Source: Blautia parvula (GTDB lineage Bacteria; Bacillota; Clostridia; Lachnospirales; Lachnospiraceae). From it: 64,000 nt of DNA. Within the stretch, counting starts at the first letter, position 1; every line of letters begins with the position of its first letter. The translations under genes were made by a program, and so were the position numbers. Below, one piece after another: positions 1-64,000 of the stretch. The stretch spans positions 1,302,001-1,366,000 of the forward strand of contig NZ_CP084061.1 of assembly GCF_020215665.1 (NCBI RefSeq). The letters are read 5' to 3'. The notes beneath the pieces are model-generated. The model made no database searches, had not been told where the DNA came from, and saw only the letters and a program-made list of their open reading frames with translations.

Positions 1-2
1 TA

Positions 3-152
3 GAGACAGACACCAGCACTGCCCTTCCCGGACTTTTTGCAGCAGGAGACTGCACAGGCGGCCTTCTTCAGGTATCAAAAGCCGTCTATGAAGGAGCCCT
101 TGCGGGAACAAAAGCTGTGAAGTATTTAAAAAAGCTTCCGGAAGCAGTGTGA
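3..152 (+). CDS. trxB: thioredoxin reductase, C-terminal fragment (window edge)
   Basis: The window opens inside this gene; only the last 49 codons are present. The fragment carries the FAD-binding signature GLFAAGDC near its start, followed by a helix rich in small residues, which is the normal C-terminus of bacterial NADPH-thioredoxin reductases. The enzyme is a cytosolic flavoprotein that passes electrons from NADPH to thioredoxin. The thioredoxin gene begins 93 bp downstream on the same strand, the common trxB-trxA pairing, so assignment to TrxB rather than to another member of the same flavoprotein family rests on both motif and neighbour. Confidence 0.85.
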   Translation, partial: ETDTSTALPGLFAAGDCTGGLLQVSKAVYEGALAGTKAVKYLKKLPEAV

Positions 153-245
153 CACAGTCACAGAAAAGTGGGCCTGCATCTGATAGAATAGGCTCATAAA
201 GATGAGAAACCAAAAATTTATGATAAAAATAAGGAGTGTATAATT

Positions 246-554
246 ATGGCAATGGTATTTGATGAGAAAAACTTTAAAAGTGAGGTATTGGATTCTGTTG
301 TTCCTGTAATGGTAGATTTCTGGGCAACCTGGTGTATGCCCTGCCGCATGCTGGGGCCGGTTATTGAGGAGATCGCCGAGGAATCCAAAGGCGCGTATAA
401 AGTAGGCAAAGTAAATGTGGATGAGAATCCGGGTCTGGCTTCCTCCTACGGCGTTATGAACATTCCCACGGTTCTGGTGTTCAAGAATGGAAAGGTTGTG
501 GAAAAATCTGTGGGAGTTGTTCCAAAAGGGCAGCTTTTGAATCTTCTGAAATAA
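246..554 (+). CDS. trxA: thioredoxin with WCMPC active site
   Basis: This is a 102-residue thioredoxin, the usual family length. It is a cytosolic disulfide reductase recycled by the preceding thioredoxin reductase. The active site is at residues 29-33 and reads WCMPC instead of the classical WCGPC; the cis-proline loop (NIPTVLVF) is present near residue 77. The residue between the two cysteines affects redox potential, so this variant may have altered reactivity (inference). The start codon at 246 has an AAGGAG site nine bases upstream. A strong intrinsic terminator follows at 576-604. Confidence 0.93.
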
Positions 555-575
555 AAACAGAGATGGATGGATAAA

Positions 576-604
576 AGGGTGCGGCTTCCTGCCGCACCCT
601 TTTT
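576..604 (+). terminator. intrinsic terminator after trxA
   Basis: The arms AGGGTGCGGC and GCCGCACCCT form a GC-rich stem with a five-base loop, followed directly by a T run. It lies 22 bp after the thioredoxin stop codon and also separates it from the convergent Crp/Fnr gene. Confidence 0.9.
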
Positions 605-617
605 CGTCATGCCTGCC

Positions 618-1289
618 TTACGGCAGCAGCTCATAAAGGCTGCTTTTATTTTCAATCTTGATTCCGCCGCGGAACAGGGATATATCCCCCTTTTTTACCA
701 TCTGTTTCAGGGTTCTGCTCACCGCTTCCCTGGCACTGCCGATGGCTTTTGCGATTTCCTCATGGGTCATACGGATGCTGTCATCCTTCCTCTGTGCGGA
801 TTCGTCGATGAGAAAAGCGGCGATCCTCTGAGTCAGACTTAAAAACAGCATCTGCTGCAGAGCCTCCACAACGCTTGAAAAACGCTCTGTGGCAATCTTG
901 TAGGCATAATTCTCCACATAGATATTGTCCACCGCAAGAGCGGAAAATACAGGTGCCGGTATCAGCAGAACATCACAGTCCGCCTCTGCCTCTATCTCCA
1001 CATCAAAGGTGATGGCTGACAGGGCACAGGAAGCTGTGAGCACACAGGTATCCCCTTCCCTGATCCGGTATATGGTCACCTCTTTGCCCTCGTCAGACAG
1101 GAGATACGCACGGATAACGCCCTTTAAAATAAATACGGTTCCCAGGCATTCCCTGGTGGGTGAATAGATCAGGCTTCCCGCCGGATAGTGCACTTCTCTG
1201 GAATCCCGGCACACCCTCTCCTGCTGCTCTTTTGTCAAATGTTCCCAGAAAGGTGTCTGCACCAGAACTTCTTTTATTCTATCTTCCAT
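618..1289 (-). CDS. Crp/Fnr family transcriptional regulator
   Basis: This is a 223-residue cytosolic regulator with an N-terminal cyclic-nucleotide-binding-type beta barrel and a C-terminal winged helix. The recognition segment reads THEEIAKAIGSAREAVSRTL around residues 168-187, typical of Crp/Fnr proteins. No N-terminal cysteine cluster of the Fnr iron-sulfur type is visible, so the ligand is unknown. I chose the ATG at 1289 (MEDRIKEVL) because a GGAAGGA site precedes it by seven bases; an in-frame ATG nine codons upstream has no such site. The gene is divergent from the SGNH hydrolase gene and may regulate it or the thioredoxin pair (inference). Confidence 0.88.
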   Translation of the reverse strand: MEDRIKEVLVQTPFWEHLTKEQQERVCRDSREVHYPAGSLIYSPTRECLGTVFILKGVIRAYLLSDEGKEVTIYRIREGDTCVLTASCALSAITFDVEIEAEADCDVLLIPAPVFSALAVDNIYVENYAYKIATERFSSVVEALQQMLFLSLTQRIAAFLIDESAQRKDDSIRMTHEEIAKAIGSAREAVSRTLKQMVKKGDISLFRGGIKIENKSSLYELLP

Positions 1290-1304
1290 TTTTGTATCCT
1301 TCCC

Positions 1305-1333
1305 TTGCAATTCCATTTTTTAGCCCTTACAAT
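1305..1333 (+). promoter_or_regulatory. candidate sigma-A promoter for the SGNH hydrolase gene
   Basis: TTGCAA at 1305-1310 and TACAAT at 1328-1333 are separated by exactly 17 bp and point at the hydrolase gene starting at 1376. The site overlaps the upstream side of the divergent Crp/Fnr gene, so the regulator could act here. Confidence 0.5.
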
Positions 1334-1375
1334 AAGATATGCATGTGAAATATGAAAAAAGGAGAAAATTCCTTT

Positions 1376-2068
1376 ATGAGACAAAAGAAACTTTCTGATT
1401 ACCTGCTGCGCTTTGCCGTTCTTCTGGCCGTCATACTCCTCGTCCTCCGGCTGACCTGCCCTTCCCAAACGCGGATCGCCTGTGTGGGGGACAGCATAAC
1501 CTACGGCGCCACGATCCGGGACAAAAGCCACGACAGTTATCCCGCACAGCTTGGAACTATGCTCGGCCGGAAATATTCCGTAAAAAATTTCGGTGCCAGC
1601 GGATACACACTTCAGGAAAGCTGTGACAGACCTTATACGAGCCACAAGCGGTACAAAAAAAGCCTGGACTTCAAACCGGATGTGGTGCTGATCATGCTGG
1701 GGACCAACGATACAAAGCCCTATAACTGGATCAGCACAGAGGCATTCCAGGATGATTACCGGCAGTTGATCCTCTCCTACCAGGAGCTGCCATCCAGACC
1801 GGATGTCATTCTCATGACGCCTGCCTCTGTATTCCCGGAGAATTTCAATCCTGCAAAGCCCTATAAGATACGGGCCGGCGTAGCCGGCGAAGCAGCAAAA
1901 GCAGTCCGTGAGCTCGCCAAGGAACTGGGACTGCCTTTTATCGATATTCATGAGGTGACTGCCAGCCACCCCGAATTTTTCCTCCAGGACGGTGTCCATC
2001 CCAACGAACTGGGAGCCAAAGCCATTGCCCGGACTGTCTATGAGGCCCTGAAGGATTGGGGGTACTAA
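1376..2068 (+). CDS. membrane-anchored GDSL/SGNH-family esterase or lipase
   Basis: This is a 230-residue SGNH hydrolase. An N-terminal hydrophobic stretch at about residues 11-26 suggests a signal anchor, so the enzyme probably acts outside the membrane. Block I (GDSIT, nucleophile serine) is at residues 38-42. The GASG block, the GTND block with its asparagine, and the C-terminal DGVHPN block supplying Asp and His are all present. The family hydrolyses esters of carbohydrates, lipids or acyl groups; the substrate here is not evident. The start at 1376 follows an AAAGGAG site 11 bases upstream. An in-frame ATG at 1352 overlaps that site and is less likely. Confidence 0.85.
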   Translation: MRQKKLSDYLLRFAVLLAVILLVLRLTCPSQTRIACVGDSITYGATIRDKSHDSYPAQLGTMLGRKYSVKNFGASGYTLQESCDRPYTSHKRYKKSLDFKPDVVLIMLGTNDTKPYNWISTEAFQDDYRQLILSYQELPSRPDVILMTPASVFPENFNPAKPYKIRAGVAGEAAKAVRELAKELGLPFIDIHEVTASHPEFFLQDGVHPNELGAKAIARTVYEALKDWGY

Positions 2069-2172
2069 GCTTTCCCTCTCTTTTCATCAATATACCACAT
2101 ATCAGGAAGTTATTCCAGTACAGAATATTTTAACCGGTCTGCCGGCACTACTTTTTCATACGGTCAGCGCAG

Positions 2173-3591
2173 TCAATACGCAGACCTGTCTGAACTGTTA
2201 CGCTTTGCCATCTCTGTGCGGATCACCGGCAATTCTTTGTCCAGGCGGTAAAACAACATAAGTACAGAGCACAGGGCCACACAGATAACGGGAATCCAGT
2301 TGTAGCAAAAGCTGATCGCGCTCTGTGCACCTGCTGACTGCACGGCTTTTGCCGCATCGAATCCGCCTGCCGCAAGAATCCAACCCATAACTGCCTGTCC
2401 AAGACCGAGTCCCAGCTTCTGGGCTGTGCTGACGCCTGCATTGCCCATTCCCACAGCCACAACACCGGTCTTCCACTCTCCGTATTCAATCGTATCTGAC
2501 ACCATTCCAAAGGCCATACCGCCGGCAGCCCCTAACCCCACGCCTTTTACTGCGTTAAAGAAAATAAGTAACGGAAGGTTTGTACCGCACAGGCCTGTGC
2601 CTGCGAATCCCGCCATCATAGCAATAAGACCGACCTGATAGGTTCTGTGTTTTCCGAATTTCTTCATGAATGCCGGTGTGAGGAACATGATGCCAAACTG
2701 TGCGATGGACAGCGCGTTGTTGATCGGGGTGTAGAAGCCTATATCCCCGAGAACATACTGCGCATAGTAGGCTGCCGCCACTGCGTACATGACAATGACA
2801 AAGAAAATCAGGAACATACAGACTGTCATCAGAACCCAGTATTTATTTTGGAACAGGGATTTTACGGCTTTCCTTGCAGGTACGGATTTTTCTTCTTTTT
2901 CTCCTCCTGACTGTTTTTCCATGTTTTTTACGCGTTCCTTTGTTCCGAAGAAACAGAGGATACTGGCAGCAATGACAATTATGCCTACAATCATAAAGGC
3001 TTTTGTCCATGCTTTCTGTGTGTAGATATCACCGTCTCCGAATTTGTTCAGCCAAGTGAGGAAGAAGGTGTTCATGGTGATGTTCGCCAGTGTCTGGAAA
3101 ATCATGTTCATGTTGCCCAGCAGACCACGGTCAAAGTCATTCTGGGTCATAAGGTAATTCATGGAAGTATACGGTACATACATAGCTGTGTAGAATACGG
3201 CGTTTACCAGGTTATACATGATAAATATGTAGACGTATTTTATAAATCCGGTCATGGATGCCGGGATACAGAACAGCAGCAGTGTGGAAACTGCCAGCGG
3301 AATACACATGCGCACCAGCCAGATCCTGGCCTTGCCGTGTTTGGATTTGGTGTGGTCCACGATTCCGCCCATGATCAGATCGCTGATACCGTCAAATACT
3401 TTTGACAGAGCAATGATCGTGCCTGCCACACCTGCATCCACGAAGGATACATTGGTCAGATAGATCATAAAGAAAGCTGACATGATGCCGTTTACCCACG
3501 CCATACCATAGTTGCCGATACCGTAGCCGATGCGTTCGCTCCAGCCTAATTTTGCTTTGGGGTCATTATGTTTTGATGCATAACTAAACAT
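2173..3591 (-). CDS. GPH-family sugar:cation symporter (MFS fold)
   Basis: This is a 472-residue polytopic membrane protein with about twelve hydrophobic segments. The N-terminal part has the glycoside-pentoside-hexuronide hallmarks: a GYGIGNYG helix near residue 23 and the cytoplasmic loop DHTKSKHGKARIW near residue 79, which corresponds to the conserved loop 2-3 of MelB-type carriers. It would import a sugar or glycoside with Na+ or H+. The start is supported by an AAGGAG site. It is the last gene of a minus-strand run with an esterase and a GH-A glycosidase, so the cargo is probably a plant-derived glycoside or its oligosaccharide (inference). Confidence 0.9.
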   Translation of the reverse strand: MFSYASKHNDPKAKLGWSERIGYGIGNYGMAWVNGIMSAFFMIYLTNVSFVDAGVAGTIIALSKVFDGISDLIMGGIVDHTKSKHGKARIWLVRMCIPLAVSTLLLFCIPASMTGFIKYVYIFIMYNLVNAVFYTAMYVPYTSMNYLMTQNDFDRGLLGNMNMIFQTLANITMNTFFLTWLNKFGDGDIYTQKAWTKAFMIVGIIVIAASILCFFGTKERVKNMEKQSGGEKEEKSVPARKAVKSLFQNKYWVLMTVCMFLIFFVIVMYAVAAAYYAQYVLGDIGFYTPINNALSIAQFGIMFLTPAFMKKFGKHRTYQVGLIAMMAGFAGTGLCGTNLPLLIFFNAVKGVGLGAAGGMAFGMVSDTIEYGEWKTGVVAVGMGNAGVSTAQKLGLGLGQAVMGWILAAGGFDAAKAVQSAGAQSAISFCYNWIPVICVALCSVLMLFYRLDKELPVIRTEMAKRNSSDRSAY

Positions 3592-3662
3592 TTTCTTCTC
3601 TCCTTTTCAGGGCAGTGTTTGGTCTTTACTGCCTCAGTTGTAACGCTTCAGCCACGTTACCC

Positions 3663-5192
3663 TCAGTTTTCATAAAACCGCATGTCCTTCCAGAGTTCCA
3701 TAAGCTTACTGAAATCCCGTATTTCTGTCCTGCTCACTCTGTCAAAGACACGGACCGGGGTGTGATATCCCGTGTATTTTGGCCAGTTCTCTTTATCGGG
3801 TTCCCCTGTTTTTATAAACCGGACCCAGGAACTGTGCATAGCTTCTATCAGCGTGTCTGCGGTTTCCTCCGTTTCCCCGTCAAAGATAAATCTGCTGAAA
3901 GCAAATTCTTTGTCGGCGAACATACAGGGAAGTTCATAAGCGTGGGAGGCTCCCATCCCTGTACTTTTCCCGGATCTTGAAACAAATTCAAAGCTATACA
4001 GCCACACATCCCCGTATGCTTTCTGGGCTTGCGCTGCCTTCAGGGAAGGCATACGAAAAGCGTAGTCTGTGGCAAAATTTATAAACGGTTTTAACTGTTC
4101 CGCCGGGACTTCTCTTTGTCTGTCTGATACTTCTTTCAGCTTCTGTTCTTCCGGGGAAGACTGGTAATAACGGATCATTTCCGGAAGCGCGGCGGCATGT
4201 CCGTTCTTTTCAAACATAGCAGCAGTCATGGCCCAGTTGTTTGGAAACCCCGTCTTTTTCGGATGGACGAACAGGGTCCCCTCATGCTTGTTGGTACCGA
4301 TGAGAAGCTTTACGCCCTCTGCGCTGCCGCTGCGGATGGCATCAATGGGGCGTACGGGAAGCAGATCGTCCTGTATGGGGCCGGGAAGAAAGATTCCCGG
4401 GTTTTTGTACTGGTGCTTTTCTGCCACATAAGTATTGCCTTTCTGCAATTCAAAGGGATTTATCGTTCTGAGCTTCTGCAGATCCCCCACGTTCCACCCC
4501 ATGCCTTCCAGAAACAGATCTATATTCTCTCCGGCTGTCCTGTGGGTGGCAATACAGTTCGGCAGGGGGCTTTGTGCGATTGCCTGGCTGAACATACCTT
4601 TTACGGCGGGAGCTGCCAGCATATTGATCACAGAGGCTCCGCCGGCTGATTCTCCGGCTATGGTGATGCGGCCGGGGTCGCCGCCGAAAGCTTTTATATT
4701 TTCATGGATCCAGGTTATGGCAAGAATCTGGTCAGATACACCGCAGTTACTCTCAAAATCTTCACAGCCGGGGTATGTTGTAAAGTCATAAAATCCCAGT
4801 ACATTTAAACGATACTGAACGGAGACAAAGACAATACCTTTTTCCGCAAATGAGACACCGCTGTAAAGGGGAACGGACGCTGATCCCGTATTGTATCCAC
4901 CGCCGTGTATCCACACAAGAACCGGCAGATCCTTTCCCTCCATGGGGCGTCTTATGTTCAGGGTAAGGCAGTCTTCGCTGCCTTTTAACTGTCCTTCGTC
5001 CAGTTGGACGGCTTCTTTTCCATAGTCTCCGGCGTCATAAATCCCTTGCCATGGAGCCACAGGCTGTGCTCTTTTAAAGCGCAGGCTGCCAACGGGAGGC
5101 TGTGCAAATGGGATGCCCAGATATTCCACCAGATTGTTTCTCAGATAGCCTTTTACTTTCCCGGATGTTGTATTTACCACGTATTCTTTCAT
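3663..5192 (-). CDS. type-B carboxylesterase
   Basis: This is a 509-residue alpha/beta hydrolase of the carboxylesterase type-B family, at the usual family length. The oxyanion-hole HGGG is at residues 96-99. The nucleophile elbow GESAGG has its serine at 182, the likely acid is Glu304 in NKHEG, and the likely histidine is 417 in GASHAYE. No signal peptide is seen, so it should be cytosolic. It lies 10 bp downstream of the GH-A glycosidase gene and 71 bp upstream of the GPH symporter gene. A role in removing acyl or phenolic ester groups from an imported glycoside fits this context but is inferred. Confidence 0.9.
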   Translation of the reverse strand: MKEYVVNTTSGKVKGYLRNNLVEYLGIPFAQPPVGSLRFKRAQPVAPWQGIYDAGDYGKEAVQLDEGQLKGSEDCLTLNIRRPMEGKDLPVLVWIHGGGYNTGSASVPLYSGVSFAEKGIVFVSVQYRLNVLGFYDFTTYPGCEDFESNCGVSDQILAITWIHENIKAFGGDPGRITIAGESAGGASVINMLAAPAVKGMFSQAIAQSPLPNCIATHRTAGENIDLFLEGMGWNVGDLQKLRTINPFELQKGNTYVAEKHQYKNPGIFLPGPIQDDLLPVRPIDAIRSGSAEGVKLLIGTNKHEGTLFVHPKKTGFPNNWAMTAAMFEKNGHAAALPEMIRYYQSSPEEQKLKEVSDRQREVPAEQLKPFINFATDYAFRMPSLKAAQAQKAYGDVWLYSFEFVSRSGKSTGMGASHAYELPCMFADKEFAFSRFIFDGETEETADTLIEAMHSSWVRFIKTGEPDKENWPKYTGYHTPVRVFDRVSRTEIRDFSKLMELWKDMRFYEN

Positions 5193-5202
5193 TGCGGTTT
5201 CC

Positions 5203-6417
5203 TCATGATTTCTTCCTTAAAAGTGCCACTTTTTTCCCTGCTGCAGCTAGGTCTTCGTTACCGCCCGCTGCCTCCTGTAAGACATATGCCTTTAATCTTG
5301 GTCTGCAGTTCTTATGGGGTTCCTCGAAAAATCCGAAGTACACTTCTGCCCGGCCGCCGATCTGGTTTTTCTCTATGCCCTGCTTTTCCAGCATTCCTGT
5401 CTCGGTCAGCAGCCGGAAATTATAGATAGTCCGGACATAAGGGAGTTCTCCCGCAAGCTGCAGCAATTTACGTGTATATTCAGCCTGCATTTTTTCAAGC
5501 TTGGGATCTCCGCAGTCTGTAAAACCTGTTTCCGTTAGGATGACCTGTTTCTCTGCATCACCGTATTTGCACATGACACGATATGCTGCGTCGTTATAAT
5601 CCTTCCACAGATAGTCCGGTTCCTCAATGTGCAGGAACAGATCCGCCTCTCTTTTATCCTGGCAGGTACTCATCTGATAGGGGTGCCATGCCACCAGGTC
5701 AAAGTAATCATCCGGGTCTGTGGACCAGAATTTTCCTGACCGGATGCGGCTGTAAATCTTGTCCAGAGTCCACGCGATTCCATACATGGGCGGCAGGAAG
5801 TCCGGCAGATTTCCTCCCAGCCAGGGCGTGCTCAGCGCCGGGGAAAAGGAAACAACTTTTGCATTGGGGTTCGCTCTTCTGATGCCCTTTGCGGCAAAAT
5901 ACATGAGGTCAACCGCTATGTCCAGCTTCTCCTCCGGGCTAAACGGCTCTGACATATCGCTGTCAAGAAATCCGTCAGGCTGCAGAAACGCATTGATGTT
6001 CCACTCATTTCCCACCTCCCACTGGGACACCTGGGGAAACAGGGATACCATGGTAAACCAGGACTGCTCCAGCATCTCAAGTGTCTGACGGTAAAGACTG
6101 CCTTTTGTCAAATCTCTCCTTGGAACTGCATGCCCTGTATGCTGAATACATCCCTCCGGCAGAAACCACTCGTGGCTCATGCCCGTCACTTCCAGATCCA
6201 GCTCTACTGCCCTGTCCAAAAGCTCTGTATGAGCGGAAACGGCCTCCTCATCAGGTGTAAGAGGGTCCTTCAGAATCTCTGTCAGATGCATCCAGGAACG
6301 GTATGCCGTACATCCCAATGCCTTTACCAAATCCAGATATTCTGCTGCCGGTACATGGGTATCCCGCTCCCGCTGGATCAGCGGTTCCCCGATTCCGTAA
6401 AAACGTTCTGAAATCAT
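5203..6417 (-). CDS. clan GH-A glycoside hydrolase (TIM barrel)
   Basis: This is a 404-residue protein with the signatures of a clan GH-A retaining glycosidase. The acid/base glutamate is in WEVGNEWN (Glu138) and the nucleophile glutamate is in ILTETGF (Glu296), at the ends of strands 4 and 7. I cannot assign the exact GH family; GH5- or GH39-like is possible. No signal peptide is visible, so it probably acts on imported glycosides. The ATG at 6417 has an AAAGGAG site seven bases upstream; the frame stays open 113 codons further but without such a site. It is the first gene of an operon with the esterase and symporter, and two tandem repeats that may bind the AraC regulator lie 72-103 bp upstream. 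Confidence 0.82.
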   Translation of the reverse strand: MISERFYGIGEPLIQRERDTHVPAAEYLDLVKALGCTAYRSWMHLTEILKDPLTPDEEAVSAHTELLDRAVELDLEVTGMSHEWFLPEGCIQHTGHAVPRRDLTKGSLYRQTLEMLEQSWFTMVSLFPQVSQWEVGNEWNINAFLQPDGFLDSDMSEPFSPEEKLDIAVDLMYFAAKGIRRANPNAKVVSFSPALSTPWLGGNLPDFLPPMYGIAWTLDKIYSRIRSGKFWSTDPDDYFDLVAWHPYQMSTCQDKREADLFLHIEEPDYLWKDYNDAAYRVMCKYGDAEKQVILTETGFTDCGDPKLEKMQAEYTRKLLQLAGELPYVRTIYNFRLLTETGMLEKQGIEKNQIGGRAEVYFGFFEEPHKNCRPRLKAYVLQEAAGGNEDLAAAGKKVALLRKKS

Positions 6418-6488
6418 GTGCTTTCTCCTTTGATTGTCTTGTGTTTTGATGTATTTATAATAGCAGTGGACGGGAAATTGATATACTG

Positions 6489-6520
6489 TTATTTTGTTGT
6501 TTTTGTAATTATTTTGTTGT
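6489..6520 (-). promoter_or_regulatory. tandem candidate AraC-type operator, glycosidase operon
   Basis: TTATTTTGTTGT occurs twice in the same orientation, at 6489-6500 and 6509-6520. The starts are 20 bp apart, about two helical turns, which is the spacing expected for an AraC-family dimer. The pair lies in the A/T-rich leader of the GH-A/esterase/symporter operon. Related copies lie upstream of the GH78 gene at 9376 and 9444, which supports one regulator acting on both units. I see no convincing consensus -35/-10 pair here, as is common for activator-dependent promoters. Confidence 0.5.
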
Positions 6521-6599
6521 AATAATGATGTTGTGTGGGGATGGGGAAAGGAGGGAGGGAGCGTTTGGGGATGGGCGGAAAATATATCATTATCTGGTA

Positions 6600-6666
6600 A
6601 AATAATAAAACCCCTTTTGCATACAGACTGCTGCTCTGGTGTTACAGCCTGTATGTAAAAAGGGTT
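6600..6666 (-). terminator. long-stem terminator after the GH78 gene
   Basis: The arms at 6609-6626 and 6649-6666 pair over about 18 bp with one or two mismatches around a 22-base loop. On the minus strand they are followed by a T-rich tract. The structure lies about 180 bp beyond the GH78 stop codon. The rest of 6418-6847 holds no gene I can support; it contains the glycosidase leader and unassigned sequence between this stem and the GH78 stop. Confidence 0.65.
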
Positions 6667-6847
6667 GTGTAATAATGTTACTTTTTGTTTCAATCCACAT
6701 TCGGTAATTTCATAGAGTATGATTACGTCATATATGGATGCGAGGCTTGCTCTCATGTCCGTGGAGGATACGGTTTCTCCCCGTCCGTCACTGCCGCTGA
6801 GTTTGTTTTGGCGATTTATGCCTCCGCCTATAAAGGTGAGGAAATTT

Positions 6848-9163
6848 TCACACAGGCGCAGGCAGCACCTCTATATCTTCCGGTACCGTATACTCCACTT
6901 TACAGTTCCCATGTTCCAATTTCCATGACACCTGTATATCACCCACCGGTGTTTTTACTTTCCCTGACGCATGTGTCAGATATCCCGCTGTGGGAGCAAT
7001 GCGGACTTTTCGGAATCCGGGTTTTGCGGGGCGTACCCCAAGCGTGACGCAGGGCAGTTCATATAAAATAAGAGCACCCCATCCGTGGCATTCACTCCTG
7101 GCATATGCCTCTGCTTCCACACAGGTCGTGCAATGATTTCTGACCATGTTTCTCCATATCTCCCAATACTGGTTTGTATATTGATACAGTCCTGTCTTTT
7201 CCAGAGCCCGAAAGAGATAGAAACACATGGCAACGGTACACTGGGTATACTTCTTATTTTTTATGGTTTCCAACAGATTCCCGGTCCCGGTAATTGTATC
7301 TACTGTATCTGTCAAAACCGCAAACACCTGGCAGTGCTGACTGTATTCCTCGACTCCGGGGCCGTCCTGAAGCATACTATTTTTCCCTGTACAATAGGTT
7401 CTGACAGCATTCCTGACTTTTTCCGCCTTTTCCGAAAATCTATGCGCTTCTTCCCTTCGGTCCAAAAATAACGCCAGTTTTGCAGCGTGCTGAAGGCCGT
7501 AAATATATAATAGACTTTCCATTGTGATTGGTCCATTCACCCCGGCCGGAGGCATTCCTGTGGTGTCGTTCCACTCCTCTGCCCAATCAATAAAAGACCA
7601 GAAGGGAGTCTCCATATTCATTCCGCCGATTTTCCCCACATATCCCTGCGGGGTCAGATTTCTATCAAAAAAGTTTAAAATCTGATGAATTGCCGGCATG
7701 TATTCCTCTATCAGCTTTTTGTTACCGAAATACATCATGTGGTCATAGACCATCAATATATAATAAACGGAAAATCCCGGAATCACATTGGGATTGCAGT
7801 TCGGATAGCAGCAGTTCAGCAAACCGTCATACCGCTGGGATCGTTTTAAATCGTCCAGACATTTCCTGGCCAGTCTGTCATCCGCGCTGACTGCATATGT
7901 GTAAAGAATCTGCTGCCTTGCATCCATTATATACTGGAGCTGCTCATAAAAAGGACAATCCTCGTAGCTTTCATGCATACACCGTCTCAGAGTTCTTTCG
8001 CTGATATCCCAAATGTCTGCTAAAGTGTTATCGGAGGTTGTAACCTCTGTCTGCACCTGCAGAGGGTATCCTGTTTCTTCGTAATGCATGCTGCAGAGTG
8101 TAAGCGGTTCCTGTCCTGTAATGATGTGCAGCCGTATAAAACGGAAGGTACGGAACCAATAAGGTTCATAGGTTTCCGGCATATCCGGACTGCCAAATCC
8201 CCCCACAGAATATGTGTCTTCATAGCCCTGCAGATGGCCGTTCATGTTATCTGCTCGGTCTCTTTTTACCGGGATTTTTTCCGGCCCTGTAAAACCATTT
8301 TGGACGTAAGCTTCCGAATAGAGGAATTGCACTTTGGATCCTTTTCCGTGACAAAATTCTGTTTTCAGATATCCTGTCATTTCTTCTCCTGCGTCAAGTT
8401 CTATAATTTCTTCGGTTTCTGCAGGGAATTTTAAAGTTTTTTTCCCATTTATAAAATCTGCCCAATCCTGACCAGTATATCCGGATTTTTTAACATCCAT
8501 AACACCGGAAAACTGACGCTCTTTCCGGTACATAAAAGGGATAGTCCGGGGATATAAATTACCCGGGCTGATGGCTTTTGAAATCTGTTTATTGATATAC
8601 GGTCTTGCCGCATCCCATAGGCTGTCATCATAGGTATCTGTCTTCCAGCCGAAGAGTTCCGGATTTCCTATGACATTTTCATGTATGATCAGGGGAGCAA
8701 AACGTTCCTCTTCCCGAATAAATAAGACGGAATCGTCTTTTTTGCATTTCCAGGATGCGTCGGCGGACAACACATATTGTTTTCCGCTGACAGTCCGTAT
8801 TTCCCCCTTCACGTACAGGCCCGGTACCGGTGTACGGAACATTCCGTGATTTCCTTTTTCCGGGTCCTGGGGATAGCGGAGAACAGAGACTGCGATTACA
8901 TTTATACCATCTTTCAGATATGGCATTATGTCAATGGTATCATAAAACCATATCTGCAGATCGCCTCTGGAAGGTCCTGCTTCTATGAATTTTCCATTGA
9001 TATATAGTTTATAGCGGGTGTCTGCGGATATGTGCAGGGCTGCTTCCTTTATTTTTCCGTCTATGTCTATTGATTTGCGAAAAAACACGATTCGCGGCTT
9101 TTCCTTGTCTTCCGAATTCCAAGACGGGCTCCAGATCCAGTTTGAATCTTTCAGATATTCCAT
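6848..9163 (-). CDS. GH78-family alpha-L-rhamnosidase
   Basis: This 771-residue protein has the GH78 order of domains. An N-terminal beta-sandwich begins WIWSPSW and includes ADTRYKLYINGKF, followed by further beta domains and an (alpha/alpha)6 catalytic barrel from roughly residue 370. The catalytic segment YEDCPFYEQLQYIMDARQ near residue 400 matches the acidic pocket of the family, and the WAEEWND segment follows. It would release terminal L-rhamnose from glycosides; the absence of a signal peptide suggests intracellular action. The start has an AAAGGAG site six bases upstream. Its neighbours (GPH symporter, esterase, GH-A enzyme, AraC regulator) suggest a rhamnosylated plant glycoside or flavonoid as substrate. 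Confidence 0.88.
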   Translation of the reverse strand: MEYLKDSNWIWSPSWNSEDKEKPRIVFFRKSIDIDGKIKEAALHISADTRYKLYINGKFIEAGPSRGDLQIWFYDTIDIMPYLKDGINVIAVSVLRYPQDPEKGNHGMFRTPVPGLYVKGEIRTVSGKQYVLSADASWKCKKDDSVLFIREEERFAPLIIHENVIGNPELFGWKTDTYDDSLWDAARPYINKQISKAISPGNLYPRTIPFMYRKERQFSGVMDVKKSGYTGQDWADFINGKKTLKFPAETEEIIELDAGEEMTGYLKTEFCHGKGSKVQFLYSEAYVQNGFTGPEKIPVKRDRADNMNGHLQGYEDTYSVGGFGSPDMPETYEPYWFRTFRFIRLHIITGQEPLTLCSMHYEETGYPLQVQTEVTTSDNTLADIWDISERTLRRCMHESYEDCPFYEQLQYIMDARQQILYTYAVSADDRLARKCLDDLKRSQRYDGLLNCCYPNCNPNVIPGFSVYYILMVYDHMMYFGNKKLIEEYMPAIHQILNFFDRNLTPQGYVGKIGGMNMETPFWSFIDWAEEWNDTTGMPPAGVNGPITMESLLYIYGLQHAAKLALFLDRREEAHRFSEKAEKVRNAVRTYCTGKNSMLQDGPGVEEYSQHCQVFAVLTDTVDTITGTGNLLETIKNKKYTQCTVAMCFYLFRALEKTGLYQYTNQYWEIWRNMVRNHCTTCVEAEAYARSECHGWGALILYELPCVTLGVRPAKPGFRKVRIAPTAGYLTHASGKVKTPVGDIQVSWKLEHGNCKVEYTVPEDIEVLPAPV

Positions 9164-9375
9164 GGCAAACTCCTTTAGACAGTGTGATCGTTGGCAGTTT
9201 GATCAATGTCGTTCTGCCTGTGATTTTTCCTGTTTTGTTGATGGGAATTGGTCTGTAATATTGGGGAATATAGGTATGTATGGATTGCCGTTCCCACCGC
9301 TTCTGTTCCGTTTTTTGAAGATTCGTCGCTCCACTTGTGGTTGTCATTCCACTTATAGTGACAGAGAATCTTCAG

Positions 9376-9454
9376 TTATTTTGTTGAAGATATCTTAACA
9401 GGAATCTACAAATGGATATATCTGTATTTTGATCTTTTTGATTTTATTTTGTTC
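9376..9454 (-). promoter_or_regulatory. candidate AraC-type operator sites upstream of the GH78 gene
   Basis: TTATTTTGTTGA (9376-9387) matches 11 of 12 bases of the repeats found before the glycosidase operon. A second, weaker copy (TTATTTTGTTC) is at 9444-9454. On the minus strand the first site ends exactly 17 bp before a TATAAG -10-like element, as for an activator overlapping -35. The remainder of the 381 bp between the GH78 start (9163) and the AraC stop (9545) holds no gene I can support. Confidence 0.45.
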
Positions 9455-9544
9455 TTATTTTATTAGTGCTGTCTTTCTTTTGTTACTTTTTGCTATTCCT
9501 ACGTTCTTTTGTCATTCCTCATATTTTATACATTTTTGTTTTTT

Positions 9545-10756
9545 CTATTTTTCTTCCAGAAATTCCGTTGGTTTATAGGATTCCCGGTACTGTCTTGGTG
9601 TCATGTTCTTTTTCGCTTTGAAAATTTTTCCAAAGTAACTTTGTGACGGAAAATTGACGTACTCTGCTATTCTCGGAATCGATTCCTCTGAATAAATCAA
9701 AAGGTTTGCAGCACGTTCAATTCTTATATCGTTCACATAGTCCTGGATACATATGCCTGTCTCTCTTTTGAAAATTCGTGATAAATAACTGCTGCTGATT
9801 CCCAGCTTACCTGCAATATCATCCAGATATACTTTTTCTTTGAAATGCTTCTTTACATAATCCTTACACTGCTCTGTATAACTGGAAGTATGGCGCTTAG
9901 TCTTCAGCTCACAGACACGTTTTGTAAGTTCCTCTATGGCATGATTCCGATAGGCAAGAATCTGCATAATATCTTTACATTCTGACCCTTTATTAATGTA
10001 ATACCCGCTCATGCGATAAGCCGCATATGGCATTAATCCGCCCTCAATCGCCGCGCGAGCACACAAAGTCACACCTACAACCAGCATATTCCGCCAATGG
10101 GTCAGCTCACTGGCTCCCAGTTTTCCGACTTCCGCATCCATATCTTTTGACAAACGGACTGCCTCTTCCACATTCCCCTCACGCACCATATCCAGAAGTT
10201 TCCTCTCTTCCTGATAGGAATGGCGGTAAAAGTCTTCTTCCTCAGACTTTAAGGTAAACAAAATCTGCTCTTCCGTTTCCTGTTCTTTCGTGACCGGAAC
10301 CAGATGATTGGCATCCAACAGCTGCTGATCCGTGTATTCTGCATCGCACACAATTTTTGCAAGTATGCAGACTGTCTGAAGTATTTCAGTAACCGTAAAC
10401 TGGCGAAGGTTCTTCTCTGCATCTTCCGGGATACCATATGCGCGATAGAACTTGTGTCTTTCAATTTTATTAAAGAAAACCGTGCACATTGGGCCAGCCA
10501 GATAGTACGCATCTGGTGCCTTGATACAAACAAAATAGGCCTGGTAATCGTCTTTACAGATGTATGGAACTGTTTGTTTTTCTGCATTTTCTGCCAGGAA
10601 ACACTGCAGTTCTGCGCAATGGTGTAAAGGATTGTGAGCAGAATTTTTCTGATATGAAATGATGTTGTTATCTTTTAAAGAAAATATACCAATGCCCTGC
10701 AGCTCTGACAGGTTCGTTAACAGGTATCGGGATTGTGGCGTTTGGCTTTTCTGCAT
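9545..10756 (-). CDS. AraC-family transcriptional regulator
   Basis: This is a 403-residue regulator with a long N-terminal sensing region of unknown ligand and a C-terminal double helix-turn-helix of about 100 residues. The first HTH contains YLDDIAGKLGISSSYLSRIF. The second contains IAEYVNFPSQSYFGKIFK and ends in the family signature MTPRQYRES. It is the only transcription factor in the glycoside locus and most likely activates the GH78 and GH-A/esterase/symporter units through the shared TTATTTTGTTG motif (inference). It lies 60 bp downstream of the phosphatase gene on the same strand and may be co-transcribed with it. Confidence 0.9.
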   Translation of the reverse strand: MQKSQTPQSRYLLTNLSELQGIGIFSLKDNNIISYQKNSAHNPLHHCAELQCFLAENAEKQTVPYICKDDYQAYFVCIKAPDAYYLAGPMCTVFFNKIERHKFYRAYGIPEDAEKNLRQFTVTEILQTVCILAKIVCDAEYTDQQLLDANHLVPVTKEQETEEQILFTLKSEEEDFYRHSYQEERKLLDMVREGNVEEAVRLSKDMDAEVGKLGASELTHWRNMLVVGVTLCARAAIEGGLMPYAAYRMSGYYINKGSECKDIMQILAYRNHAIEELTKRVCELKTKRHTSSYTEQCKDYVKKHFKEKVYLDDIAGKLGISSSYLSRIFKRETGICIQDYVNDIRIERAANLLIYSEESIPRIAEYVNFPSQSYFGKIFKAKKNMTPRQYRESYKPTEFLEEK

Positions 10757-10816
10757 TGTTTCAAACCTTCTTTGCTGTTTTTTGGCTGATGGCTTTTTCT
10801 GCTGCCTGCAGCCGGA

Positions 10817-11281
10817 TCAGATTTTTTTCTGACGCCGCAAAGTCTCCAGAAAGGCCCGGCATCCTTCTACAATATCGGAATATGTTGTTTCAAAATCCCC
10901 TGTATACCATGGGTCTGCGATGTCTCTGGGATGCTCGGAAAAATCCAGCAGGCGGCAGATCTTATGTTCCGGATCGTGGCCTGCAATGCGGTTCATGTTA
11001 CGGATGTTCCACGCATCCATGCCTATGAGGTAATCATATTTTGCGTAATCTGATTTTTTCATCTGCACCGCGTATTTGCCCGCTGTGGAAATGCCTACTT
11101 CACGAAGTTTGTTCCTGGTTCCGTGGTGTACGGGATTGCCGATTTCTTCTGTGCTGGTGGCAGCGGATGCGATGTAGAAATTGTTGGATAGGTTTTCTTT
11201 TTGGGTTATGTCTTTTAGGACAAATTCGGCCATGGGGGAACGGCAGATGTTGCCGTGGCAGATGAATAGTACTTTTATCAT
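10817..11281 (-). CDS. low-molecular-weight protein tyrosine phosphatase
   Basis: This 154-residue cytosolic phosphatase has the P-loop CHGNICRS at residues 8-15 (C-x5-R-S) and the general-acid motif DPWYTGDF near residue 120, as in LMW-PTP enzymes. The start at 11281 is supported by an AAGGAG site ten bases upstream and places the P-loop at its usual distance from the N-terminus; the frame extends 13 codons further without support. Upstream lies a truncated Tn916-like integrase. A decayed copy of the 5' part of this gene occurs about 11.4 kb away near 22.65 kb. Confidence 0.9.
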   Translation of the reverse strand: MIKVLFICHGNICRSPMAEFVLKDITQKENLSNNFYIASAATSTEEIGNPVHHGTRNKLREVGISTAGKYAVQMKKSDYAKYDYLIGMDAWNIRNMNRIAGHDPEHKICRLLDFSEHPRDIADPWYTGDFETTYSDIVEGCRAFLETLRRQKKI

Positions 11282-11380
11282 TTTTCTATAACTCCTTATA
11301 GGGTCTGTATTTCTTCTCAAACGCTTGATTTTACAGGATTTCTGGTCTAATCCGAAGTCCTCGTTTTTCAGAGTATTTTC

Positions 11381-11590
11381 TCAAATTGCTTCATGTTTTT
11401 CTTTCTCTCTCAGCGAAAGTTCCCGCTTTTTACCTTTGGGGGTTGGGTCATTCCTGTCTAAACGCCAACTATAAACATTTTTCTCTTTTCCGTCCTCATC
11501 AATATAACGGAACCGATACCTCCCGTCTGTACGCTGGTACTCACCCTCACGCAAAATCCGATTGCGGTTATCTCGTCTTTTCTCACTCAT
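11381..11590 (-). pseudogene. int: Tn916-type integrase, N-terminal fragment
   Basis: The 69 codons match the arm-type DNA-binding N-terminus of Tn916/Tn1549-family tyrosine recombinases: the opening MSEKRRDNRNRILREGE, a DGRYRFRYID strand, a YSW turn and the LREKEK segment. Full-length enzymes are about 400 residues, so the core-binding and catalytic domains are missing. The start has a perfect AAAGGAG site and the upstream terminator is retained, so only the 3' part was lost. With the xis remnant upstream it marks the end of a former conjugative transposon. It cannot catalyse integration. Confidence 0.82.
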
Positions 11591-11605
11591 CGAATCTCTC
11601 CTTTC

Positions 11606-11658
11606 AAAAAAAGGAGAGCCAGACTTGCAAGATTATTGTACCACAAGTTTGACTCTCC
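11606..11658 (-). terminator. terminator between xis and int remnants
   Basis: On the minus strand GGAGAGTCAAACTTG (11658-11644) pairs with CAAGTCTGGCTCTCC (11627-11613), with wobble pairs, and is followed by seven T residues. It sits directly before the int ribosome binding site, so it would limit read-through into int. Confidence 0.7.
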
Positions 11659-11714
11659 GTATAGTTTTATCATAGGATATCGGCAATCTGCCATTCTCTT
11701 TTTTCAGAAACTTT

Positions 11715-11923
11715 TTATACTGCAGTTGCCTGATCCAGATACCGTTCAAATTTCTGTCTTTTTATCAATGCTCTGTTTCCGTTCCTCACATAGAAATCTT
11801 CATTGGGATGTTCGTCAATGAGCATTCTCAGCTTGCCTTCTCCAATATGATAATATCCGGCAGCTTCTTCAATGGTCAGCGTATATCTACACCAAACTGG
11901 AATATCTGCATAATTTTTTTCAT
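11715..11923 (-). pseudogene. xis: Tn916-type excisionase with a poly-A frameshift
   Basis: Reading from RYTLTIEEAAGYYHIGEGK through YVRNGNRALIKRQKFERYL gives a clear Tn916-family excisionase, a small winged-helix protein that directs Int toward excision. The only nearby ATG (11923) is out of frame with it: the run after ATG has seven A residues, and eight would give a continuous 69-residue protein. That ATG sits one base after the stop codon of the ABC ATPase gene. The gene is therefore inactive, rescued by slippage, or affected by a base-calling error in the run. It has no ribosome binding site of its own, suggesting loss of its original upstream region. Confidence 0.75.
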
Positions 11924-11924
11924 T

Positions 11925-12650
11925 TTATGTCAGTATTTTCGCAAGAAATTCCTTCGTCCGTTCATTCTCTGGCCGCCCAAATAGTTCTCTTGGCGGCCGG
12001 TCCTCCAGAATCACGCCGTGATCAATGAATAACACCCTATCACTTACTTCTCTGGCAAATCCCATTTCATGTGTTACAACAATCATCGTCATTCCGCCTT
12101 CTGCCAGTTCTTTCATAACGTGAAGTACCTCCCCGACCATCTCCGGATCGAGAGCAGAAGTCGGCTCGTCAAAGAGCAGGACTTTTGGATTCATTGCCAG
12201 CGCACGTGCAATGGCCACGCGCTGTTTCTGTCCGCCGGACAGCTTATTCGGATAGGTGTCCGCCTTGGACTCTAAACCGACCTGCCTCAGCAGTTTCAAT
12301 GCTTTCCCGGAGCATTCCTCCTCGGGCAGTCCCAGTACTCGCATCGGAGCCAGCATAATATTACGTTTTACTGTCATATTAGGAAAGAGGTTAAAATGCT
12401 GGAATACCATTCCCACTTCCTTGCGGTAATCATCAATCTTCAGTCCCGGATCCAGGATATCCCTGCCGTCCACTTCTATACCTCCGCCGTCAGGCTGTTC
12501 TAGGAGATTGATGCATCTCAGGAAGGTGGATTTTCCTGATCCGGACGGTCCAATCACGCAGACACACTCGCCTTTTCTGATTTCCGTACTGATATCTTTC
12601 AGTACCCGTACCTGCCCGAAACTTTTCTGCAGATGTCTGATCTTAATCAC
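11925..12650 (-). CDS. amino-acid ABC transporter ATP-binding protein (GlnQ type)
   Basis: This 241-residue protein has Walker A (GPSGSGKS, residues 34-41), the signature LSGGQKQR near residue 135, and Walker B ([13 protein letters not shown]). It belongs to the polar-amino-acid uptake (GlnQ/HisP) type. It is cytosolic and energises the fused binding-protein/permease encoded just upstream, whose reading frame it overlaps by eight bases. It is the last gene of the Amadori-product operon, so the imported solute is probably an amino acid or amine-sugar conjugate (inference). Confidence 0.92.
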
Positions 12651-14154
12651 TGTCCCTCAGCCTCCTTTCAAACTTCCCGAGCAGGATTGTCAGAAGTTTT
12701 ACAATAACATAATAAATCACTCCTGCGGCGACAAGCGGAATAAACATCTGATATGTTCTGGAGGACACATAGCTAGCAGCTTTCGTAAGATCCAGAATAC
12801 CCACATAGCCAAGAATAGACGTCTCTTTGATCAGCTGGACAAATTCATTTCCGAGTGCCGGGAGGATATTTTTCACTGCCTGGGGCAGGATTACAAATGA
12901 CATAGTATCCGTATATGACATTCCAAGCGATCTGCCTGCCTCCGTCTGTCCTTTATCCACAGCAAGAATACCGCCGCGGATCACCTCGGAAACATAAGCT
13001 CCGCTGTTAATCCCGAAGCTGACCACGGCCGCCAAATATCCCAGTCGGCTGTGGAACACTGCAAAATAAATAATCATCAGCTGCAGCACAGACGGAGTTC
13101 CGCGGATAATGTCCACATACAACGCCGCAATGCCTGCCACGATACTCTTTCGTTTCATCCGGTCGGCTCGAAGTCTCACAATCGCTACAAACAGACCGAT
13201 CAAAGTCCCAACCAATGTGGAAAGTATTGAGATCAGAATCGTAATCTCCACACCACTCACATAATACTGCCAGCGGTTTTCATCTAGGAAAATAAATTTC
13301 AGTTTTCCCAGGAAACCCTGCTCTTCATCTGCGGCAGCCGTATCTTCTCCCTCACCGGAGAAATATTTTTCATACAGTTCATCATATGTGCCGTTTTCTC
13401 TTACCTTAGCCAGCCCTTCGTTAATCAGTTCAGTAAGTACGGTATTCCCTTTCTGGATGCAGAATACCGTATCTTCTTCTGTCCCCGGCACCTCCGTATA
13501 TATAATGCCGGTCGTCTGGTCGCAGTAAATCTCGGCCATGATTGTATCTATCACGACTGCGTCCGCTCCCTGGTTCATCAGTTCCATAACTGCGCTGGAC
13601 GCCGTCTTAAAACGTTTCACATCAGCATCTTCCACCATACCGTAATCTGTATTTTCACCAGATACGATCAGATCACTCATAGAACCTTCCAGAACTGCCA
13701 CTGTCTTTCCTGTCAGATCAGCGAATTCGGTAATGTCTGCACCTTCATTGCAGATGATACTCTGGGAACCGGTATAGTAAACATCTGAAAAATTTACACT
13801 TCTCTCCCGTTCCTCCGTCGGTCCCACCGCAGCTGCGATAATCTGTATATCTCCTGCTTCCATTGATCCCATCAGCGAATCAAATGGCAGGTCGTTCCAG
13901 ACCAGTTCAATCCCCTGTACCTCAGCAATGGCTTCAAGCAGGTCATAATCAAATCCTGTCAGTTCTCCGTCACTGTCCCGGTATTCAAAAGGTGAATACT
14001 CGGCATTTGTTCCCACCACGATTTCTTTCGTCTGCTCCGCCGCATTCAGAGTAAACATCCCGTCTGCGGGCAGTAAAACTGCGGAGCCGGCAATTGTCAG
14101 AGCTGTCAGAAGCAGGAACAGGATTCCTCTCTTTTTCTTTATAATCAATCTCAT
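12643..14154 (-). CDS. amino-acid ABC transporter, fused substrate-binding protein and permease
   Basis: This 503-residue fusion begins with a signal sequence (about residues 8-38), followed by a type-II periplasmic-binding-protein fold (about 43-270) with [11 protein letters not shown] and GFDYDLL segments. A permease domain of about five membrane segments follows (about 295-500), with the EAA-loop segment [14 protein letters not shown]. Such single-chain importers occur in Firmicutes; the binding domain faces outward. The partner ATPase overlaps the 3' end. It lies 61 bp downstream of the epimerase gene in the Amadori operon. The ligand pocket cannot be read from sequence alone. Confidence 0.9.
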
Positions 14155-14215
14155 ATTTGCTTCCTTTTCTCTTTGCTGCCCTGCCGGATCACAGGGCGGA
14201 TTCTGTTTCTCAGTT

Positions 14216-15052
14216 TCAGATAATATATGGCTCGTACGCTTTTATATTCCGCAGATCCGCTGCTGCCGGATTATTGAAATAATCAAACTCCGTGATCTCC
14301 TGTCCGAGATACCCCATGTAGTTATGACGTTTCAGCGCTCTCAAGAACTCTTCGAGGTCGTGGGTCCCGTCGCCCCAGATAAGATGTCCGTACGGATTGC
14401 CATCAATAAAGTGCATATGGATAATATCTTCGCCCAGAACGTCAAACCACTGGTCGATAGTCTCTCCTGCGACTCCCATAGCCGTCGTGTCGATCATTGC
14501 TTTGAGATTTGGATGGTTTACTTCATCCAGCATCCGTTTTACATCCTGCACTGTTGTAGCCAGATTGGATTCCTGCGGCCGCAAAGATTCCATTGCCAGA
14601 CGTATGCCGCGCTCTTTCGCGTATTCTGCAAGCATGGACAGCATCTCTCTTGAACGTTTCCACGCTTCCTCACGTTCTTCATTCCAGTATCCCCATCCGG
14701 AATTGATGGCCATGATCTCCGCGCCCAGTTCTTCGCCTGCATCCATCGCCTTCTTAAAGTACCCAAGGCTCTTTTCAAACTGCTCTTTCTCCTGTGCGGC
14801 AAATTGATACTGATATGTACAGTTTTCCGGTGTGATGACACGGAGTGTCAGATTCCGGTCATTCAGAAGTTTTCTCACTCTTTTACAATCTGAATATTCC
14901 AGATAGCTCAGGAAAAAATGCGGTGTTCCGGGCCAGAATTCAATCGTCCGGATTCCCGCCGCTGCCTGTGCATCCAGAAAGTACTCCAGTGAATAAAACA
15001 GGTAATGGATATTCATTCCTGCAATCTGTTCTCTTTTGATCATTTTTTCCAA
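14216..15052 (-). CDS. sugar phosphate isomerase/epimerase, FrlC-like
   Basis: This 278-residue protein is of the xylose-isomerase-like TIM-barrel family. It has acidic and histidine metal ligands in segments such as LAMESLRPQESN, AMIDTTAMG, HMHFIDGNPYGH and LGQEITEF. The last segments resemble FrlC, the epimerase that converts psicoselysine to fructoselysine, and its neighbours encode FrlD- and FrlB-like enzymes. I assign an Amadori-sugar epimerase role by motif plus context. The start is probably the TTG at 15052, which has AAAGGAG seven bases upstream; the next ATG is nine bases further and too far from that site. Confidence 0.72.
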   Translation of the reverse strand: MEKMIKREQIAGMNIHYLFYSLEYFLDAQAAAGIRTIEFWPGTPHFFLSYLEYSDCKRVRKLLNDRNLTLRVITPENCTYQYQFAAQEKEQFEKSLGYFKKAMDAGEELGAEIMAINSGWGYWNEEREEAWKRSREMLSMLAEYAKERGIRLAMESLRPQESNLATTVQDVKRMLDEVNHPNLKAMIDTTAMGVAGETIDQWFDVLGEDIIHMHFIDGNPYGHLIWGDGTHDLEEFLRALKRHNYMGYLGQEITEFDYFNNPAAADLRNIKAYEPYII

Positions 15053-15093
15053 AGTCGTTCTCCTTTGGATCCTTCCCGGATCCTTTGTTTTTA

Positions 15094-16200
15094 TTACTCA
15101 ATCTTGCTTCCCATATATTTGTGAAATTCCGGATCTTTCGGCAGGTTCAAGTCTATCCCTCTTGCTCTTGATGCGAGCACAAAAAGCATTTGCTGTGGCA
15201 GCATATACTCCAGCACAGAAAAATCAGAATCATTGATAAAATGGCAGCACAGAACATTCGCGCACTGGCCTTCCGAACAGGCAGTCTCCGGAAGATTTAC
15301 CGCATAATGCCGGTATCCTTTCTCCCTGTAATAGCCGTACAATTTCTCCATTCTCATTTTTTCATATCCGTCTGCCGGAAACAGGTACAGAAAATCCGTA
15401 TCCTCTGTCACTGCATTGTATATTCCATGCATAAATTCCTCTGCTTCATACCCCCTGACAGGAAATCGGCAGGTCTCGGAAAATTTCAGACACCCCTCCA
15501 GAAGTGATGCCCGCATGCTGCTTCCGGTGATCAGCATCAGGTCCCTGCTATTCACAAGTTTATCCGCTGTTCTTTTACACCATCCGAAGCTTTCTTCAAG
15601 AATCCCCGGCATATTGTCGGTTACCCTGCGGAGCCGGCTGATATATTCCGCTTTCTGCATGCCGGTAATCCTGCCCGTTTTCTCAGCAGCCATAATAAAA
15701 AAAAGGAACAGTGTCAGAACGGTAGCTGTATATCCTTTGGTCGTGGCTCCGGCATCTTCATACCCGCATTCCACATAAAGAACAGCCTCTCCGTGCCGTG
15801 TAATCTCCGCCTCGTACTCTCCTGTCACTGCAACCGTGCAAAATCCCTTTTTCCCCGCCGCATCAAGCGCTCGGATGACTGCTGTGCTCGTGCCCTGCTG
15901 CGAAATTCCGATCACCAGTGCTTTGTCTGAGACAACATCCATCTCTTCCATAACTGTTACTGGGTATACGGGAGTCACCCGTATACCCAGCAGTTTCTGT
16001 GCAAAGACAGAGGCTCCGACAGCTGCATTGTAGGATGAGCCGGATCCTGTCAGAATGACCTCACTGATCTCTCCGCGGATTCCCTCCCTGTCGAATATTT
16101 TCCCGCAGTCCTGCAAGACAGACGCCTGACCCTCAATAATTCTGCTCAGAATATCCGGTGTTTCACCGATATACTCCAGTGCGTCTCCATGATAGATCAT
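15094..16200 (-). CDS. SIS-domain sugar isomerase/deglycase, GlmS-like
   Basis: This 368-residue protein has two SIS domains. The first has the phosphosugar loop TGSGSSYNA near residue 50 and ISQQGTST near residue 100; the second has MLITGSSMR near residue 220. It resembles the isomerase half of GlmS and the AgaS/deglycase group, without the glutaminase domain. In an Amadori operon that also has an FrlB-like protein it could act on a second conjugate, as glucoselysine- and fructoselysine-6-phosphate deglycases do in pairs in the Salmonella gfr system (inference). The ATG at 16200 has GAGGAG seven bases upstream and lies 22 bp after the kinase gene. Confidence 0.75.
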   Translation of the reverse strand: MIYHGDALEYIGETPDILSRIIEGQASVLQDCGKIFDREGIRGEISEVILTGSGSSYNAAVGASVFAQKLLGIRVTPVYPVTVMEEMDVVSDKALVIGISQQGTSTAVIRALDAAGKKGFCTVAVTGEYEAEITRHGEAVLYVECGYEDAGATTKGYTATVLTLFLFFIMAAEKTGRITGMQKAEYISRLRRVTDNMPGILEESFGWCKRTADKLVNSRDLMLITGSSMRASLLEGCLKFSETCRFPVRGYEAEEFMHGIYNAVTEDTDFLYLFPADGYEKMRMEKLYGYYREKGYRHYAVNLPETACSEGQCANVLCCHFINDSDFSVLEYMLPQQMLFVLASRARGIDLNLPKDPEFHKYMGSKIE

Positions 16201-16222
16201 CAGTCCTCTCCTCTTTTTTGTT

Positions 16223-17089
16223 TTATATTTCTCTTGTAATTGTCTTTCCGTATCCGAAAGCACCGTCCAATGTGCATACATGCGCGGCAAATTTGGATGC
16301 TTCTGCTAGAGACGTCCGGATTGCATCCGGTTTCTCTGCACCTTTCTTTAACTGATCGATATAGCAGTCCATGAAAGAAGTAAGGAACGAATCCCCTGCC
16401 CCCATGGTATCCACAACCTCATCGATCATTGTCGCCGGCTGTACATAAAACTGCTCTCCGTCATACATGATGCATCCCTTTGATCCTCTTGTAAGAGATA
16501 CCAGTTCCGGTCCCAGAGAATACATAAATTTCAGATGTTCTTTCGCCGCGTCTTCATCGCCGTCAAAGGAACAGAATGCATATGTCACATAGGGCGCATA
16601 TTTTTCGTAATATTCTTTTGAAGAATCGTCCGAGAAATCAAAGGAAATCCTGATTCCCGCCTCTTTCATCGGCTTTAACTGTGATTCTGTATAGCAATAA
16701 TTTCCGGTGTGGACAAAGTCAAACTGTTTCATATACTCCAGATCAAACCGATCCAGAATATACGGTGTCTTACCTCTGACTCCGCCCTCATTGTAATCAC
16801 CGAAAATGCGGTCACCCTCATTCAGAGTACATTTGGACCATCCGTTCTCTCCGACCAGCTGTTTGCATTTAACTGTTTCAATCTCAAGCTCCTGCAGCAC
16901 GGAAATAACAAACTCAGCAATATCGTCACTTCCAAAATATCCCATATATGCAATACGGTTTGCTCCGAACATTCTGGAATAAGCACAGAGGTTTACACAG
17001 TTTCCTCCCGGATACATCATGTGCGAATGCTCATAAATATCTACTACGTTATCGCCAAATCCTAAAACATTTGTATTATATTTTGCCAT
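16223..17089 (-). CDS. PfkB-family kinase, fructoselysine 6-kinase (FrlD) like
   Basis: This 288-residue ribokinase-family enzyme has its catalytic base in DTMGAGDSF (residues 227-235, Asp233). Several segments are characteristic of FrlD rather than of generic PfkB kinases: GDNVVDIY (12-19), PGGNCVNLCAY (27-37), DRIFGDYNEG (93-102) and SFDFSDD (149-155). FrlD phosphorylates fructoselysine at C6, giving the substrate of the FrlB deglycase, encoded 11 bp upstream here. The exact amino-acid part of the Amadori substrate cannot be told. The start is supported by AAGGAG seven bases upstream. Confidence 0.85.
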   Translation of the reverse strand: MAKYNTNVLGFGDNVVDIYEHSHMMYPGGNCVNLCAYSRMFGANRIAYMGYFGSDDIAEFVISVLQELEIETVKCKQLVGENGWSKCTLNEGDRIFGDYNEGGVRGKTPYILDRFDLEYMKQFDFVHTGNYCYTESQLKPMKEAGIRISFDFSDDSSKEYYEKYAPYVTYAFCSFDGDEDAAKEHLKFMYSLGPELVSLTRGSKGCIMYDGEQFYVQPATMIDEVVDTMGAGDSFLTSFMDCYIDQLKKGAEKPDAIRTSLAEASKFAAHVCTLDGAFGYGKTITREI

Positions 17090-17100
17090 CGCTATTCTCC

Positions 17101-18075
17101 TTAATACTCTACAACACCCATATATCTTCTCATATCAAGCGGATGTCTTCTCTTATCCTGAAGTCCTGTACGGTATGCAACAGTCATTGCATAGAATACC
17201 ATCGGACAGAAATATTCGTTTACGCTCTCGTCGATCGCATCAATGCCAAGTTCGACTGCATCAATAACTTCATATTTCTTCGCATATTTCTTAAGGAATG
17301 TGAGTGCCCTTTCATCCATAACTCTTGCCTTGCCGGTTCCCATAAGCAGGATATAAAGATGATCTTCATCTGTACACTCGAACGGGCCGTGGAAATATTC
17401 GCCTGAGTGCAGGTAGCAACAATCCATCCACTGCATCTCCTGAAGAGAACAGATGGAAAATCCATATGCCTGTGAGTAGGAAGCGCCGGATCCTATGATG
17501 TAGAGGAACGGTTCATCGAAATATTTCTCTGCGAATACCCATGTACGGTTCTGTACTTTCTTCACAGCTGCGCGTACGATACCGTCAGCCTTCTCCAGTC
17601 CGTCCAGGACTGCTTCATATTTTGTATATCCAGGCTCCTGCATCTTCATCAGCTCATTTAATACTCTGATAACGATGCCCTGCGGCCTTTCTCTTTCATT
17701 TGTATCATCTTCCCAGCTGTATACGACCGAATTCATATCCTCCTGTGCGCAGATTGATTCCGGATTGTGTGTCATAGTGATGATTGCGGCGCCTCTTTCT
17801 TTTGCAAGTCTGGCAGCTTCAACGGTCTCTTTTGTATTTCCTCCATGTGAACACAGGATAACGAGTGCTCCTCTTTTCAGAAATTTTGATGGTGATACGG
17901 TCATTTCTCTTGCTGTCAGCCAGTGTGAATGCATTGTCTCTGACTCAGAATTTATAAAATAGTACCCCGGATACAGATCTACAAGAGAGCCCCCGCAGGC
18001 TGTAAGGAATACATCGTTGATCTTTCCCTGTTCCTCATAGATTTTTTTGATAAGTTCTTCCGGTCTATTGCTCAT
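17101..18075 (-). CDS. SIS-domain deglycase, FrlB-like
   Basis: This 324-residue double-SIS protein resembles fructoselysine-6-phosphate deglycase. The segment SGEYFHGPFE near residue 230 and the C-terminal RRYMGVVEY match the FrlB-type layout (SGEFRHGPLE and RRYYGGLVEY in E. coli). The first SIS loop is in CSHGGNTKET near residue 95. The reaction splits the phosphorylated Amadori compound into glucose 6-phosphate and the free amino acid or amine. It is cytosolic. AAGGAG lies nine bases before the ATG. The leader contains a small hairpin at 18120-18136. Confidence 0.85.
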   Translation of the reverse strand: MSNRPEELIKKIYEEQGKINDVFLTACGGSLVDLYPGYYFINSESETMHSHWLTAREMTVSPSKFLKRGALVILCSHGGNTKETVEAARLAKERGAAIITMTHNPESICAQEDMNSVVYSWEDDTNERERPQGIVIRVLNELMKMQEPGYTKYEAVLDGLEKADGIVRAAVKKVQNRTWVFAEKYFDEPFLYIIGSGASYSQAYGFSICSLQEMQWMDCCYLHSGEYFHGPFECTDEDHLYILLMGTGKARVMDERALTFLKKYAKKYEVIDAVELGIDAIDESVNEYFCPMVFYAMTVAYRTGLQDKRRHPLDMRRYMGVVEY

Positions 18076-18119
18076 AATTCAATTCTCCTTTTCTACTTTT
18101 ATAAAATATTTTTTTAAAT

Positions 18120-18136
18120 TGCACAAGAATTGTGCA
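18120..18136 (-). repeat. short hairpin in the transporter/deglycase spacer
   Basis: TGCACAA and TTGTGCA form a perfect 7-bp stem with a three-base loop, followed on the minus strand by an A/T-rich tract. It could be a weak terminator or RNA-processing element that sets the ratio of transporter to enzymes; the choice is not resolvable from sequence. Confidence 0.35.
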
Positions 18137-18177
18137 CCTTCTATATCTTCTCGCGTTCCTCCGCGATATATCATAAT

Positions 18178-19602
18178 TTAAAGGCCTGCTGATATTGTAC
18201 AGAATGCAATTGCAAGTACTGCAAGAATAATCCATACTTTCCAGATTGTTTTCCACCACTGTGCAAAGGAAACCCGGCACACCGCAAGTCCTGCCACTGT
18301 TGTTCCCGCTACAGGGCTCAGCAGATTCGTAAGCTGATTTCCGTACTGCAGTGCTGTAACTGCCGCCTCCGGATTTACGCCGTGAAGATCGCAAAGCGGT
18401 GCCAGAATCGGAATAGAAAGTGCAGCCAGTCCTGAAGAGGACGGAACAAGCAGTGTCAGCAGAGACTGAACCACATAGAGTACAGCTGCAAATACAACGT
18501 TATTCGAATTTGCCACCAGATTACTCAAAGCATTCAGAATCGTATCAATAATTTTTCCGTCCTGAGCCACTACCATAATACCGCTGCAGAAACCAATTAC
18601 CATAGCGGCAAATGCGATATCCTTAACACCTGTAATAAACTCTTCCGCAATCTCTGTCTCAGTAAGTCCACCGAAGATTCCCATCAGAATCCCCATTCCA
18701 AGGAAACACATAGAAAGTTCATTCATATACCATCCAAAATTAACCAGCCCAAACACAACGATGACCATACCGATCACGAATGTTGCAAGCACCAGTTTCT
18801 GGCGAAGTGTCATATTCTGATTAAAATCAACATCTTCTCCGCCCATTTCCTTTCTCTTGTGCAGATCATCCTGAAATGTAATTGAATTTTCAGGATTTTT
18901 CTTAATTTTGATAGCACGCCATGTAACAAATGCAATGATAACTGCCATCATAATTACCCACTGGATCATACGGAAAACCAGCTGCGGATTTCCCTGAATC
19001 CCGGCAATTCCCTGTGCCACTAGCACGCAAAACGGATTCACTGTTGATGCCGCATATCCGACTGTCGCCGACAGACAGACTGTCATAAATGTAGTCATGG
19101 AATCATACCCCATTGCAAACATTATCGGCATAATCAGCAGATAAAATGGAACAAGTTCGTCCGACATACCGAATGTACTTCCTCCCAGACCGAACAGGGC
19201 CATCAGGATCGGTATGATCAGCACATCCTTTGAACCGAGTTTTTTAACAACTTTCTGAATTCCCATATTCAGCGCGTTTGTCTTTGCCATGATCTGGAAC
19301 ACTCCGCCAATGATAAAAACAAAAGCAAGTACCTCTACCATTGACTGAATGCCTTTTCCTGGAGCCATCAGCACCTCAGTGATTCCCTGTCGGAGACTCG
19401 TACCATCTTCTGTGATTTTTGCAACAGTATGATAGGTTCCTGCAACTGCGACTTCTCTTTCGCCTGTAGAAGTCTCCATGATCGTCCTCTCAAATTCACC
19501 GCTTGGCAGGATCCAGGTGAGGATTGCCACAACGATTATCAGGAAGAAGATCAGAGTGATTACATGAGGCATATGTATCTTGAATTTTTTCTTCTCTGCC
19601 AT
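18178..19602 (-). CDS. YfcC/DcuC-family transporter, FraA-like role
   Basis: This 474-residue integral membrane protein has about twelve hydrophobic segments and the layout of the YfcC group within the DcuC superfamily. Segments such as LTWILPSGEFER, FGLGGSTFGMSDE, ASTVNPFC and LVPSSSGLAAL mark its two inverted halves with re-entrant loops. In Salmonella the fructose-asparagine carrier FraA is a DcuC-type permease, so this protein is the best candidate for Amadori-compound uptake here (inference). It is placed between the amidohydrolase gene (15 bp upstream) and the deglycase gene. Confidence 0.87.
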   Translation of the reverse strand: MAEKKKFKIHMPHVITLIFFLIIVVAILTWILPSGEFERTIMETSTGEREVAVAGTYHTVAKITEDGTSLRQGITEVLMAPGKGIQSMVEVLAFVFIIGGVFQIMAKTNALNMGIQKVVKKLGSKDVLIIPILMALFGLGGSTFGMSDELVPFYLLIMPIMFAMGYDSMTTFMTVCLSATVGYAASTVNPFCVLVAQGIAGIQGNPQLVFRMIQWVIMMAVIIAFVTWRAIKIKKNPENSITFQDDLHKRKEMGGEDVDFNQNMTLRQKLVLATFVIGMVIVVFGLVNFGWYMNELSMCFLGMGILMGIFGGLTETEIAEEFITGVKDIAFAAMVIGFCSGIMVVAQDGKIIDTILNALSNLVANSNNVVFAAVLYVVQSLLTLLVPSSSGLAALSIPILAPLCDLHGVNPEAAVTALQYGNQLTNLLSPVAGTTVAGLAVCRVSFAQWWKTIWKVWIILAVLAIAFCTISAGL

Positions 19603-19617
19603 TACTCTCTTCTCCTT

Positions 19618-21168
19618 TTATTTTTTATATACCGTCTTTCCGTCCATGATTGTCATAACTACGCCTGCGCTTTTTACATTTGCAGAATCTGCGTGAAGAA
19701 AATCTCTGTCAAATACTGTAATGTCTGCAAGCTTCCCTTCTTCAAGCGTTCCGAGCTTATCTTCCATAGAAAGGTTTCTGGCTCCACCGATGGTCCATGC
19801 TTTCAGCATTTCCGATACTGTAATGGTATTTTCCGGCTGGAACGGAGTATCCAGACCATCCAGATATCCGCCGCACGAGTAATAGATTGACTCCGGCAGA
19901 CTTGTGATCAGAAGAGGCAGATCCGTCGCCCCGCTTAATATCATACCAGAATCCTGCATCTTCCTGCGGTTCCAGTAATTCTTTCTTCTCTCAAATCCGA
20001 TTGTTCTGCTGATATTATCAAGCAACACCTCCGCAGGATCCAGTGACATGATTTGGAAATAGAGTTCTGCTGTCACCCCCAAAGCTCCAAGTCTTTCCAG
20101 ATCAACGGGATCGGTAAATTCCATGTCCGTAATGGCATGGCGGTTCTTCAACTGCCCGTCTTCCTTTTTACACTTATCATAGATCTGTGTGATCTTTCCT
20201 ACTGCACCGTCTCCCTGTGCATGAAGAGACCATCTGAAATCTTCCGCATCCGCAGCAAGTACGTCCGCCTCAATCTCATCATAAAGAATATCCAGCGTAC
20301 AGGTAAACGTCTGTCCCTCATATGGCTTTTTGAGATCTCCCTTATTTGCCGCAATGGTCCCGTCCGTCATCCTGTTAAATCCACTGAATCTTACCTTGTC
20401 TCCTGTAAACTTTTCTCTCATCTTTCTTGCATAAGGAAGATTCATTCTTTGTCCTACCGGCTGGGACATGAAGAAGAATCTGAGATGCAGGTCTTCGGAA
20501 TCTTCCATTTCCTTCAGGTAATCCGTAAATCCATAGAAATCATCGAACCCCATCTCCTTTACCGTTGTTACGCCCCGGGAATTCATCATTTTCATGTAGT
20601 CTGAAAATTCCTTTTCAATAAACCCACGGTCATTCAGATATTCCCTCATAATGCGGTAATAGCTTTCAGGATAACAACTCTCCGGCGTAAATCCGTAAGT
20701 CTCTCTTGCCTTCCGGTTCATAATACAGGTTGATCTGTCAGCCGCAAAAAGGATAACCGGTCTGTCCGGATACTCTGCTTCCAGCATCTTTTCACCTTCT
20801 GCCTGATTCCATTTCTCCGGAATCCAGCCATGACCCAAAATTGCGCCCTCTGACCCCTTCCCGCCCTCATAGTTCTGCAGTGTCTTCAGCCCCTGCCCAT
20901 TGTCCGTCACATCAGACATATCCGCGCCGACATGAAATACTGCATATCCGGTGAAAAACGTGTGTGTGTCTGTAATCCCCGGCATAACAAGTTCCTCATC
21001 AAACTGTAGGAATTCGTCTGCTTGATCTGTGATCTCCTGCGTTGGAGCCCCGGTTCCGGCTTTGACGATCACATTGTCTTTCAGACATATATAACCTTCG
21101 TATGAATCGTCTCGGACGCTGTCAAACAGGTGCTTTGCAGCTATCACCTTTGAGAATTTTTTCTCCAT
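19618..21168 (-). CDS. YtcJ-like metal-dependent amidohydrolase
   Basis: This 516-residue protein has the composite beta-sandwich/TIM-barrel form of the YtcJ amidohydrolases. VMPGITDTHTFFTG near residue 62 is the first metal site, SLHAQGDGAV near residue 320 and SGATDLPLL near residue 430 the later ones, and LGTLEEGKLADITVFD the C-terminal sandwich strand. The first site reads HTF where the family normally has HxH, so one metal ligand appears replaced. The reaction is unknown; hydrolysis of an N-acyl or peptide bond to free an Amadori compound would fit. It is the first gene of the operon behind an operator-containing promoter. Confidence 0.8.
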   Translation of the reverse strand: MEKKFSKVIAAKHLFDSVRDDSYEGYICLKDNVIVKAGTGAPTQEITDQADEFLQFDEELVMPGITDTHTFFTGYAVFHVGADMSDVTDNGQGLKTLQNYEGGKGSEGAILGHGWIPEKWNQAEGEKMLEAEYPDRPVILFAADRSTCIMNRKARETYGFTPESCYPESYYRIMREYLNDRGFIEKEFSDYMKMMNSRGVTTVKEMGFDDFYGFTDYLKEMEDSEDLHLRFFFMSQPVGQRMNLPYARKMREKFTGDKVRFSGFNRMTDGTIAANKGDLKKPYEGQTFTCTLDILYDEIEADVLAADAEDFRWSLHAQGDGAVGKITQIYDKCKKEDGQLKNRHAITDMEFTDPVDLERLGALGVTAELYFQIMSLDPAEVLLDNISRTIGFERRKNYWNRRKMQDSGMILSGATDLPLLITSLPESIYYSCGGYLDGLDTPFQPENTITVSEMLKAWTIGGARNLSMEDKLGTLEEGKLADITVFDRDFLHADSANVKSAGVVMTIMDGKTVYKK

Positions 21169-21195
21169 TTCTCGTTCCCTCCTCTCTTGCTTTTG

Positions 21196-21225
21196 ATTAT
21201 ATCATCTTATAACGTTATAATACAA
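21196..21225 (-). promoter_or_regulatory. operon promoter with a 14-bp palindromic operator
   Basis: On the minus strand TTGTAT (21225-21220) and TATAAT (21201-21196) are 18 bp apart. Between them lies the perfect palindrome TTATAACGTTATAA (21207-21220). An operator between -35 and -10 is a classical repressor arrangement; the adjacent GntR/UTRA protein is the obvious candidate. The amidohydrolase start is about 30 bp downstream. Confidence 0.6.
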
Positions 21226-21299
21226 TATGACCTTTCCGGTGCATTAGAACTTTGTTAGTAATAAATATTTTTAAAATCAATTTTTTGTAGTAAATAGAC

Positions 21300-21357
21300 A
21301 AAAAAAGAGCTTAAAAACAGCATTTCTCATTTTGAAATGTCTCGCTTATAAGCTCTT
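21300..21357 (-). terminator. intrinsic terminator after the GntR gene
   Basis: On the minus strand AAGAGCTTA pairs with TAAGCTCTT, with an inner CATTTC/GAAATG stem, and ends in a run of seven T. It separates the regulator gene from the operon promoter, so GntR is transcribed on its own. Confidence 0.75.
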
Positions 21358-21392
21358 CTCACTTTCAGATATAACCTTTATAAACTACCGGT

Positions 21393-22124
21393 TCAGATTG
21401 AAATCCGGTATCGTCCGCCCGCTATGATCTCATAGCTGATATACAGCGGATTTTCCTCTTTATCATTGATATAACTGGTCAGAATCATAACCGGTTCACC
21501 AGTGCTCATCTTCAGATATCCCGCAATCGACTGAGGGATCATACGCACCTCCACCGTACTGCGCCCTTTCTCGGATTCCTGTACATTGTATTCCTCGCTG
21601 AGCATGCGGGTGAACGATCCGCCTTCAAGACGTTCCGCCTGCAGATCCGGCACTCGACTTACCGGTATGTAGATATGTTCATATATAATCGGCAGATCAT
21701 CCGCCGACAGGACACGTTCGATATGGTACAGGCGGGAATCATCCTGAATCTTTAGAAATTCCTTCTGCCAGTTCTCCGCATCCATGACCGTGCAGGAAAT
21801 GATATGAGAGGACGGCCGTCTTCCATTTGCTATACAGGCCGCGGAAAAACTCATATTGTTATCATTTTCAATCTTCCTATAAATCCGTGGTGCTTCTACA
21901 AATGTACCCTTGCCTTGACGTTTTACTAAAACTCCTTGAACACAGAGTTCTTCAATTGTTCTTCGAACAGTAATCCTACTCACTTGATAAAGTTCTGAAA
22001 GTTGAATTTCCGTAGGAATCTGATCTCCTGGCTTATAACATCCGCTCTGTATCTGTTCTTTTATTTTCTTCATTAGCTGCATATATAATGGTTGTTGTGA
22101 ATTTTTATCAAGTTCCATATACAA
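21393..22124 (-). CDS. GntR-family regulator with UTRA domain (FrlR-like)
   Basis: This 243-residue repressor has an N-terminal winged helix (about residues 8-75, with PGDQIPTEIQLSELYQVSRI and VKRQGKGTFV) and a C-terminal UTRA ligand-binding domain (about 95-240). HutC/FrlR-type regulators respond to the pathway substrate or its phosphate. It stands directly upstream of the Amadori operon, separated by its own terminator and a palindromic operator, which supports control of that operon and possibly of itself. The effector is unknown. Confidence 0.9.
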   Translation of the reverse strand: MYMELDKNSQQPLYMQLMKKIKEQIQSGCYKPGDQIPTEIQLSELYQVSRITVRRTIEELCVQGVLVKRQGKGTFVEAPRIYRKIENDNNMSFSAACIANGRRPSSHIISCTVMDAENWQKEFLKIQDDSRLYHIERVLSADDLPIIYEHIYIPVSRVPDLQAERLEGGSFTRMLSEEYNVQESEKGRSTVEVRMIPQSIAGYLKMSTGEPVMILTSYINDKEENPLYISYEIIAGGRYRISI

Positions 22125-22146
22125 TTGTCTCCCTTATCCTATAATA

Positions 22147-22293
22147 AATGCAGCCGAACGTGCTATCAAAAACTTTGCAGTGGGCCGCCGCAACTGGCTG
22201 TTTTCAAAGAGTATCCGTGGGTCAGAGGCCAGCGTAGCCGTATACAGTATCACAGAAACCGCCCTTCTGTTACAATTAATGGTTTCGGATTAG
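22147..22293 (+). pseudogene. IS66-family transposase, C-terminal remnant
   Basis: The plus strand encodes NAAERAIKNFAVGRRNWLFS followed by [17 protein letters not shown], the conserved C-terminal segment of IS66 transposases. After ETALL the frame shifts and the expected NGLxPxxYL segment continues in the next frame as [10 protein letters not shown]. No start, upstream domains or terminal repeats were found, so this is decayed IS debris. It lies just upstream of the GntR gene and does not interrupt it. The rest of 22.3-22.98 kb is A/T-rich and holds no gene except the phosphatase fragment near 22.65 kb. Confidence 0.75.
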
Positions 22294-22630
22294 CAAAGAA
22301 GTATTTATAAAATATAAATTGACTATACGCTCTTTCTCTTCCATTAAGATATGCGATGCATAATATATAATAAAATATACATAAGCATAATACAGATTGA
22401 TAGAGAGCATATCTTCCTACCATTTTCGTCAACACTTGCGAAACACAAGTCCATAATCTAACCACACGTTTATATAATCAAATTTTATCACGAATAGTAA
22501 TCATTCTCAATACAATTATTTTGCACTGGAAGTACTGAAAATAATTAACAAATAATCGTCATACCAGAACGCCTTTCAAAAGTTGTAAAATCCCTTCTAC
22601 CATCCAAAAACCTACATAAAATAAGGAAAT

Positions 22631-22724
22631 TTAATAAAAATGGCAATTCCTGCCATGGCAGACGAATAGTATTTTTATCATGTTTGCATTTCTCCTTATA
22701 TATTAGTTTTTCCTTGATTTTACG
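22631..22724 (-). pseudogene. decayed 5' fragment of a LMW tyrosine phosphatase
   Basis: The minus strand reads MIKILFVCHGRNC and then a stop, matching the first residues and P-loop start (MIKVLFICHGNIC) of the intact phosphatase at 10817-11281. The similarity continues upstream through a CTCCTTATA leader and a CTTGATTTTAC block, both of which also precede the intact gene at about 11291-11335. It is therefore a remnant of a duplicated phosphatase gene with its leader, or of a second element carrying it. Confidence 0.6.
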
Positions 22725-22978
22725 GGGGGTACCGAATTCCCCCATTTAAGGGACACTTGCATATTAAAAGAAGATATACATTTTTGCGTTATCTCTCTTG
22801 TCCTCTACAAAGAATCAAATTATGACAACTGTTGTATTCTTTCTTTATAATCCTTAATCACCACATAAATAATATTTACCCTATATGGTCTATAAAGATT
22901 GTTTTATTTAATTCCTTTGAATATATATCCATTTCACTTAAACTGATTTTCCATAGCACTTTCCTTTCTATCATTCGC

Positions 22979-23692
22979 TTAATTTATAGTATTAATATTT
23001 CCGCAAAATTCTTCCACATTCTGAAACATTATCTCCAGCCTATCAATCTTCTTCTCCGTATGATAATGCCCACAATACCACTTCTGATATTCCAGCTTGT
23101 CCTCTATCCCATCTAGCCATTCTTCCGTAGACTTATCTACTTTGCTCTGGTCAACGCCTGGCAGGAACACTTCCACCGGCTCATATTTCAATGGTGTGGT
23201 ATGACTCAGCACCACATCCACCTTCCACCCTAGTTTATCTAACTGAGCTTCCACATACTTCTTTATTTCCTCTGATGGCTGTTCATCTTCCCACCAGCCG
23301 TAACCGTAAATCAGCCGGAACATTTTATCAATGCTGTACGCTCCACCCATGACAATCACCTGCTTCCCATCCAAATCAAACACTTCCCCGTCTTTTGCAA
23401 ACAACAGATGTGGATATTTTTCTTCATAGTAAACCGTACCGCCGTGCCAGCTTTTTTCTTTATAACTGTCTATCGTATACGGTCTCTGCTCATGATTCCC
23501 ATGAATGCAGAAAAGCGTAATCGACAGAGATTCCAGAAATCTTTTCTTTAAACTATCCTGTTTCTGTCCGCTGAAATTTATCCCAGCATCTCCAAGTATA
23601 ATCAATATATCTTCACGACTGGTCTTTAGCCGCTCACAAAATTCTTCTATTCGTCCAAATTGTCCGTGGGTATCACCTGTTATGTATATCAT
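22979..23692 (-). CDS. calcineurin-like metallophosphoesterase
   Basis: This 237-residue protein carries the metal-binding motifs in order: GDTHG near residue 6, LGDAG near 35, GNHE near 65 and GHYHT near 210. It would be a cytosolic dinuclear-metal phosphodiesterase or phosphatase; the family covers many substrates and I cannot pick one. The ATG at 23692 has AAAGGA seven bases upstream; a TTG two codons earlier is less likely. It is not closely linked to other genes, and A/T-rich debris lies downstream. Confidence 0.85.
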   Translation of the reverse strand: MIYITGDTHGQFGRIEEFCERLKTSREDILIILGDAGINFSGQKQDSLKKRFLESLSITLFCIHGNHEQRPYTIDSYKEKSWHGGTVYYEEKYPHLLFAKDGEVFDLDGKQVIVMGGAYSIDKMFRLIYGYGWWEDEQPSEEIKKYVEAQLDKLGWKVDVVLSHTTPLKYEPVEVFLPGVDQSKVDKSTEEWLDGIEDKLEYQKWYCGHYHTEKKIDRLEIMFQNVEEFCGNINTIN

Positions 23693-23733
23693 TTCCAATT
23701 CCTTTCCGGATGCCCGCCCTTGGACGGCTCCCT

Positions 23734-23910
23734 TTATTTAACCATATCATTTCCCTCTTCAACCAGAACTGTCACCGGAGTATCCTTTGTAAATACCCCG
23801 TCCTCCAGCCATGCTCCTTTTAACATAATCGCTGGTGTCGGCTTATAATTATATCCGGACTGCTCACAGACTTTCAATGCCCATTTATCTTTCTTCATAA
23901 TTTCGGCCAT
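23734..23910 (-). CDS. SymE-like toxin
   Basis: The segment KVCEQSGYNYKPTPAIMLKG followed by AWLEDGVFTKDTPVTVLVEE matches the AbrB-fold SymE toxin family, whose core reads P-x-I-x-LKGxWLe followed by a V-x-V strand. The protein ends a few residues early compared with relatives that finish in a LVI-type strand. The start is uncertain: MAEIMKKD at 23910 or the internal ATG at 23898, both after an AGAAAGG sequence. In E. coli, symE lies beside mcrBC and hsd; here it also lies just downstream of McrBC-like genes. A function as an RNA-degrading toxin is inferred from the family. Confidence 0.65.
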   Translation of the reverse strand: MAEIMKKDKWALKVCEQSGYNYKPTPAIMLKGAWLEDGVFTKDTPVTVLVEEGNDMVK

Positions 23911-24025
23911 CCTTTCTGTATATTTCGATAACACTGCACCATTTGCACGGTATTTTAAGACTCTTACGCAGAATTCTGTCCTTAGTGATTTAAAACTTTG
24001 ACCCCATTTTTCCGGAACAGCGGTT

Positions 24026-24157
24026 TCACCGCATCGGTATACCCATCTCTCTGAGAAGGTTCCTTCTGGATGCTTTTGTCTCCTGACTTTTACTTGAGCG
24101 AATAATATCCATATTTTCCTGTATAATACAGACATCATTCGCTACCAGAATATCCAT
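24026..24157 (-). pseudogene. short unidentified open frame, probable gene fragment
   Basis: An open frame encodes 43 residues from an ATG at 24157; the same frame is open upstream to a stop 84 bases further (TEEQLRKIMDILVAND, charged and helical). There is no ribosome binding site and I do not recognise the family. It probably is the 3' end of a lost gene between the SymE-like gene and the defence island. The surrounding 23911-24269 holds nothing else I can support. Confidence 0.25.
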
Positions 24158-24269
24158 TATTTTTCTGAGTTGTTCCTCAGTTTGAATGACTTTATCTGGG
24201 CTATTTTCAATTACGGCATTCTGCTAAGATAAGAAATTTTTCTCGTGCTTTTTAATCCATATCATAAAG

Positions 24270-26714
24270 CTAGCTCAATTTGCTCATGCAGCTTTGCAGC
24301 ATCCTAAATGTTGCATTCGGATGCTTGTTAAATTCTGCAACATTTTCACTCTTCACGATGCTTCCATCACGAATGATATGAATCATGTCACTCTCAATCA
24401 AAACTTTCGTCTCCCCAAACTCAAATGCAGTGGATCCCTCTTCATCCAAAATTCGGGGATCTGTTCGTCTCTTTAATTCTATAAAGAAACGATAATCCGC
24501 CTCATTGCGCAAACGCAGTTCTGAGTATGTCTTTGCGGTACTCAGCAGAAAATAGTTTGTATAAGCAACCGGATTAGGTCCGCTCTCTTCCATGGTAATG
24601 ATTTCCGGAAGTTCATGCCATTGTAAGACTTCAAACACATGATAATCCTTAGAACTATGTTTGCTGGCTCCGGGCAACTGTGACCGTTTTCTCTGACTGT
24701 AAGATATGAGTTCTCCGTAGTACCGAATACCGGAGCCTTTTTCATATAGCGCTACATACCGTATTGGCAGGTTCACTTTATCAAATCGACGAGTCCAGTA
24801 CAACTTAGATTTCAGGAACAGCTGCAGGTGGTCCGAATCTGTAACAAGACCAATCAGCACATCTCTCTTATTCCAATCTACAGTACGAATACGCTCCTCC
24901 ATACCTGCAGGAAGAGTCGCTCTTTCAAACGCTGACTCGGGTGAATCCGTAATCAGATCGTCCAGCAACTTTGTAACAAGTGAAGTTGCACTTGGAAGAA
25001 ACGGCAAACCGCCAATGTTGACACTTTCTATGCTTCGGTAAAACCTATGATTCTTATATACTTCCTCCTCTGCATATGGAAACAAAATATAAGCGCCGAA
25101 CATAGTTTTCTCAAAAGTAAATCTGGAATCCGGATTCTCATAAACAATAGAATCACGATAACGATGCATCGTATTGATATCATCCACTTTGGGACCTGGT
25201 TTGGTATCCGGATAAAATGAGCTGTCTGGATTCATTTCAATGCGGTACTTCGCATCAAAAACATATTTATAGGCATTCTTCGATCCTCGTTTTTCAAGTT
25301 CAAGAACATTATCCGGACGCTGATGCACTGTCTGAGTCTTTGCCTCAGAAGGATTGTAGGTAAGATAGAACCTTTCATCGATTTGGGTATTTACGAATGT
25401 TATCTTCGAAGGCTTTCCCTTGACCAAATCTACTGTGACCCCCTTCCGATCAACCTTGATAATATCCGGTGATTTCAATTCATATCGCTCTTTCAGAATG
25501 GCATAAAGCTTAATGAAACACCAATATTCATAGAGCTGCGCAGTTTCTCTTACAGACATTCGGAAGATGTCGCCACCAACAGAAATGCCATTCTGTAGCA
25601 TCAGATAATACTTGTACAGTTCACGATAACCGGGAGCCATACCGAATACAAGTGACATACTTTGTGCTGCACTGTACTCAGATACATCCGCCAGAAACGA
25701 AGAGGCAAGAATACGCTGCAGTTCTCGCTTTATTCTGTATGCCTTATCCAAAATCGACCGCTCAGGTTTTTGGGTGCTCTTGATATATCTTTTCAGGAAA
25801 TCATCAATGTGTCGTATGGTGGAACGCAACATGAACTTGACCAAACGGTTTTCCTGTGTATCATAGGTAATCTGCTTGCGCACAGAAAGCACACGCTCCG
25901 CCAGAATTCTTGTCCCCCCCTTTCTTATGTATTCAGGATGCTTCTGTAGCCACTTTTCAGAGTTTGAATCTGTTCTCCGTGCTTTATAATGCGGAACGAC
26001 TTCGTGGATCGTTACCAGTTTGTGATGGGGAACAGCAACGATTCGATTTACCGACTGAAGATATTTGCTGCATATTGTTTCTAAAACAGTAAAAAATACG
26101 GCCGACACCTCGTTCTTTTTATGGTTCGGAACGAACACTTGATAAGTCTTCTTCATAAAGTCGAGGACACTTTCACTGATCAGGTCATTAATGTCCGCCA
26201 TCATTTCTTGATAATCCTCTTTATAATTGACCTTAGTGGGATAGACTTCTATCCGAATGGAAATTACTGTCTTATTATTTGCAGCTACATTGAAATCGCA
26301 AAAACCGACATTGTTTCCGAAATTAATAACTCCGGACAATAATGATGCATCATCGTCAAGCACCCGGCAAATTCGTTCTTCAATTAGATTGCTGTTACTA
26401 AAGAATTCAAGCGCTTCTCCATTTCGAGCTTTTATGGTGACAACATAATCGGTCTGCTCAAAGAATAACGGTTTTACTTTGAATTCATGCACCGCCATTC
26501 CTTCATGGTCAAAATATTCCTCTGACATTTCCTGTACAGGAACACTGATTCGTTTTATATCTGAAGCAACGACTTTCAGGGAAGAAGACGCATCACCGTT
26601 TACCACAGCACCTGCATTCTGCTTCCCTTTCGTTTTTATTACTATATCAACATACGCTGTTCGGACCTCTAATAACTTATCAGAGCCAGTAGGAAGTGAA
26701 ACCATCGTCTTCAA
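24270..26714 (-). CDS. DUF2357 (McrC-like) PD-(D/E)xK nuclease protein
   Basis: This 814-residue protein has an N-terminal beta-rich region (about 1-165), a helical middle, and a nuclease domain with PD at residues 467-468 and DAK at 487-489, the classical PD-(D/E)xK pair. LYEYWCFIKL near 394-403 precedes the domain, as in DUF2357/McrC-type proteins. McrC-like subunits cleave DNA when driven by an McrB NTPase; the McrB-like gene overlaps this one by 35 bp, so the two form a pair. It is the last gene of the defence island. Modified or invading DNA is the probable target (inference). Confidence 0.8.
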   Translation of the reverse strand: MKTMVSLPTGSDKLLEVRTAYVDIVIKTKGKQNAGAVVNGDASSSLKVVASDIKRISVPVQEMSEEYFDHEGMAVHEFKVKPLFFEQTDYVVTIKARNGEALEFFSNSNLIEERICRVLDDDASLLSGVINFGNNVGFCDFNVAANNKTVISIRIEVYPTKVNYKEDYQEMMADINDLISESVLDFMKKTYQVFVPNHKKNEVSAVFFTVLETICSKYLQSVNRIVAVPHHKLVTIHEVVPHYKARRTDSNSEKWLQKHPEYIRKGGTRILAERVLSVRKQITYDTQENRLVKFMLRSTIRHIDDFLKRYIKSTQKPERSILDKAYRIKRELQRILASSFLADVSEYSAAQSMSLVFGMAPGYRELYKYYLMLQNGISVGGDIFRMSVRETAQLYEYWCFIKLYAILKERYELKSPDIIKVDRKGVTVDLVKGKPSKITFVNTQIDERFYLTYNPSEAKTQTVHQRPDNVLELEKRGSKNAYKYVFDAKYRIEMNPDSSFYPDTKPGPKVDDINTMHRYRDSIVYENPDSRFTFEKTMFGAYILFPYAEEEVYKNHRFYRSIESVNIGGLPFLPSATSLVTKLLDDLITDSPESAFERATLPAGMEERIRTVDWNKRDVLIGLVTDSDHLQLFLKSKLYWTRRFDKVNLPIRYVALYEKGSGIRYYGELISYSQRKRSQLPGASKHSSKDYHVFEVLQWHELPEIITMEESGPNPVAYTNYFLLSTAKTYSELRLRNEADYRFFIELKRRTDPRILDEEGSTAFEFGETKVLIESDMIHIIRDGSIVKSENVAEFNKHPNATFRMLQSCMSKLS

Positions 26715-28449
26715 ACCTCGTCATCATATATCCAATCTTCTTTGCGCTTTCCGGATATTTTGCAGTATATGCCATAACTCGCATCTGCTCGCCAACATTA
26801 CCTGTATCTGCATCAATTCCGGAAGCAGAACCACTACAGAACTTAAAGAGATCGATCAATAAAGTTTTAACTGTAAAAGAACTGCCCTGAATCCTCGGCA
26901 GGATTTTCTGCATGATCTGGTTATCCATTGCCTGATTATATGTAAGCAGTTCTCCTGCCTTCTTATTATTCAGCATATAGAAAACAATCTCATCACGTAC
27001 ACGGAAGCCTACATTAGCATTTGCCTTGGCAAGAAACTTGTTCATTTCCTGAAGTTCCACGCAAACCTTCTGTACAAAATCTTCTTCCTCTGCACAATCA
27101 ATAGCCAGAATCAGATACTCTGTGCACAGGAAGCTGTTAGATAATGCCTGTGGTTCAACTGTACCAACTGTACGTTTTTGTGGAATCAGATCCACATAGT
27201 TGAATTCTATGGTATTGGCACGATCCAGGACTTTCTTGCTGAATGGGAAGGTCGTTTCATCCATATTGACGGTACCGACAACATAAAGGTTATCCGGAAT
27301 TCCACCTTCATACTGTGCTATGCCTTCTGTTTTGATTCTACCCTCACTCTTATAACGAGACTCGATAACTGACAAAAAATCACTCAGATAATACTCCACA
27401 CGTGCCAAGTTCATCTCATCGAAACAAAGAAATACGGGCTTGTCTGGATTTTCAACAGCTGCATCAAAAGCACTGCAGACAGGACCCTGAATAAAGTGAC
27501 CGTTAAGGTCTGTATGTCCGAAAAGGTCACTGCCATCGCTCCAGTCCGGCCGCACAGATACAAGCCTATAGTCAGCTCCGATGGCTTCCGCAAAGAGTTT
27601 TACCAAACGAGTCTTTCCAGTACCGGAAGTACCGGCAAGAATAACAAAAGGCTTGCTCTTCAAACTGAGGTAGAAGTTTTCAACCATGCCATCAGGGTAA
27701 TCGAATCCTCGATTAAAAATATAATTTTTAATTTCAGTAACTGCCTCCTTCGAGCTAACAATAGACTTCAGACCAGGCATAGGCTTCTCTCCTTCCTTTG
27801 ACTTTGGTTTTGAAGGTTGATGTAACTCGAAAAGTTCATCATAATAACTAACCAACTTTTCTGCTGCACCTAGCAGAGACTTACACAGAGCGGCATCGTT
27901 AGTGTAATCATCTTCAGTAATAATGTAGGAAATCTGAACCTTTTTTAGCTTCATAGCCTTTACTACAGTGTTATCGCGTTCATCCAATATACGAAATTCA
28001 GATTCGTTATTGCCTCCAGACACATATACGAGCATTGGATCAAGCGGGACATTAAGTAAGCCTGCATAAGTTGTAATATCGCTTGTAGAAGCAGCTGCCA
28101 TTGCTAATTCAATGCTCAGACGAAACCGGAGAAAATCGTTTCCTTTTTCAGCAAATAACGACATGCTGATTTGGCTATCTTTATGCTCTTTGCGCTTCAT
28201 TTGACACCATAAATAGCTTACATAAGTGCCGCTATTTTGCCATTGCGTAACCTTGTCATGTTCAAACGAACATGATTTCTCAATGATTTCCACTAGCTCT
28301 GTAAATTGCGCTCTTGCAAATTTTCCAGCCTCACTTCCAGAAACCATATAGTCACGCTCTTCATTTGAAGAGCATTTATCAAGCTTCTTATATTGATTTC
28401 CTCCATATTTTTTTAAAAATGACAAGATTTTCAGATAGTTATCAACCAT
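26680..28449 (-). CDS. McrB-like AAA+ ATPase/GTPase
   Basis: This 589-residue protein has an N-terminal region of about 240 residues of unknown fold, then an AAA+ domain: Walker A GTSGTGKT (about 273-280), Walker B VFLCFDEMN (about 350), and GTVNMDE (about 400), the position of the McrB NTAD-type motif. McrB-like motors form hexamers and translocate DNA to activate the McrC-type nuclease. The N-terminus is probably the specificity domain and is unlike the DUF3578 domain of E. coli McrB as far as I can see. The ATG at 28449 has GAGGT eight bases upstream; a TTG five codons earlier is less likely. Confidence 0.85.
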   Translation of the reverse strand: MVDNYLKILSFLKKYGGNQYKKLDKCSSNEERDYMVSGSEAGKFARAQFTELVEIIEKSCSFEHDKVTQWQNSGTYVSYLWCQMKRKEHKDSQISMSLFAEKGNDFLRFRLSIELAMAAASTSDITTYAGLLNVPLDPMLVYVSGGNNESEFRILDERDNTVVKAMKLKKVQISYIITEDDYTNDAALCKSLLGAAEKLVSYYDELFELHQPSKPKSKEGEKPMPGLKSIVSSKEAVTEIKNYIFNRGFDYPDGMVENFYLSLKSKPFVILAGTSGTGKTRLVKLFAEAIGADYRLVSVRPDWSDGSDLFGHTDLNGHFIQGPVCSAFDAAVENPDKPVFLCFDEMNLARVEYYLSDFLSVIESRYKSEGRIKTEGIAQYEGGIPDNLYVVGTVNMDETTFPFSKKVLDRANTIEFNYVDLIPQKRTVGTVEPQALSNSFLCTEYLILAIDCAEEEDFVQKVCVELQEMNKFLAKANANVGFRVRDEIVFYMLNNKKAGELLTYNQAMDNQIMQKILPRIQGSSFTVKTLLIDLFKFCSGSASGIDADTGNVGEQMRVMAYTAKYPESAKKIGYMMTRFEDDGFTSYWL

Positions 28450-28490
28450 TTTGCGGTACCTCAAGTTCTAATTTTAAATTATATAGTCAA

Positions 28491-29066
28491 TCATTGTCTA
28501 GTTGGTATGGTCAAATCTCGATACCGTTCTTTTTTCAATTCAGCCTCAACATCTTTCGACGCACTAGTAAGCGGTGTAAGCTCTCCAATCAACAAAGGAA
28601 TATCCAATGCCCCATAAAGAGACAGAATCTCCTTCTCCAATTTTTCAAACGAAACGATTGCTGCTGCATCATTAGGTGAGATAATATTCAGTGTCTTTCT
28701 ATTAGCGGCAAGAATCACAGCTTGTTCAATGCCTTCCTTCTTACAAACTTTCAAAGCGTCCAAAATATCAGACCCTAGACTCATCTGATGTCTGAAAGTA
28801 ACCCTAATCCATGTTTTTTCTTTTATGAAATAACCCGAATCGCCATCCCATCCATGATAGTTAAAACGTTCAACCAAAATCTCATTCAAATAACGCTGCA
28901 TTCCTTTAGGAGCACTCTTTCCAGCTTTGATTTTTGCATCTCGCTCAGCTGAAAAACGAACAGAAGCATCTTTCCATACATTGCTACTGATTATTTCTAA
29001 TGCTTCAGATGTTTCATCTGTTAGTGTTGGTTTTGTCCATGGAGGAGCAAGTAATCGAGTTTTCAT
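28491..29066 (-). CDS. 191-residue orphan, possible restriction-endonuclease-like fold
   Basis: I do not recognise a family with certainty. The protein has a helical start with SAERDAKIKAGKSAPKGMQR, then RYLNEILVERFNYHGW, an alternating strand TWIRVTFRHQ and a helix-strand unit ILDALKVCKKEG / QAVILAA. This helix-strand order resembles BamHI/BglII-type nucleases, but the ExK position reads VTF, so it may be an inactive or divergent relative (speculative). It sits four bases downstream of the PLD/SNF2 gene and 26 bp upstream of the McrB-like gene, so it is an integral part of the six-gene set. Confidence 0.6.
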   Translation of the reverse strand: MKTRLLAPPWTKPTLTDETSEALEIISSNVWKDASVRFSAERDAKIKAGKSAPKGMQRYLNEILVERFNYHGWDGDSGYFIKEKTWIRVTFRHQMSLGSDILDALKVCKKEGIEQAVILAANRKTLNIISPNDAAAIVSFEKLEKEILSLYGALDIPLLIGELTPLTSASKDVEAELKKERYRDLTIPTRQ

Positions 29067-29070
29067 AAAA

Positions 29071-32000
29071 TCACATCCTTCTCAAAGCCCAAAATTCCGG
29101 GCATTTTTCTAGTTCAGTATCCACGCTATAGCTTAAATCCAAGTTTTTACTATTAGGCAACATAATAGGCCTCCCCTGAAGTTCATCACTTGTACTAAGC
29201 TCTTTATCCAAAAGAAACTCTGTTATTGATTCATGCTTGATCAGAATCTGATTTCCGCCATCTTTAATCGCAAAAGCGATATCTTTTCCATGCTCATCCT
29301 GAAGGATTTCTATTCTAGAATCAGTAAAATCTATGAATTTCCATGGTATTGATGTGAGAGAAATACTCTCTTGCATACCGTCTTTAGCCGTCAGGTCAAC
29401 TATCGTACCATCTGGCATCTCATATTGAACAATAATTCCATCTAGTAATTTTCCGCGAACAGGAAATATGTTATTGCACAGTGAAATCAGATTTTCTCGC
29501 ATTCTTCTTGTCACAGTTACAGCCGATGTTTGTGACCATAATTCTTCCAGCGCACGTCTTTGAACAGAGTTACGAATCTCTTTTAACTCTGCTATTCCCG
29601 TAGCATCCTCATCCTTATCTTCTATAACGGCATCGCGAATCTCAGTTGCAACGATTTCTGGAAATTCTCCTATAGCCAAATTTGTCTCTTCGAGACGTCG
29701 CTGTATTCGATGGTACATCCGTGCCTCTATACTATTAGGATACCAAACATTATAAACATCAACTTTCTCAGACACTTGACCAAGTCTTGCAATACGACCA
29801 ATTCTCTGCTCTAATCTAGCCGGAGTCCAAGGCACATCGACATTGATCAACACACGGGCTGCTTGCAGATTTAAGCCTTCAGATGCTGCATCCGAGCAAA
29901 ATACGACCTTCATTCGTCCGGAGAACAAAAATTTTTTTATTTCAGTTTTACTGCATAGTGTTTCTGTACCGTTTTCAACAATTATAGATTTGTCACCGGT
30001 ATAGATGCCGTAAGCATACTTGCTGTTAGCTCCAATACGAGCAAATTCGTGTAATAACGCATCGACAGTGTCTGTATATCTTGAAAATAAAAGAACTTTA
30101 TCATCCTTCTCCAAACACCTGAGCGCGATTTGAATTGAACGCACGATCTTCAAATCGCCAGAAGCCTTCAAAAGGGTATCCACTTCTTTTAGCAACGATG
30201 ATAGCGCTGTTGTTTCGATGCCAACACTCCTACGTAGAGCCACCACATCTAAATCTCCACAATCAATTTCATCTGTACCTTCAAAATCAATATTCAGCAA
30301 ATCATCCAATTCAATATCGTCTGAACTTGAAAGGATACCGAATGACTGGCCAAGTGTAGAGAACTTTTTCAGATGCTCATCTAATTTATCCTTTAGCTTG
30401 GTGATTTTTTCGTATCTACGTTCTAAACTCTTTTTACAGGATAAGAGAGAAGAAGCCATTCTCTGTTGATAACTAACTCGTACAAATCCTATTGACCTAA
30501 ATTGGTCCGGGTATAAGACTTGCTCAACCTGAAAACAATCATTCGTTAAATACTGATCTAGTTTTATGTAAAACAACTGAACTCGCTCGGAATCAGTAAC
30601 AGATTCTTCAATAAGATTTCTGGTTGGAAACTTGTATCCAACATTTGATAATGCTCTACGAGTATTTCTGACTGTCAGCAAATGAGCCGGATGAAGTTTG
30701 ATGAATGCAGGCCTGAGTATATTCCAGTTGTTTTGCACCATTTTACCCAGTTCGTATTGATCCGCAGTATCCTTGATATCAACTATCTTCTCAACTGCAA
30801 TCGTTTCTTCTTTTGTAAGACGGCTCATATCTGGTTTCATCGACGAAATTGTACTGAGAAGTAGCTTTGCAACACTGGCCGCATCTGAAATATCTGGTGT
30901 CTCAGCAATCGCGATAACTTTTAATGAAGTTGTATAATTACGTGGTTTTTGCCAAATTTTAGGCAACCCCAGTAATTTTAATATGGCATGATATTCACTT
31001 GCTTCTTTTTGCATAGGTGTAGCTGTGGCAAGTATAAGATGTGGAATCTTTCGAACCACGCTTTCTAACATAGAATACATGCGAGTCTTCTGTGAAGTTC
31101 CTGCAATAGATTTGCTTATACGCGCAGAATGAGCTTCATCAAGAATCAATAAATCAGGCAAAACGCATCCAGGTTGTGAAAATAGGTCCTTATTTTTTCC
31201 ACTACCGCGAGCAAACTGTGCTGACATAAGTACAATACCTGGAGCCCTCTTCCCTAATGGATTGTCAGTACCAATACCGATGCTCTTACCAAAGCAGTCA
31301 TAGTATGCCTTAGAGCTAGAATTATACAAATATGCATTTATGTGAAAGTGTTCAAAGAGTTCGTCTTGCCACTGTTTCAAAACTGATTTAGGCGTTAAAA
31401 TGACTACTCTCTTGATGCCGCAATATTTTACAAGAAAGTTCATCGTTGCAGCGACTTCAAACGTTTTGCCGAGTCCCACTTCATCAGAAAATAATACACG
31501 CACAGGCCACCTTGAAAGAGCGTCAATCACAGCTCTTTCCTGATGCATATATAGTGCTGGAATATCTCCTGAAACAAAGTAATTAGCGAGCATTTTAGAA
31601 GCCGCAGAAAGAATTTCAGCAGAACCATGGCAAACTTCAACACCAGACTTAAGTGAAGCATAGTCCTTACCCAACGCCTCTTTAATCATTTCTGCAGTAT
31701 CTTCTGTAATATCTAATACGTCCGCTTCTTCATGTTTATTGTTCCAAAGCGTTTCAAAAAAATCCTGCTGCGTTTTCACTGCATCCCGTGCTAGCCAAGA
31801 AGTAGCGACCATTAGCTGCTCAAAATTTCCCCCAAGCCCACTACCGGTCTCATTCGGACTTCCAACAGCGACCAGTGTATCTTTATCATCTGAAAGAATT
31901 AGCGTTTTCGGGTGAAAAATACCATCACCATTAACAGCAGCAGCCTTAATTTCGAGCAACTGATCTTCAACCATCCAAGCGATAGTAGCTAATCGCTTTT

Positions 32001-32328
32001 TCTTCAAAGAATCCGAAATGGAATTTATTCCTTTTTTAACTTCTTCACGTACTGAAGCAATCTGCTTTGTCAAATATTCTCGTCGCAAGGATGCTTCAAC
32101 AAATTCTGCAGGTACGCTATGAATCCCTATAATGAGACGCATTCTTCCTTGTTTCTGATATAACGCTTCGATTCCCTGAGAAATTGCCAGCAGAGACTCA
32201 ACTGTATAAAAACTTGTTACCCTGTCATAATGTACTGATTCGCCAATGGCAGGTAATAAAAAATCTTTTAAAATCAGTTCACCTCTACCGGCATAGCTCA
32301 GTTGGATATTGATTTCTTTTAATCCCAT
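29071..32328 (-). CDS. PLD-nuclease/SNF2-type SF2 helicase fusion
   Basis: This 1085-residue protein begins with a phospholipase-D-like domain (about 1-200): HxK at 139-141, GSPNETGSGL at 156-165 and Glu170 form one HKD-type active site. An SNF2/RapA-type helicase follows, with EVGLGKT (283-289), DEAH (397-400) and a C-terminal RecA domain (about 745-900) containing FCSDAASEGLNLQ and RLEQRIGRIARLGQ. Single-HKD domains usually dimerise to cut DNA. It is presumably the translocase/nuclease of the island. The gene lies three bases downstream of the 216-residue orphan and four bases upstream of the 191-residue orphan. Confidence 0.87.
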   Translation of the reverse strand: MGLKEINIQLSYAGRGELILKDFLLPAIGESVHYDRVTSFYTVESLLAISQGIEALYQKQGRMRLIIGIHSVPAEFVEASLRREYLTKQIASVREEVKKGINSISDSLKKKRLATIAWMVEDQLLEIKAAAVNGDGIFHPKTLILSDDKDTLVAVGSPNETGSGLGGNFEQLMVATSWLARDAVKTQQDFFETLWNNKHEEADVLDITEDTAEMIKEALGKDYASLKSGVEVCHGSAEILSAASKMLANYFVSGDIPALYMHQERAVIDALSRWPVRVLFSDEVGLGKTFEVAATMNFLVKYCGIKRVVILTPKSVLKQWQDELFEHFHINAYLYNSSSKAYYDCFGKSIGIGTDNPLGKRAPGIVLMSAQFARGSGKNKDLFSQPGCVLPDLLILDEAHSARISKSIAGTSQKTRMYSMLESVVRKIPHLILATATPMQKEASEYHAILKLLGLPKIWQKPRNYTTSLKVIAIAETPDISDAASVAKLLLSTISSMKPDMSRLTKEETIAVEKIVDIKDTADQYELGKMVQNNWNILRPAFIKLHPAHLLTVRNTRRALSNVGYKFPTRNLIEESVTDSERVQLFYIKLDQYLTNDCFQVEQVLYPDQFRSIGFVRVSYQQRMASSLLSCKKSLERRYEKITKLKDKLDEHLKKFSTLGQSFGILSSSDDIELDDLLNIDFEGTDEIDCGDLDVVALRRSVGIETTALSSLLKEVDTLLKASGDLKIVRSIQIALRCLEKDDKVLLFSRYTDTVDALLHEFARIGANSKYAYGIYTGDKSIIVENGTETLCSKTEIKKFLFSGRMKVVFCSDAASEGLNLQAARVLINVDVPWTPARLEQRIGRIARLGQVSEKVDVYNVWYPNSIEARMYHRIQRRLEETNLAIGEFPEIVATEIRDAVIEDKDEDATGIAELKEIRNSVQRRALEELWSQTSAVTVTRRMRENLISLCNNIFPVRGKLLDGIIVQYEMPDGTIVDLTAKDGMQESISLTSIPWKFIDFTDSRIEILQDEHGKDIAFAIKDGGNQILIKHESITEFLLDKELSTSDELQGRPIMLPNSKNLDLSYSVDTELEKCPEFWALRRM

Positions 32329-32331
32329 AAC

Positions 32332-32982
32332 TTATTTCCCAATTGCGTCCAAGATTCTGTCGCATATCTCTTCATCACCGTCTATACTGTTGCGCTTAAT
32401 AGCGCCCTTTGAAGACAGGTTCTCCAAAATTTTTAATACGATATCTATCTGCTTTCCAGAAAGAGTTTTTCCGCGTTTTTTCTGAGTCACAACACTTTTA
32501 AAAAATTTATTCTCCCACTCAGAAAGTGCATTGAAATCCTGTCCCTTTTTAAGTGCATGTGCCAAATCAGCTCCAGTCAACATTCCCACCATTTGTTCTT
32601 TAGTAAGTCCTGCAATTTCCATCATTTGCTGATAAACAAACTCACTATGCGATGTACCATTATTTGAATGTGAATCCTTACTATTCAATAATGCATTTAA
32701 TGCCTGTCTCGCCTCTTCATAACTAGCGTTCGCTATCAGTGCCCATGTAGTTTTTGGCGGCTCAGCCTTAGAAATCAATTCAATAAGTTCTTCATCTAAA
32801 GCACCCAAAGATAATAGCGCGTCCAATTCAGAAGGTGTTGCTTTAACAAACGCAGCTGCAGTAGAAAGATCCAAACCCACAGCATAAAACGCTTCTGAGA
32901 TTTCGATGATTTTCTGTCCTAAATCTACATCTACGGAATTCCAAAGGTCTTTGATTTTCTCAAGAGCTTGATATTTATCCAC
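32332..32982 (-). CDS. 216-residue helical orphan of the defence set
   Basis: I do not recognise this protein. It appears almost wholly alpha-helical, with leucine- and glutamate-rich segments, a linker rich in Ser/Asn (SKDSHSNNGTSHSE) near residues 101-114, and a basic C-terminal part (VTQKKRGKTLSGKQ). No membrane segment or catalytic motif is visible. The gene is three bases from each neighbour (MORC-like ATPase upstream, PLD/SNF2 helicase downstream), which implies translational coupling and probably a physical complex. An adaptor or DNA-binding role is a guess. Confidence 0.75.
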   Translation of the reverse strand: MDKYQALEKIKDLWNSVDVDLGQKIIEISEAFYAVGLDLSTAAAFVKATPSELDALLSLGALDEELIELISKAEPPKTTWALIANASYEEARQALNALLNSKDSHSNNGTSHSEFVYQQMMEIAGLTKEQMVGMLTGADLAHALKKGQDFNALSEWENKFFKSVVTQKKRGKTLSGKQIDIVLKILENLSSKGAIKRNSIDGDEEICDRILDAIGK

Positions 32983-32985
32983 AGC

Positions 32986-34461
32986 TTATTTCATCCCTTC
33001 CGTGCGTTTAACTACCCATTCATTTCGAATTTTCAGGGCCTTGGACGCATCATAACTAAGTTTTTCCACAAGTAATCTATAAATAGCATCAGATGTTGCA
33101 AGTACTTTCTTTACATCGTCATCAACCTTCTTCTTCCATAAAGGGTGATTCTTAAACAGTAGCACCTGCAATTCTGCAGTATCGTCATCATCACTTTCAG
33201 CAAAAATATAGTCAAATGGTGCATGTATACTGCTTCCACTCTCTTTTTCAAGATAAGTAATGATAATTTCTCCTTCATCTTCCAAAGTCAGAGCCTCTTC
33301 AGTAACGATATTCTTGATGGTATCATTGATACTTGGCTTCTCGTCTCTTTCACCTTTCTTTGTAGAAGGTTTTTTTTCACCAAAATCCTCCTCACTCACT
33401 TCACCATCAACCTCATAATCGTCACGCAGCGTATTAACTATTTTCTTAAGCTCGCTCGGATTATTAATATTTCCTTTTTTGCTCACATTATTTGATGCCG
33501 TAACAATACCTTTCAAGTATTCTTTCATATGAGCGGCAACGAACATCCAGTCTTCTGATTGCTGAATACCCTGCTTATAGAAAGTTGCATCCAAAAAGTC
33601 CATATTAACTTCACCAATAATTCGGCTTGTCATCAGATGTGCTCTAAACCAAGTCTTGTCGTATTTTTCTACTAGCTGATTATGTCTATAAATATTAAAT
33701 CCATAAAAACCGTTGTTATGAGTCTGAGAATCCAATGCCATCCAGCCAGTAATATGATATTTGTCTTCCGGCCCAAAAATCTCATCAATTTCGACTTTTG
33801 TTCCTTTAATGAAATTATATTTGATTGGCTCCGCATCATTAGTACCAGATTCATCAATAATGGTGATTCTATCGCCATGATCTAGATGAGCCTTAAAAGC
33901 TTCTCCCATGTAAGCTAGTATTGCACTTACCATAGGGTTTTTATTTTTTAATCTGCTTATAACAAAAGCAGTTCCATGTCCAGCTGCGCCTAAAGGGGAA
34001 TTTTCAGAAGGCAGGAAATCTTCAATTTCCACGTCCCATGCATCTGACCCGGCTGGTCGTGTTCCGTAATCATTAATATCAAACGACGTATAATATTCGA
34101 CATTCCCATCTACTGGTCTGGTATAGATTTCATAATAATTACCAAGGGTTGAACAGGATGTCTTAAAACCCATTCCGAAATGGCCTTTTGCACCTTCTCC
34201 TCTTTCAATATATCTAGACATATCTTCGGCAATACATACCGCTTTTTCCAGAATGGAAAATTCCATACCTTTTCCGTTATCAATGACAGTGATCCTTCCA
34301 TTTCGCACGTCGATGGTTATTGCAAGTTTTTCATCCTGATAACGGGCGTCAAAGCAATTTGCAACCAATTCTCCAATGGCCTCAGGAGTCGTTTGATTTG
34401 TTGCACCAATTGTTTCCATCAAACGTGGAGAAGGATAATTTTTCACAATACGCTTGCCCAT
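32986..34461 (-). CDS. MORC-like GHKL ATPase
   Basis: This 491-residue protein has a GHKL (Hsp90/MutL/histidine-kinase) ATP-binding domain. The N box is GELVANCFDA (residues 30-39; Glu31, Asn35), the G1 box DNGKGM (61-66) and the G2 box GHFGMGFK (93-100). An S5-like domain probably follows, then an acidic/lysine-rich linker near 330-360. Bacterial MORC/paraMORC ATPases are known neighbours of SF2 helicases and nucleases in restriction systems, probably clamping or remodelling DNA. GAGGTG lies eight bases before the ATG. It is the first gene of the six-gene set, after a small interrupted open frame. Confidence 0.85.
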   Translation of the reverse strand: MGKRIVKNYPSPRLMETIGATNQTTPEAIGELVANCFDARYQDEKLAITIDVRNGRITVIDNGKGMEFSILEKAVCIAEDMSRYIERGEGAKGHFGMGFKTSCSTLGNYYEIYTRPVDGNVEYYTSFDINDYGTRPAGSDAWDVEIEDFLPSENSPLGAAGHGTAFVISRLKNKNPMVSAILAYMGEAFKAHLDHGDRITIIDESGTNDAEPIKYNFIKGTKVEIDEIFGPEDKYHITGWMALDSQTHNNGFYGFNIYRHNQLVEKYDKTWFRAHLMTSRIIGEVNMDFLDATFYKQGIQQSEDWMFVAAHMKEYLKGIVTASNNVSKKGNINNPSELKKIVNTLRDDYEVDGEVSEEDFGEKKPSTKKGERDEKPSINDTIKNIVTEEALTLEDEGEIIITYLEKESGSSIHAPFDYIFAESDDDDTAELQVLLFKNHPLWKKKVDDDVKKVLATSDAIYRLLVEKLSYDASKALKIRNEWVVKRTEGMK

Positions 34462-34464
34462 TTA

Positions 34465-34626
34465 TCACACCTCATTTAAATAATCTTCTGTTTCTATTGA
34501 TACGATATCATCCTGATGAACATCCAAGATACACGCCAGTTTAAATCTTCAATAGTCTGCACAGCTTGCCATAATTTCTTTGCAAGAAGATGCCTCATCC
34601 GTGTCATTATAATTTGGATGCTTCAT
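34465..34626 (-). pseudogene. small open frame split by an in-frame TGA
   Basis: From the ATG at 34626 the frame reads MKHPNYNDTDEASSC and onward for 25 codons, meets TGA at 34549-34551, and continues in the same frame for 27 codons (KLACILDVHQDDIVSIETED) to a stop five bases from the MORC-like start. The ATG is seven bases after the stop of the endonuclease gene. It may be a broken small protein, two mini-genes, or a coupling element. The family is not recognised; the second half looks like the end of a small regulator. Confidence 0.35.
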
Positions 34627-34633
34627 AGCTTAT

Positions 34634-36181
34634 TCAGCCTTTTTGGTGTTCTCCTAAATATTTCATCTTATTCAGTAGTTCTACAACATAAGTTCCTTTA
34701 ACCCAATAATTTTGTCGGAGCATTTTTAAGCCATTAACGATCACTTTATCAGTCGCATCTTTTCCTGTTCCACGAAAAAAAATCACATTATCCAATGCTT
34801 TTGGAAGATTTGTTTGTAACATCTCAATTCCTGTTTTAGCTGTATAACGAACAGATCCATCTTTTCTCCTCATAACTGTTACTGTTAATTCACCCGTTTG
34901 TACTAAACGTTTTGCTTCTTCCCAGGATGCTCTTACCGATGACATAATTTCATCTGTCCCCAATTCCAAGATTTTGAACCCCTCAAAGGTATTCTCACCA
35001 TAAATAACCTGAGTGATCATTTTCTTTCCATCGGGGCCTACTATCATTCTCGGATGTTCTTGGAATACTGGACACAACAATCTGTAATCATTAAAAAAGC
35101 TATAAACATCTGTATCTTCAAATTTTTTTTGTTCTCCATCTATAATTTGAAAATCAGAAAAATCCAAAGGACATGCAGACAATTTCAAGTCTTCTGTCCT
35201 TCCTCCATTTTTATTTAAAACAACGATCTGCCCATTTAATCCAAACTTCGCAAGCTGCTCAATCTGAGAAATCTTTTTAGTTCCTCCAAACATTTTTGCA
35301 ATAATTTTCTCACCGGCTTGTTTACAACTAATGTTATTATCCACACCAAACTCACGACATAACTCATTTAATGTCATACCTTTATATCGTCTTGTATATT
35401 CTATACACTCCTTTTCGACATCATTTATACCAAAATAATGACGGTCAGATCTTTCATATGTATTATTGATTGAACTCTGTACGATAACCGTAACAAACCT
35501 TGCTCTAAAACGAAACCTAGGTGCATTAGGATATTTCGGAGATGTATCCAAATACTCCAAATTCTTATTCACAACTGTAGAAAGATTAGGATATTCTTTT
35601 TTTCTGCTTTCTTTATCTGGATATCTTTTATGAATATCAGCAATAAAATCATGTACTTTTTGCCAATCACTTGCTATAATCACTTTATCATCATCAGTAC
35701 AATTATAGAAATAGAAATTCTTTACTTGAAAATCCTTATACCCTGCTGCTTTTACCGTCATCTTCGATAGATAATGATAATAAACAAATAAAATCCTCTG
35801 TGATTTATGCCAAAATTTAGATGTTTCAAAAGTCTCTTGTTCTATCGTAGGTATAGATACGGCGGTAATACTGCAAGGCTCTTTCGCATACCATAAACCG
35901 CGCGATTTTTCCTGAATACCGATAGTCTTTAACTCTACATCTTCATTGTCCACATTCAAATCCGGTATCTGTTTATTATTTGCCTTATAGCCAAACACAG
36001 ACTGTTCAATTACATCTCCGGCAATACCTGTCACCTTTGGATTCATAACTGTCTTATCAAAAACTCGATTGATATCCAGCTCTTCAAGTGTTTTACCTAT
36101 GGTAGGAATTAGGATTCCATATACCTGTTCTTTAGTATAATGTGGAATCTCTTCCTGCAGATTTATTTCACGAATACCCAT
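34634..36181 (-). CDS. Sau3AI/MutH-type restriction endonuclease, subunit 1
   Basis: This 515-residue PD-(D/E)xK nuclease is of the Sau3AI/MutH family. The catalytic set is Glu59 in GDVIEQSVFGYKANN, Asp74 in IPDLN, and Glu83-x-Lys85 in DVELKT. As in Sau3AI, a second MutH-like domain follows the catalytic half (about residues 270-510). Sau3AI cuts GATC and is blocked by cytosine methylation; whether this enzyme has the same specificity cannot be read from sequence. It lies 61 bp downstream of the methylase gene, and a related endonuclease lies on the methylase's other side. Confidence 0.85.
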   Translation of the reverse strand: MGIREINLQEEIPHYTKEQVYGILIPTIGKTLEELDINRVFDKTVMNPKVTGIAGDVIEQSVFGYKANNKQIPDLNVDNEDVELKTIGIQEKSRGLWYAKEPCSITAVSIPTIEQETFETSKFWHKSQRILFVYYHYLSKMTVKAAGYKDFQVKNFYFYNCTDDDKVIIASDWQKVHDFIADIHKRYPDKESRKKEYPNLSTVVNKNLEYLDTSPKYPNAPRFRFRARFVTVIVQSSINNTYERSDRHYFGINDVEKECIEYTRRYKGMTLNELCREFGVDNNISCKQAGEKIIAKMFGGTKKISQIEQLAKFGLNGQIVVLNKNGGRTEDLKLSACPLDFSDFQIIDGEQKKFEDTDVYSFFNDYRLLCPVFQEHPRMIVGPDGKKMITQVIYGENTFEGFKILELGTDEIMSSVRASWEEAKRLVQTGELTVTVMRRKDGSVRYTAKTGIEMLQTNLPKALDNVIFFRGTGKDATDKVIVNGLKMLRQNYWVKGTYVVELLNKMKYLGEHQKG

Positions 36182-36242
36182 ATTCTATTCACTTTCTCAT
36201 ATTACTTAGTTTTCAACCCATAAAAATCCTCTGCTTAAGTTG

Positions 36243-37628
36243 TTACTCCTGGTCGAAAATAGCATCAAGGGTTCTTTCCATATCCTCAATCAAATTTACT
36301 ACCAATGCATTCCCCATCATAAAACGTCTTTTCTTAACTGGCATTTCTACAACTTCTTCATTGACCAAACAAAATTTTGTATGATCTGTTGGAAATCCTT
36401 GTATACGTTCTGTCTCCGTAGCTGTTAACAATCGGATTCTTCCTGTCTGTTTATCTTTTACAATATGCGTTGTCCTACTAAAACTCCCTTCTGATGTCAG
36501 CATGGTACGGGCAGGTTTATCATAACTATCCAACATCGCAATGGCTCCCTCAGAAAAAATATACTCATGACCATTCGATGATTTTCTAGATAGTTTTTTC
36601 CCCCCTTTCAAATACTGCCATGTTTGACGGTCTTCTTTAGGTAGCTTTCCCTTTGTTTCGTCACTTCTCGTAACCAATGGATCCGTATAATAAAGCTTTT
36701 CTTCTGAGATAAAATAGGATTCATCTACATCTCCTGTTTCCATAATATCTCCTAACGTTATCTGTGTACCATCAAATTTTGGAGTTGTCTTAACACTATA
36801 TACAACTCCATCTTTCATAATCCCTGTATTTTCAAATCCAAAACTAAAATGCTCAGATAACTCTCCTATCCCATCCGGGAGTTTCGTTATCAAAATTTTT
36901 TTATTATCGACATCGTTGACAGGAAATGTTTCAGCAAAGAATCCATCCTTCAGCAAAAGTTTACCCATGCTTATTCTCTGTGCTTCTAAACTATCACTAT
37001 ACTTATATCCAACTTTTTCTTGAATGGTAGTACAGTATTTCATATCATCCCTATAGGCAAAAATAAAGGTACGTCTTCTACGCTGTTGATATCCATAATC
37101 TGCCGCATTGATCACACGCCATTCGACCGTATATCCCTGATCTCTAAGGCAAGCCAAAATAATCCCAAAGTCTCTTCCCCTCTGTTTCGCTGGGGATTTT
37201 AATAATCTATCAACATTTTCAAGTAATATAAATGGCGGCTGCTTTGCTTCTATAGTGTCTCGTATGGACCACCATAAGATACCTTTTTTTCCTTCTAGAC
37301 CCTTTGATGTAGCCAATGATGAAGCCACCGAATAATCTTGGCAAGGAAATCCACCAACCAGAAGATTAAAATCAGGAATAGAAGACTTATCAACCTCTTC
37401 TATATCGACATTTGTAGTATCATTTCCATTAATATCGTATCTATTGCCAAATCGATATACATAACAATCATGTGCATACTGTGTCTTCTTCTCTGCTGGC
37501 TCCCACTGATTAAACCAGACAGTATCCCATTTTTCTTTTTTATTTACATCCTCCAATGTTTTTATATGGTTTAACCCACAACGGAATCCACCTACCCCTG
37601 CAAATAATTCACAAACAGTTTTTTTCAT
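36243..37628 (-). CDS. DNA cytosine-5 methyltransferase
   Basis: This 461-residue m5C methylase has the motifs in order: motif I ELFAGVGGF (7-15), motif IV GGFPCQDYS with catalytic Cys96, motif VI ENV (137-139), motif VIII QRRRR (182-186), a target-recognition region of about 200 residues, and motifs IX-X (ERIQGFP and MMGNALVV) near the C-terminus. It protects the host from the two flanking Sau3AI-type endonucleases. Vsr nearby would repair T:G mismatches produced by m5C deamination. GAGGTG lies six bases before the ATG. Confidence 0.94.
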   Translation of the reverse strand: MKKTVCELFAGVGGFRCGLNHIKTLEDVNKKEKWDTVWFNQWEPAEKKTQYAHDCYVYRFGNRYDINGNDTTNVDIEEVDKSSIPDFNLLVGGFPCQDYSVASSLATSKGLEGKKGILWWSIRDTIEAKQPPFILLENVDRLLKSPAKQRGRDFGIILACLRDQGYTVEWRVINAADYGYQQRRRRTFIFAYRDDMKYCTTIQEKVGYKYSDSLEAQRISMGKLLLKDGFFAETFPVNDVDNKKILITKLPDGIGELSEHFSFGFENTGIMKDGVVYSVKTTPKFDGTQITLGDIMETGDVDESYFISEEKLYYTDPLVTRSDETKGKLPKEDRQTWQYLKGGKKLSRKSSNGHEYIFSEGAIAMLDSYDKPARTMLTSEGSFSRTTHIVKDKQTGRIRLLTATETERIQGFPTDHTKFCLVNEEVVEMPVKKRRFMMGNALVVNLIEDMERTLDAIFDQE

Positions 37629-37711
37629 TCAAAACACCTCAATCTATTATTTTACATGTAACTATTCCGATTAATTGTATGATAAATATGGGACTTTGTA
37701 AAGATCTTTTT

Positions 37712-39139
37712 CTATTTTTCCAAAAATCTTTTTTCTAATTGACTCAATATGTACGAATTATTTAGCCAAAAGCATTGTTTTGGAAACTCTCTACCGTCTG
37801 GTAATTCATAGGTATCTTTAGCATTTCTTGCGTGTGGTCTGACATGACATACTGGATTATCAGATGCTTTAGGAAAATTATTATAATGTTTCCCATTTCT
37901 GACTTTTATCTCCAATCCGTCCAGCACTACTTGCTTTGTAGCTTCCCATACTGATTTGACATCACCTTCCAAATCCTTGTATGGAATATTCCAAAATTGA
38001 CATCCCTTCAACCTTAATTCATTTTCTCCATTATATTTATAGACAACGAACAAAAAACGAGTCTCGCGAAGATAGTTTCCAAAAGTAGATTCATCCCATT
38101 CCTCTTCTACTAATTCTTTAAATTTAAACGTAGGAAATGACATATTTTCTCTGATTTTATTATTCTTTTCTATCCTAATCGTCTTTACAACAATATTAGC
38201 TTTTTCAAATTCTTCTGCATGATTTCCTTTAATTCCCAGGATTCTATACGCTAGCATTGCTTCCAAATTTTTTGTTTTTTTCTGGAAATCAACCTGAAAT
38301 TCCTCACATAAGTCTCTGACGGTATACCCACAATATTTATTTATCTTCTCTACGACATAATCCTCAAAAGAGGCTTCCGCCATTCCTTTGATAATTGGTT
38401 CATAAGTAATCTTGCCTGGAATGACGTAATTATTCAATACATAGGTCATATAAGAATTCTTAAATGCAAATGCCCTAGGTTTTGCTAACTCGCTACTAAA
38501 AGGTTGTTTTCGTCTATCTCTTGAGCTAGACGCCTTTGGAGCTGCACCTAAATAAAGCGTATCACTCTCAGACAATTCATGTGCCTTTCCAGCCTTTATC
38601 TTTTCTTTTATGACATAAAAATCATGCTCAATTATCTTGATATCCTGTTCTGCCGGTGAAAACAATTTCACATAACCAATTTTATAATCCAATCTATTTT
38701 CAATCTCTTTTCGATACAAATAATAAATCAATAAAATCAATCTTGCCTTTTGCCACATATGGCTTTCTACAAAGGTCTCGTTAACAACTGAATAGTAATC
38801 AATCATAGTAAGAATAAGCCTCTCCTTTGCAGATATAGTTCCATTTTTATTCACCTTATATGGTGTTACTTTTAATTCTACCCCTGCTTTGTCAAAATCT
38901 GGTTTAGCATCATTATTTGCCTGATAGTGAAAATATCTTTCTTCTATTAATTCACCAAGTCCACCTTTTCTCTTTTTATTTTCATGTTTTGCTTCGTAGT
39001 TATTAATTTCTCGAACCACCATGGCTTTTGTGATATCATCGTCTTCACATACCTCTGCAAATGTTTTTCCAACCAATTTTTTTCCATATTCTTCAATTGA
39101 TATGGGATCCGTCTCATCATACTCTAATATAAAATCCAT
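37712..39139 (-). CDS. Sau3AI/MutH-type restriction endonuclease, subunit 2
   Basis: This 475-residue paralogue has the catalytic set in ELIEERYFHYQANN (residues 63-76), KPDFD (Asp81) and GVELK (Glu88, Lys90), closer to classical Sau3AI than subunit 1. A second domain completes the protein. The ATG at 39139 has GAGGAG seven bases upstream and begins one base after the Vsr stop codon. Two non-identical Sau3AI-like proteins flanking one methylase suggest a heterodimer or two separate nicking activities (inference). Confidence 0.85.
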   Translation of the reverse strand: MDFILEYDETDPISIEEYGKKLVGKTFAEVCEDDDITKAMVVREINNYEAKHENKKRKGGLGELIEERYFHYQANNDAKPDFDKAGVELKVTPYKVNKNGTISAKERLILTMIDYYSVVNETFVESHMWQKARLILLIYYLYRKEIENRLDYKIGYVKLFSPAEQDIKIIEHDFYVIKEKIKAGKAHELSESDTLYLGAAPKASSSRDRRKQPFSSELAKPRAFAFKNSYMTYVLNNYVIPGKITYEPIIKGMAEASFEDYVVEKINKYCGYTVRDLCEEFQVDFQKKTKNLEAMLAYRILGIKGNHAEEFEKANIVVKTIRIEKNNKIRENMSFPTFKFKELVEEEWDESTFGNYLRETRFLFVVYKYNGENELRLKGCQFWNIPYKDLEGDVKSVWEATKQVVLDGLEIKVRNGKHYNNFPKASDNPVCHVRPHARNAKDTYELPDGREFPKQCFWLNNSYILSQLEKRFLEK

Positions 39140-39140
39140 T

Positions 39141-39623
39141 TTAAATCTCCTCATCGAAATCTATCTTCTCCATTTGTTGATCAAAGATCACTTCCTCTAT
39201 CACTTGAACACATTCCTCTGGTTTTTCTAGTATATCTTTCCCCCAAAAATGAATAACCGACCATCCCAGATACAGTAATGCTTGATCTTTTTCAATATCC
39301 CTTTCCATATTACGCTGGATTTTTTTCACCCAGTAATCCGGATTTCTTCCTTTTTCCAAGCGGGGCCGTAGAACTTCCCAATCTTTCCCGTGGAAAAACT
39401 CACTGTCACAAAAAATTGCAATACGATACTTAGTTAAAACTATATCTGGTCTTCCCGGTAAATTTTTATAGTTCTTTCTATATCGGTATCCCTTTTTCCA
39501 CAATGCCTTTCTTAATTTTGTTTCAATCGCTGTATCCTTGCCACGAATATGGCTCATGGTTTTATGACTTTTTTCTGTCACTTCTCCATAAAATCTAGGT
39601 TCAGTAGGTTTTTTGGTTCCCAC
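39141..39623 (-). CDS. vsr: very short patch repair endonuclease (Vsr)
   Basis: This 160-residue protein matches Vsr: MSHIRGKDTAIETKLRKAL, then RYRKNYKNLPGRPDIVL with the catalytic Asp, AIFCDSEFFHGKDW, and the C-terminal GWSVIHFWG strand. Vsr nicks 5' of T:G mismatches that arise by deamination of 5-methylcytosine, so it belongs functionally with the methylase. Its gene directly precedes endonuclease subunit 2. The CDSEFFHG segment differs from the more common VDGCFWHGH but keeps the His. Confidence 0.92.
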   Translation of the reverse strand: MGTKKPTEPRFYGEVTEKSHKTMSHIRGKDTAIETKLRKALWKKGYRYRKNYKNLPGRPDIVLTKYRIAIFCDSEFFHGKDWEVLRPRLEKGRNPDYWVKKIQRNMERDIEKDQALLYLGWSVIHFWGKDILEKPEECVQVIEEVIFDQQMEKIDFDEEI

Positions 39624-39654
39624 TAAAAATCAACTCCTATTATAAAGTACAATA

Positions 39655-39996
39655 TCATTTATCTTTTAATTCCGTATACTTTTCCTTACTTCCAAACGCC
39701 TTTTCCACCGGATATTTCTCATTATTCAATTTCACTTTTTCACGAACAATCTCATCCAAATCCAATCCGCAGGCATCTGCCATGAGGATGCAGTAATTCA
39801 CTACATCAGCAAGTTCTTCTCTGATCTTATCAATCTTATCTGTGCACACCACATCTTCGGCACTCCACTGGAACACCTCCAATAGTTCAGCAGCTTCCAG
39901 ACTGATTGAAATTGCCAGATCCTTAGGGTTATGGAATTGTTTCCAATCTCTGTCATCTCGGAATTTTAACACTTCGTTTATCGTATCCTGAGTCAT
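39655..39996 (-). CDS. MazG-like nucleotide pyrophosphohydrolase
   Basis: This 113-residue all-alpha protein has the EAAELLEVF and EELADVVNY segments that hold the metal-binding acidic residues of MazG/RS21-C6 enzymes. These hydrolyse (d)NTPs to monophosphates. The single-domain length fits the RS21-C6/dCTPase-like group. In this island it may clean modified nucleotides or restrict nucleotide supply during infection (inference). It lies 31 bp upstream of vsr and 21 bp downstream of the helicase gene. Confidence 0.88.
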   Translation of the reverse strand: MTQDTINEVLKFRDDRDWKQFHNPKDLAISISLEAAELLEVFQWSAEDVVCTDKIDKIREELADVVNYCILMADACGLDLDEIVREKVKLNNEKYPVEKAFGSKEKYTELKDK

Positions 39997-40017
39997 TTTG
40001 CCATACCTCTTTTCAAA

Positions 40018-41607
40018 TTATACTGTATCAACATACTGTGAAATATATTTTCGTAATTCCTGATCACATACATATAAATAAGAGCCTCGGATTCCTCTGG
40101 TCATAAGGACATAATATATGTGCTGTATGTATTCCTTAAGCTCCTCATATTCTACAGTCTTTTTACCATTTTGATCATAATAGTTTTGTGGCCGGATTAT
40201 AATACTTTTGCTAACCGGATCATAGCCGATTTCTTCGCCAAGAATGATAAAGGCATAATTCAGATCATAACCTTGTGTTGAGTGAATACATCCCACCTCG
40301 TTAATCGCTTCGCTTGAATGAACCCATCCCTCTGTACAATGATTCCATTGTTTCTTTATACCCTGAATTTCAATATCATAAACTGTTTTGTCATTCTTGC
40401 TGATCCATTCCCAGGCATATCCGGCTGCCATTCTTACAAGCTGTACTTCTTCTTCCTTTTGGTACATCAGTTGATTAAATGCCTTAAAATCCGTCATCAG
40501 TTTAAATTCATACTTATCAAATGTTTTCTTTTCTCTGACATTGCCTGATAAAATATTTTTTACATATGCAATATAATCATTGCCGCCATTTACCCGCATC
40601 TGTGTCAACAAATTATAGTAGGATATCATACGCTTCGTCTGTTCGATTTCCATCTTCTTATGAAATCTTCTCACATCGATTCCGGATGGGCCGACTACCT
40701 GCATTTCATCATAGAAAAGTACCGGGCATTTGCATTGATGTAAGATCCAATCTAATTCATCACTTTCAATTGTCAATCCGATTTTTTCACAGTTTTTCTT
40801 AAAAGCGCCCATATATGAAATATTTTTATACTGATGCAGTCGGTGCGCTTCATCTACAAGCAAAATATCATAAAACTGTTTAGTCACATCTGATGGCGAT
40901 AATACATCTGATGATCTAAGACCGTAAATGCTCTTGAAAATACCTTTCAGTGTCTTTCTGAGAGATGTCTGCGGAACAACAAAGCCAATCTTTTTATCCT
41001 TAAACTCTTCACTGTCCCGTAAATACTTGAGTAAAAAGATAGCAACGATCGTCTTTCCGCTTCCCGGCCAGCCGTTTACTACAATTGTCTGCTTCCCATC
41101 TTGCTTTAAGGAACCGATTATCTCTTCTACAGCGGTTCTTTGATCACCGTTCAGTTCCTTATATGGTGAATATTTAAATAAATCAGAATTCTCCAGTTCT
41201 TCCAGAGAATGCTTTACTATTTTTTCACGCTGTAATCTTCTCCAAAGGACCTGAAACTTTTCATCATACTCTTTTTTGCCATAATATTCTTTTTCAGCCA
41301 TTCCGGCATTTTTGTTGCGAACCTCGTAAAGCTCATCTGCCGCAATATACTGAATGAGTTTTGACTCATAATCAAATGTAACCGACTGATTAAATTTTGA
41401 AGAATAAATAAAATGCACCTTATCAAAAATCTTCTTATCTAAAGAATTATGATGCTGAGACATACGGTTTTTTACATGATTAGATTCTCCAATATAAGCT
41501 TGCTTTCCATTATCCAGTATATAGAGCATCGGCCAATTTGACAGATAACTTTCCTCTCCGTATATCTGGTTTTTAAAGTCGCCTTCCGTAATTTTAAACA
41601 TACTCAT
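40018..41607 (-). CDS. GIY-YIG nuclease/DUF2075 SF1-type helicase fusion
   Basis: This 529-residue protein starts with a GIY-YIG nuclease-like domain (about 25-115: YILDNGKQAYIGES, then an NRM arginine). A P-loop ATPase of the DUF2075 family follows, with Walker A NGWPGSGKT near residue 178 and Walker B ILLVDEAHR near 248. The C-terminal part contains GCIHSTQGYDLNYAFIIL and VLMTRGIRGSYLYV, the motifs V and VI equivalents. The protein probably unwinds and cuts DNA. It lies between the XRE and MazG-like genes in the defence operon. Confidence 0.85.
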   Translation of the reverse strand: MSMFKITEGDFKNQIYGEESYLSNWPMLYILDNGKQAYIGESNHVKNRMSQHHNSLDKKIFDKVHFIYSSKFNQSVTFDYESKLIQYIAADELYEVRNKNAGMAEKEYYGKKEYDEKFQVLWRRLQREKIVKHSLEELENSDLFKYSPYKELNGDQRTAVEEIIGSLKQDGKQTIVVNGWPGSGKTIVAIFLLKYLRDSEEFKDKKIGFVVPQTSLRKTLKGIFKSIYGLRSSDVLSPSDVTKQFYDILLVDEAHRLHQYKNISYMGAFKKNCEKIGLTIESDELDWILHQCKCPVLFYDEMQVVGPSGIDVRRFHKKMEIEQTKRMISYYNLLTQMRVNGGNDYIAYVKNILSGNVREKKTFDKYEFKLMTDFKAFNQLMYQKEEEVQLVRMAAGYAWEWISKNDKTVYDIEIQGIKKQWNHCTEGWVHSSEAINEVGCIHSTQGYDLNYAFIILGEEIGYDPVSKSIIIRPQNYYDQNGKKTVEYEELKEYIQHIYYVLMTRGIRGSYLYVCDQELRKYISQYVDTV

Positions 41608-41613
41608 CTTCCT

Positions 41614-41811
41614 TCAAATAATGTCCATAATATCATCTAATTTACAATCCAGGGTCTTGCATATCTTGATCAATACGCCCACACGAACATCTTCATCTTT
41701 CCCAAGTTTCGCCATTGCATTGGTACTGATTCCTGCAGCTTTGATCAAATCTGTTTTCAGCATTTTACGTTCTTCAAGGATTTTCCATAATTTATTGTAA
41801 CTTACAGGCAT
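41614..41811 (-). CDS. small XRE/Cro-type regulator of the defence operon
   Basis: This 65-residue protein is essentially one helix-turn-helix of the Cro/CI type (LIKAAGISTNAMAKL then VGVLIKICKTLDCKLDDIM). The ATG at 41811 follows a GGGGG site seven bases upstream; the longer frame to 41883 lacks one. As the first gene of the 17.5 kb minus-strand series, it is probably the controller of the island, comparable to C-proteins of restriction systems. A perfect palindrome at 41896-41907 lies upstream and may be its operator. Confidence 0.87.
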   Translation of the reverse strand: MPVSYNKLWKILEERKMLKTDLIKAAGISTNAMAKLGKDEDVRVGVLIKICKTLDCKLDDIMDII

Positions 41812-41895
41812 TGATCTACCCCCATTTTTGTATGATCCATAAGTCATTATTCGTATTTTAACATCTTGCACAGATAAACACAATCAAAGAATTGT

Positions 41896-41907
41896 AAATT
41901 GCAATTT
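41896..41907. promoter_or_regulatory. perfect 12-bp palindrome, candidate XRE operator
   Basis: AAATTGCAATTT lies in the 103-bp gap between the TetR stop and the XRE start, 85-96 bp upstream of the XRE start codon. Its position at the head of the defence operon suggests an operator; in A/T-rich DNA chance cannot be excluded. Confidence 0.3.
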
Positions 41908-41914
41908 TCAATTA

Positions 41915-42571
41915 TCATGCTTTTCCTATATCCGTCTGCTCCTGAAATTCCTGGTTTGACACCTGCAGATCAAAAGTATAACGAAGAATTTCCTCTGCAA
42001 ACAAATCCATATATTTTCTCTTTTGCTGTACATTTCCGATACATGAAATATCATTCGCTATTCTGTCTGTAATGATATATATCATCCTGGCTCTGATATA
42101 GAAATCTTCCCGCACTTCCGGATAACGCCTCTTCAAAAACATTTCCACCATGGCAATGAAATCTTCCTCTGCCCTGGATATAATCTCCTGTACCCTTGTG
42201 TTCTCTTTCGCGATAATAACAGAATCTTCAAAAAACCTATTGGTACCATCAAAACGTTCCAGCAACGAATTTAAATCCTTCAGCAGAAATTCCTTACAAG
42301 CAGCTCTGTCTTCAAATGTTGCCAGTTGGTCCAGCAATTCCTTCATCGCCTTACATGAGTTGCTGCAGTAATCCTCTAATAAAGCGCAGTAAATATCACC
42401 TTTATCCCGATAATAATTATAGAAATTACCAATAGAAATACCGGCAAAATGGACGATTTCTTTCGTATTGGTATTGTAATACCCCTTTTCCGCAAAAAGC
42501 GCATAAGCAGAATCCAAAAGTTTTTTCCTGCTCTCAATAGCCCGCTGCTGTTTCTTACGCTCTGTGCCCAT
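41915..42571 (-). CDS. TetR/AcrR-family regulator
   Basis: This 218-residue protein has an N-terminal TetR helix-turn-helix (about residues 14-60; TKEIVHFAGISIGNFYNYYR) and a helical C-terminal ligand domain with no recognised relatives. GGGAGG lies seven bases before the ATG. It is divergent from the alpha/beta hydrolase gene; the gap holds a consensus promoter directed at the hydrolase and a perfect 16-bp palindrome that is its likely operator. Confidence 0.9.
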   Translation of the reverse strand: MGTERKKQQRAIESRKKLLDSAYALFAEKGYYNTNTKEIVHFAGISIGNFYNYYRDKGDIYCALLEDYCSNSCKAMKELLDQLATFEDRAACKEFLLKDLNSLLERFDGTNRFFEDSVIIAKENTRVQEIISRAEEDFIAMVEMFLKRRYPEVREDFYIRARMIYIITDRIANDISCIGNVQQKRKYMDLFAEEILRYTFDLQVSNQEFQEQTDIGKA

Positions 42572-42651
42572 TTTCTTCCCTCCCGTCGAAAATATAGAAT
42601 ATCATTAGTATACCAGTAAGAAAGAAAAAGTGAACCAAAATTCAGAATATA

Positions 42652-42700
42652 TTGACATCTGCTTACAAACAAGATATAATTAACCTGAACTATAGTTCAG
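42652..42700 (+). promoter_or_regulatory. consensus promoter with a 16-bp palindromic operator
   Basis: TTGACA (42652-42657) and TATAAT (42675-42680) are exactly 17 bp apart. The perfect palindrome CTGAACTATAGTTCAG (42685-42700) covers the expected transcription start. The arrangement predicts strong transcription of the hydrolase gene, blocked when the adjacent TetR protein binds. Confidence 0.75.
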
Positions 42701-42756
42701 TATTTTAGAATAAACAATATTTATTTCATAAAAAACAGCAAAAAGGAGGGCGAAAA

Positions 42757-43875
42757 ATGGCAATATGGATTATGATCATATGCATTGTCATAGCAGTCTG
42801 GGCTATATTTCCGCCCGGTCCGGGAAAAATGCCGTTATTCTATGATAATAACGGTAAGATTCTCCCTGACAGCATATCAGAAAAAACTTATATTGATGTA
42901 GACGGAGCAAAAATCGGACTGCTCATAACCGGAAAAAGCAGGTCAAATCCCGTTTTACTCTTTCTCGGAGGTGGCCCCGGTATACCGGAATATCTTCTGG
43001 AATACCAAAATCCCTCAAAACTGGCTGATATATTTACTGTGTGTTACCTGGAATATCGTGGTACATCCATTTCTTATAATTCTCATATCAATGTTGATTC
43101 CCTGACAACCGAATGCTATCTGTCTGACGCTGCCGCTGTAACCAAATATCTAAGAAACAGGTTTTCTCAAGAGAAGATTTATCTCATGGGCCACTCCTTT
43201 GGCACCTGCATCGGGATTCAGGCAGCATTTAGGCATCCTGAATTTTATCATGCTTATATTGCCATGTCCCAAATAGTTAATCAATCGGAATCTGAGATTA
43301 CTGCATATCAATTTATGCTTGAACAATACCGTCAGATGAACCATGGCAGAATGGTAAAAGCCTTTGAAAAATATCAAATCGCATTCTCTGAAATGGCATA
43401 TAAAGAGTATTGCCTGTCACCACTGCGGGATCATGCCATGCACAATCTTGGTGTGGGGACCATGCACACTATGAAATCTGTTATCACAGGCATTTTCTTA
43501 CCCAGCCTTCGGTGCAAAGTTTATACGCCTCTTGAAAGACTCAATATCTGGCGCGGAAAGAAGTTTACAGCAGCTTCTCCGGTTGGATCTGACCGTATGG
43601 AGTTTAATGCCTATGCTGAAGTTCCCTATCTTGAAATTCCCATTTATTTCTTTGGTGGCATATACGATTATACCTGTTGTTACTCTTTACAGAAAAACTA
43701 TTACGAAACAATGAAAGCCCCGCTAAAGGCTTTTTATACATTTAAGAACTCTGCCCACAGTCCTCTGTGGGAGGAACCTGTGCGCTCTATGCAAATCATA
43801 AAACGCGATATAAGAAAGGGCCAAAAGGAACTGTCCGACTCAGGCACATGCCATTTTCACATATCCCCGTCATAA
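42757..43875 (+). CDS. membrane-anchored alpha/beta hydrolase
   Basis: This 372-residue protein has an N-terminal hydrophobic anchor (about 3-20) followed by an alpha/beta hydrolase fold: the oxyanion-loop segment LFLGGGPGIP near residue 70, the nucleophile elbow GHSFGT near residue 146, and NSAHSP near residue 334 supplying the histidine. The GGGPG loop is shared with proline iminopeptidase-like hydrolases. The substrate is unknown; control by a TetR regulator suggests a detoxification or signalling ester. AAGGAGG lies eight bases before the ATG. Confidence 0.85.
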   Translation: MAIWIMIICIVIAVWAIFPPGPGKMPLFYDNNGKILPDSISEKTYIDVDGAKIGLLITGKSRSNPVLLFLGGGPGIPEYLLEYQNPSKLADIFTVCYLEYRGTSISYNSHINVDSLTTECYLSDAAAVTKYLRNRFSQEKIYLMGHSFGTCIGIQAAFRHPEFYHAYIAMSQIVNQSESEITAYQFMLEQYRQMNHGRMVKAFEKYQIAFSEMAYKEYCLSPLRDHAMHNLGVGTMHTMKSVITGIFLPSLRCKVYTPLERLNIWRGKKFTAASPVGSDRMEFNAYAEVPYLEIPIYFFGGIYDYTCCYSLQKNYYETMKAPLKAFYTFKNSAHSPLWEEPVRSMQIIKRDIRKGQKELSDSGTCHFHISPS

Positions 43876-43880
43876 ACGCA

Positions 43881-43917
43881 GAAATGACATGGAACGTTTG
43901 ATATCCCATGTCATTTC
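43881..43917 (+). terminator. 12-bp hairpin after the hydrolase gene
   Basis: GAAATGACATGG and CCATGTCATTTC pair perfectly over 12 bp. The hairpin begins six bases after the hydrolase stop. The following tract (TCC then A and T runs) is weak for a classical terminator, so RNA stabilisation is an alternative. Confidence 0.5.
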
Positions 43918-43965
43918 TCCAAAAAATTTTAATCAGATTACTTTTTCAATACCTTTTTTCATTTA

Positions 43966-44799
43966 TCAATAAGCCCGAATCTGCTGATTAAGCAAATCTT
44001 CCGCCTCACAGCACAATTGCTCTATCATCTCAATATGTTCCATCATATTTTCTTCATTCAGCATCAAAGCCTGATTTGCTCGCTCACTGTAATTATATGG
44101 AGAAACCGGAAAATTTGTGATACGCTTCAGAGCTTTCTTTTCATTCAAACAATAAATCTCATTCAACGCGAAGATCACCTGATTCAGAGCAGAAACGGAA
44201 CGGAACATATGACCAATCCCGTAATATATATCCTCTTTATTCATATAATTCTTTGCCAGTGTACACGAGAATTTTGCTTCAAACATAAAAAAGGACAGGA
44301 GTGCTGACTTCAATTTTTCCGGATAACATTCCGCTCTTTCTTTCAATCGTTTTAATTTTTCATTTCCATACAATACCTTTGATGATGCCAGTTCCCCGCG
44401 GTACATCACATTAAAATACGCATGCGGATGTCCTGTCTGATAATGCATGGATATATCCCCTGCATCTGTCTGTTCAACACACGCCTCTACACGTTTTATA
44501 TCACGCAGAATCAGATCCACATCATATCCCTGTACGGTCAGCCACCCTCCGCAGTTAACCCAGTTTCCCCACTCTCCTTCGCTGCAGATAAGGTTTTCCC
44601 GCCTTTCATCATCCAACTTCTTAGCAATCAGATTGAGCTGTCTAAAATCGATCAAATGACTGTCATAATATATCCCCACATCAATATCCGAACTTTCTAT
44701 CGCCATACCCGTCGCCCTTGAACCGCCCAAAACAATCCCTTCCACAAAAGGCAGTCCGCTTAATTCGGAAACAACTTCCCGCAAAACATTTTCTACCAT
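43966..44799 (-). CDS. nucleotidyltransferase-domain protein
   Basis: This protein of 277 residues has a pol-beta-type nucleotidyltransferase motif near the N-terminus: LGGSRATGMAIESSDIDVGIYY (GS followed by DxD). Kanamycin-type and Lnu-type enzymes share this domain, but also tRNA and toxin-associated enzymes, so the substrate is open. The C-terminal half is helical. I chose the ATG at 44799, which has AGGAG five bases upstream; a GTG at 44853 would add 18 residues without support. Confidence 0.78.
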   Translation of the reverse strand: MVENVLREVVSELSGLPFVEGIVLGGSRATGMAIESSDIDVGIYYDSHLIDFRQLNLIAKKLDDERRENLICSEGEWGNWVNCGGWLTVQGYDVDLILRDIKRVEACVEQTDAGDISMHYQTGHPHAYFNVMYRGELASSKVLYGNEKLKRLKERAECYPEKLKSALLSFFMFEAKFSCTLAKNYMNKEDIYYGIGHMFRSVSALNQVIFALNEIYCLNEKKALKRITNFPVSPYNYSERANQALMLNEENMMEHIEMIEQLCCEAEDLLNQQIRAY

Positions 44800-44869
44800 A
44801 TCTTCTCCTGCTCCTGCATAAATACCGTTTATCTGCTGTCCGTATTTTATCACAGATACGCTTTCTTTC

Positions 44870-45751
44870 CTATCCCAATGACTTTAAATTCTTTCTATAC
44901 CTCTGCATTTCCTCTTCCCCCACAGTATCAAGAACATACTGCAGTTCCCCAATCACCTGTTCTCTGTCCCTGGGCAGATAAGCAGCAGTCGGATAAAAAT
45001 TTGATACACTATTGGCGAACAAATGCACTCTGATCTGCAAATTCCGAATAAAGATCTGCAGTTCTTCCAAGCGTTCCTTTTCACCGGCAGGCACAAATTC
45101 TCCCCTCTCGGCCATTTCATATAACTCGGTTCCCTCAAAGAGCGTCAGGGAATCTACAGAAATGAAGCGGGGATTTACCTTGCTGAAAACTTTTGCGCTG
45201 TTTACCGCATTTCGATGGCCATTTCCTTTACCGGCCAGTCCGGTCATGTAAACAAAATAGTATTCTATTCCGGCTTCATCTAATTTGCGGCACTGGTCAA
45301 TAATATCTTTTGCCGTATACCCCTTATTGGCTAACCGCAGTGTAGCATTATCACCTGATTCTGTTCCGATACTAAGACCATTGATTCCCAGCCTTCTCAG
45401 TGCCCTTAACTGCTTCACTTTCTTATCCTTTATGTCCCTTATATTTGCAAACATGGCCATCGTCTGACATTCTTTTAAATACTCATGTACCAGCAGCGCT
45501 CTTGTCTTCAGATTGTCAAAACTCATAACAAACGGATTGGCACCTGTCCAGAAAATTCTTCTGGCAGTGGGCTGATAAGAACTCAATTCTTTTAAATCTT
45601 CCTCCCACTCACGCAAAGGTGCCATACGAAAACATTCCTCCTTATAAAGACTGCAGAACCGGCATTTATGATATGTACAGCCGGAAGCTGCCTGTATAAT
45701 AAATGAATCGGCTTCATATGGCGGCCGCCACGTTCTGCCTGTAAAATGCAT
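44870..45751 (-). CDS. radical SAM protein, copy 2
   Basis: This 293-residue radical SAM enzyme has the cluster motif CTYHKCRFC near residue 25, a C-x4-C-x2-C spacing instead of the usual C-x3-C-x2-C. Segments GTESGDNATLRLANKGY and FVYMTGLAGKG follow the Elp3-like TIM-barrel pattern. The enzyme would cleave S-adenosylmethionine with a 4Fe-4S cluster; the substrate is unknown. Its paralogue lies 32 bp upstream, and an HxlR regulator is divergent from the pair. AAGGAAG precedes the ATG by seven bases. Confidence 0.87.
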   Translation of the reverse strand: MHFTGRTWRPPYEADSFIIQAASGCTYHKCRFCSLYKEECFRMAPLREWEEDLKELSSYQPTARRIFWTGANPFVMSFDNLKTRALLVHEYLKECQTMAMFANIRDIKDKKVKQLRALRRLGINGLSIGTESGDNATLRLANKGYTAKDIIDQCRKLDEAGIEYYFVYMTGLAGKGNGHRNAVNSAKVFSKVNPRFISVDSLTLFEGTELYEMAERGEFVPAGEKERLEELQIFIRNLQIRVHLFANSVSNFYPTAAYLPRDREQVIGELQYVLDTVGEEEMQRYRKNLKSLG

Positions 45752-45783
45752 AAAATCACTTCCTTAAATTACTTTTATTGCTG

Positions 45784-46683
45784 TCATAAATGGCGGAGAT
45801 TTTTTCGGTAATCCCTTAATTCTTCTTCCTTCACATTTTGTATGATTTCCTCGAGAACAGACAATACCTTTTTCCTGTCCCGCGGCAGATACCCCTGAAT
45901 TGGGATTGCATTTGACGCCCCGCCCGCAGCAAACCATACAGGAATATTTAAATGCTCCACAAGCGTTCTCAGTTCCTTATATTTTTCAATTTCTGTTTCT
46001 TCCTGCCAATTCCCGTTTTGAATCTCCTGATAAAGCTCTGCGTTTTTATAAATCGTAAGCATGTTCGCCCCTATGACCTTTGGCTGTAACTGATTACATA
46101 TAGCTGCAGTATCATATGCTCCTTTTTCTCCTTTTCCTGCACCCGAAATACCGGTGAGATAAAAGAAATTGTAGCTGATACCCGCCTTATCCAAACGCCT
46201 GCACTGTGTGAGAATATCCTGCGCTTCATAACCTTTATTCATGAACCTCAGCGCCTCATTATCCCCTGTTTCAATACCTATGGTCAGCCCATCATAACCT
46301 GCTCTCTGTAATTCCGCCAGCTCCCCGTCTGTTTTCAAAGTAATATCCGTAATTCTTGAAAAACAGCCAATACTTTTATTGTCCGGAAAATATTTGCAGA
46401 TAAGAGCCGCCGTTTCCAATAACCGGGCCGCACTTAAGACAAACGGATTGGCTCCCACAAGGAAAACACGTGCTGCCCTATTATAATTCCATAAGCGAGA
46501 CTGCTCCCTTGCTTCTTTTAGATCGGCTTCCACAACCTCCGGCGGCGTCATTCTGAATTTGAAGGGTAAATCGTCATATAACGTGCAGAATTTACATTTG
46601 TGATGCGTACATCCGGCTGTGGCCTCTATAAGTAATGAAGATGCCTCATATGGCGGCCTCCATACTGTTCCTGTATAATGCAT
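45784..46683 (-). CDS. radical SAM protein, copy 1
   Basis: This 299-residue paralogue of the next gene has CTHHKCKFC (C-x4-C-x2-C) near residue 25 and the same WRPPYEA start, GIETGDNEALRFMNKGY and FFYLTGISGAG segments. The two copies differ throughout, so the duplication is old and they may act on different substrates or as a pair. AAAGGAG precedes the ATG. The 150-bp gap to the divergent HxlR gene contains palindromic GTAC elements. Confidence 0.87.
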   Translation of the reverse strand: MHYTGTVWRPPYEASSLLIEATAGCTHHKCKFCTLYDDLPFKFRMTPPEVVEADLKEAREQSRLWNYNRAARVFLVGANPFVLSAARLLETAALICKYFPDNKSIGCFSRITDITLKTDGELAELQRAGYDGLTIGIETGDNEALRFMNKGYEAQDILTQCRRLDKAGISYNFFYLTGISGAGKGEKGAYDTAAICNQLQPKVIGANMLTIYKNAELYQEIQNGNWQEETEIEKYKELRTLVEHLNIPVWFAAGGASNAIPIQGYLPRDRKKVLSVLEEIIQNVKEEELRDYRKNLRHL

Positions 46684-46737
46684 CTCTTGTCTCCTTTCCT
46701 ATATTCTACACAGATTATATCATTGTACACGAGGATT

Positions 46738-46754
46738 AAAAGTACTGTACTTTT
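46738..46754. promoter_or_regulatory. 17-bp palindrome, candidate HxlR operator
   Basis: AAAAGTAC and GTACTTTT flank a single T, a perfect inverted repeat, followed by further GTAGTAC and TACTGTAC elements. HxlR/YodB-type regulators bind TACT/AGTA inverted repeats, and the site lies between the radical SAM pair and the HxlR gene. Confidence 0.5.
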
Positions 46755-46833
46755 TTGTAGTACCCTGTCTAAATACTGTACATTGATTTTTACATATCCA
46801 TCTTATATAATACAGAAAAGGAGCAGAACAAAT

Positions 46834-47160
46834 ATGAAAAAAACAGAACAATCTATACAGAGATGCCTAACCATATCAACCGTTCAAAAAATACTGGGCG
46901 GCAAATGGAAAATCGAAATCCTTTATTATATCGGCCTGCAGAATGTCCGCAGATTTGGTGCGTTACGTCGTCATATAGGTGGAATAACAGAATCGTCACT
47001 GACCAAACAGCTCAGGGAATTAGAGTCTGACGGCTTTATCAACAGGTACGATTTTAAAGAGGTTCCTCCCCACGTAGAGTATACGCTGACGGACTTAGGC
47101 GAAAGCTTCATGTCGGTTCTGGAAGTGATAAAACAGTGGGGTGATCTGCATTTAAAATAA
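46834..47160 (+). CDS. HxlR-family winged-helix regulator
   Basis: This 108-residue protein is a typical HxlR regulator: KILGGKWKIEILYYI opens the domain, then RRFGALRRHIGGITESSLTK is the recognition region and VPPHVEYTLTDLG the wing. Many members sense electrophiles through a cysteine near the N-terminus; one cysteine is present in QRCLTIS at about residue 10. The ATG at 46834 has AAAAGGAG ten bases upstream, whereas the frame extends far upstream without support. It is divergent from the radical SAM pair and probably controls it. Confidence 0.9.
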   Translation: MKKTEQSIQRCLTISTVQKILGGKWKIEILYYIGLQNVRRFGALRRHIGGITESSLTKQLRELESDGFINRYDFKEVPPHVEYTLTDLGESFMSVLEVIKQWGDLHLK

Positions 47161-47172
47161 TTTCCTGCCGGC

Positions 47173-48504
47173 TTATCTGAAGCTGAATATAACCATCCCG
47201 CCTGTCTTGCAGTTGCGCAGTTCCAACTGTGCTGCATGCGTTTTTGCCACTTCTGCCGCAAACCAAAGTCCAAGGCCATTGTGTCCATCCGCCCCGCGTG
47301 CCGCATCTCCGCGCCATAAGCGCTCGGTTGCATGACGCAGCGCAGCCTTGCTGAACCCCTCTCCCTCATCACGCACAACAATCTGCCATCCGTTGTCCGT
47401 CATACTGCCTTCCAAATATACATTCTTTCCAGCCGGTGTATGTTCTATGGCATTTTGTACCACATTGCCAAGGGCACGCAGCAAATGCTCTTTCTGAATC
47501 TCCGCACCACCCTCCAGGCCGTTTTGGGCTTGCAGGCGGACTCCCTTTGTTTCCGCAATCCCTGTTGTATTCCGGCAGAGTTCCTCGAACACAGCAGGCA
47601 GGCTGGTATATGCAAATGTCTCTTCCGTGCCGGCTGCGGTTTCCAGCAGGCTGGCCACATACTGTTTTGCCCGTTCATTGCCGGACAGGATCTTTTTCAC
47701 CATTTTGCGGCTGTTCTCAGAAAGCTCTTCCTCCAGCAGAAGTTCCGCATTGCCTCCCACAAGAGTGAGCGGGGTTTTCAGATCATGGGCCAGCGCTGCG
47801 ATCTCGGTCTCCCGTTCCTGCTGTGCCGCCCACTGGGAGGACAGGGAACTGTACAGTGCCTCCCGCATATGCTCCATAGCATCAAGCGCCTGGTCATACT
47901 CACGGATTCCGGCATGTGGAATCACAAAATCCAGTTCCTGGGCTCCTACCTTCTCACTCACCTCACTGAACAGCTTTAACCTGGCAGCCAGGCGCCGGCG
48001 AAGCCACAGGGTATTACCCAGTACGCAGAACGCCACTGCCGCAAAAAATGTAGCAATCCACAGGTATTCAAAGGGCGGCAGCCGGTTACGCAGCACAGGG
48101 TCAGCAAACTCTGCTCTGTAATACCAGTGAAAAATCACCGTACTCCCATCCGCATAGGTATACCGCAAAGTATCGGCCTCTTGAGATTCCTCCTGCAGAA
48201 GATCTTTTAAAGCTTTCAGCATTTTTCCTTTTACATTACATTCCAGCACTTCACCGTTTTTTCCAAATAAAGCGTACTCTGCCAGAAAATCTTCACCGGG
48301 AGAATGAAAGGTCTCCGGCTTACCGGCAAGCATTTTTTCCACCTGCTGGCTGGGAACGATTCCCCGATAAACAATACCGGTATTTTGAAACCGCGACAAA
48401 CCGGAAGACCATATCATACCGCACAACAGTGTACAGCCAAGCATAACTATGGCAAAACGTAAAAGCACAAAGGAAAGGCTTACAGAACGCTGTCTTTTCG
48501 CCAT
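47173..48504 (-). CDS. sensor histidine kinase (CprK/LanK-like)
   Basis: This 443-residue kinase has two membrane segments (about residues 12-32 and 145-170) enclosing an extracytoplasmic domain of about 110 residues, then a dimerisation domain with the phosphoacceptor in ALAHDLKTPLT near residue 238. The HATPase domain has N (VQNAIEH), G1 (DEGEGF) and G2 (GLGLWFA) boxes. The gene overlaps the response-regulator gene by 25 bp and is the last of the LanFEG operon, so it probably senses an antimicrobial peptide (inference). Confidence 0.9.
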   Translation of the reverse strand: MAKRQRSVSLSFVLLRFAIVMLGCTLLCGMIWSSGLSRFQNTGIVYRGIVPSQQVEKMLAGKPETFHSPGEDFLAEYALFGKNGEVLECNVKGKMLKALKDLLQEESQEADTLRYTYADGSTVIFHWYYRAEFADPVLRNRLPPFEYLWIATFFAAVAFCVLGNTLWLRRRLAARLKLFSEVSEKVGAQELDFVIPHAGIREYDQALDAMEHMREALYSSLSSQWAAQQERETEIAALAHDLKTPLTLVGGNAELLLEEELSENSRKMVKKILSGNERAKQYVASLLETAAGTEETFAYTSLPAVFEELCRNTTGIAETKGVRLQAQNGLEGGAEIQKEHLLRALGNVVQNAIEHTPAGKNVYLEGSMTDNGWQIVVRDEGEGFSKAALRHATERLWRGDAARGADGHNGLGLWFAAEVAKTHAAQLELRNCKTGGMVIFSFR

Positions 48505-49154
48505 TTATACCCCACCCCCCAAACAGTTTCAATCGGACTAAGGCCGGCCGTTTTCAGCTTGGCACGGATATTTTTGATATGCTCTGCAACAGCCGACGCA
48601 TCCCCCTCCGCATCAAAACCGAAAACTGCTTCATATAATTGTTCTTTGGTAAACACCTGTCCGGCATGCAGTGCCAGATGCTCACAGATGGCATATTCAC
48701 TCTTGGTAAAAGGCAGTACGTGCTCACCTGCCATGGCTGCTTTCGCCTGCATATCAAAACGCACACCGCCTCGTCTCAGGGTGTGGGTTGGCTGGCGCAG
48801 TTCCCGTCTCAGATGGGCATTTACCCGCGCACACAGCTCTGCTATGCGGAAAGGCTTTTTAATATAATCATCCGCGCCAAGTCCAAAGCCCTGTATCAGG
48901 GCAGCGTCTTCGGCTCTTGCCGTCAGAAACAGTATGGGGCAGTCCACCTCTGCCCGGATACGGTTGCAAAGGGAAAAGCCATCCTCCCCGGGCATCATTA
49001 CATCGAGCAGCAAAAGGTCGTACATCCGGCATCTGGCAGGCTGTACAGTAGCGGCATCTGTCTCCGTGTCAACCTGATGTCCATCCCTTTCCAGGGCAGC
49101 ACGCACCAGATCCAGCATATCGGGGTCATCATCGACCACTAACAATTTCGGCAT
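48480..49154 (-). CDS. OmpR-family response regulator (CprR/LanR-like)
   Basis: This 224-residue regulator has a receiver domain (DDDP acidic pair, phosphorylation Asp in LLLLDVMMPGEDG, Lys in YIKKPF) and a C-terminal winged helix with FTKSEYAICEHLALHAGQVF and VWGVGYKW. The ATG at 49154 has GAGGAG six bases upstream, so the longer frame to 49187 is not used. It lies between the permease genes and the kinase gene and probably activates this ABC operon when phosphorylated. Confidence 0.92.
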   Translation of the reverse strand: MPKLLVVDDDPDMLDLVRAALERDGHQVDTETDAATVQPARCRMYDLLLLDVMMPGEDGFSLCNRIRAEVDCPILFLTARAEDAALIQGFGLGADDYIKKPFRIAELCARVNAHLRRELRQPTHTLRRGGVRFDMQAKAAMAGEHVLPFTKSEYAICEHLALHAGQVFTKEQLYEAVFGFDAEGDASAVAEHIKNIRAKLKTAGLSPIETVWGVGYKWRKDSVL

Positions 49155-49201
49155 AATTACTCTCCTCATATAATAAGTTTCATTCATTTTTCCTCATTAC
49201 T

Positions 49202-49933
49202 TTACTCCTGAGTCACTTTCCCTTCCCATCTGTCAAACCAGAGGGTGGTTAGAACCAGAATCGCTAAAGTTATAATGATAGGCAAAACCACCTCGAAAAA
49301 AACGGGTATGCCTGATACATTCATACATTCTTTTAAAAATCGAACTCCCCATTCCCACGGAATAGCGGTCCAGATTTTATCACCCATGGGATTCTCAAAG
49401 ATACCTGCTAAAATGGTTCCGGATACTCCCAATAAAACAGAAACGCTGGACCCAAACCGAAAAGCAACTGCCATGTGCAGCAGATATAAAAACAGATTGC
49501 AGAATAAAAATATACAAAAAACCGCAAGATAAAAATCAAAATGTATTATGCTGCTATTTAAAAACCAATTGACTCCAATATAAAAACACACCTCATATAG
49601 TATCACATTTACAGCCGAAAGGAACAGCAGAAAGAACAATTTCCCCAGATACACACATTTTCGGGACTCCACCAGTCCCAGCGCATTTTGAAGCCCGTTT
49701 ATATTCCTGTCTAAATGAATGAAAATCGACACAGCCATGCTTGCAAAAATGGGATACCCTATCTGCAGCAAAAGGAAGAACGAACGCACATCGGGAATGA
49801 TGCGGTATCCGGCAGAACCGTAGTAAAGCAAAAATAAGGCTGTGATCACAATGGGTGTCAGCAAATGCAGCAACAGCATTGGAGTCCGTTTGATCTTTGT
49901 AAAATTGGAAAGGAACTCCCTTGTGACCGTCAT
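49202..49933 (-). CDS. lantibiotic-immunity-type ABC permease (MutG/LanG type)
   Basis: This 243-residue membrane protein has six hydrophobic segments. The N-terminal EFLSNFTKIKRTPMLLLHLL and the placement after a LanE-type permease fit the MutG/LanG family of self-protection transporters. With the ATPase and its partner it would remove cationic peptides from the membrane. No lanA precursor or modification gene is in the window, so it is more likely a stand-alone resistance system than producer immunity. Confidence 0.82.
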   Translation of the reverse strand: MTVTREFLSNFTKIKRTPMLLLHLLTPIVITALFLLYYGSAGYRIIPDVRSFFLLLQIGYPIFASMAVSIFIHLDRNINGLQNALGLVESRKCVYLGKLFFLLFLSAVNVILYEVCFYIGVNWFLNSSIIHFDFYLAVFCIFLFCNLFLYLLHMAVAFRFGSSVSVLLGVSGTILAGIFENPMGDKIWTAIPWEWGVRFLKECMNVSGIPVFFEVVLPIIITLAILVLTTLWFDRWEGKVTQE

Positions 49934-50691
49934 TTCCGATACACCTGCCTTTCATACCAGCGGGAATAGAAAGCCGTAAGAGCGAAGGCAGCAAACAGGC
50001 TCAGCAGCACCAGCAATAAACTTTCTCCCCTATTTAAAATCAATCTTGATCCCGGTTCAGCCAACAATCCGTTTGTCAATACGCCAAAGACCGTAACCAT
50101 AAATCTGGCCGGCCAACTGTATGGAAAGATCCAAAACAAAGGTGTCAGGTAGAGAAACAGCCCGCTTGCTGCACTGGCAAACAGATTGATGATCATCGAA
50201 GCGACAAATCCCGTTTTTTGTTCCAAAAATAAACAGAACGGAATCTGCCATAAGAGAGATACCCATAATAGGCAGTAACCCAGGATATGACACCCTGCAA
50301 GACGAACCGCGTCTGCAAAACCGGACAAAATGCATTCGCAGATAATCGTGACAATCGCCAGCACCAATGATATGACCAAAAGATTTCCTGCAATCAAGAT
50401 TGTTTTAGACACAAATGTCTTCTTCAGGTCAATGGGCAGGCTGTATAAAGTACGGTATTGGTGCTTCTTTTCCTTATTGTTTACCAAATGGCACATAAAC
50501 ACAACGGACAATGCCGCAATCGGCATGGACCAATTGCAGACCATGACACTTGAAAAACCTCCCAACCCCATACCGATATACATAAATACCATGGAGGTCA
50601 AAATCAGGACCACCGGAATCACAATCGCAAGTTTCTGAAACAGGGAATGTTTATATTTCATGTTTTCTGCTTTTAAATAAATTTGTAACAT
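49930..50691 (-). CDS. lantibiotic-immunity-type ABC permease (MutE/LanE type)
   Basis: This 253-residue protein has about six membrane segments and starts LKAENMKYKHSLFQKLAIVIP, the usual LanE/MutE opening. It shares a stop/start overlap with the ATPase gene upstream and a 4-bp overlap with the LanG-type gene downstream, indicating a coupled three-gene transporter. Confidence 0.82.
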   Translation of the reverse strand: MLQIYLKAENMKYKHSLFQKLAIVIPVVLILTSMVFMYIGMGLGGFSSVMVCNWSMPIAALSVVFMCHLVNNKEKKHQYRTLYSLPIDLKKTFVSKTILIAGNLLVISLVLAIVTIICECILSGFADAVRLAGCHILGYCLLWVSLLWQIPFCLFLEQKTGFVASMIINLFASAASGLFLYLTPLFWIFPYSWPARFMVTVFGVLTNGLLAEPGSRLILNRGESLLLVLLSLFAAFALTAFYSRWYERQVYRK

Positions 50692-51395
50692 CAGGACGCA
50701 CGCTCCTTTCTGATAATATCCATAAATAACTGTTCCAGATCCTCATTCGCGTCAATCTTATCCTCATACAGAAGGGAGCCATTGTATATGATCCCTATGT
50801 CATCAGCAACCTGCTGTACTTCGCTTAAAATATGGCTGGATACAATGACAGATATCCCCGACTCCGTGAATGTCCGGATCATCTTTCTCAGTTCCTCAAT
50901 GCCAAAAGGATCCAGCCCGTTGGTTGGCTCATCCAGGATCAGTAGCTGAGGATTATTCAGAAGTGCCAGGGCTATCCCTAATCTCTGTTTCATTCCCAGT
51001 GAAAACTCCGATGTCTTCTTATTCTCAGTATCTGCCAAATCCATTTTCTGCAGTACCTCATAACATCTGTTTTTCCCGATTCCCATCAGGGCAGCCCGCA
51101 CTTTTAAATTCTCAAATGCCGTTAGATTCTCATACAGCGGAGGGGATTCGATCAGGGAACCGATAACCGATAAATCCTTCCGTTTCCAGGGGTGACCGCA
51201 GAATTGTATTTCACCCGAAGTCGGTCTTATAATCCCTGTGATCATCTTCAGCAGGGTGGATTTGCCGGCACCATTAGGCCCTAATAAGCCGTAGACTGTA
51301 TTTCTCCTCACAGACAGTGACAAATCTTTTACTGCATATGTCTTTTTGAACTTTTTAGAAACATTTTGGGTTTTTATGATATACTCGGATGTCAT
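50691..51395 (-). CDS. lantibiotic-immunity-type ABC ATPase (LanF type)
   Basis: This 234-residue ATPase has Walker A (GLLGPNGAGKST near residue 37), a signature FSLGMKQRLGIA near residue 130 and Walker B (LLILDEPTNGLDP). The short IGSLIESPPLYENLTA segment between them is typical of LanF/BcrA-type ATPases. The start is ambiguous: 51395 (MTSEYII, GGGAGG five bases upstream) matches LanF proteins; 51446 (MKQSIEK) has a stronger AAGGAGG site and would add 17 residues. It is the first gene of the LanFEG/two-component operon. Confidence 0.9.
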   Translation of the reverse strand: MTSEYIIKTQNVSKKFKKTYAVKDLSLSVRRNTVYGLLGPNGAGKSTLLKMITGIIRPTSGEIQFCGHPWKRKDLSVIGSLIESPPLYENLTAFENLKVRAALMGIGKNRCYEVLQKMDLADTENKKTSEFSLGMKQRLGIALALLNNPQLLILDEPTNGLDPFGIEELRKMIRTFTESGISVIVSSHILSEVQQVADDIGIIYNGSLLYEDKIDANEDLEQLFMDIIRKERAS

Positions 51396-51539
51396 ACGCT
51401 CCTCCCTTTGACATTTAGCCGCCGATTTTTCTATACTCTGTTTCATATAATTTGCCTCCTTTTTCTTTACTGATGTTATGATAGCAGGCAATTTTAAGGA
51501 TTTTATAAGGAAACGGGCATTTACTCACATTTTTTACAG

Positions 51540-51572
51540 AAAAAAAGGCATATGCCGCTTTGACATATACCT
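51540..51572 (-). terminator. terminator after the cysteine hydrolase gene
   Basis: On the minus strand AGGTATATG (51572-51564) pairs with CATATGCCT (51554-51546), one wobble pair, followed by a T run. It lies 40 bp after the hydrolase stop and shields the LanFEG operon promoter. Confidence 0.7.
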
Positions 51573-51611
51573 GTTCACTTTCTATTTCTAACCATTATCA
51601 GGGCCTGCATT

Positions 51612-52136
51612 TTATCGGCACATTCTTTCCATGGTTTCCTGTACCGTAATGCAGCTTGCGTATCTTTTGTTCCAAATAAAATCATTGTAATATTTATACG
51701 TCTCTTCTGCAGACATATAGGCATTGTCAAACGTAGAATTGGACTCTTTTGGTACGATAATTTCAAATCCGTGTTCAAAACCGCATTTGACAGCAGCGTC
51801 TATGCAATATTCCGTCTGCAGCCCCACCACGATCATTTGCCCAACCTGCTTTTCGTTTAGATATTTCAGAAGCCCGGTCTCTTTAAAAGGGCTGTTTACG
51901 GTTTTGTCAAAAATCTTCTCATTCTTACACGGCTTAAATTCTTCATATATTTCAAAACCCTCCGTTCCCCTTGTCAATGCCCGGCCGGCCCCATCGTCAT
52001 GGCGGACATATATGATTTCCGTATGTGTCTCTCTTGCCGTTTTTATCAGTTTTTTTACATTAGATACAAATATATCATAGTGATATAAATCCGTGTTTGT
52101 AATAAGCTTCTGCGTATCAATCACCAGTAATACCAT
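51612..52136 (-). CDS. isochorismatase-family cysteine hydrolase
   Basis: This 174-residue protein has the family triad: Asp in VLLVIDTQ near residue 7, Lys in FDKTVNSPF near residue 82, and Cys in GLQTEYCIDAA near residue 117. Members hydrolyse amides such as nicotinamide or N-carbamoyl compounds; the substrate is not evident. I chose the ATG at 52136 because GGGGGG lies nine bases upstream and the triad Asp is then at its usual distance. It stands alone, with a terminator downstream. Confidence 0.87.
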   Translation of the reverse strand: MVLLVIDTQKLITNTDLYHYDIFVSNVKKLIKTARETHTEIIYVRHDDGAGRALTRGTEGFEIYEEFKPCKNEKIFDKTVNSPFKETGLLKYLNEKQVGQMIVVGLQTEYCIDAAVKCGFEHGFEIIVPKESNSTFDNAYMSAEETYKYYNDFIWNKRYASCITVQETMERMCR

Positions 52137-52377
52137 GTGCAGCATCCCCCCTAAAATATAAATCAGCTTATCCCTGCGTTTTTTATACAAATTCCATATC
52201 TATCAGCCATATCTTATCACAGACATATAGGAAAGTCATTTCTTTTCTGCCGATTCAGGCGTAATTCCACACCCCTGGGTTACTGTCCCTTGTCCGGCAA
52301 CAGGCTTCGCAATGTACAGACATGGGACACTCGATTCCATGTCGTACTGGCTGCCTCGGGATTTTCCAACTCTTCCA

Positions 52378-52440
52378 TTGACAAAGCCAAATACAAGGAA
52401 TATAATCTATATGACTAAAACATATTATTTAGTCATATAG
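52378..52440 (+). promoter_or_regulatory. consensus promoter with a 34-bp inverted-repeat operator
   Basis: TTGACA (52378-52383) and TATAAT (52401-52406) are 17 bp apart. Directly after lies the perfect inverted repeat CTATATGACTAAA / TTTAGTCATATAG (52407-52440, 8-bp centre), covering the transcription start. It lies 17 bp before the TetR gene, whose product is the likely ligand-controlled repressor. The rest of the gap 52137-52377 holds no gene I can support. Confidence 0.75.
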
Positions 52441-52456
52441 ATTGGAGGATAAATCT

Positions 52457-53053
52457 ATGCCAAAGTTCAGTGACGCGGAAAAAGAAATCATAAAGCAGAA
52501 ATTGATGCAGGAAGGAGAACGGCTGTTTACTTCATATGGAATAAAAAAGGTGACCATTGACGAGATCGTACAGGCTGCCGGTATTGCCAAAGGTTCCTTT
52601 TACTCTTTTTATTCCAATAAAGAGCACCTTTACATGGACATTGCCGGAAATCTGCAGTTTAAAATGTGGCGGGAAATGGATGCGTTTTTAAATGAAAACC
52701 GTTCATTACCGCCAAAGGAGCTCTGCAAACAGTGTTTTCTTTGGATGTTCAAAGAATTACAGCGGTATCCCATGCTGAAACAAGCCAACAGTGAAACGGC
52801 TGATTATTTATACCGCAAACTGCCCCCTGAAGTGATCGAAGCACATACAAAGGATGACGGACATGAACTTATCAAGCTTCAGGAATATGGTGTTCATTTC
52901 AAATGCGGCATTGAGATAGCGACAAAAACACTGCAGACACTTGCCATCAGTTTCCTGAATCTGCAGCAGGAAAACGCTGCTGATCAACAGACGATCATGG
53001 AACTTATTCTGGACGGTGTGTTAAAGGAGATGATAAGTGATGAAGGTGATTGA
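52457..53053 (+). CDS. TetR/AcrR-family regulator of the ABC exporter
   Basis: This 198-residue regulator has a TetR helix-turn-helix (about 20-65; TIDEIVQAAGIAKGSFYSFYS) and a helical sensor domain. The ATG at 52457 has GGAGG eight bases upstream; a TTG five codons earlier would overlap that site. The 3' end overlaps the ABC ATPase start, so regulator and exporter form one autoregulated operon behind the palindromic operator. Confidence 0.92.
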   Translation: MPKFSDAEKEIIKQKLMQEGERLFTSYGIKKVTIDEIVQAAGIAKGSFYSFYSNKEHLYMDIAGNLQFKMWREMDAFLNENRSLPPKELCKQCFLWMFKELQRYPMLKQANSETADYLYRKLPPEVIEAHTKDDGHELIKLQEYGVHFKCGIEIATKTLQTLAISFLNLQQENAADQQTIMELILDGVLKEMISDEGD

Positions 53054-53900
53054 TGTTCAAAATGTCTTTCTAAAATATCCATCTGCCAAATCAGATACCA
53101 TTCGCGGAATCAGTTTTGCTGTTCAGCAAGGCGAGATATTTGGCTTTCTCGGTCCGTCCGGCGCAGGAAAAAGTACCATGCAGAAAATCTTAACGGGGAC
53201 TCTTAGAAATTATCGCGGAAATGTTCGTGTTTTTGATACAGAGATGAAGAACAGAACAAGTGATTATTATGAAAATATCGGTGTGGATTTTGAGTTCCCC
53301 AATTTTTACAGTAAATTCACTGCTGCCGAAAATTTAAAATATTTCGCGTCCCTCTATTCCCGCAAGCCCCTGGACCCGATGGAGCTTTTAGAAAAGGTGG
53401 GTCTTCGCCATGACGCGGATAAAAAGGTAGCGGATTATTCTAAAGGCATGAAAATGCGGCTTGGTTTTGTGCGCTCCCTGCTTCATGAGCCGAAACTCCT
53501 TTTCCTGGATGAGCCTACCAGCGGTCTTGACCCGGCAAACGCCAGAATACTGAAAGACATGATCTTAGAGCAGAAAAGAATGGGAAAAACTATCATTCTC
53601 ACCACCCATAACATGCACGATGCAGAGGAGCTGTGTGATCGTGTCGCCTTTATTGTTGACGGAACCATTAAAACAATTGACTCTCCCCATGCTCTGCGAA
53701 AAAGCGGAGCCGATACCGAAGTGGAATACAGTTTTTCGGAAAACGGAAAAGAGATAAGAAAGGTCTGCACGCTTTCCGAACTTGTCCATTCACAGGATTT
53801 CCAATCAGCGCTGAAAAAAGGCTGCCTGACAAGTATCCATTCAAAAGAACAAACACTTGAGGATATATTTATTGCGTTGACCGGAAGGGGGCTGCAATGA
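53040..53900 (+). CDS. ABC exporter ATP-binding protein
   Basis: This 286-residue ATPase has Walker A (GPSGAGKST near residue 40), signature YSKGMKMRLGF near residue 137, and Walker B (LLFLDEPTSGLDP). It belongs to the drug/exporter class with ABC-2 permeases, and the extra C-terminal 60 residues are typical of that class. The ATG at 53040 overlaps the TetR reading frame, with AAAGGAG upstream. It energises the two permeases encoded next. Confidence 0.92.
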   Translation: MKVIDVQNVFLKYPSAKSDTIRGISFAVQQGEIFGFLGPSGAGKSTMQKILTGTLRNYRGNVRVFDTEMKNRTSDYYENIGVDFEFPNFYSKFTAAENLKYFASLYSRKPLDPMELLEKVGLRHDADKKVADYSKGMKMRLGFVRSLLHEPKLLFLDEPTSGLDPANARILKDMILEQKRMGKTIILTTHNMHDAEELCDRVAFIVDGTIKTIDSPHALRKSGADTEVEYSFSENGKEIRKVCTLSELVHSQDFQSALKKGCLTSIHSKEQTLEDIFIALTGRGLQ

Positions 53901-54598
53901 GACTCTTAAATGCCTTAAAAAACGATATTCGTTTTCAGATGAAATATGGTTTTTATTTTCTATATGCCTTTTTCAGCGCCGTGTACATAGCTGTGCTTTT
54001 GATCACCCCCCGGGAATATAAAAGTATAACCGCATCCCTCATCATTTTAACAGACCCCGCAATGCTCGGCCTTTTCTTTATGGGCGGGATCTGGCTGCTT
54101 GAAAAAGGGGAAGGCCTGCATGGTTTCTGGAGTGTTTCCCCTCTTCGGCCTGTGGAATATGTGTGGTCCAAATCCGTATCTCTGGCAGTTCTGTCAACGG
54201 TATCGGCTGACCTGATCGTTCTGTCTGCCATGAGAACCGGGGTGAATCTTGTGCTCTTATCCTTCAGTGTGTTCCTTGGCGCAGTTGTCTTTAATCTCAT
54301 GGGATTGATGGCGGCATCCTTTGCCCGTTCAGTCAATCATTATATGATCATCGTTTTGCTTCCTGCTGTTTTGCTGTCAATGCCGCCGGTCCTCACAGCG
54401 TTTGGAATCACGCATCCGCTCTTAGAGATTTTTCCGGGAACGGCACTGTGGCATTTGATCAACCTTTCTGTCCACGGCTCCCGGAGTATCCATGGCCGGA
54501 TGTGGATGAATCTTCTTATCTGGCTTGGCATCGCATTGTTTTTGGCTGACAAACGGATTGGAGCTGCTTTGGAATCAGAAGGAGGCGGAGGCACATGA
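53897..54598 (+). CDS. ABC-2-type permease 1 of the exporter
   Basis: This 233-residue protein has six hydrophobic segments and the short extracellular loops of ABC-2 permeases. It overlaps the ATPase gene by 4 bp and the second permease gene by 4 bp, so the three are translated together. No family-specific substrate motif is seen; the TetR partner suggests a drug, bile-salt or toxin efflux role (inference). Confidence 0.85.
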   Translation: MRLLNALKNDIRFQMKYGFYFLYAFFSAVYIAVLLITPREYKSITASLIILTDPAMLGLFFMGGIWLLEKGEGLHGFWSVSPLRPVEYVWSKSVSLAVLSTVSADLIVLSAMRTGVNLVLLSFSVFLGAVVFNLMGLMAASFARSVNHYMIIVLLPAVLLSMPPVLTAFGITHPLLEIFPGTALWHLINLSVHGSRSIHGRMWMNLLIWLGIALFLADKRIGAALESEGGGGT

Positions 54599-55302
54599 AA
54601 CATACAGGAAAACTTTTTAAAATCGGATTAAGACAGATAGCAAAAGACGGCATGCTGCTCGTTCTGATTCCGGCACCGTTTTTAGCCGGAATATTTTTTA
54701 AGTTTGCTATTCCATATATCAATACCATACTGATTAAAAAATTCGCCTTTTCCATCACGCCCTGGTATGGTCTGATGGACGGTATGCTGATTTGTCTGAC
54801 ACCTATGTTTGTCGCAATGATATCTGCATTTTTGCTTTTAGAAGAGAGAGATGAGGGGTTAAGTGCCTTTTATCAGATCACGCCTGCAGAGGGCCGTTCC
54901 TATTTATTTGCACGTATCGGACTTCCCATGATATGGGCGTTTTTTATTACCATGACAGTTGCTGCAGTGTTCAAACTTTCATCCTTTTCTTTTAAAATCC
55001 TTCTGTCGAGTTCGGTTATCAGCAGTTTTACCGGTATCTTTTTAGCCATGATGGTGGTCTCCATTGCCGGAAACCGCGTTGAAGGTCTTGCGCTTTCAAA
55101 ACTGATGGGGATTAGCTTTGCAGGGCTTATTTTAATATGGTTCATACCTGCTCCATATCATTTCATAATGGCATTTCTTCCGTCTTTCTGGATTGGAAAA
55201 TTGCTGATGGACGGGGCAAGTCTCTTTTCCTTTTTGTTTGGTCTGCTGACCTGCTTTTTGTGGGTCGTCTTTTTTACGAGGAGGTTTTTAAAAAGAGTTT
55301 AG
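54595..55302 (+). CDS. ABC-2-type permease 2 of the exporter
   Basis: This 235-residue protein has six hydrophobic segments and the EERDEGLSAFYQITPAEGRS loop found after helix 2 in such permeases. Its hydrophobic profile parallels permease 1 but identity is low, giving a heterodimeric exporter. It ends the operon; the following 500 bp hold only terminators and element debris. Confidence 0.85.
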   Translation: MKHTGKLFKIGLRQIAKDGMLLVLIPAPFLAGIFFKFAIPYINTILIKKFAFSITPWYGLMDGMLICLTPMFVAMISAFLLLEERDEGLSAFYQITPAEGRSYLFARIGLPMIWAFFITMTVAAVFKLSSFSFKILLSSSVISSFTGIFLAMMVVSIAGNRVEGLALSKLMGISFAGLILIWFIPAPYHFIMAFLPSFWIGKLLMDGASLFSFLFGLLTCFLWVVFFTRRFLKRV

Positions 55303-55451
55303 GTAAAGAATTGACGAGTAAAACAAAATTAACATCTGACGGATTTGTGTCAGCTCTCTTTTTTAAAAAAGCGCCTGCACTTTAGGATAAAGCTGATAAG
55401 GAAGTACCACACAAAACCAACTTAACGGCTGACAAACAGAGTTGCAACGAG

Positions 55452-55486
55452 GAACGGGCAAGGAGTCAACAGCTTCTTGCCCGTTC
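55452..55486 (+). terminator. hairpin downstream of the exporter operon
   Basis: GAACGGGCAAG and CTTGCCCGTTC pair over 11 bp and are followed by TTTCTG. It could terminate the exporter operon. It lies at the edge of the decayed mobile element. Confidence 0.5.
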
Positions 55487-55652
55487 TTTCTGTCTTTATA
55501 TGCTTGTGCTAAAAGGGCGAATGTTACGCAATAGAACGTCGTTTTCGGGGGTGGGAGTATAAAAACCCTTACCGCCTCATTTCTGCGCCAGCAAAGCCGC
55601 ATAAAGCAAGGCTTTTTTGCGTCTACTTCGTAACATAAACCCATGATATTTT

Positions 55653-55683
55653 GAGGGCGAAAGCACTTGTTGCTTTCGCCCTC
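55653..55683. terminator. 13-bp perfect hairpin in element debris
   Basis: GAGGGCGAAAGCA and TGCTTTCGCCCTC flank a 5-base loop. It sits between the exporter operon and the convergent DUF3795 gene. No strong T run follows on the plus strand, so direction is unclear. The stretch 55303-55797 contains no gene I can support. Confidence 0.45.
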
Positions 55684-55797
55684 TTGATTACCTGTAAAGC
55701 AGGGACAGGCAGTATTGCCAACGACGGCGACAGCCGTTTATTTTATCGTTGACAATGCTGAATGGCTCTGCTATCTCTCCGACAAATCGGAAATCTG

Positions 55798-56211
55798 CTA
55801 TTTCATTTTTTCTTGGCACTCGCTACATTCTCTATCGTGGATTGATATAATTCCCCCACATTTTAAACAGGTATATTTCTCTTTCTGCTGTTCCATAAAT
55901 GCTTCTAATCCCTTTTGTTGTACATATTCACTGTTCTCCATAAGGCTTGCCTGATACCTTTGGTTATAGCTTTTTTCGAGATTTTTTATCAGTTTGCATG
56001 GATAATCAGAACATTCAAAGCAATAGGTCAATCTTTTATCCTTAATACATTCTTTTATCTTGCATTTACGACAATGCTCTGGTTTTCCTTGGTCGCTTTT
56101 CAAACATCCAGCACATGGTTTTTTATGATAGCAATGCTTATAACATACCTTACAGTTCATACCGCAAGGGGCAAACATTATCGTATCAATTTTTTCTGTT
56201 GACATTTTCAT
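55798..56211 (-). CDS. DUF3795 cysteine-rich protein
   Basis: This 137-residue protein has many cysteines in zinc-ribbon-like arrangement: CGMNCKVCYKHC, CAGCLK, CRKCKIKEC, CFECSDYPC, and a C-terminal CLKCGG/CSECQ pair. This matches the DUF3795 family, whose function is unknown. The ATG at 56211 has AAAGGGG nine bases upstream. It lies 49 bp downstream of the epimerase gene inside the mobile-element region and may have been carried by it. Confidence 0.8.
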   Translation of the reverse strand: MKMSTEKIDTIMFAPCGMNCKVCYKHCYHKKPCAGCLKSDQGKPEHCRKCKIKECIKDKRLTYCFECSDYPCKLIKNLEKSYNQRYQASLMENSEYVQQKGLEAFMEQQKEKYTCLKCGGIISIHDRECSECQEKMK

Positions 56212-56260
56212 AAAGTCTTGCCCCTTTCCTTGTTTCAATTGCATCTCGCCAAATCGGAAT

Positions 56261-57217
56261 TTAATCGACTTTTATAAGTCCTCTGTCAATGTAGCTCTTG
56301 ACTGCCAAATCAATTGTTTCAATACAAGTGTATTTAGGCTGATACTCCAAAAGAGTTCTCGCCTTTTCAATGCTGAACACACCGCTTCTTACAATGTGAT
56401 AGTATGTGTGGTCGCACTCTTCTGGACTACCCTCATACTGACACCACTCTGACCACGGAAGAAACTTGATTTTCGCTTCATGCCCAAAGTATTCGTATAG
56501 ATGCTTTGCAAAGCCATAAAGCGTGATATGAGTTGCTGCATCTGCATCGAAGGATTCTCCAAGTGCTTGATTTCTGTGCGTTATTGCTTTATAGAATACT
56601 TGAGCAACATCGTAACCATGTACATGATGAAGGATTTCTTGCCCGAAATTGGGGAGTGCAATTTCCTTACCGTCTGCAATGTCCTGAAACACCTTAATTG
56701 AGGTATTTCCCCATGGATTGATAATTGCCCAGCCAGGTCCCGATATTTGTCCTGGCATGATAACTGTTGACGGGAAACCATTCTGCCGATATTGTTCTTT
56801 TAGGTACATCTCACTGGCAAACTTATCTTTCCCATAATCATCCAATGGTTCCTTTCGCAAATCATCAGGGTCAAAAGGTATCGTCTCAGCCATTCCATGC
56901 GCCCAGCAAGACGAACAATATAGATAGTGAGACAGCTTTGTATTCTTAAATCCTTCGACAATTTTTCTTGTCTCCTTAATGTTAAAGTTCACCAAGTCAA
57001 CAATGATGTCTGGTTCCATTGACTTCAGATTCTGAATAAAATCAACATCATTTTCTCTATCCATCTGTTCACGCTTAACCGTATGCCACGCAGGTGCATC
57101 CTCATATGGTGGTGTCATTTTTCGTGTGATGGCAACCGTATCGTACCCAGCATTCACCAGCATTGGAATCAAATAAGTTCCAATATGCCCTGATGCTCCT
57201 ATAACTATAACTTTCAT
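56261..57217 (-). CDS. NAD-dependent epimerase/dehydratase (extended SDR)
   Basis: This 318-residue Rossmann-fold enzyme has the nucleotide-binding GASGHIG motif at residues 8-14 and the catalytic YGKDK (Tyr-x3-Lys) near residue 148. The substrate-binding C-terminal half has no diagnostic motif, so the sugar or other substrate is unknown. AAGGAGG lies upstream of the ATG. It may be co-transcribed with the DUF3795 gene. Confidence 0.87.
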   Translation of the reverse strand: MKVIVIGASGHIGTYLIPMLVNAGYDTVAITRKMTPPYEDAPAWHTVKREQMDRENDVDFIQNLKSMEPDIIVDLVNFNIKETRKIVEGFKNTKLSHYLYCSSCWAHGMAETIPFDPDDLRKEPLDDYGKDKFASEMYLKEQYRQNGFPSTVIMPGQISGPGWAIINPWGNTSIKVFQDIADGKEIALPNFGQEILHHVHGYDVAQVFYKAITHRNQALGESFDADAATHITLYGFAKHLYEYFGHEAKIKFLPWSEWCQYEGSPEECDHTYYHIVRSGVFSIEKARTLLEYQPKYTCIETIDLAVKSYIDRGLIKVD

Positions 57218-57276
57218 AAAGAAACCTCCTTGCTAAATTCATATTTTTTCATCCCGACAACTCGGAATTTGCATCA

Positions 57277-57534
57277 TTATACAATGGTATCGCCTGCATC
57301 TCCAAGTACCTTCAATGATTTATCATAGTTTTCTTCTTTAACGAGAATATAATCCGTATTAAAAGTAGAAACAGCAAAAATACCAATCTTATTATCTGCC
57401 AATACAGCTGAAATTTTTGACAATATACCTATGAGAGAAAAATCAAGAACACCTTGTATTCTCATCATTTTCCATCCATCATCGTACTTCCGCAAATTCC
57501 CGTTTGTCGCTCTGTTTATGATATATTTTACCAT
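57277..57534 (-). CDS. ACT-domain protein, 5'-truncated
   Basis: From DGWKMMRIQGVLDFSLIGIL to the end the protein matches the C-terminal two thirds of small ACT-domain proteins of about 125 residues. The first 12 residues (MVKYIINRATNG) do not fit the family, and GAGG lies too close to the start. The 5' part was probably replaced when element DNA was joined here, so expression is doubtful. ACT domains usually bind amino acids. Confidence 0.65.
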   Translation of the reverse strand: MVKYIINRATNGNLRKYDDGWKMMRIQGVLDFSLIGILSKISAVLADNKIGIFAVSTFNTDYILVKEENYDKSLKVLGDAGDTIV

Positions 57535-57567
57535 ACCTCTATGAACATTTCCACCACAACCGCCCTG

Positions 57568-57604
57568 TTCGCCTACTCATCTTGAGCAGGCGAATATTTT
57601 TTTG
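57568..57604 (+). terminator. terminator at the edge of the element
   Basis: TTCGCCTACTC and GAGCAGGCGAA form an 11-bp stem with one mismatch and a 5-base loop, then a TATTTTTTT tract on the plus strand. It marks the end of an unseen plus-strand transcript. Between here and 57908 I see no gene. Confidence 0.6.
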
Positions 57605-57908
57605 CTTTTTTCGCCTCAAGCTTTGGCAAAAACACAAAGTGTGGTGTTGTAGGTAGTAAGGAAAGAAATAATCTTTCTCAAATCTTTGGTAAAGCAGATG
57701 TTCAATCGTGGTAGAGAGAAAGAGAAAAATATTTCTCAATATCCTCAAAAACTTTGGCATTTTTCATTTTACGGTGGAGAGGGTATTGAAGGGGTTGGGG
57801 AATATCCCAACAAGCAAAATGCGGAGCATTTTTCGGAAAAGGGTACCCTTTTCCTATGCTTGCTGCGATACTTCTCACCCTTACCAAACTACAAAGGACG
57901 GGAAAGAA

Positions 57909-58166
57909 ATGGAACGGAATATGAAAGATAAGAACAGCGATTTATTACCAAAACGGGGCAATCCGCTGAATGAAACGGTTACACACAAAATTGGCGGTAC
58001 GTTCTATGAAATATCTACGGTTTGCGGCGGCGATGAACTGCTCTATGACAAAATGGAACGGCTCATAAAATCGGAAACCGTCACATCGCCTACTGACAGG
58101 GAAAAGAAAGTCCGATATAATAACGGTAGCAACCTGGTTGTCGGGCGTTCATTACAGGAGGAATGA
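57909..58166 (+). CDS. TnpW-family transposon protein
   Basis: This 85-residue protein matches the small TnpW family encoded beside the large serine recombinase in Tn4451-type elements: an N-terminal polar part, then THKIGGTFYEISTVCGGDEL and a short helix YDKMERLIKSE. Its function is unknown. AAAGGA lies ten bases before the ATG. The recombinase remnant begins four bases downstream. Confidence 0.65.
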   Translation: MERNMKDKNSDLLPKRGNPLNETVTHKIGGTFYEISTVCGGDELLYDKMERLIKSETVTSPTDREKKVRYNNGSNLVVGRSLQEE

Positions 58167-58170
58167 ACAC

Positions 58171-58606
58171 ATGACAACGACAAATTATCCCGACAATATT
58201 ACAGCTTTATATGCCCATTTAAGCCAAGAGAACGCTTTGGACGGAGAGAGTAACTCCATAGCCAATCACTCACGAACGGTTTTTGAAACTATCCTTCGAG
58301 TATGAGGCGGAGCAGAAAGAACTGACAGAGTTTGTAAAGTCCGAGCAAGCGGCGGTCAACAGCTACGAACAGGACAAAGCCGACTTTGACAACTTCGCCG
58401 CCGTTATACGCAAGTATGTGGGAATACGAGAATTGACGCTCACCATCGTCAACGAGTTTGTGAAGAAAATCATCGTCCATGCTCCCGATAAATCCAGTGG
58501 GCACCGCCGCCAAAAGGTGGAGATTGTTTGGAACTTCATCGGGGAACTGAAACAGGACGAGGATAAGCAGACGATTGAACGGCAGAGAAAAGGCAAGACG
58601 GCATAG
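58171..58606 (+). pseudogene. large serine recombinase with an internal deletion
   Basis: The start (MTTTNYPDNITALYAHLSQE, GESNSIAN) matches the N-terminus of Tn4451 TnpX-type recombinases, with the catalytic serine region missing. After about 31 codons the sequence jumps to the C-terminal DUF4368 domain in another frame (KLSFEYEAEQKELTEF, ending RRQKVEIVWNFIG). More than 350 codons are lost. The junction lies at AATCA, which would occur in both parental sequences, as in a short-homology deletion. The product cannot recombine DNA. Confidence 0.8.
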
Positions 58607-58626
58607 CCTAAGCTATGCCGTCTTGC
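58593..58626 (+). terminator. 14-bp perfect hairpin ending the recombinase gene
   Basis: GCAAGACGGCATAG and CTATGCCGTCTTGC pair perfectly around a 6-base loop, and the recombinase stop codon lies in the first arm. The T tract is weak (AACATG follows), so efficiency is uncertain. Confidence 0.55.
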
Positions 58627-58764
58627 AACATGATTAAATTACTTCCTTACGGGTGTTCACCATTCCAGCAAGCGCTTTTAAAGCGTATTAATTCATAACA
58701 GATATCACCGGCATAAGATATGAAATACATGGTACCCTTCTGTTCGCTCTTAAGCAAAACTTTA

Positions 58765-60255
58765 TTATGCCAGCAGATGTCTCACCATCTCCCCATCAAA
58801 AACTACTTTTGCCACACGGTCCACTTCTATCTGATACAGCGCATTGGCCGCCATGTGCTCTGCCGCCTGTTCCAGGTCACGGATACCTGTCGTATCTGCA
58901 TATTTTTCTATGACTGCGTCAACAGCCTCTGCAGTCACAACGCATTCCTTTTCCTGCAGGCCCATACGTTTCAGGACTTTTGGCAGGGCAAATTTTGAAA
59001 ATATGATTTTCTTTTCCTCCGCTGTGTAATCCGGAATATCAATGACAGCAAACCTTGACATGAGCGGTGCGCTGATCTGCTCCTTATCATTGGCTGTAGC
59101 TATGGGATACACGCCGACTGTTGGGACCATACACTCAATATAGTTATCTGTAAAGCCCAGATTGTCGAGAAGGGTCAGAAGCACATCCGCCGGATTTCCA
59201 TTCCCCTTTCCGGAAGACGCTTTATCCAGCTCGTTGATAATGAAGACAAGGTTGGATTCTCCCGCCATAGAAAATGCCTCCATAATGATTCCCGGTTTTG
59301 CATTTGCATAGATACGGGAGCTTCCGGTGAGCTGTTCCGGGTCGTTGATGGAACTCATATCCAAGGTGGTCCACGGCAGTTTTAAAATGCGGGCAACCGC
59401 ATAGGCGATCTGGGATTTTCCCGTGCCCGCAGGGCCCACCAGCAGAATGCCGTATGCAGGGAGGGTATGTGTGCGGTTGATCTGTATGATCGTTTCCATG
59501 ATCCGCTGCTTCACCCTTTCCATGCCGTAGAGCTCTTCATCCAGAATTCTGCGCGCTTCCTGAGGGTCAATGGCTTCAAAATAATTGTTTTTCCATTGAA
59601 TATTCATCATAATGGAAAGTGCACGCTGCGCATGTCTGCGCTCCTCCGGGGAGACTTCATGGGAGCGTGCGACAGCAAGGTTTCTTCTGGCCCAGAGGCG
59701 TATATTATCAGGCAGAGTCTTACCCGCACAGGTCATAAAATCCGTTATGCTCTGCAGGCTGGTGAGCTTCATGCTGTCACCGGTCTCCTCCTGGTCCTCG
59801 TCCTCAATCTCCTCTGCAGGTGCACTGCCTGCCAGTAATCTTTCAATCATGAACTGAAGAAATCCATCCTCTGCGGAGAGCTTTGTCCCTCCTCCGAAAG
59901 CAATTTCCCGAATCTTGTAGACTGCATACCCGTCTTCCATGTTCTTGCCGGACAGACGCACATTAATGCGGTTCTCACCCAGCCAGTGAAGGAGGCTGAC
60001 AAAGCGGGCGTCTACTTTGAGAATATCTGCCGGTACCGTACCGTCCTCCTCTTTGAACTCAAATACCGTCTGCTTATCCTGATCTGCAAAGACACCACAG
60101 GAATGATGTTTCCATTCCCGTTTATGATTGTCCAGAAGCAGGATGGGCTTTTGGGGTGAAGCAGCGTTCTCATTGGAACGAAATACCGTGTATGTACAAT
60201 GGAACTCATTACTCTTTTTGTCGTCTGAACTGTTGCTGAAATCAAATACTGGCAT
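58765..60255 (-). CDS. Lon-like AAA+ ATPase without protease domain
   Basis: This 496-residue protein has a novel N-terminal half (about 1-225) and a Lon-type AAA+ module: LDEELYGMERVKQRIMETI (about 238-256), Walker A GPAGTGKS (274-281), Walker B segment LVFIINELDKA, sensor segment YPIATAND, and a helical lid. The Lon Ser/Lys protease domain is absent, and the protein ends shortly after the lid. It may act as an unfoldase or adaptor-dependent remodeler. AAAGGAG lies nine bases before the ATG. Its neighbours give no clear role. Confidence 0.82.
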   Translation of the reverse strand: MPVFDFSNSSDDKKSNEFHCTYTVFRSNENAASPQKPILLLDNHKREWKHHSCGVFADQDKQTVFEFKEEDGTVPADILKVDARFVSLLHWLGENRINVRLSGKNMEDGYAVYKIREIAFGGGTKLSAEDGFLQFMIERLLAGSAPAEEIEDEDQEETGDSMKLTSLQSITDFMTCAGKTLPDNIRLWARRNLAVARSHEVSPEERRHAQRALSIMMNIQWKNNYFEAIDPQEARRILDEELYGMERVKQRIMETIIQINRTHTLPAYGILLVGPAGTGKSQIAYAVARILKLPWTTLDMSSINDPEQLTGSSRIYANAKPGIIMEAFSMAGESNLVFIINELDKASSGKGNGNPADVLLTLLDNLGFTDNYIECMVPTVGVYPIATANDKEQISAPLMSRFAVIDIPDYTAEEKKIIFSKFALPKVLKRMGLQEKECVVTAEAVDAVIEKYADTTGIRDLEQAAEHMAANALYQIEVDRVAKVVFDGEMVRHLLA

Positions 60256-60383
60256 ATTGGCACACTCCTTTTATTTTAAAACTAAAACACGTATATGGCG
60301 CGATATGTGGCAGAGACGGCTCTGCCCGTATGTAGTATACCTATTTTTCCATCTATTTACAAGCTCCTTTATACTGAGTCAAC

Positions 60384-60422
60384 AAAAAAAGAGCGCCATT
60401 TTCTCTTTCCAAATGACGCTCT
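60384..60422 (-). terminator. terminator after the MFS gene
   Basis: On the minus strand GAGCGTCATTT pairs with AAATGGCGCTC, with one mismatch, and is followed by seven T residues. It lies 35 bp beyond the MFS stop and separates that operon from the Lon-like gene. Confidence 0.8.
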
Positions 60423-60456
60423 GTGTTCCAATCCTGACTCCTCAACAATATTTTAT

Positions 60457-61716
60457 TCAGTTTTCCTCAAATAACCGTGCCTTCTTACTCCTTCTGTAAA
60501 GTACAGCCGCACTTGTTCCTCCGACAGCCAGCAGAATGATTGTATATATAAACATAAACACATATCCTCTGTTTCCATAGTGATCTAGCCAGAACCCAAA
60601 CAGGGAATGCTGGAACAAATCCGGTGAGTAAGCAAGAGCCGCGTATAAACCCATTGCCGTACCGCTGGCCTGTCTGGCAACATTTGTTTCCGGAGGCAGT
60701 GCCAGACAAATATTGGTAAATAAGGTACACACGATTCCGGTAATAAGAGACACTGCCACCAGAACCCCCAACGGAACTTTTGCAGAAAAAAGAAGAATAC
60801 ATATAAGAAATACAATCAGCGCGGAAGTTCCGAATATTACCATTCTGGAGACATATTTCGTCTTCGTTGCAATCTTGCCCAGAATAGGGCTGAACAACCT
60901 TCCTCCGTATAGATTCAGCACTCCCAGCACTCCGGAAAATGTCACCGCAACGCCAAACACATCATTAAAATACGGTACAAAATAAGACGTGGTAGCCATG
61001 GTTGAAAACATACAGAACCCGCATATGATCATCATCCAAAGCCCAGGTTCCTTCATAACCAATGCCAGCTGGGAGAACGTAAACTTCTCATTCTCATCTC
61101 CTTCCGTATTCACATCCTCTACCTTCCTGAATATGAAAATACATCCCAGGGCGGATACAAATGTAAATCCCGCATAAACCCACACAACTGTTGAAAATGC
61201 AGGGACCTGTCCCACAGATTTTTCTGCGAGATTATATACATATAAAGAAGTAAAGTTGATAACCATATAGCCGATTGACTGTGCAAAAGAAAACATGCCA
61301 ACCGATTCACCAACCAGATGCTCCGGCACTATCATACGAGGCAGTTTAAAAATAGATGGGTTAAACACAAAAAATGTAGTAACACCAAACAATCCCCATA
61401 TAATATACATATTGATCACTGACGGTGCCAATGCCAGCCATACACTAAGAGCCGTGGTTCCAAGCAGTGATACAATAATACATTTTTTATAATCCAGTTT
61501 ATCTGTGACAAAGCCTCCTATGAGGTTAAATATCACATTTCCAAATCCATACACTGACATGATCAGTCCAAGCTGTGTGTTTGTAGCACCGGTTGCCTCC
61601 ATCATGGGATCATAAAAAATCCCTTTGATATAAGGCAGCGAATAAGACGCCGCATAGCAGATGCCTGCAATCATCAATGCCCCAGTTACCCATCCCCCAA
61701 GACCTTTTTTCTTCAT
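60457..61716 (-). CDS. MFS transporter (oxalate/formate or monocarboxylate type)
   Basis: This 419-residue protein has twelve hydrophobic segments, the MFS loop GGFVTDKLDYKKC between helices 2 and 3, and GRLFSPILGKI in the second half. The general layout resembles OFA-type or monocarboxylate carriers. It lies 15 bp downstream of the acyl-CoA synthetase gene, so export of an organic acid made by that pathway, or import of its precursor, is plausible (inference). GGGAGG precedes the ATG. Confidence 0.85.
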   Translation of the reverse strand: MKKKGLGGWVTGALMIAGICYAASYSLPYIKGIFYDPMMEATGATNTQLGLIMSVYGFGNVIFNLIGGFVTDKLDYKKCIIVSLLGTTALSVWLALAPSVINMYIIWGLFGVTTFFVFNPSIFKLPRMIVPEHLVGESVGMFSFAQSIGYMVINFTSLYVYNLAEKSVGQVPAFSTVVWVYAGFTFVSALGCIFIFRKVEDVNTEGDENEKFTFSQLALVMKEPGLWMMIICGFCMFSTMATTSYFVPYFNDVFGVAVTFSGVLGVLNLYGGRLFSPILGKIATKTKYVSRMVIFGTSALIVFLICILLFSAKVPLGVLVAVSLITGIVCTLFTNICLALPPETNVARQASGTAMGLYAALAYSPDLFQHSLFGFWLDHYGNRGYVFMFIYTIILLAVGGTSAAVLYRRSKKARLFEEN

Positions 61717-61731
61717 ACATAAACCTCCCTT

Positions 61732-63837
61732 TTAGGGTTTCCGGCATAACACCATTAATCCATCCGCAGCTTTTACTCCTTTTCCCTCCGGATATACAAA
61801 AACTGGATTGATATCCATCTCCACCAGTTTATCCCTGTAATCTTCTGCCAGACGGCTCACAGATACCAGGCAGTCTGCCAAAGCTTTTATGTCAAGAGGC
61901 GACTGTCCCCGGTATCCCGCAAGCAGCCTGCTGCTCTTCAGGGAACTTATCATCTCTTCTGCTTCCCAGTGATTTATGGGGGCAGGATACAGGACTGCAT
62001 CCTGGAAGATCTCTGTAAAGATACCACCCATTCCCAGAAGGATCATTGGTCCCAGATTGGGGTCACAGGTAACACCGATTATCATTTCCAGACCTTCTTC
62101 CAGCATCTCCTGAACCAGTATGCCATTGATTTTTGCATCCGGGCGCTCTTGTTCTGCACGTTCCATGATACCTTGAAAGGCATTTTTTATCTCTTGTTCT
62201 CCCTGAATCCCAACACGTACTCCGCCTATTTCTGACTTGTGCAGGATATCATTGGATTCGATTTTCAAGACCACCTTTTTGCCCATTTCTGCCGCGCAGG
62301 CCGCCGCTTCTTTCCAGGTAACCGTCAGTTTTTCTTTCGGACATGGAATCCCATAATCTATAAAAATCTGCTTTGACTGATGCTCGGACAGTGCGATTCT
62401 GTCTTCCTCCTGTTTGTTCTGCAGTGCGGCAATTGTACCGGTACGGTTTTCAGCAGTTTTTAAAAATGCAGTGTAATCCATCAAATGCCGTATGACCCGG
62501 TATCCGTAATGCGGCGGCGGCAGTATGGGAACACCGGCAGCTTTGAGTTTTTCAAGAACCTCTTTCTCTCTTCCGGATTCAATGAGCGGAACTACAGCGG
62601 CCGGCTTTTCCGGATGTCGAATGCAGTAACGGATCAGACCTTCCAGGTAATCGTAAATTGTGATATCACTAATTTTCTCTGTTATCTGCAGAGAGGTTAC
62701 CAGCATCTCTACCTGGGGATCTTCCATCACGATTTCTGCCACCTGTTCAAAGGTATTCCCATCACTTCCACCGGTTAAATCCATGGGATTCTGCGCTGTG
62801 GCAAAGGGCGGCAGAACCTTTTTCAGCCGTTCTGTGGTCTCCTCGGAAAAATCAGGAAGTTCCAGACCGTACAGGGAACCTGCGTCCGCTGAGATTGTTG
62901 TCTCCCCTCCTGATATATTTACAAATGCCAGACTGTTTTTTTCCGGCAGTTTTGGGAGCGTTACAATTGCAGCACAGACAGAAAGAAGTTCCTCCAAATC
63001 CTCCACCCGGATAACTCCAAACTTCTTAAACAGCGCATCCGTATGCTTATCACATCCACTGAGATTTCCGGTGTGTGAGGCGGCAGCTCTGCTGCCTTTC
63101 TGGGAGCGTCCCGCTTTTAGGATAACAACCGGTTTTCTCTTTTCCACTGCTCTGTGCAGTACCTGCGCGAACTTTTCCGGCTTTTTTATTCCTTCCATAT
63201 AAGCAGCTACAACTTCTGTATTCTCATCCTCCACCAGGAACTCCAGATAGTCCTCCATAGTCACAATTTTACTGTTTCCTGCGGATATCACATAGGAAAA
63301 GCTCCCCTTGGCACTCTCCATCAGCCCCATGCAGACTTGACCGCTCTGAGATACCAGGCCGATTTTTCCTGCACTCTCCCTGGCCTGGAACAGAAAACCA
63401 AAGGCAAAAACCCGGTCCACGAAATTTAAAAATCCCGCGCAGTTTGGTCCCATAACAGCAATATCCAAATCTTTTGCCTTTGCTGTCAATTCCTCCTCCA
63501 TCCTGACATCTTCCGGCAGCTTTGTCTCACCGTAGCCGCTCGCAAAAACAACTGCGCCTTTTGCTCCTTGTTCAGCGGCTTCTTCCAATAATGCCGGTAC
63601 TGTAGTTTTCGGTGTACAGATGACAGCAAGGTCTATTTTCCCCGGAATATCCGATATCTTCCGGTAGCAGGGAACGCCGAATACCCTGTCATTTTTCAAG
63701 CTCACAAGATACAGATCTTCCATCCGTTCCCTGCATTGTTCCAGAAACATTCTCGACGCGAAACCCGCCATCGTTTCTCTCTCCGTGGCTCCCACAATCA
63801 CTATTTTCTGTGGGCGCAGCAGCTTATTCAGTTCCAT
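61732..63837 (-). CDS. ADP-forming acyl-CoA synthetase (acetate-CoA ligase type)
   Basis: This 701-residue protein has the order CoA-binding domain (about 1-130, IVIVGATER), flavodoxin-like succinyl-CoA-ligase domains with the phospho-His segment SHTGNLSG near residue 253, and an ATP-grasp domain (about 480-700, VVLKIESNDILHKSE and ILVQEM). These NDP-forming enzymes convert acyl-CoA, ADP and Pi into acid, CoA and ATP. Placed after a 2-oxoacid oxidoreductase gene, it would conserve energy from amino-acid or keto-acid fermentation. Confidence 0.92.
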   Translation of the reverse strand: MELNKLLRPQKIVIVGATERETMAGFASRMFLEQCRERMEDLYLVSLKNDRVFGVPCYRKISDIPGKIDLAVICTPKTTVPALLEEAAEQGAKGAVVFASGYGETKLPEDVRMEEELTAKAKDLDIAVMGPNCAGFLNFVDRVFAFGFLFQARESAGKIGLVSQSGQVCMGLMESAKGSFSYVISAGNSKIVTMEDYLEFLVEDENTEVVAAYMEGIKKPEKFAQVLHRAVEKRKPVVILKAGRSQKGSRAAASHTGNLSGCDKHTDALFKKFGVIRVEDLEELLSVCAAIVTLPKLPEKNSLAFVNISGGETTISADAGSLYGLELPDFSEETTERLKKVLPPFATAQNPMDLTGGSDGNTFEQVAEIVMEDPQVEMLVTSLQITEKISDITIYDYLEGLIRYCIRHPEKPAAVVPLIESGREKEVLEKLKAAGVPILPPPHYGYRVIRHLMDYTAFLKTAENRTGTIAALQNKQEEDRIALSEHQSKQIFIDYGIPCPKEKLTVTWKEAAACAAEMGKKVVLKIESNDILHKSEIGGVRVGIQGEQEIKNAFQGIMERAEQERPDAKINGILVQEMLEEGLEMIIGVTCDPNLGPMILLGMGGIFTEIFQDAVLYPAPINHWEAEEMISSLKSSRLLAGYRGQSPLDIKALADCLVSVSRLAEDYRDKLVEMDINPVFVYPEGKGVKAADGLMVLCRKP

Positions 63838-63852
63838 TTCTTCCCCCGCTTT

Positions 63853-64000
63853 CTATGAATACAGTCTGTATCCTGCATCAAAAGCCGCTATATTGGCCGA
63901 CAGATATTTTCCTTTGCCCTTTTTGTCGAAATAGGCGGCAATCGCAGCGGCAAGCTCCTCTTTTCCGAACATCCCTGTGGCCTTTTCCAGAACTCCCAGC
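63853..64000 (-). CDS. 2-oxoacid:acceptor oxidoreductase gamma subunit, C-terminal fragment
   Basis: Only the last 48 codons lie in the window. The sequence (LEKATGMFGKEELAAAI, then a short linker and NIAAFDAGYRLYS) matches the C-terminus of gamma subunits of pyruvate, 2-ketoisovalerate or indolepyruvate oxidoreductases, where a helix and the NxxAFxxGY motif end the protein. It lies 15 bp upstream of the acyl-CoA synthetase gene and is probably in its operon, supplying the acyl-CoA. Confidence 0.7.
   Translation of the reverse strand, partial: LGVLEKATGMFGKEELAAAIAAYFDKKGKGKYLSANIAAFDAGYRLYS

Follow-up and report, generated by a model that had tools for sequence, protein, structure and literature searches.

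A run of six genes in Blautia parvula raises the question of whether it encodes a single multi-protein machine of an undescribed kind, as proposed in an earlier note made from the letters, or a conserved core with other genes attached. The run lies in the stretch of contig NZ_CP084061.1 analysed here, 64,000 nucleotides in full (the window). Six adjacent minus-strand ORFs are present as the note had them, encoding an McrC-like DUF2357 and PD-(D/E)xK nuclease of 814 aa (24270-26714), an McrB-like AAA+ protein of 594 aa (26680-28464), a 191-aa protein (28491-29066), a PLD nuclease with an SNF2/RapA-like translocase of 1085 aa (29071-32328), a 216-aa protein (32332-32982) and a MORC-family GHKL ATPase with an S5 domain of 491 aa (32986-34461). 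The spacings, which depend on the starts given by the ORF tool, are tight or overlapping (a 35-bp overlap, then 26, 4, 3 and 3 bp), but the 41-bp gap in the note was not reproduced. Its borders also needed redrawing, because the same-strand run extends upstream to 41607 through genes that it had omitted, for a MutH/Sau3AI-like nuclease, a DNA (cytosine-5) methyltransferase (Dcm), Sau3AI, Vsr, a MazG-like protein and a Schlafen-type helicase with GIY-YIG, while the McrB/DUF2357 pair falls outside the conserved core. G+C is 0.35-0.42 across 22-44 kb of the window and at least 0.43 in 16 of the 21 G+C windows outside. The ends of this island are not fixed, since in the 20 congener genomes in which an empty site was sought the flanking DNA was too little conserved. 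Promoter and terminator scans gave counts at shuffle level (66 v 60.6 and 7 v 9.5, respectively) and therefore carry no information on operon ends.

We analysed which genes keep company in 16 loci, comprising 14 picked by a MORC motif alone, one haloarchaeal plasmid (Haladaptatus) and the window. The scan asked for the exact motif, so diverged members were missed and the frequencies describe the loci found rather than nature; neighbouring genes were identified with BLAST (1e-4) run on the fetched stretches only. MORC, the 216-aa protein and the PLD/SNF2 helicase (the trio) occurred together in 16/16 loci. The same two genes stood next to MORC in the same order in 14/14 motif-picked loci and, as these had been picked by the MORC motif only, chance is excluded. 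The 191-aa protein followed the trio, completing a quartet, in 11/16. Restriction-modification (R-M) genes accompanied the quartet more often than McrB/DUF2357 did: a 5mC methyltransferase of one subfamily was nearby in 12/16 loci, a Sau3AI/MutH-type nuclease in 10 (one of them short and remote) and Vsr in 8, against 2 for McrB/DUF2357 (the window and Sarcina), which could be hidden in three further loci with less than 2 kb of sequence downstream of the set (RUG173, RUG11163 and Ruminococcus). The bacterial loci belong to what we take, from the record titles, to be three phyla, and the trio is also present in two archaea, Haladaptatus and Methanomassiliicoccus. The co-occurrence that the note had proposed as a check was therefore found for its two orphan proteins with MORC and the helicase, and not for McrB/DUF2357; judged by their relatives, those four proteins do form a conserved set of restriction or defence type.

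The distribution of this set is scattered. It was present in 1/397 genomes of the family, the window's own. In scans of relatives and phylum samples, MORC had matches at E <= 0.001 in 8/195 genomes, the best besides the window's own being 9.2e-7, and at 1e-15 in 1/398, again the window's own. Viral contigs scanned with the MORC protein, A1, A2, A3, the S5 fragment A4 and a sequence pattern yielded no orthologue of the set and three distant loci only, and the plasmid collection contained nothing matching the 191-aa protein at 1e-3.

The two large proteins of the core have recognisable domains. MORC matched HATPase_c_3 (1.8e-11) and Morc6_S5 (6.6e-08) in Pfam, and its profile found MORC3 and MORC4 as the best PDB matches (human MORC3, 6.8e-14). 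Its orthologues in the 15 further loci are 56-76% identical within bacteria, and 15/16 ATPase motif positions were invariant in the 14 rows reaching them, with G63 kept in 13/14. The helicase matched SNF2 (5.6e-15) and Helicase_C (1.1e-16), whereas its PLDc_2 match (5.8e-05, 23.4 bits) is below the gathering score of 27; RapA is among its PDB relatives (3.3e-37). Identity within bacteria is 45-58%, and HxK, D, GSxN, Walker A, DEAH and the motif VI arginines were invariant in 12/12 aligned rows. That alignment (A9) excludes Butyrivibrio, Sarcina and RGIG2667, whose genes straddle fetched stretches, and RGIG3373, whose gene is broken; alignments A5 and A8 exclude RGIG7113 and Methanomassiliicoccus, respectively, where genes straddle two stretches. 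In PADLOC, PLD_Helicase came first (3e-57) and the PbeA model second (7.1e-53, residues 3-412). Against NF042964, a PLD anti-phage protein family and the nearest named NCBIfam helicase family, the score was 307.9 bits, short of the curated 1100.

The 216-aa protein had no Pfam family above cut-off, and its weak matches to CbiZ and other families, all below cut-off, were judged to be chance. It is predicted to be all-helical (AF2 pLDDT 87.7, pTM 0.54), and the first 18 Foldseek matches of the model were ParB, Spo0J or KorB (best E 0.067). A sequence relation to ParB was rejected, as hhalign against 15 ParB proteins gave a probability of 0.3 and a score of 15.8, a value that shuffled sequences also attain (the highest of 30 scored 21.5). 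The fold hint stands, and the protein is possibly a ParB/KorB-like DNA-binding adaptor.

The 191-aa protein has no Pfam domain, yet by predicted fold it is not the orphan described in the note. The top 14 Foldseek matches of its AF2 model (pLDDT 74, from 10 close sequences) were all BglII, BamHI, BstYI or OkrAI, with a best E of 2.6e-5, six at E <= 0.001, TM 0.39-0.52 and rmsd 4-11 Å. Its profile scored 41.1 in hhalign against nine of ten PF09195 proteins (one partial protein was omitted), whereas none of 30 shuffles exceeded 18.2. On this modelled structure, the protein has a BglII/BamHI/BstYI-type endonuclease fold. The acidic catalytic pair kept in 8/9 PF09195 proteins is replaced by Y79 and R88 in 10/10 orthologues of the 191-aa protein, which is therefore likely to be a dead nuclease employed as a DNA reader; residue 76 is acidic (D or E) in 10/10, so the active site may instead have shifted. 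The nine other aligned orthologues are 62-72% identical to the window copy, a conservation about that of MORC and above that of the helicase. If the catalytic acids are indeed lost, an endonuclease fold so conserved across phyla would plainly exemplify the conversion of a nuclease into a DNA reader. In 4/14 genomes the protein was not found anywhere, and the trio may thus manage without it; metagenome-assembled genomes may be incomplete, however, and the contig of one of the four, Ruminococcus, ends at the helicase.

Directly upstream of MORC, on the same strand, are four genes of R-M type. The first, nuclease A (34634-36181, 515 aa), matched Pfam MutH (1.2e-19) and PADLOC REase_II (2.2e-95) and has a PD...ELK motif, with 173.7 bits on NF040973 against the Sau3AI cut-off of 300. 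The methyltransferase (36243-37628, 461 aa) matched Pfam DNA_methylase (1.1e-55) and TIGR00675 (214.8 bits, above cut-off). The next gene (37712-39154, 480 aa) encodes a Sau3AI family restriction endonuclease (NF040973, 563 bits; Sau3AI structure PDB 4pxg, 1.1e-72), and the last encodes Vsr (39141-39623, 160 aa; Pfam, 2.6e-25; TIGR00632, 121 bits, above cut-off). Vsr repairs deaminated 5mC. The stretch W-x-Y-x-KG(A/G)K was common to 12/12 associated Dcms and absent from one control, an additional Dcm that RGIG3373 carries 8 kb away and that belongs to a different subfamily, though it may reflect common descent alone. Of the four loci without a Dcm of the shared subfamily, three lie on contigs beginning inside MORC or at most 0.9 kb from it. 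In RGIG2783, RUI360 and RGIG7113 the quartet and the Dcm are kept, and the sequence fetched contains no gene of Sau3AI type.

At the downstream end, the DUF2357 protein matched DUF2357 (8.4e-65) and PDDEXK_7 (1.1e-45) and has a PD...DAK motif, and its partner matched AAA_5 (2.3e-08) and PADLOC PDC-M26A (2.6e-51), with Walker A, DEMN and NMDE motifs. The features of a Type IV McrBC system are thus present: Walker A, Walker B and Nx(x)D in McrB, and DUF2357 with PD-(D/E)xK in McrC. Coiled coils are the mark of CoCoNuTs. Bell (2024, PMC11090510) describes an NxD branch of McrBC with the same signature and the same DUF2357 and PD-(D/E)xK combination, many of whose GTPases are encoded close to DNA methyltransferases; the window pair, likened to it by signature and domains, differs in being an accessory of a MORC/PLD cluster. 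We class it as an accessory, outside the conserved core, because it was seen in 2/16 loci and also occurs without the quartet.

BglII, BamHI and BstYI recognise GATC-centred sites. Beyond the gene content, order, co-occurrence, predicted folds and motif states observed here, we infer a defence role, a target site, complex formation and cleavage for the cluster. On balance we think it probable, if not strongly so, that 24270-39623 is a composite, probably mobile, in which a MORC-type multi-subunit restriction machine is coupled to Sau3AI-like R-M and takes swappable add-ons. One module would be a Type II R-M system, made up of the Sau3AI nuclease, the second Sau3AI/MutH-like nuclease, the 5mC methyltransferase and Vsr. 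Another, the conserved core, would be the four-gene machine of MORC, the 216-aa protein, the PLD/SNF2 translocase and the BglII-fold protein, and the last an optional modification-dependent nuclease, McrBC in the window and Sarcina and an AspBHI-like enzyme in Butyrivibrio. The 191-aa protein would bind a GATC-centred site, a target proposed by analogy with Sau3AI and the three enzymes above, unless the methyltransferase had marked it, and would recruit the PLD/SNF2 subunit, which would translocate with ATP while its PLD domain cut or nicked. MORC may close round the DNA as an ATP-driven clamp, with the 216-aa protein bridging or aiding DNA binding. Host DNA would be spared by 5mC, and the McrBC add-on would attack DNA escaping through other modifications.

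The note's own reading, in which McrBC, PLD/SNF2 and MORC work together in one six-gene complex with two nucleases and three NTPases, draws on the shared strand and close packing of the genes. Sarcina also has McrB and DUF2357 in the same order directly after the 191-aa gene (66% identity in the GTPase part and 42%, respectively), which means that this order of genes did not arise very recently. However, the pair was seen in 2/16 loci, Butyrivibrio has its AspBHI-like nuclease in the same slot, and two relatives carry the pair but no quartet, their genomes having no MORC match at E <= 0.001. We consider such a complex very unlikely.

The cluster could instead be a defence island of three or four independent systems lying side by side (Sau3AI R-M, the MORC quartet, McrBC and MazG/Schlafen). 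Module order does shift, the Dcm being on the opposite strand in three loci and Butyrivibrio carrying its R-M genes on the downstream side of the quartet; G+C steps from ~0.35 in the R-M genes to 0.37-0.40 in the quartet and 0.41 in McrBC; and no relative of the window Dcm lies in the 29 kb examined around the Haladaptatus trio, which is beside DISARM. Set against this is the recurrence of one Dcm subfamily beside quartet or trio in 12/16 loci of three phyla, which leaves independence somewhat unlikely. Less probable again is a genome-state guard, a MutL/Vsr-like sensor of repair or topology tied to 5mC that blocks foreign replication without cutting. MORC is related to MutL; Vsr and MutH-type proteins are encoded nearby; and the PbeA match of the helicase points to PbeABCD, a precedent that stops virus DNA without visible cleavage (PMC6459918). 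Yet the PLD catalytic residues are invariant in 12/12 rows, suggesting cutting, and models for PbeB, PbeC and PbeD are absent from the PADLOC matches listed for ten window proteins.

How far does the coupled machine that we favour resemble known systems? Iyer, Abhiman and Aravind predicted in 2008 that operons of MORC, an SF2 helicase, a cytosine methylase and Vsr are R-M systems (PMC2292703). The window has the GHKL and S5 domains with MORC affinity and an SF2 helicase two genes downstream, as well as the DNA methylase and Vsr nearby that are frequent, not required, in those operons. A few of their helicases carry an HKD/PLD domain; the HKD form is on Rad25-like helicases, and the SWI2/SNF2 form goes with HNH or EcoRII-like nucleases (PMC2292703). 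The 216-aa helical partner and the BglII-fold reader are not described in the part of that text available to us. The cluster is therefore a variant of operons already predicted, which qualifies the description of it as new, while the variant itself is new. No experimental study of a bacterial MORC was found in the literature surveyed by title and abstract opening, and the cluster offers a compact conserved unit, of two enzymes and two small partners, for testing the 2008 prediction.

SauUSI has a PLD-type nuclease, and in CglI/NgoAVII and SauUSI the target is read by domains other than a BglII-fold reader. These are ATP-dependent restriction enzymes with a helicase-like ATPase, known to cut (PMC4267653, PMC7913695), CglI and NgoAVII also having a PLD-type nuclease (PMC6459918); unlike the window, their abstracts mention no MORC. 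The Sau3AI-family nuclease and 5mC methyltransferase match a Sau3AI R-M system, to which the window adds Vsr, the quartet and a further nuclease that is Sau3AI/MutH-like but diverged. PbeA of DndCDEA-PbeABCD is, like the window protein, a PLD and helicase protein (PMC6459918), but among the PADLOC matches listed for the ten window proteins those of PbeA type, to the helicase, came without any to PbeB, PbeC, PbeD or Dnd, and PbeABCD was rejected for the window. MZA was rejected, MzaB scoring 22.8 bits with the window MORC and 48.7 with that of Haladaptatus against a curated score of 850. The window helicase is distantly like DrmD of DISARM, and its DrmA match (PADLOC, 2e-25) is of helicase type only; with no DrmB or DrmC among the PADLOC matches listed for ten proteins (the best 25 for helicase and Dcm), DISARM was rejected for the window.

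In Haladaptatus, by contrast, the trio lies directly before drmA, drmB and drmC, and DrmA, DrmB (DUF1998) and DrmC, the proteins that define DISARM, are all found there. The link between the trio and DISARM in this archaeon suggests that motor modules are exchangeable and shared among defence systems. A bolder reading, plausible though less likely than not, is that MORC, the 216-aa protein and PLD/SNF2 form a portable translocating restriction engine of bacteria and archaea, outside Types I-IV, that borrows its reader: a dead BglII-type endonuclease with Sau3AI/5mC in bacteria, and DISARM drmABC in haloarchaea. If true, it would provide a bacterial working model for MORC clamps beside a chromatin-remodeller-like motor.

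Two further genes of the same minus-strand run are loosely associated with the cluster, encoding the MazG-like protein (39655-39996; Pfam MazG-like, 2.8e-23) and the GIY-YIG and Schlafen-type helicase protein (40018-41607; Pfam SLFN-g3_helicase, 1.5e-58; GIY-YIG, 5e-05). A 35% relative of the latter helicase lies near the quartet in Coriobacteriaceae RUG11163.

The six open reading frames that the earlier note had placed at 24270–34461 were confirmed in position, all on the minus strand; one pair overlaps by 35 bp, and the other intergenic spacings are 3, 3, 4 and 26 bp. Pfam assigned their products to DUF2357 with PD-(D/E)xK, AAA_5, SNF2 with helicase C and a PLD domain that stays below threshold, and a GHKL ATPase carrying Morc6_S5; the 191-aa and 216-aa proteins matched no Pfam family above cut-off. 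The border at MORC was misplaced, as minus-strand genes continue upstream of it: a MutH/Sau3AI-like nuclease (34634–36181), a 5mC methyltransferase (Dcm, 36243–37628), a Sau3AI-family nuclease (37712–39154), Vsr (39141–39623), and a MazG-like gene followed just upstream by a GIY-YIG and Schlafen-type helicase gene (39655–41607). The largest gap of the run, 172 bp, separates MORC from the MutH/Sau3AI-like nuclease gene.

Searching 72,556 plasmid records with MORC (tblastn) gave matches in three and a full-length match in one, an archaeal Haladaptatus plasmid (37.1% identity, E 3e-81), where the genes after MORC encode relatives first of the 216-aa protein (31.7%, E 5e-27) and then of the helicase (E 8e-172). 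A DNA pattern built on the motif invariant between these two MORCs, scanned against 84,980 species, each represented by one genome, returned 14 stretches, every one with a MORC orthologue (E 7.6e-146 or better). By title they belong to Butyrivibrio, Sarcina, Sharpea porci, Ruminococcus, two Coriobacteriaceae, seven Bacteroidales (including two Bacteroidaceae and one Prevotella) and Methanomassiliicoccus; 11 of the 14 titles mark the source as a MAG or as uncultured, and a stomach compartment of goat or buffalo is named in five. The set is rare in sampled genomes: it was found in 1/398 of a phylum sample and 1/397 of a family sample, both times in the window's own genome. G+C was 0.35–0.42 across 22–44 kb, stepping from about 0.35 (R-M genes) through 0.37–0.40 (MORC to the 191-aa gene) to about 0.41 (McrBC), and was at least 0.43 in 16 of 21 windows outside (range 0.39–0.51). 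This pattern and the scattered distribution across phyla point to an island shaped by horizontal transfer and patchwork assembly.

Counting the window and Haladaptatus, the order MORC, 216-aa protein, helicase occurred in 16/16 loci, including Ruminococcus, where the contig end truncates MORC, and Bacteroidales RGIG3373, where the helicase occupies two reading frames. In the latter (L050 11750–14978), with a 121-bp gap between the frames, either the gene is disrupted or the assembly is wrong. The 191-aa gene came next after the helicase in 11/16 loci, completing a quartet, and a whole-genome search of the 14 scan genomes found the protein in the 10 that have it at this place and in no other. 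Dcm was nearby in 12/16 loci; in three of the four others the contig starts <0.9 kb before MORC or within it, and in Haladaptatus the 29 kb covered contain no Dcm relative. A Sau3AI/MutH-type nuclease was nearby in 10/16 loci, counting the short, 27% identical Haladaptatus gene, which lies on the opposite strand at a distance of 13 kb, and Vsr in 8/16. McrB with DUF2357 was present in the window and Sarcina only (2/16, three loci having <2 kb of downstream sequence), and two genomes related to the window's carry the pair without the quartet (DUF2357 43% and 40% identical; no MORC match at E ≤ 0.001). What is conserved is thus not the six-gene machine proposed earlier but the quartet, linked to an R-M module of Dcm type, with McrBC as an accessory.

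In Butyrivibrio AE3009, an AspBHI-like methyl-directed nuclease (L045 1206–2408; PADLOC mREase_II, 6.7e-114) occupies the slot after the 191-aa gene, that of the window's McrBC, and an SRA-domain protein lies just before MORC (L044 13492–14559). With McrBC in the window and Sarcina, family matches thus suggest a modification-dependent enzyme after the quartet in three loci. The window's McrB/DUF2357 pair best matched the unnamed PADLOC candidates PDC-M26A and PDC-M26B. Its McrB carries a shortened NxD signature, the mark of a branch that Bell and others (2024, PMC11090510) describe as often accompanying DNA methyltransferases. Further neighbourhood variation comprised McrB/DUF2357 pairs of this kind near HNH genes (L084 11898–16512, also with a protein kinase gene; L085 11114–15434), an HNH restriction-type nuclease between Dcm and MORC in Bacteroidales RGIG2667 (L052 14006–14782; PADLOC HNH, 1.8e-82), and, in Coriobacteriaceae RUG11163 (L064), a relative (35%) of the window's Schlafen-type helicase in the neighbourhood of the quartet.

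The enzymatic motifs were conserved. Fifteen of 16 checked MORC ATPase positions were invariant in the 14 rows reaching them (G63 is Ala in Haladaptatus), and PLD H139, K141, D147 and GSxN, together with helicase Walker A, DEAH and motif VI arginines, were invariant in all 12 helicases aligned, out of 16. The nearest solved relatives by sequence were human MORC3 (6.8e-14), RapA (3.3e-37) and Sau3AI (1.1e-72).

The 191-aa model (AF2, 10 orthologues; mean pLDDT 74.3, pTM 0.71) resembled restriction endonucleases, the top 14 Foldseek matches in PDB all being BglII, BamHI, BstYI or OkrAI. Over these 14, query TM was 0.39–0.52 and rmsd 4–11 Å; six reached E ≤ 0.001, and the lowest E was 2.6e-5. The sequence profile of the 191-aa protein had no PDB match at E ≤ 10. 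A single profile comparison with nine PF09195 (BglII-family) proteins scored 41.1 (probability 85.5, E 5.7e-6), against a maximum of 18.2 in 30 column-shuffled controls. At the two acidic catalytic positions, located from the catalytic residues of BglII, 8/9 PF09195 proteins are acidic and 10/10 orthologues have Tyr79 and Arg88, the Tyr79 position being set by profile alignment and adjoining a gap in the MAFFT alignment. Because these acids are replaced, the protein is probably not a nuclease; residue 76, acidic in 10/10 orthologues, makes a shifted active site possible. GATC is the site of Sau3AI and the centre of the sites recognised by BglII, BamHI and BstYI; by analogy, the 191-aa protein may read GATC. 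The 216-aa model is all-helical (15 sequences; pLDDT 87.7, pTM 0.54), and its first 18 fold matches were ParB, Spo0J and KorB (E 0.067 at best). Profile comparison with 15 ParB proteins did not exceed shuffled controls. Our guess is a DNA-binding adaptor.

We propose that the 191-aa protein, as a dead endonuclease, would read the site protected by Dcm, that the SNF2-type subunit would travel along DNA using ATP while its PLD domain would cut, and that MORC would serve as an ATP-gated clamp. DNA modified in other ways would be attacked in addition by McrBC or the AspBHI-like enzyme. Parallels among known enzymes are CglI/NgoAVII, whose site-specific cutting requires a helicase-like ATPase and much ATP, and SauUSI, which translocates and shreds the DNA lying between its targets. 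Alternatively, the quartet may work without cutting, in the mode reported for PbeABCD. As to the site that Dcm would protect, the presumed target domain shares W-x-Y-x-KG(A/G)K in 12/12 associated Dcms from three phyla, which fits a common target but may reflect mere common descent; a second RGIG3373 Dcm, of another subfamily and 8 kb off, is without it.

The earlier view that no named system matches was upheld in part. Among the matches listed in open-licence literature, no paper gave the quartet a name, but R-M operons of MORC and SF2 helicase with methylase and Vsr were predicted by Iyer and others (2008). The 191-aa and 216-aa proteins had no PADLOC match at 0.1 and NCBIfam matches only far below cut-off, and the PLD/SNF2 helicase scored far below its nearest curated family. 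We therefore regard the cluster as a variant, not described before, of these already predicted operons. Bell and others (2025, PMC12458937) tie a DISARM-like cassette to McrBC operons, but the terms GHKL, MutL and HSP90 are absent from the main text of that paper. On the Haladaptatus plasmid (NZ_CP120471.1; L009 13953–25913), the trio of MORC, 216-aa protein and helicase is directly followed by genes that PADLOC matched to DrmA, DrmB and DrmC of DISARM; its PLD/SNF2 protein, distantly DrmD-like, may take the place of the DrmD helicase. Rhodococcus plasmid pLW4 (L011 9100–15418) carries a different MORC-type ATPase, a DEAD/DEAH helicase, Dcm and Vsr, adjoining IS transposases, a set classed as an Iyer-type operon.

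A SymE-like toxin domain (23734–24138, 5.4e-07) and a calcineurin-like phosphoesterase (22979–23698) lie directly downstream of the DUF2357 gene. A perfect sigma-70 consensus (TTGACA, 17, TATAAT; 42652–42680, plus strand) stands 76 bp before a hydrolase gene at 42757, close to the edge of the low-G+C stretch.
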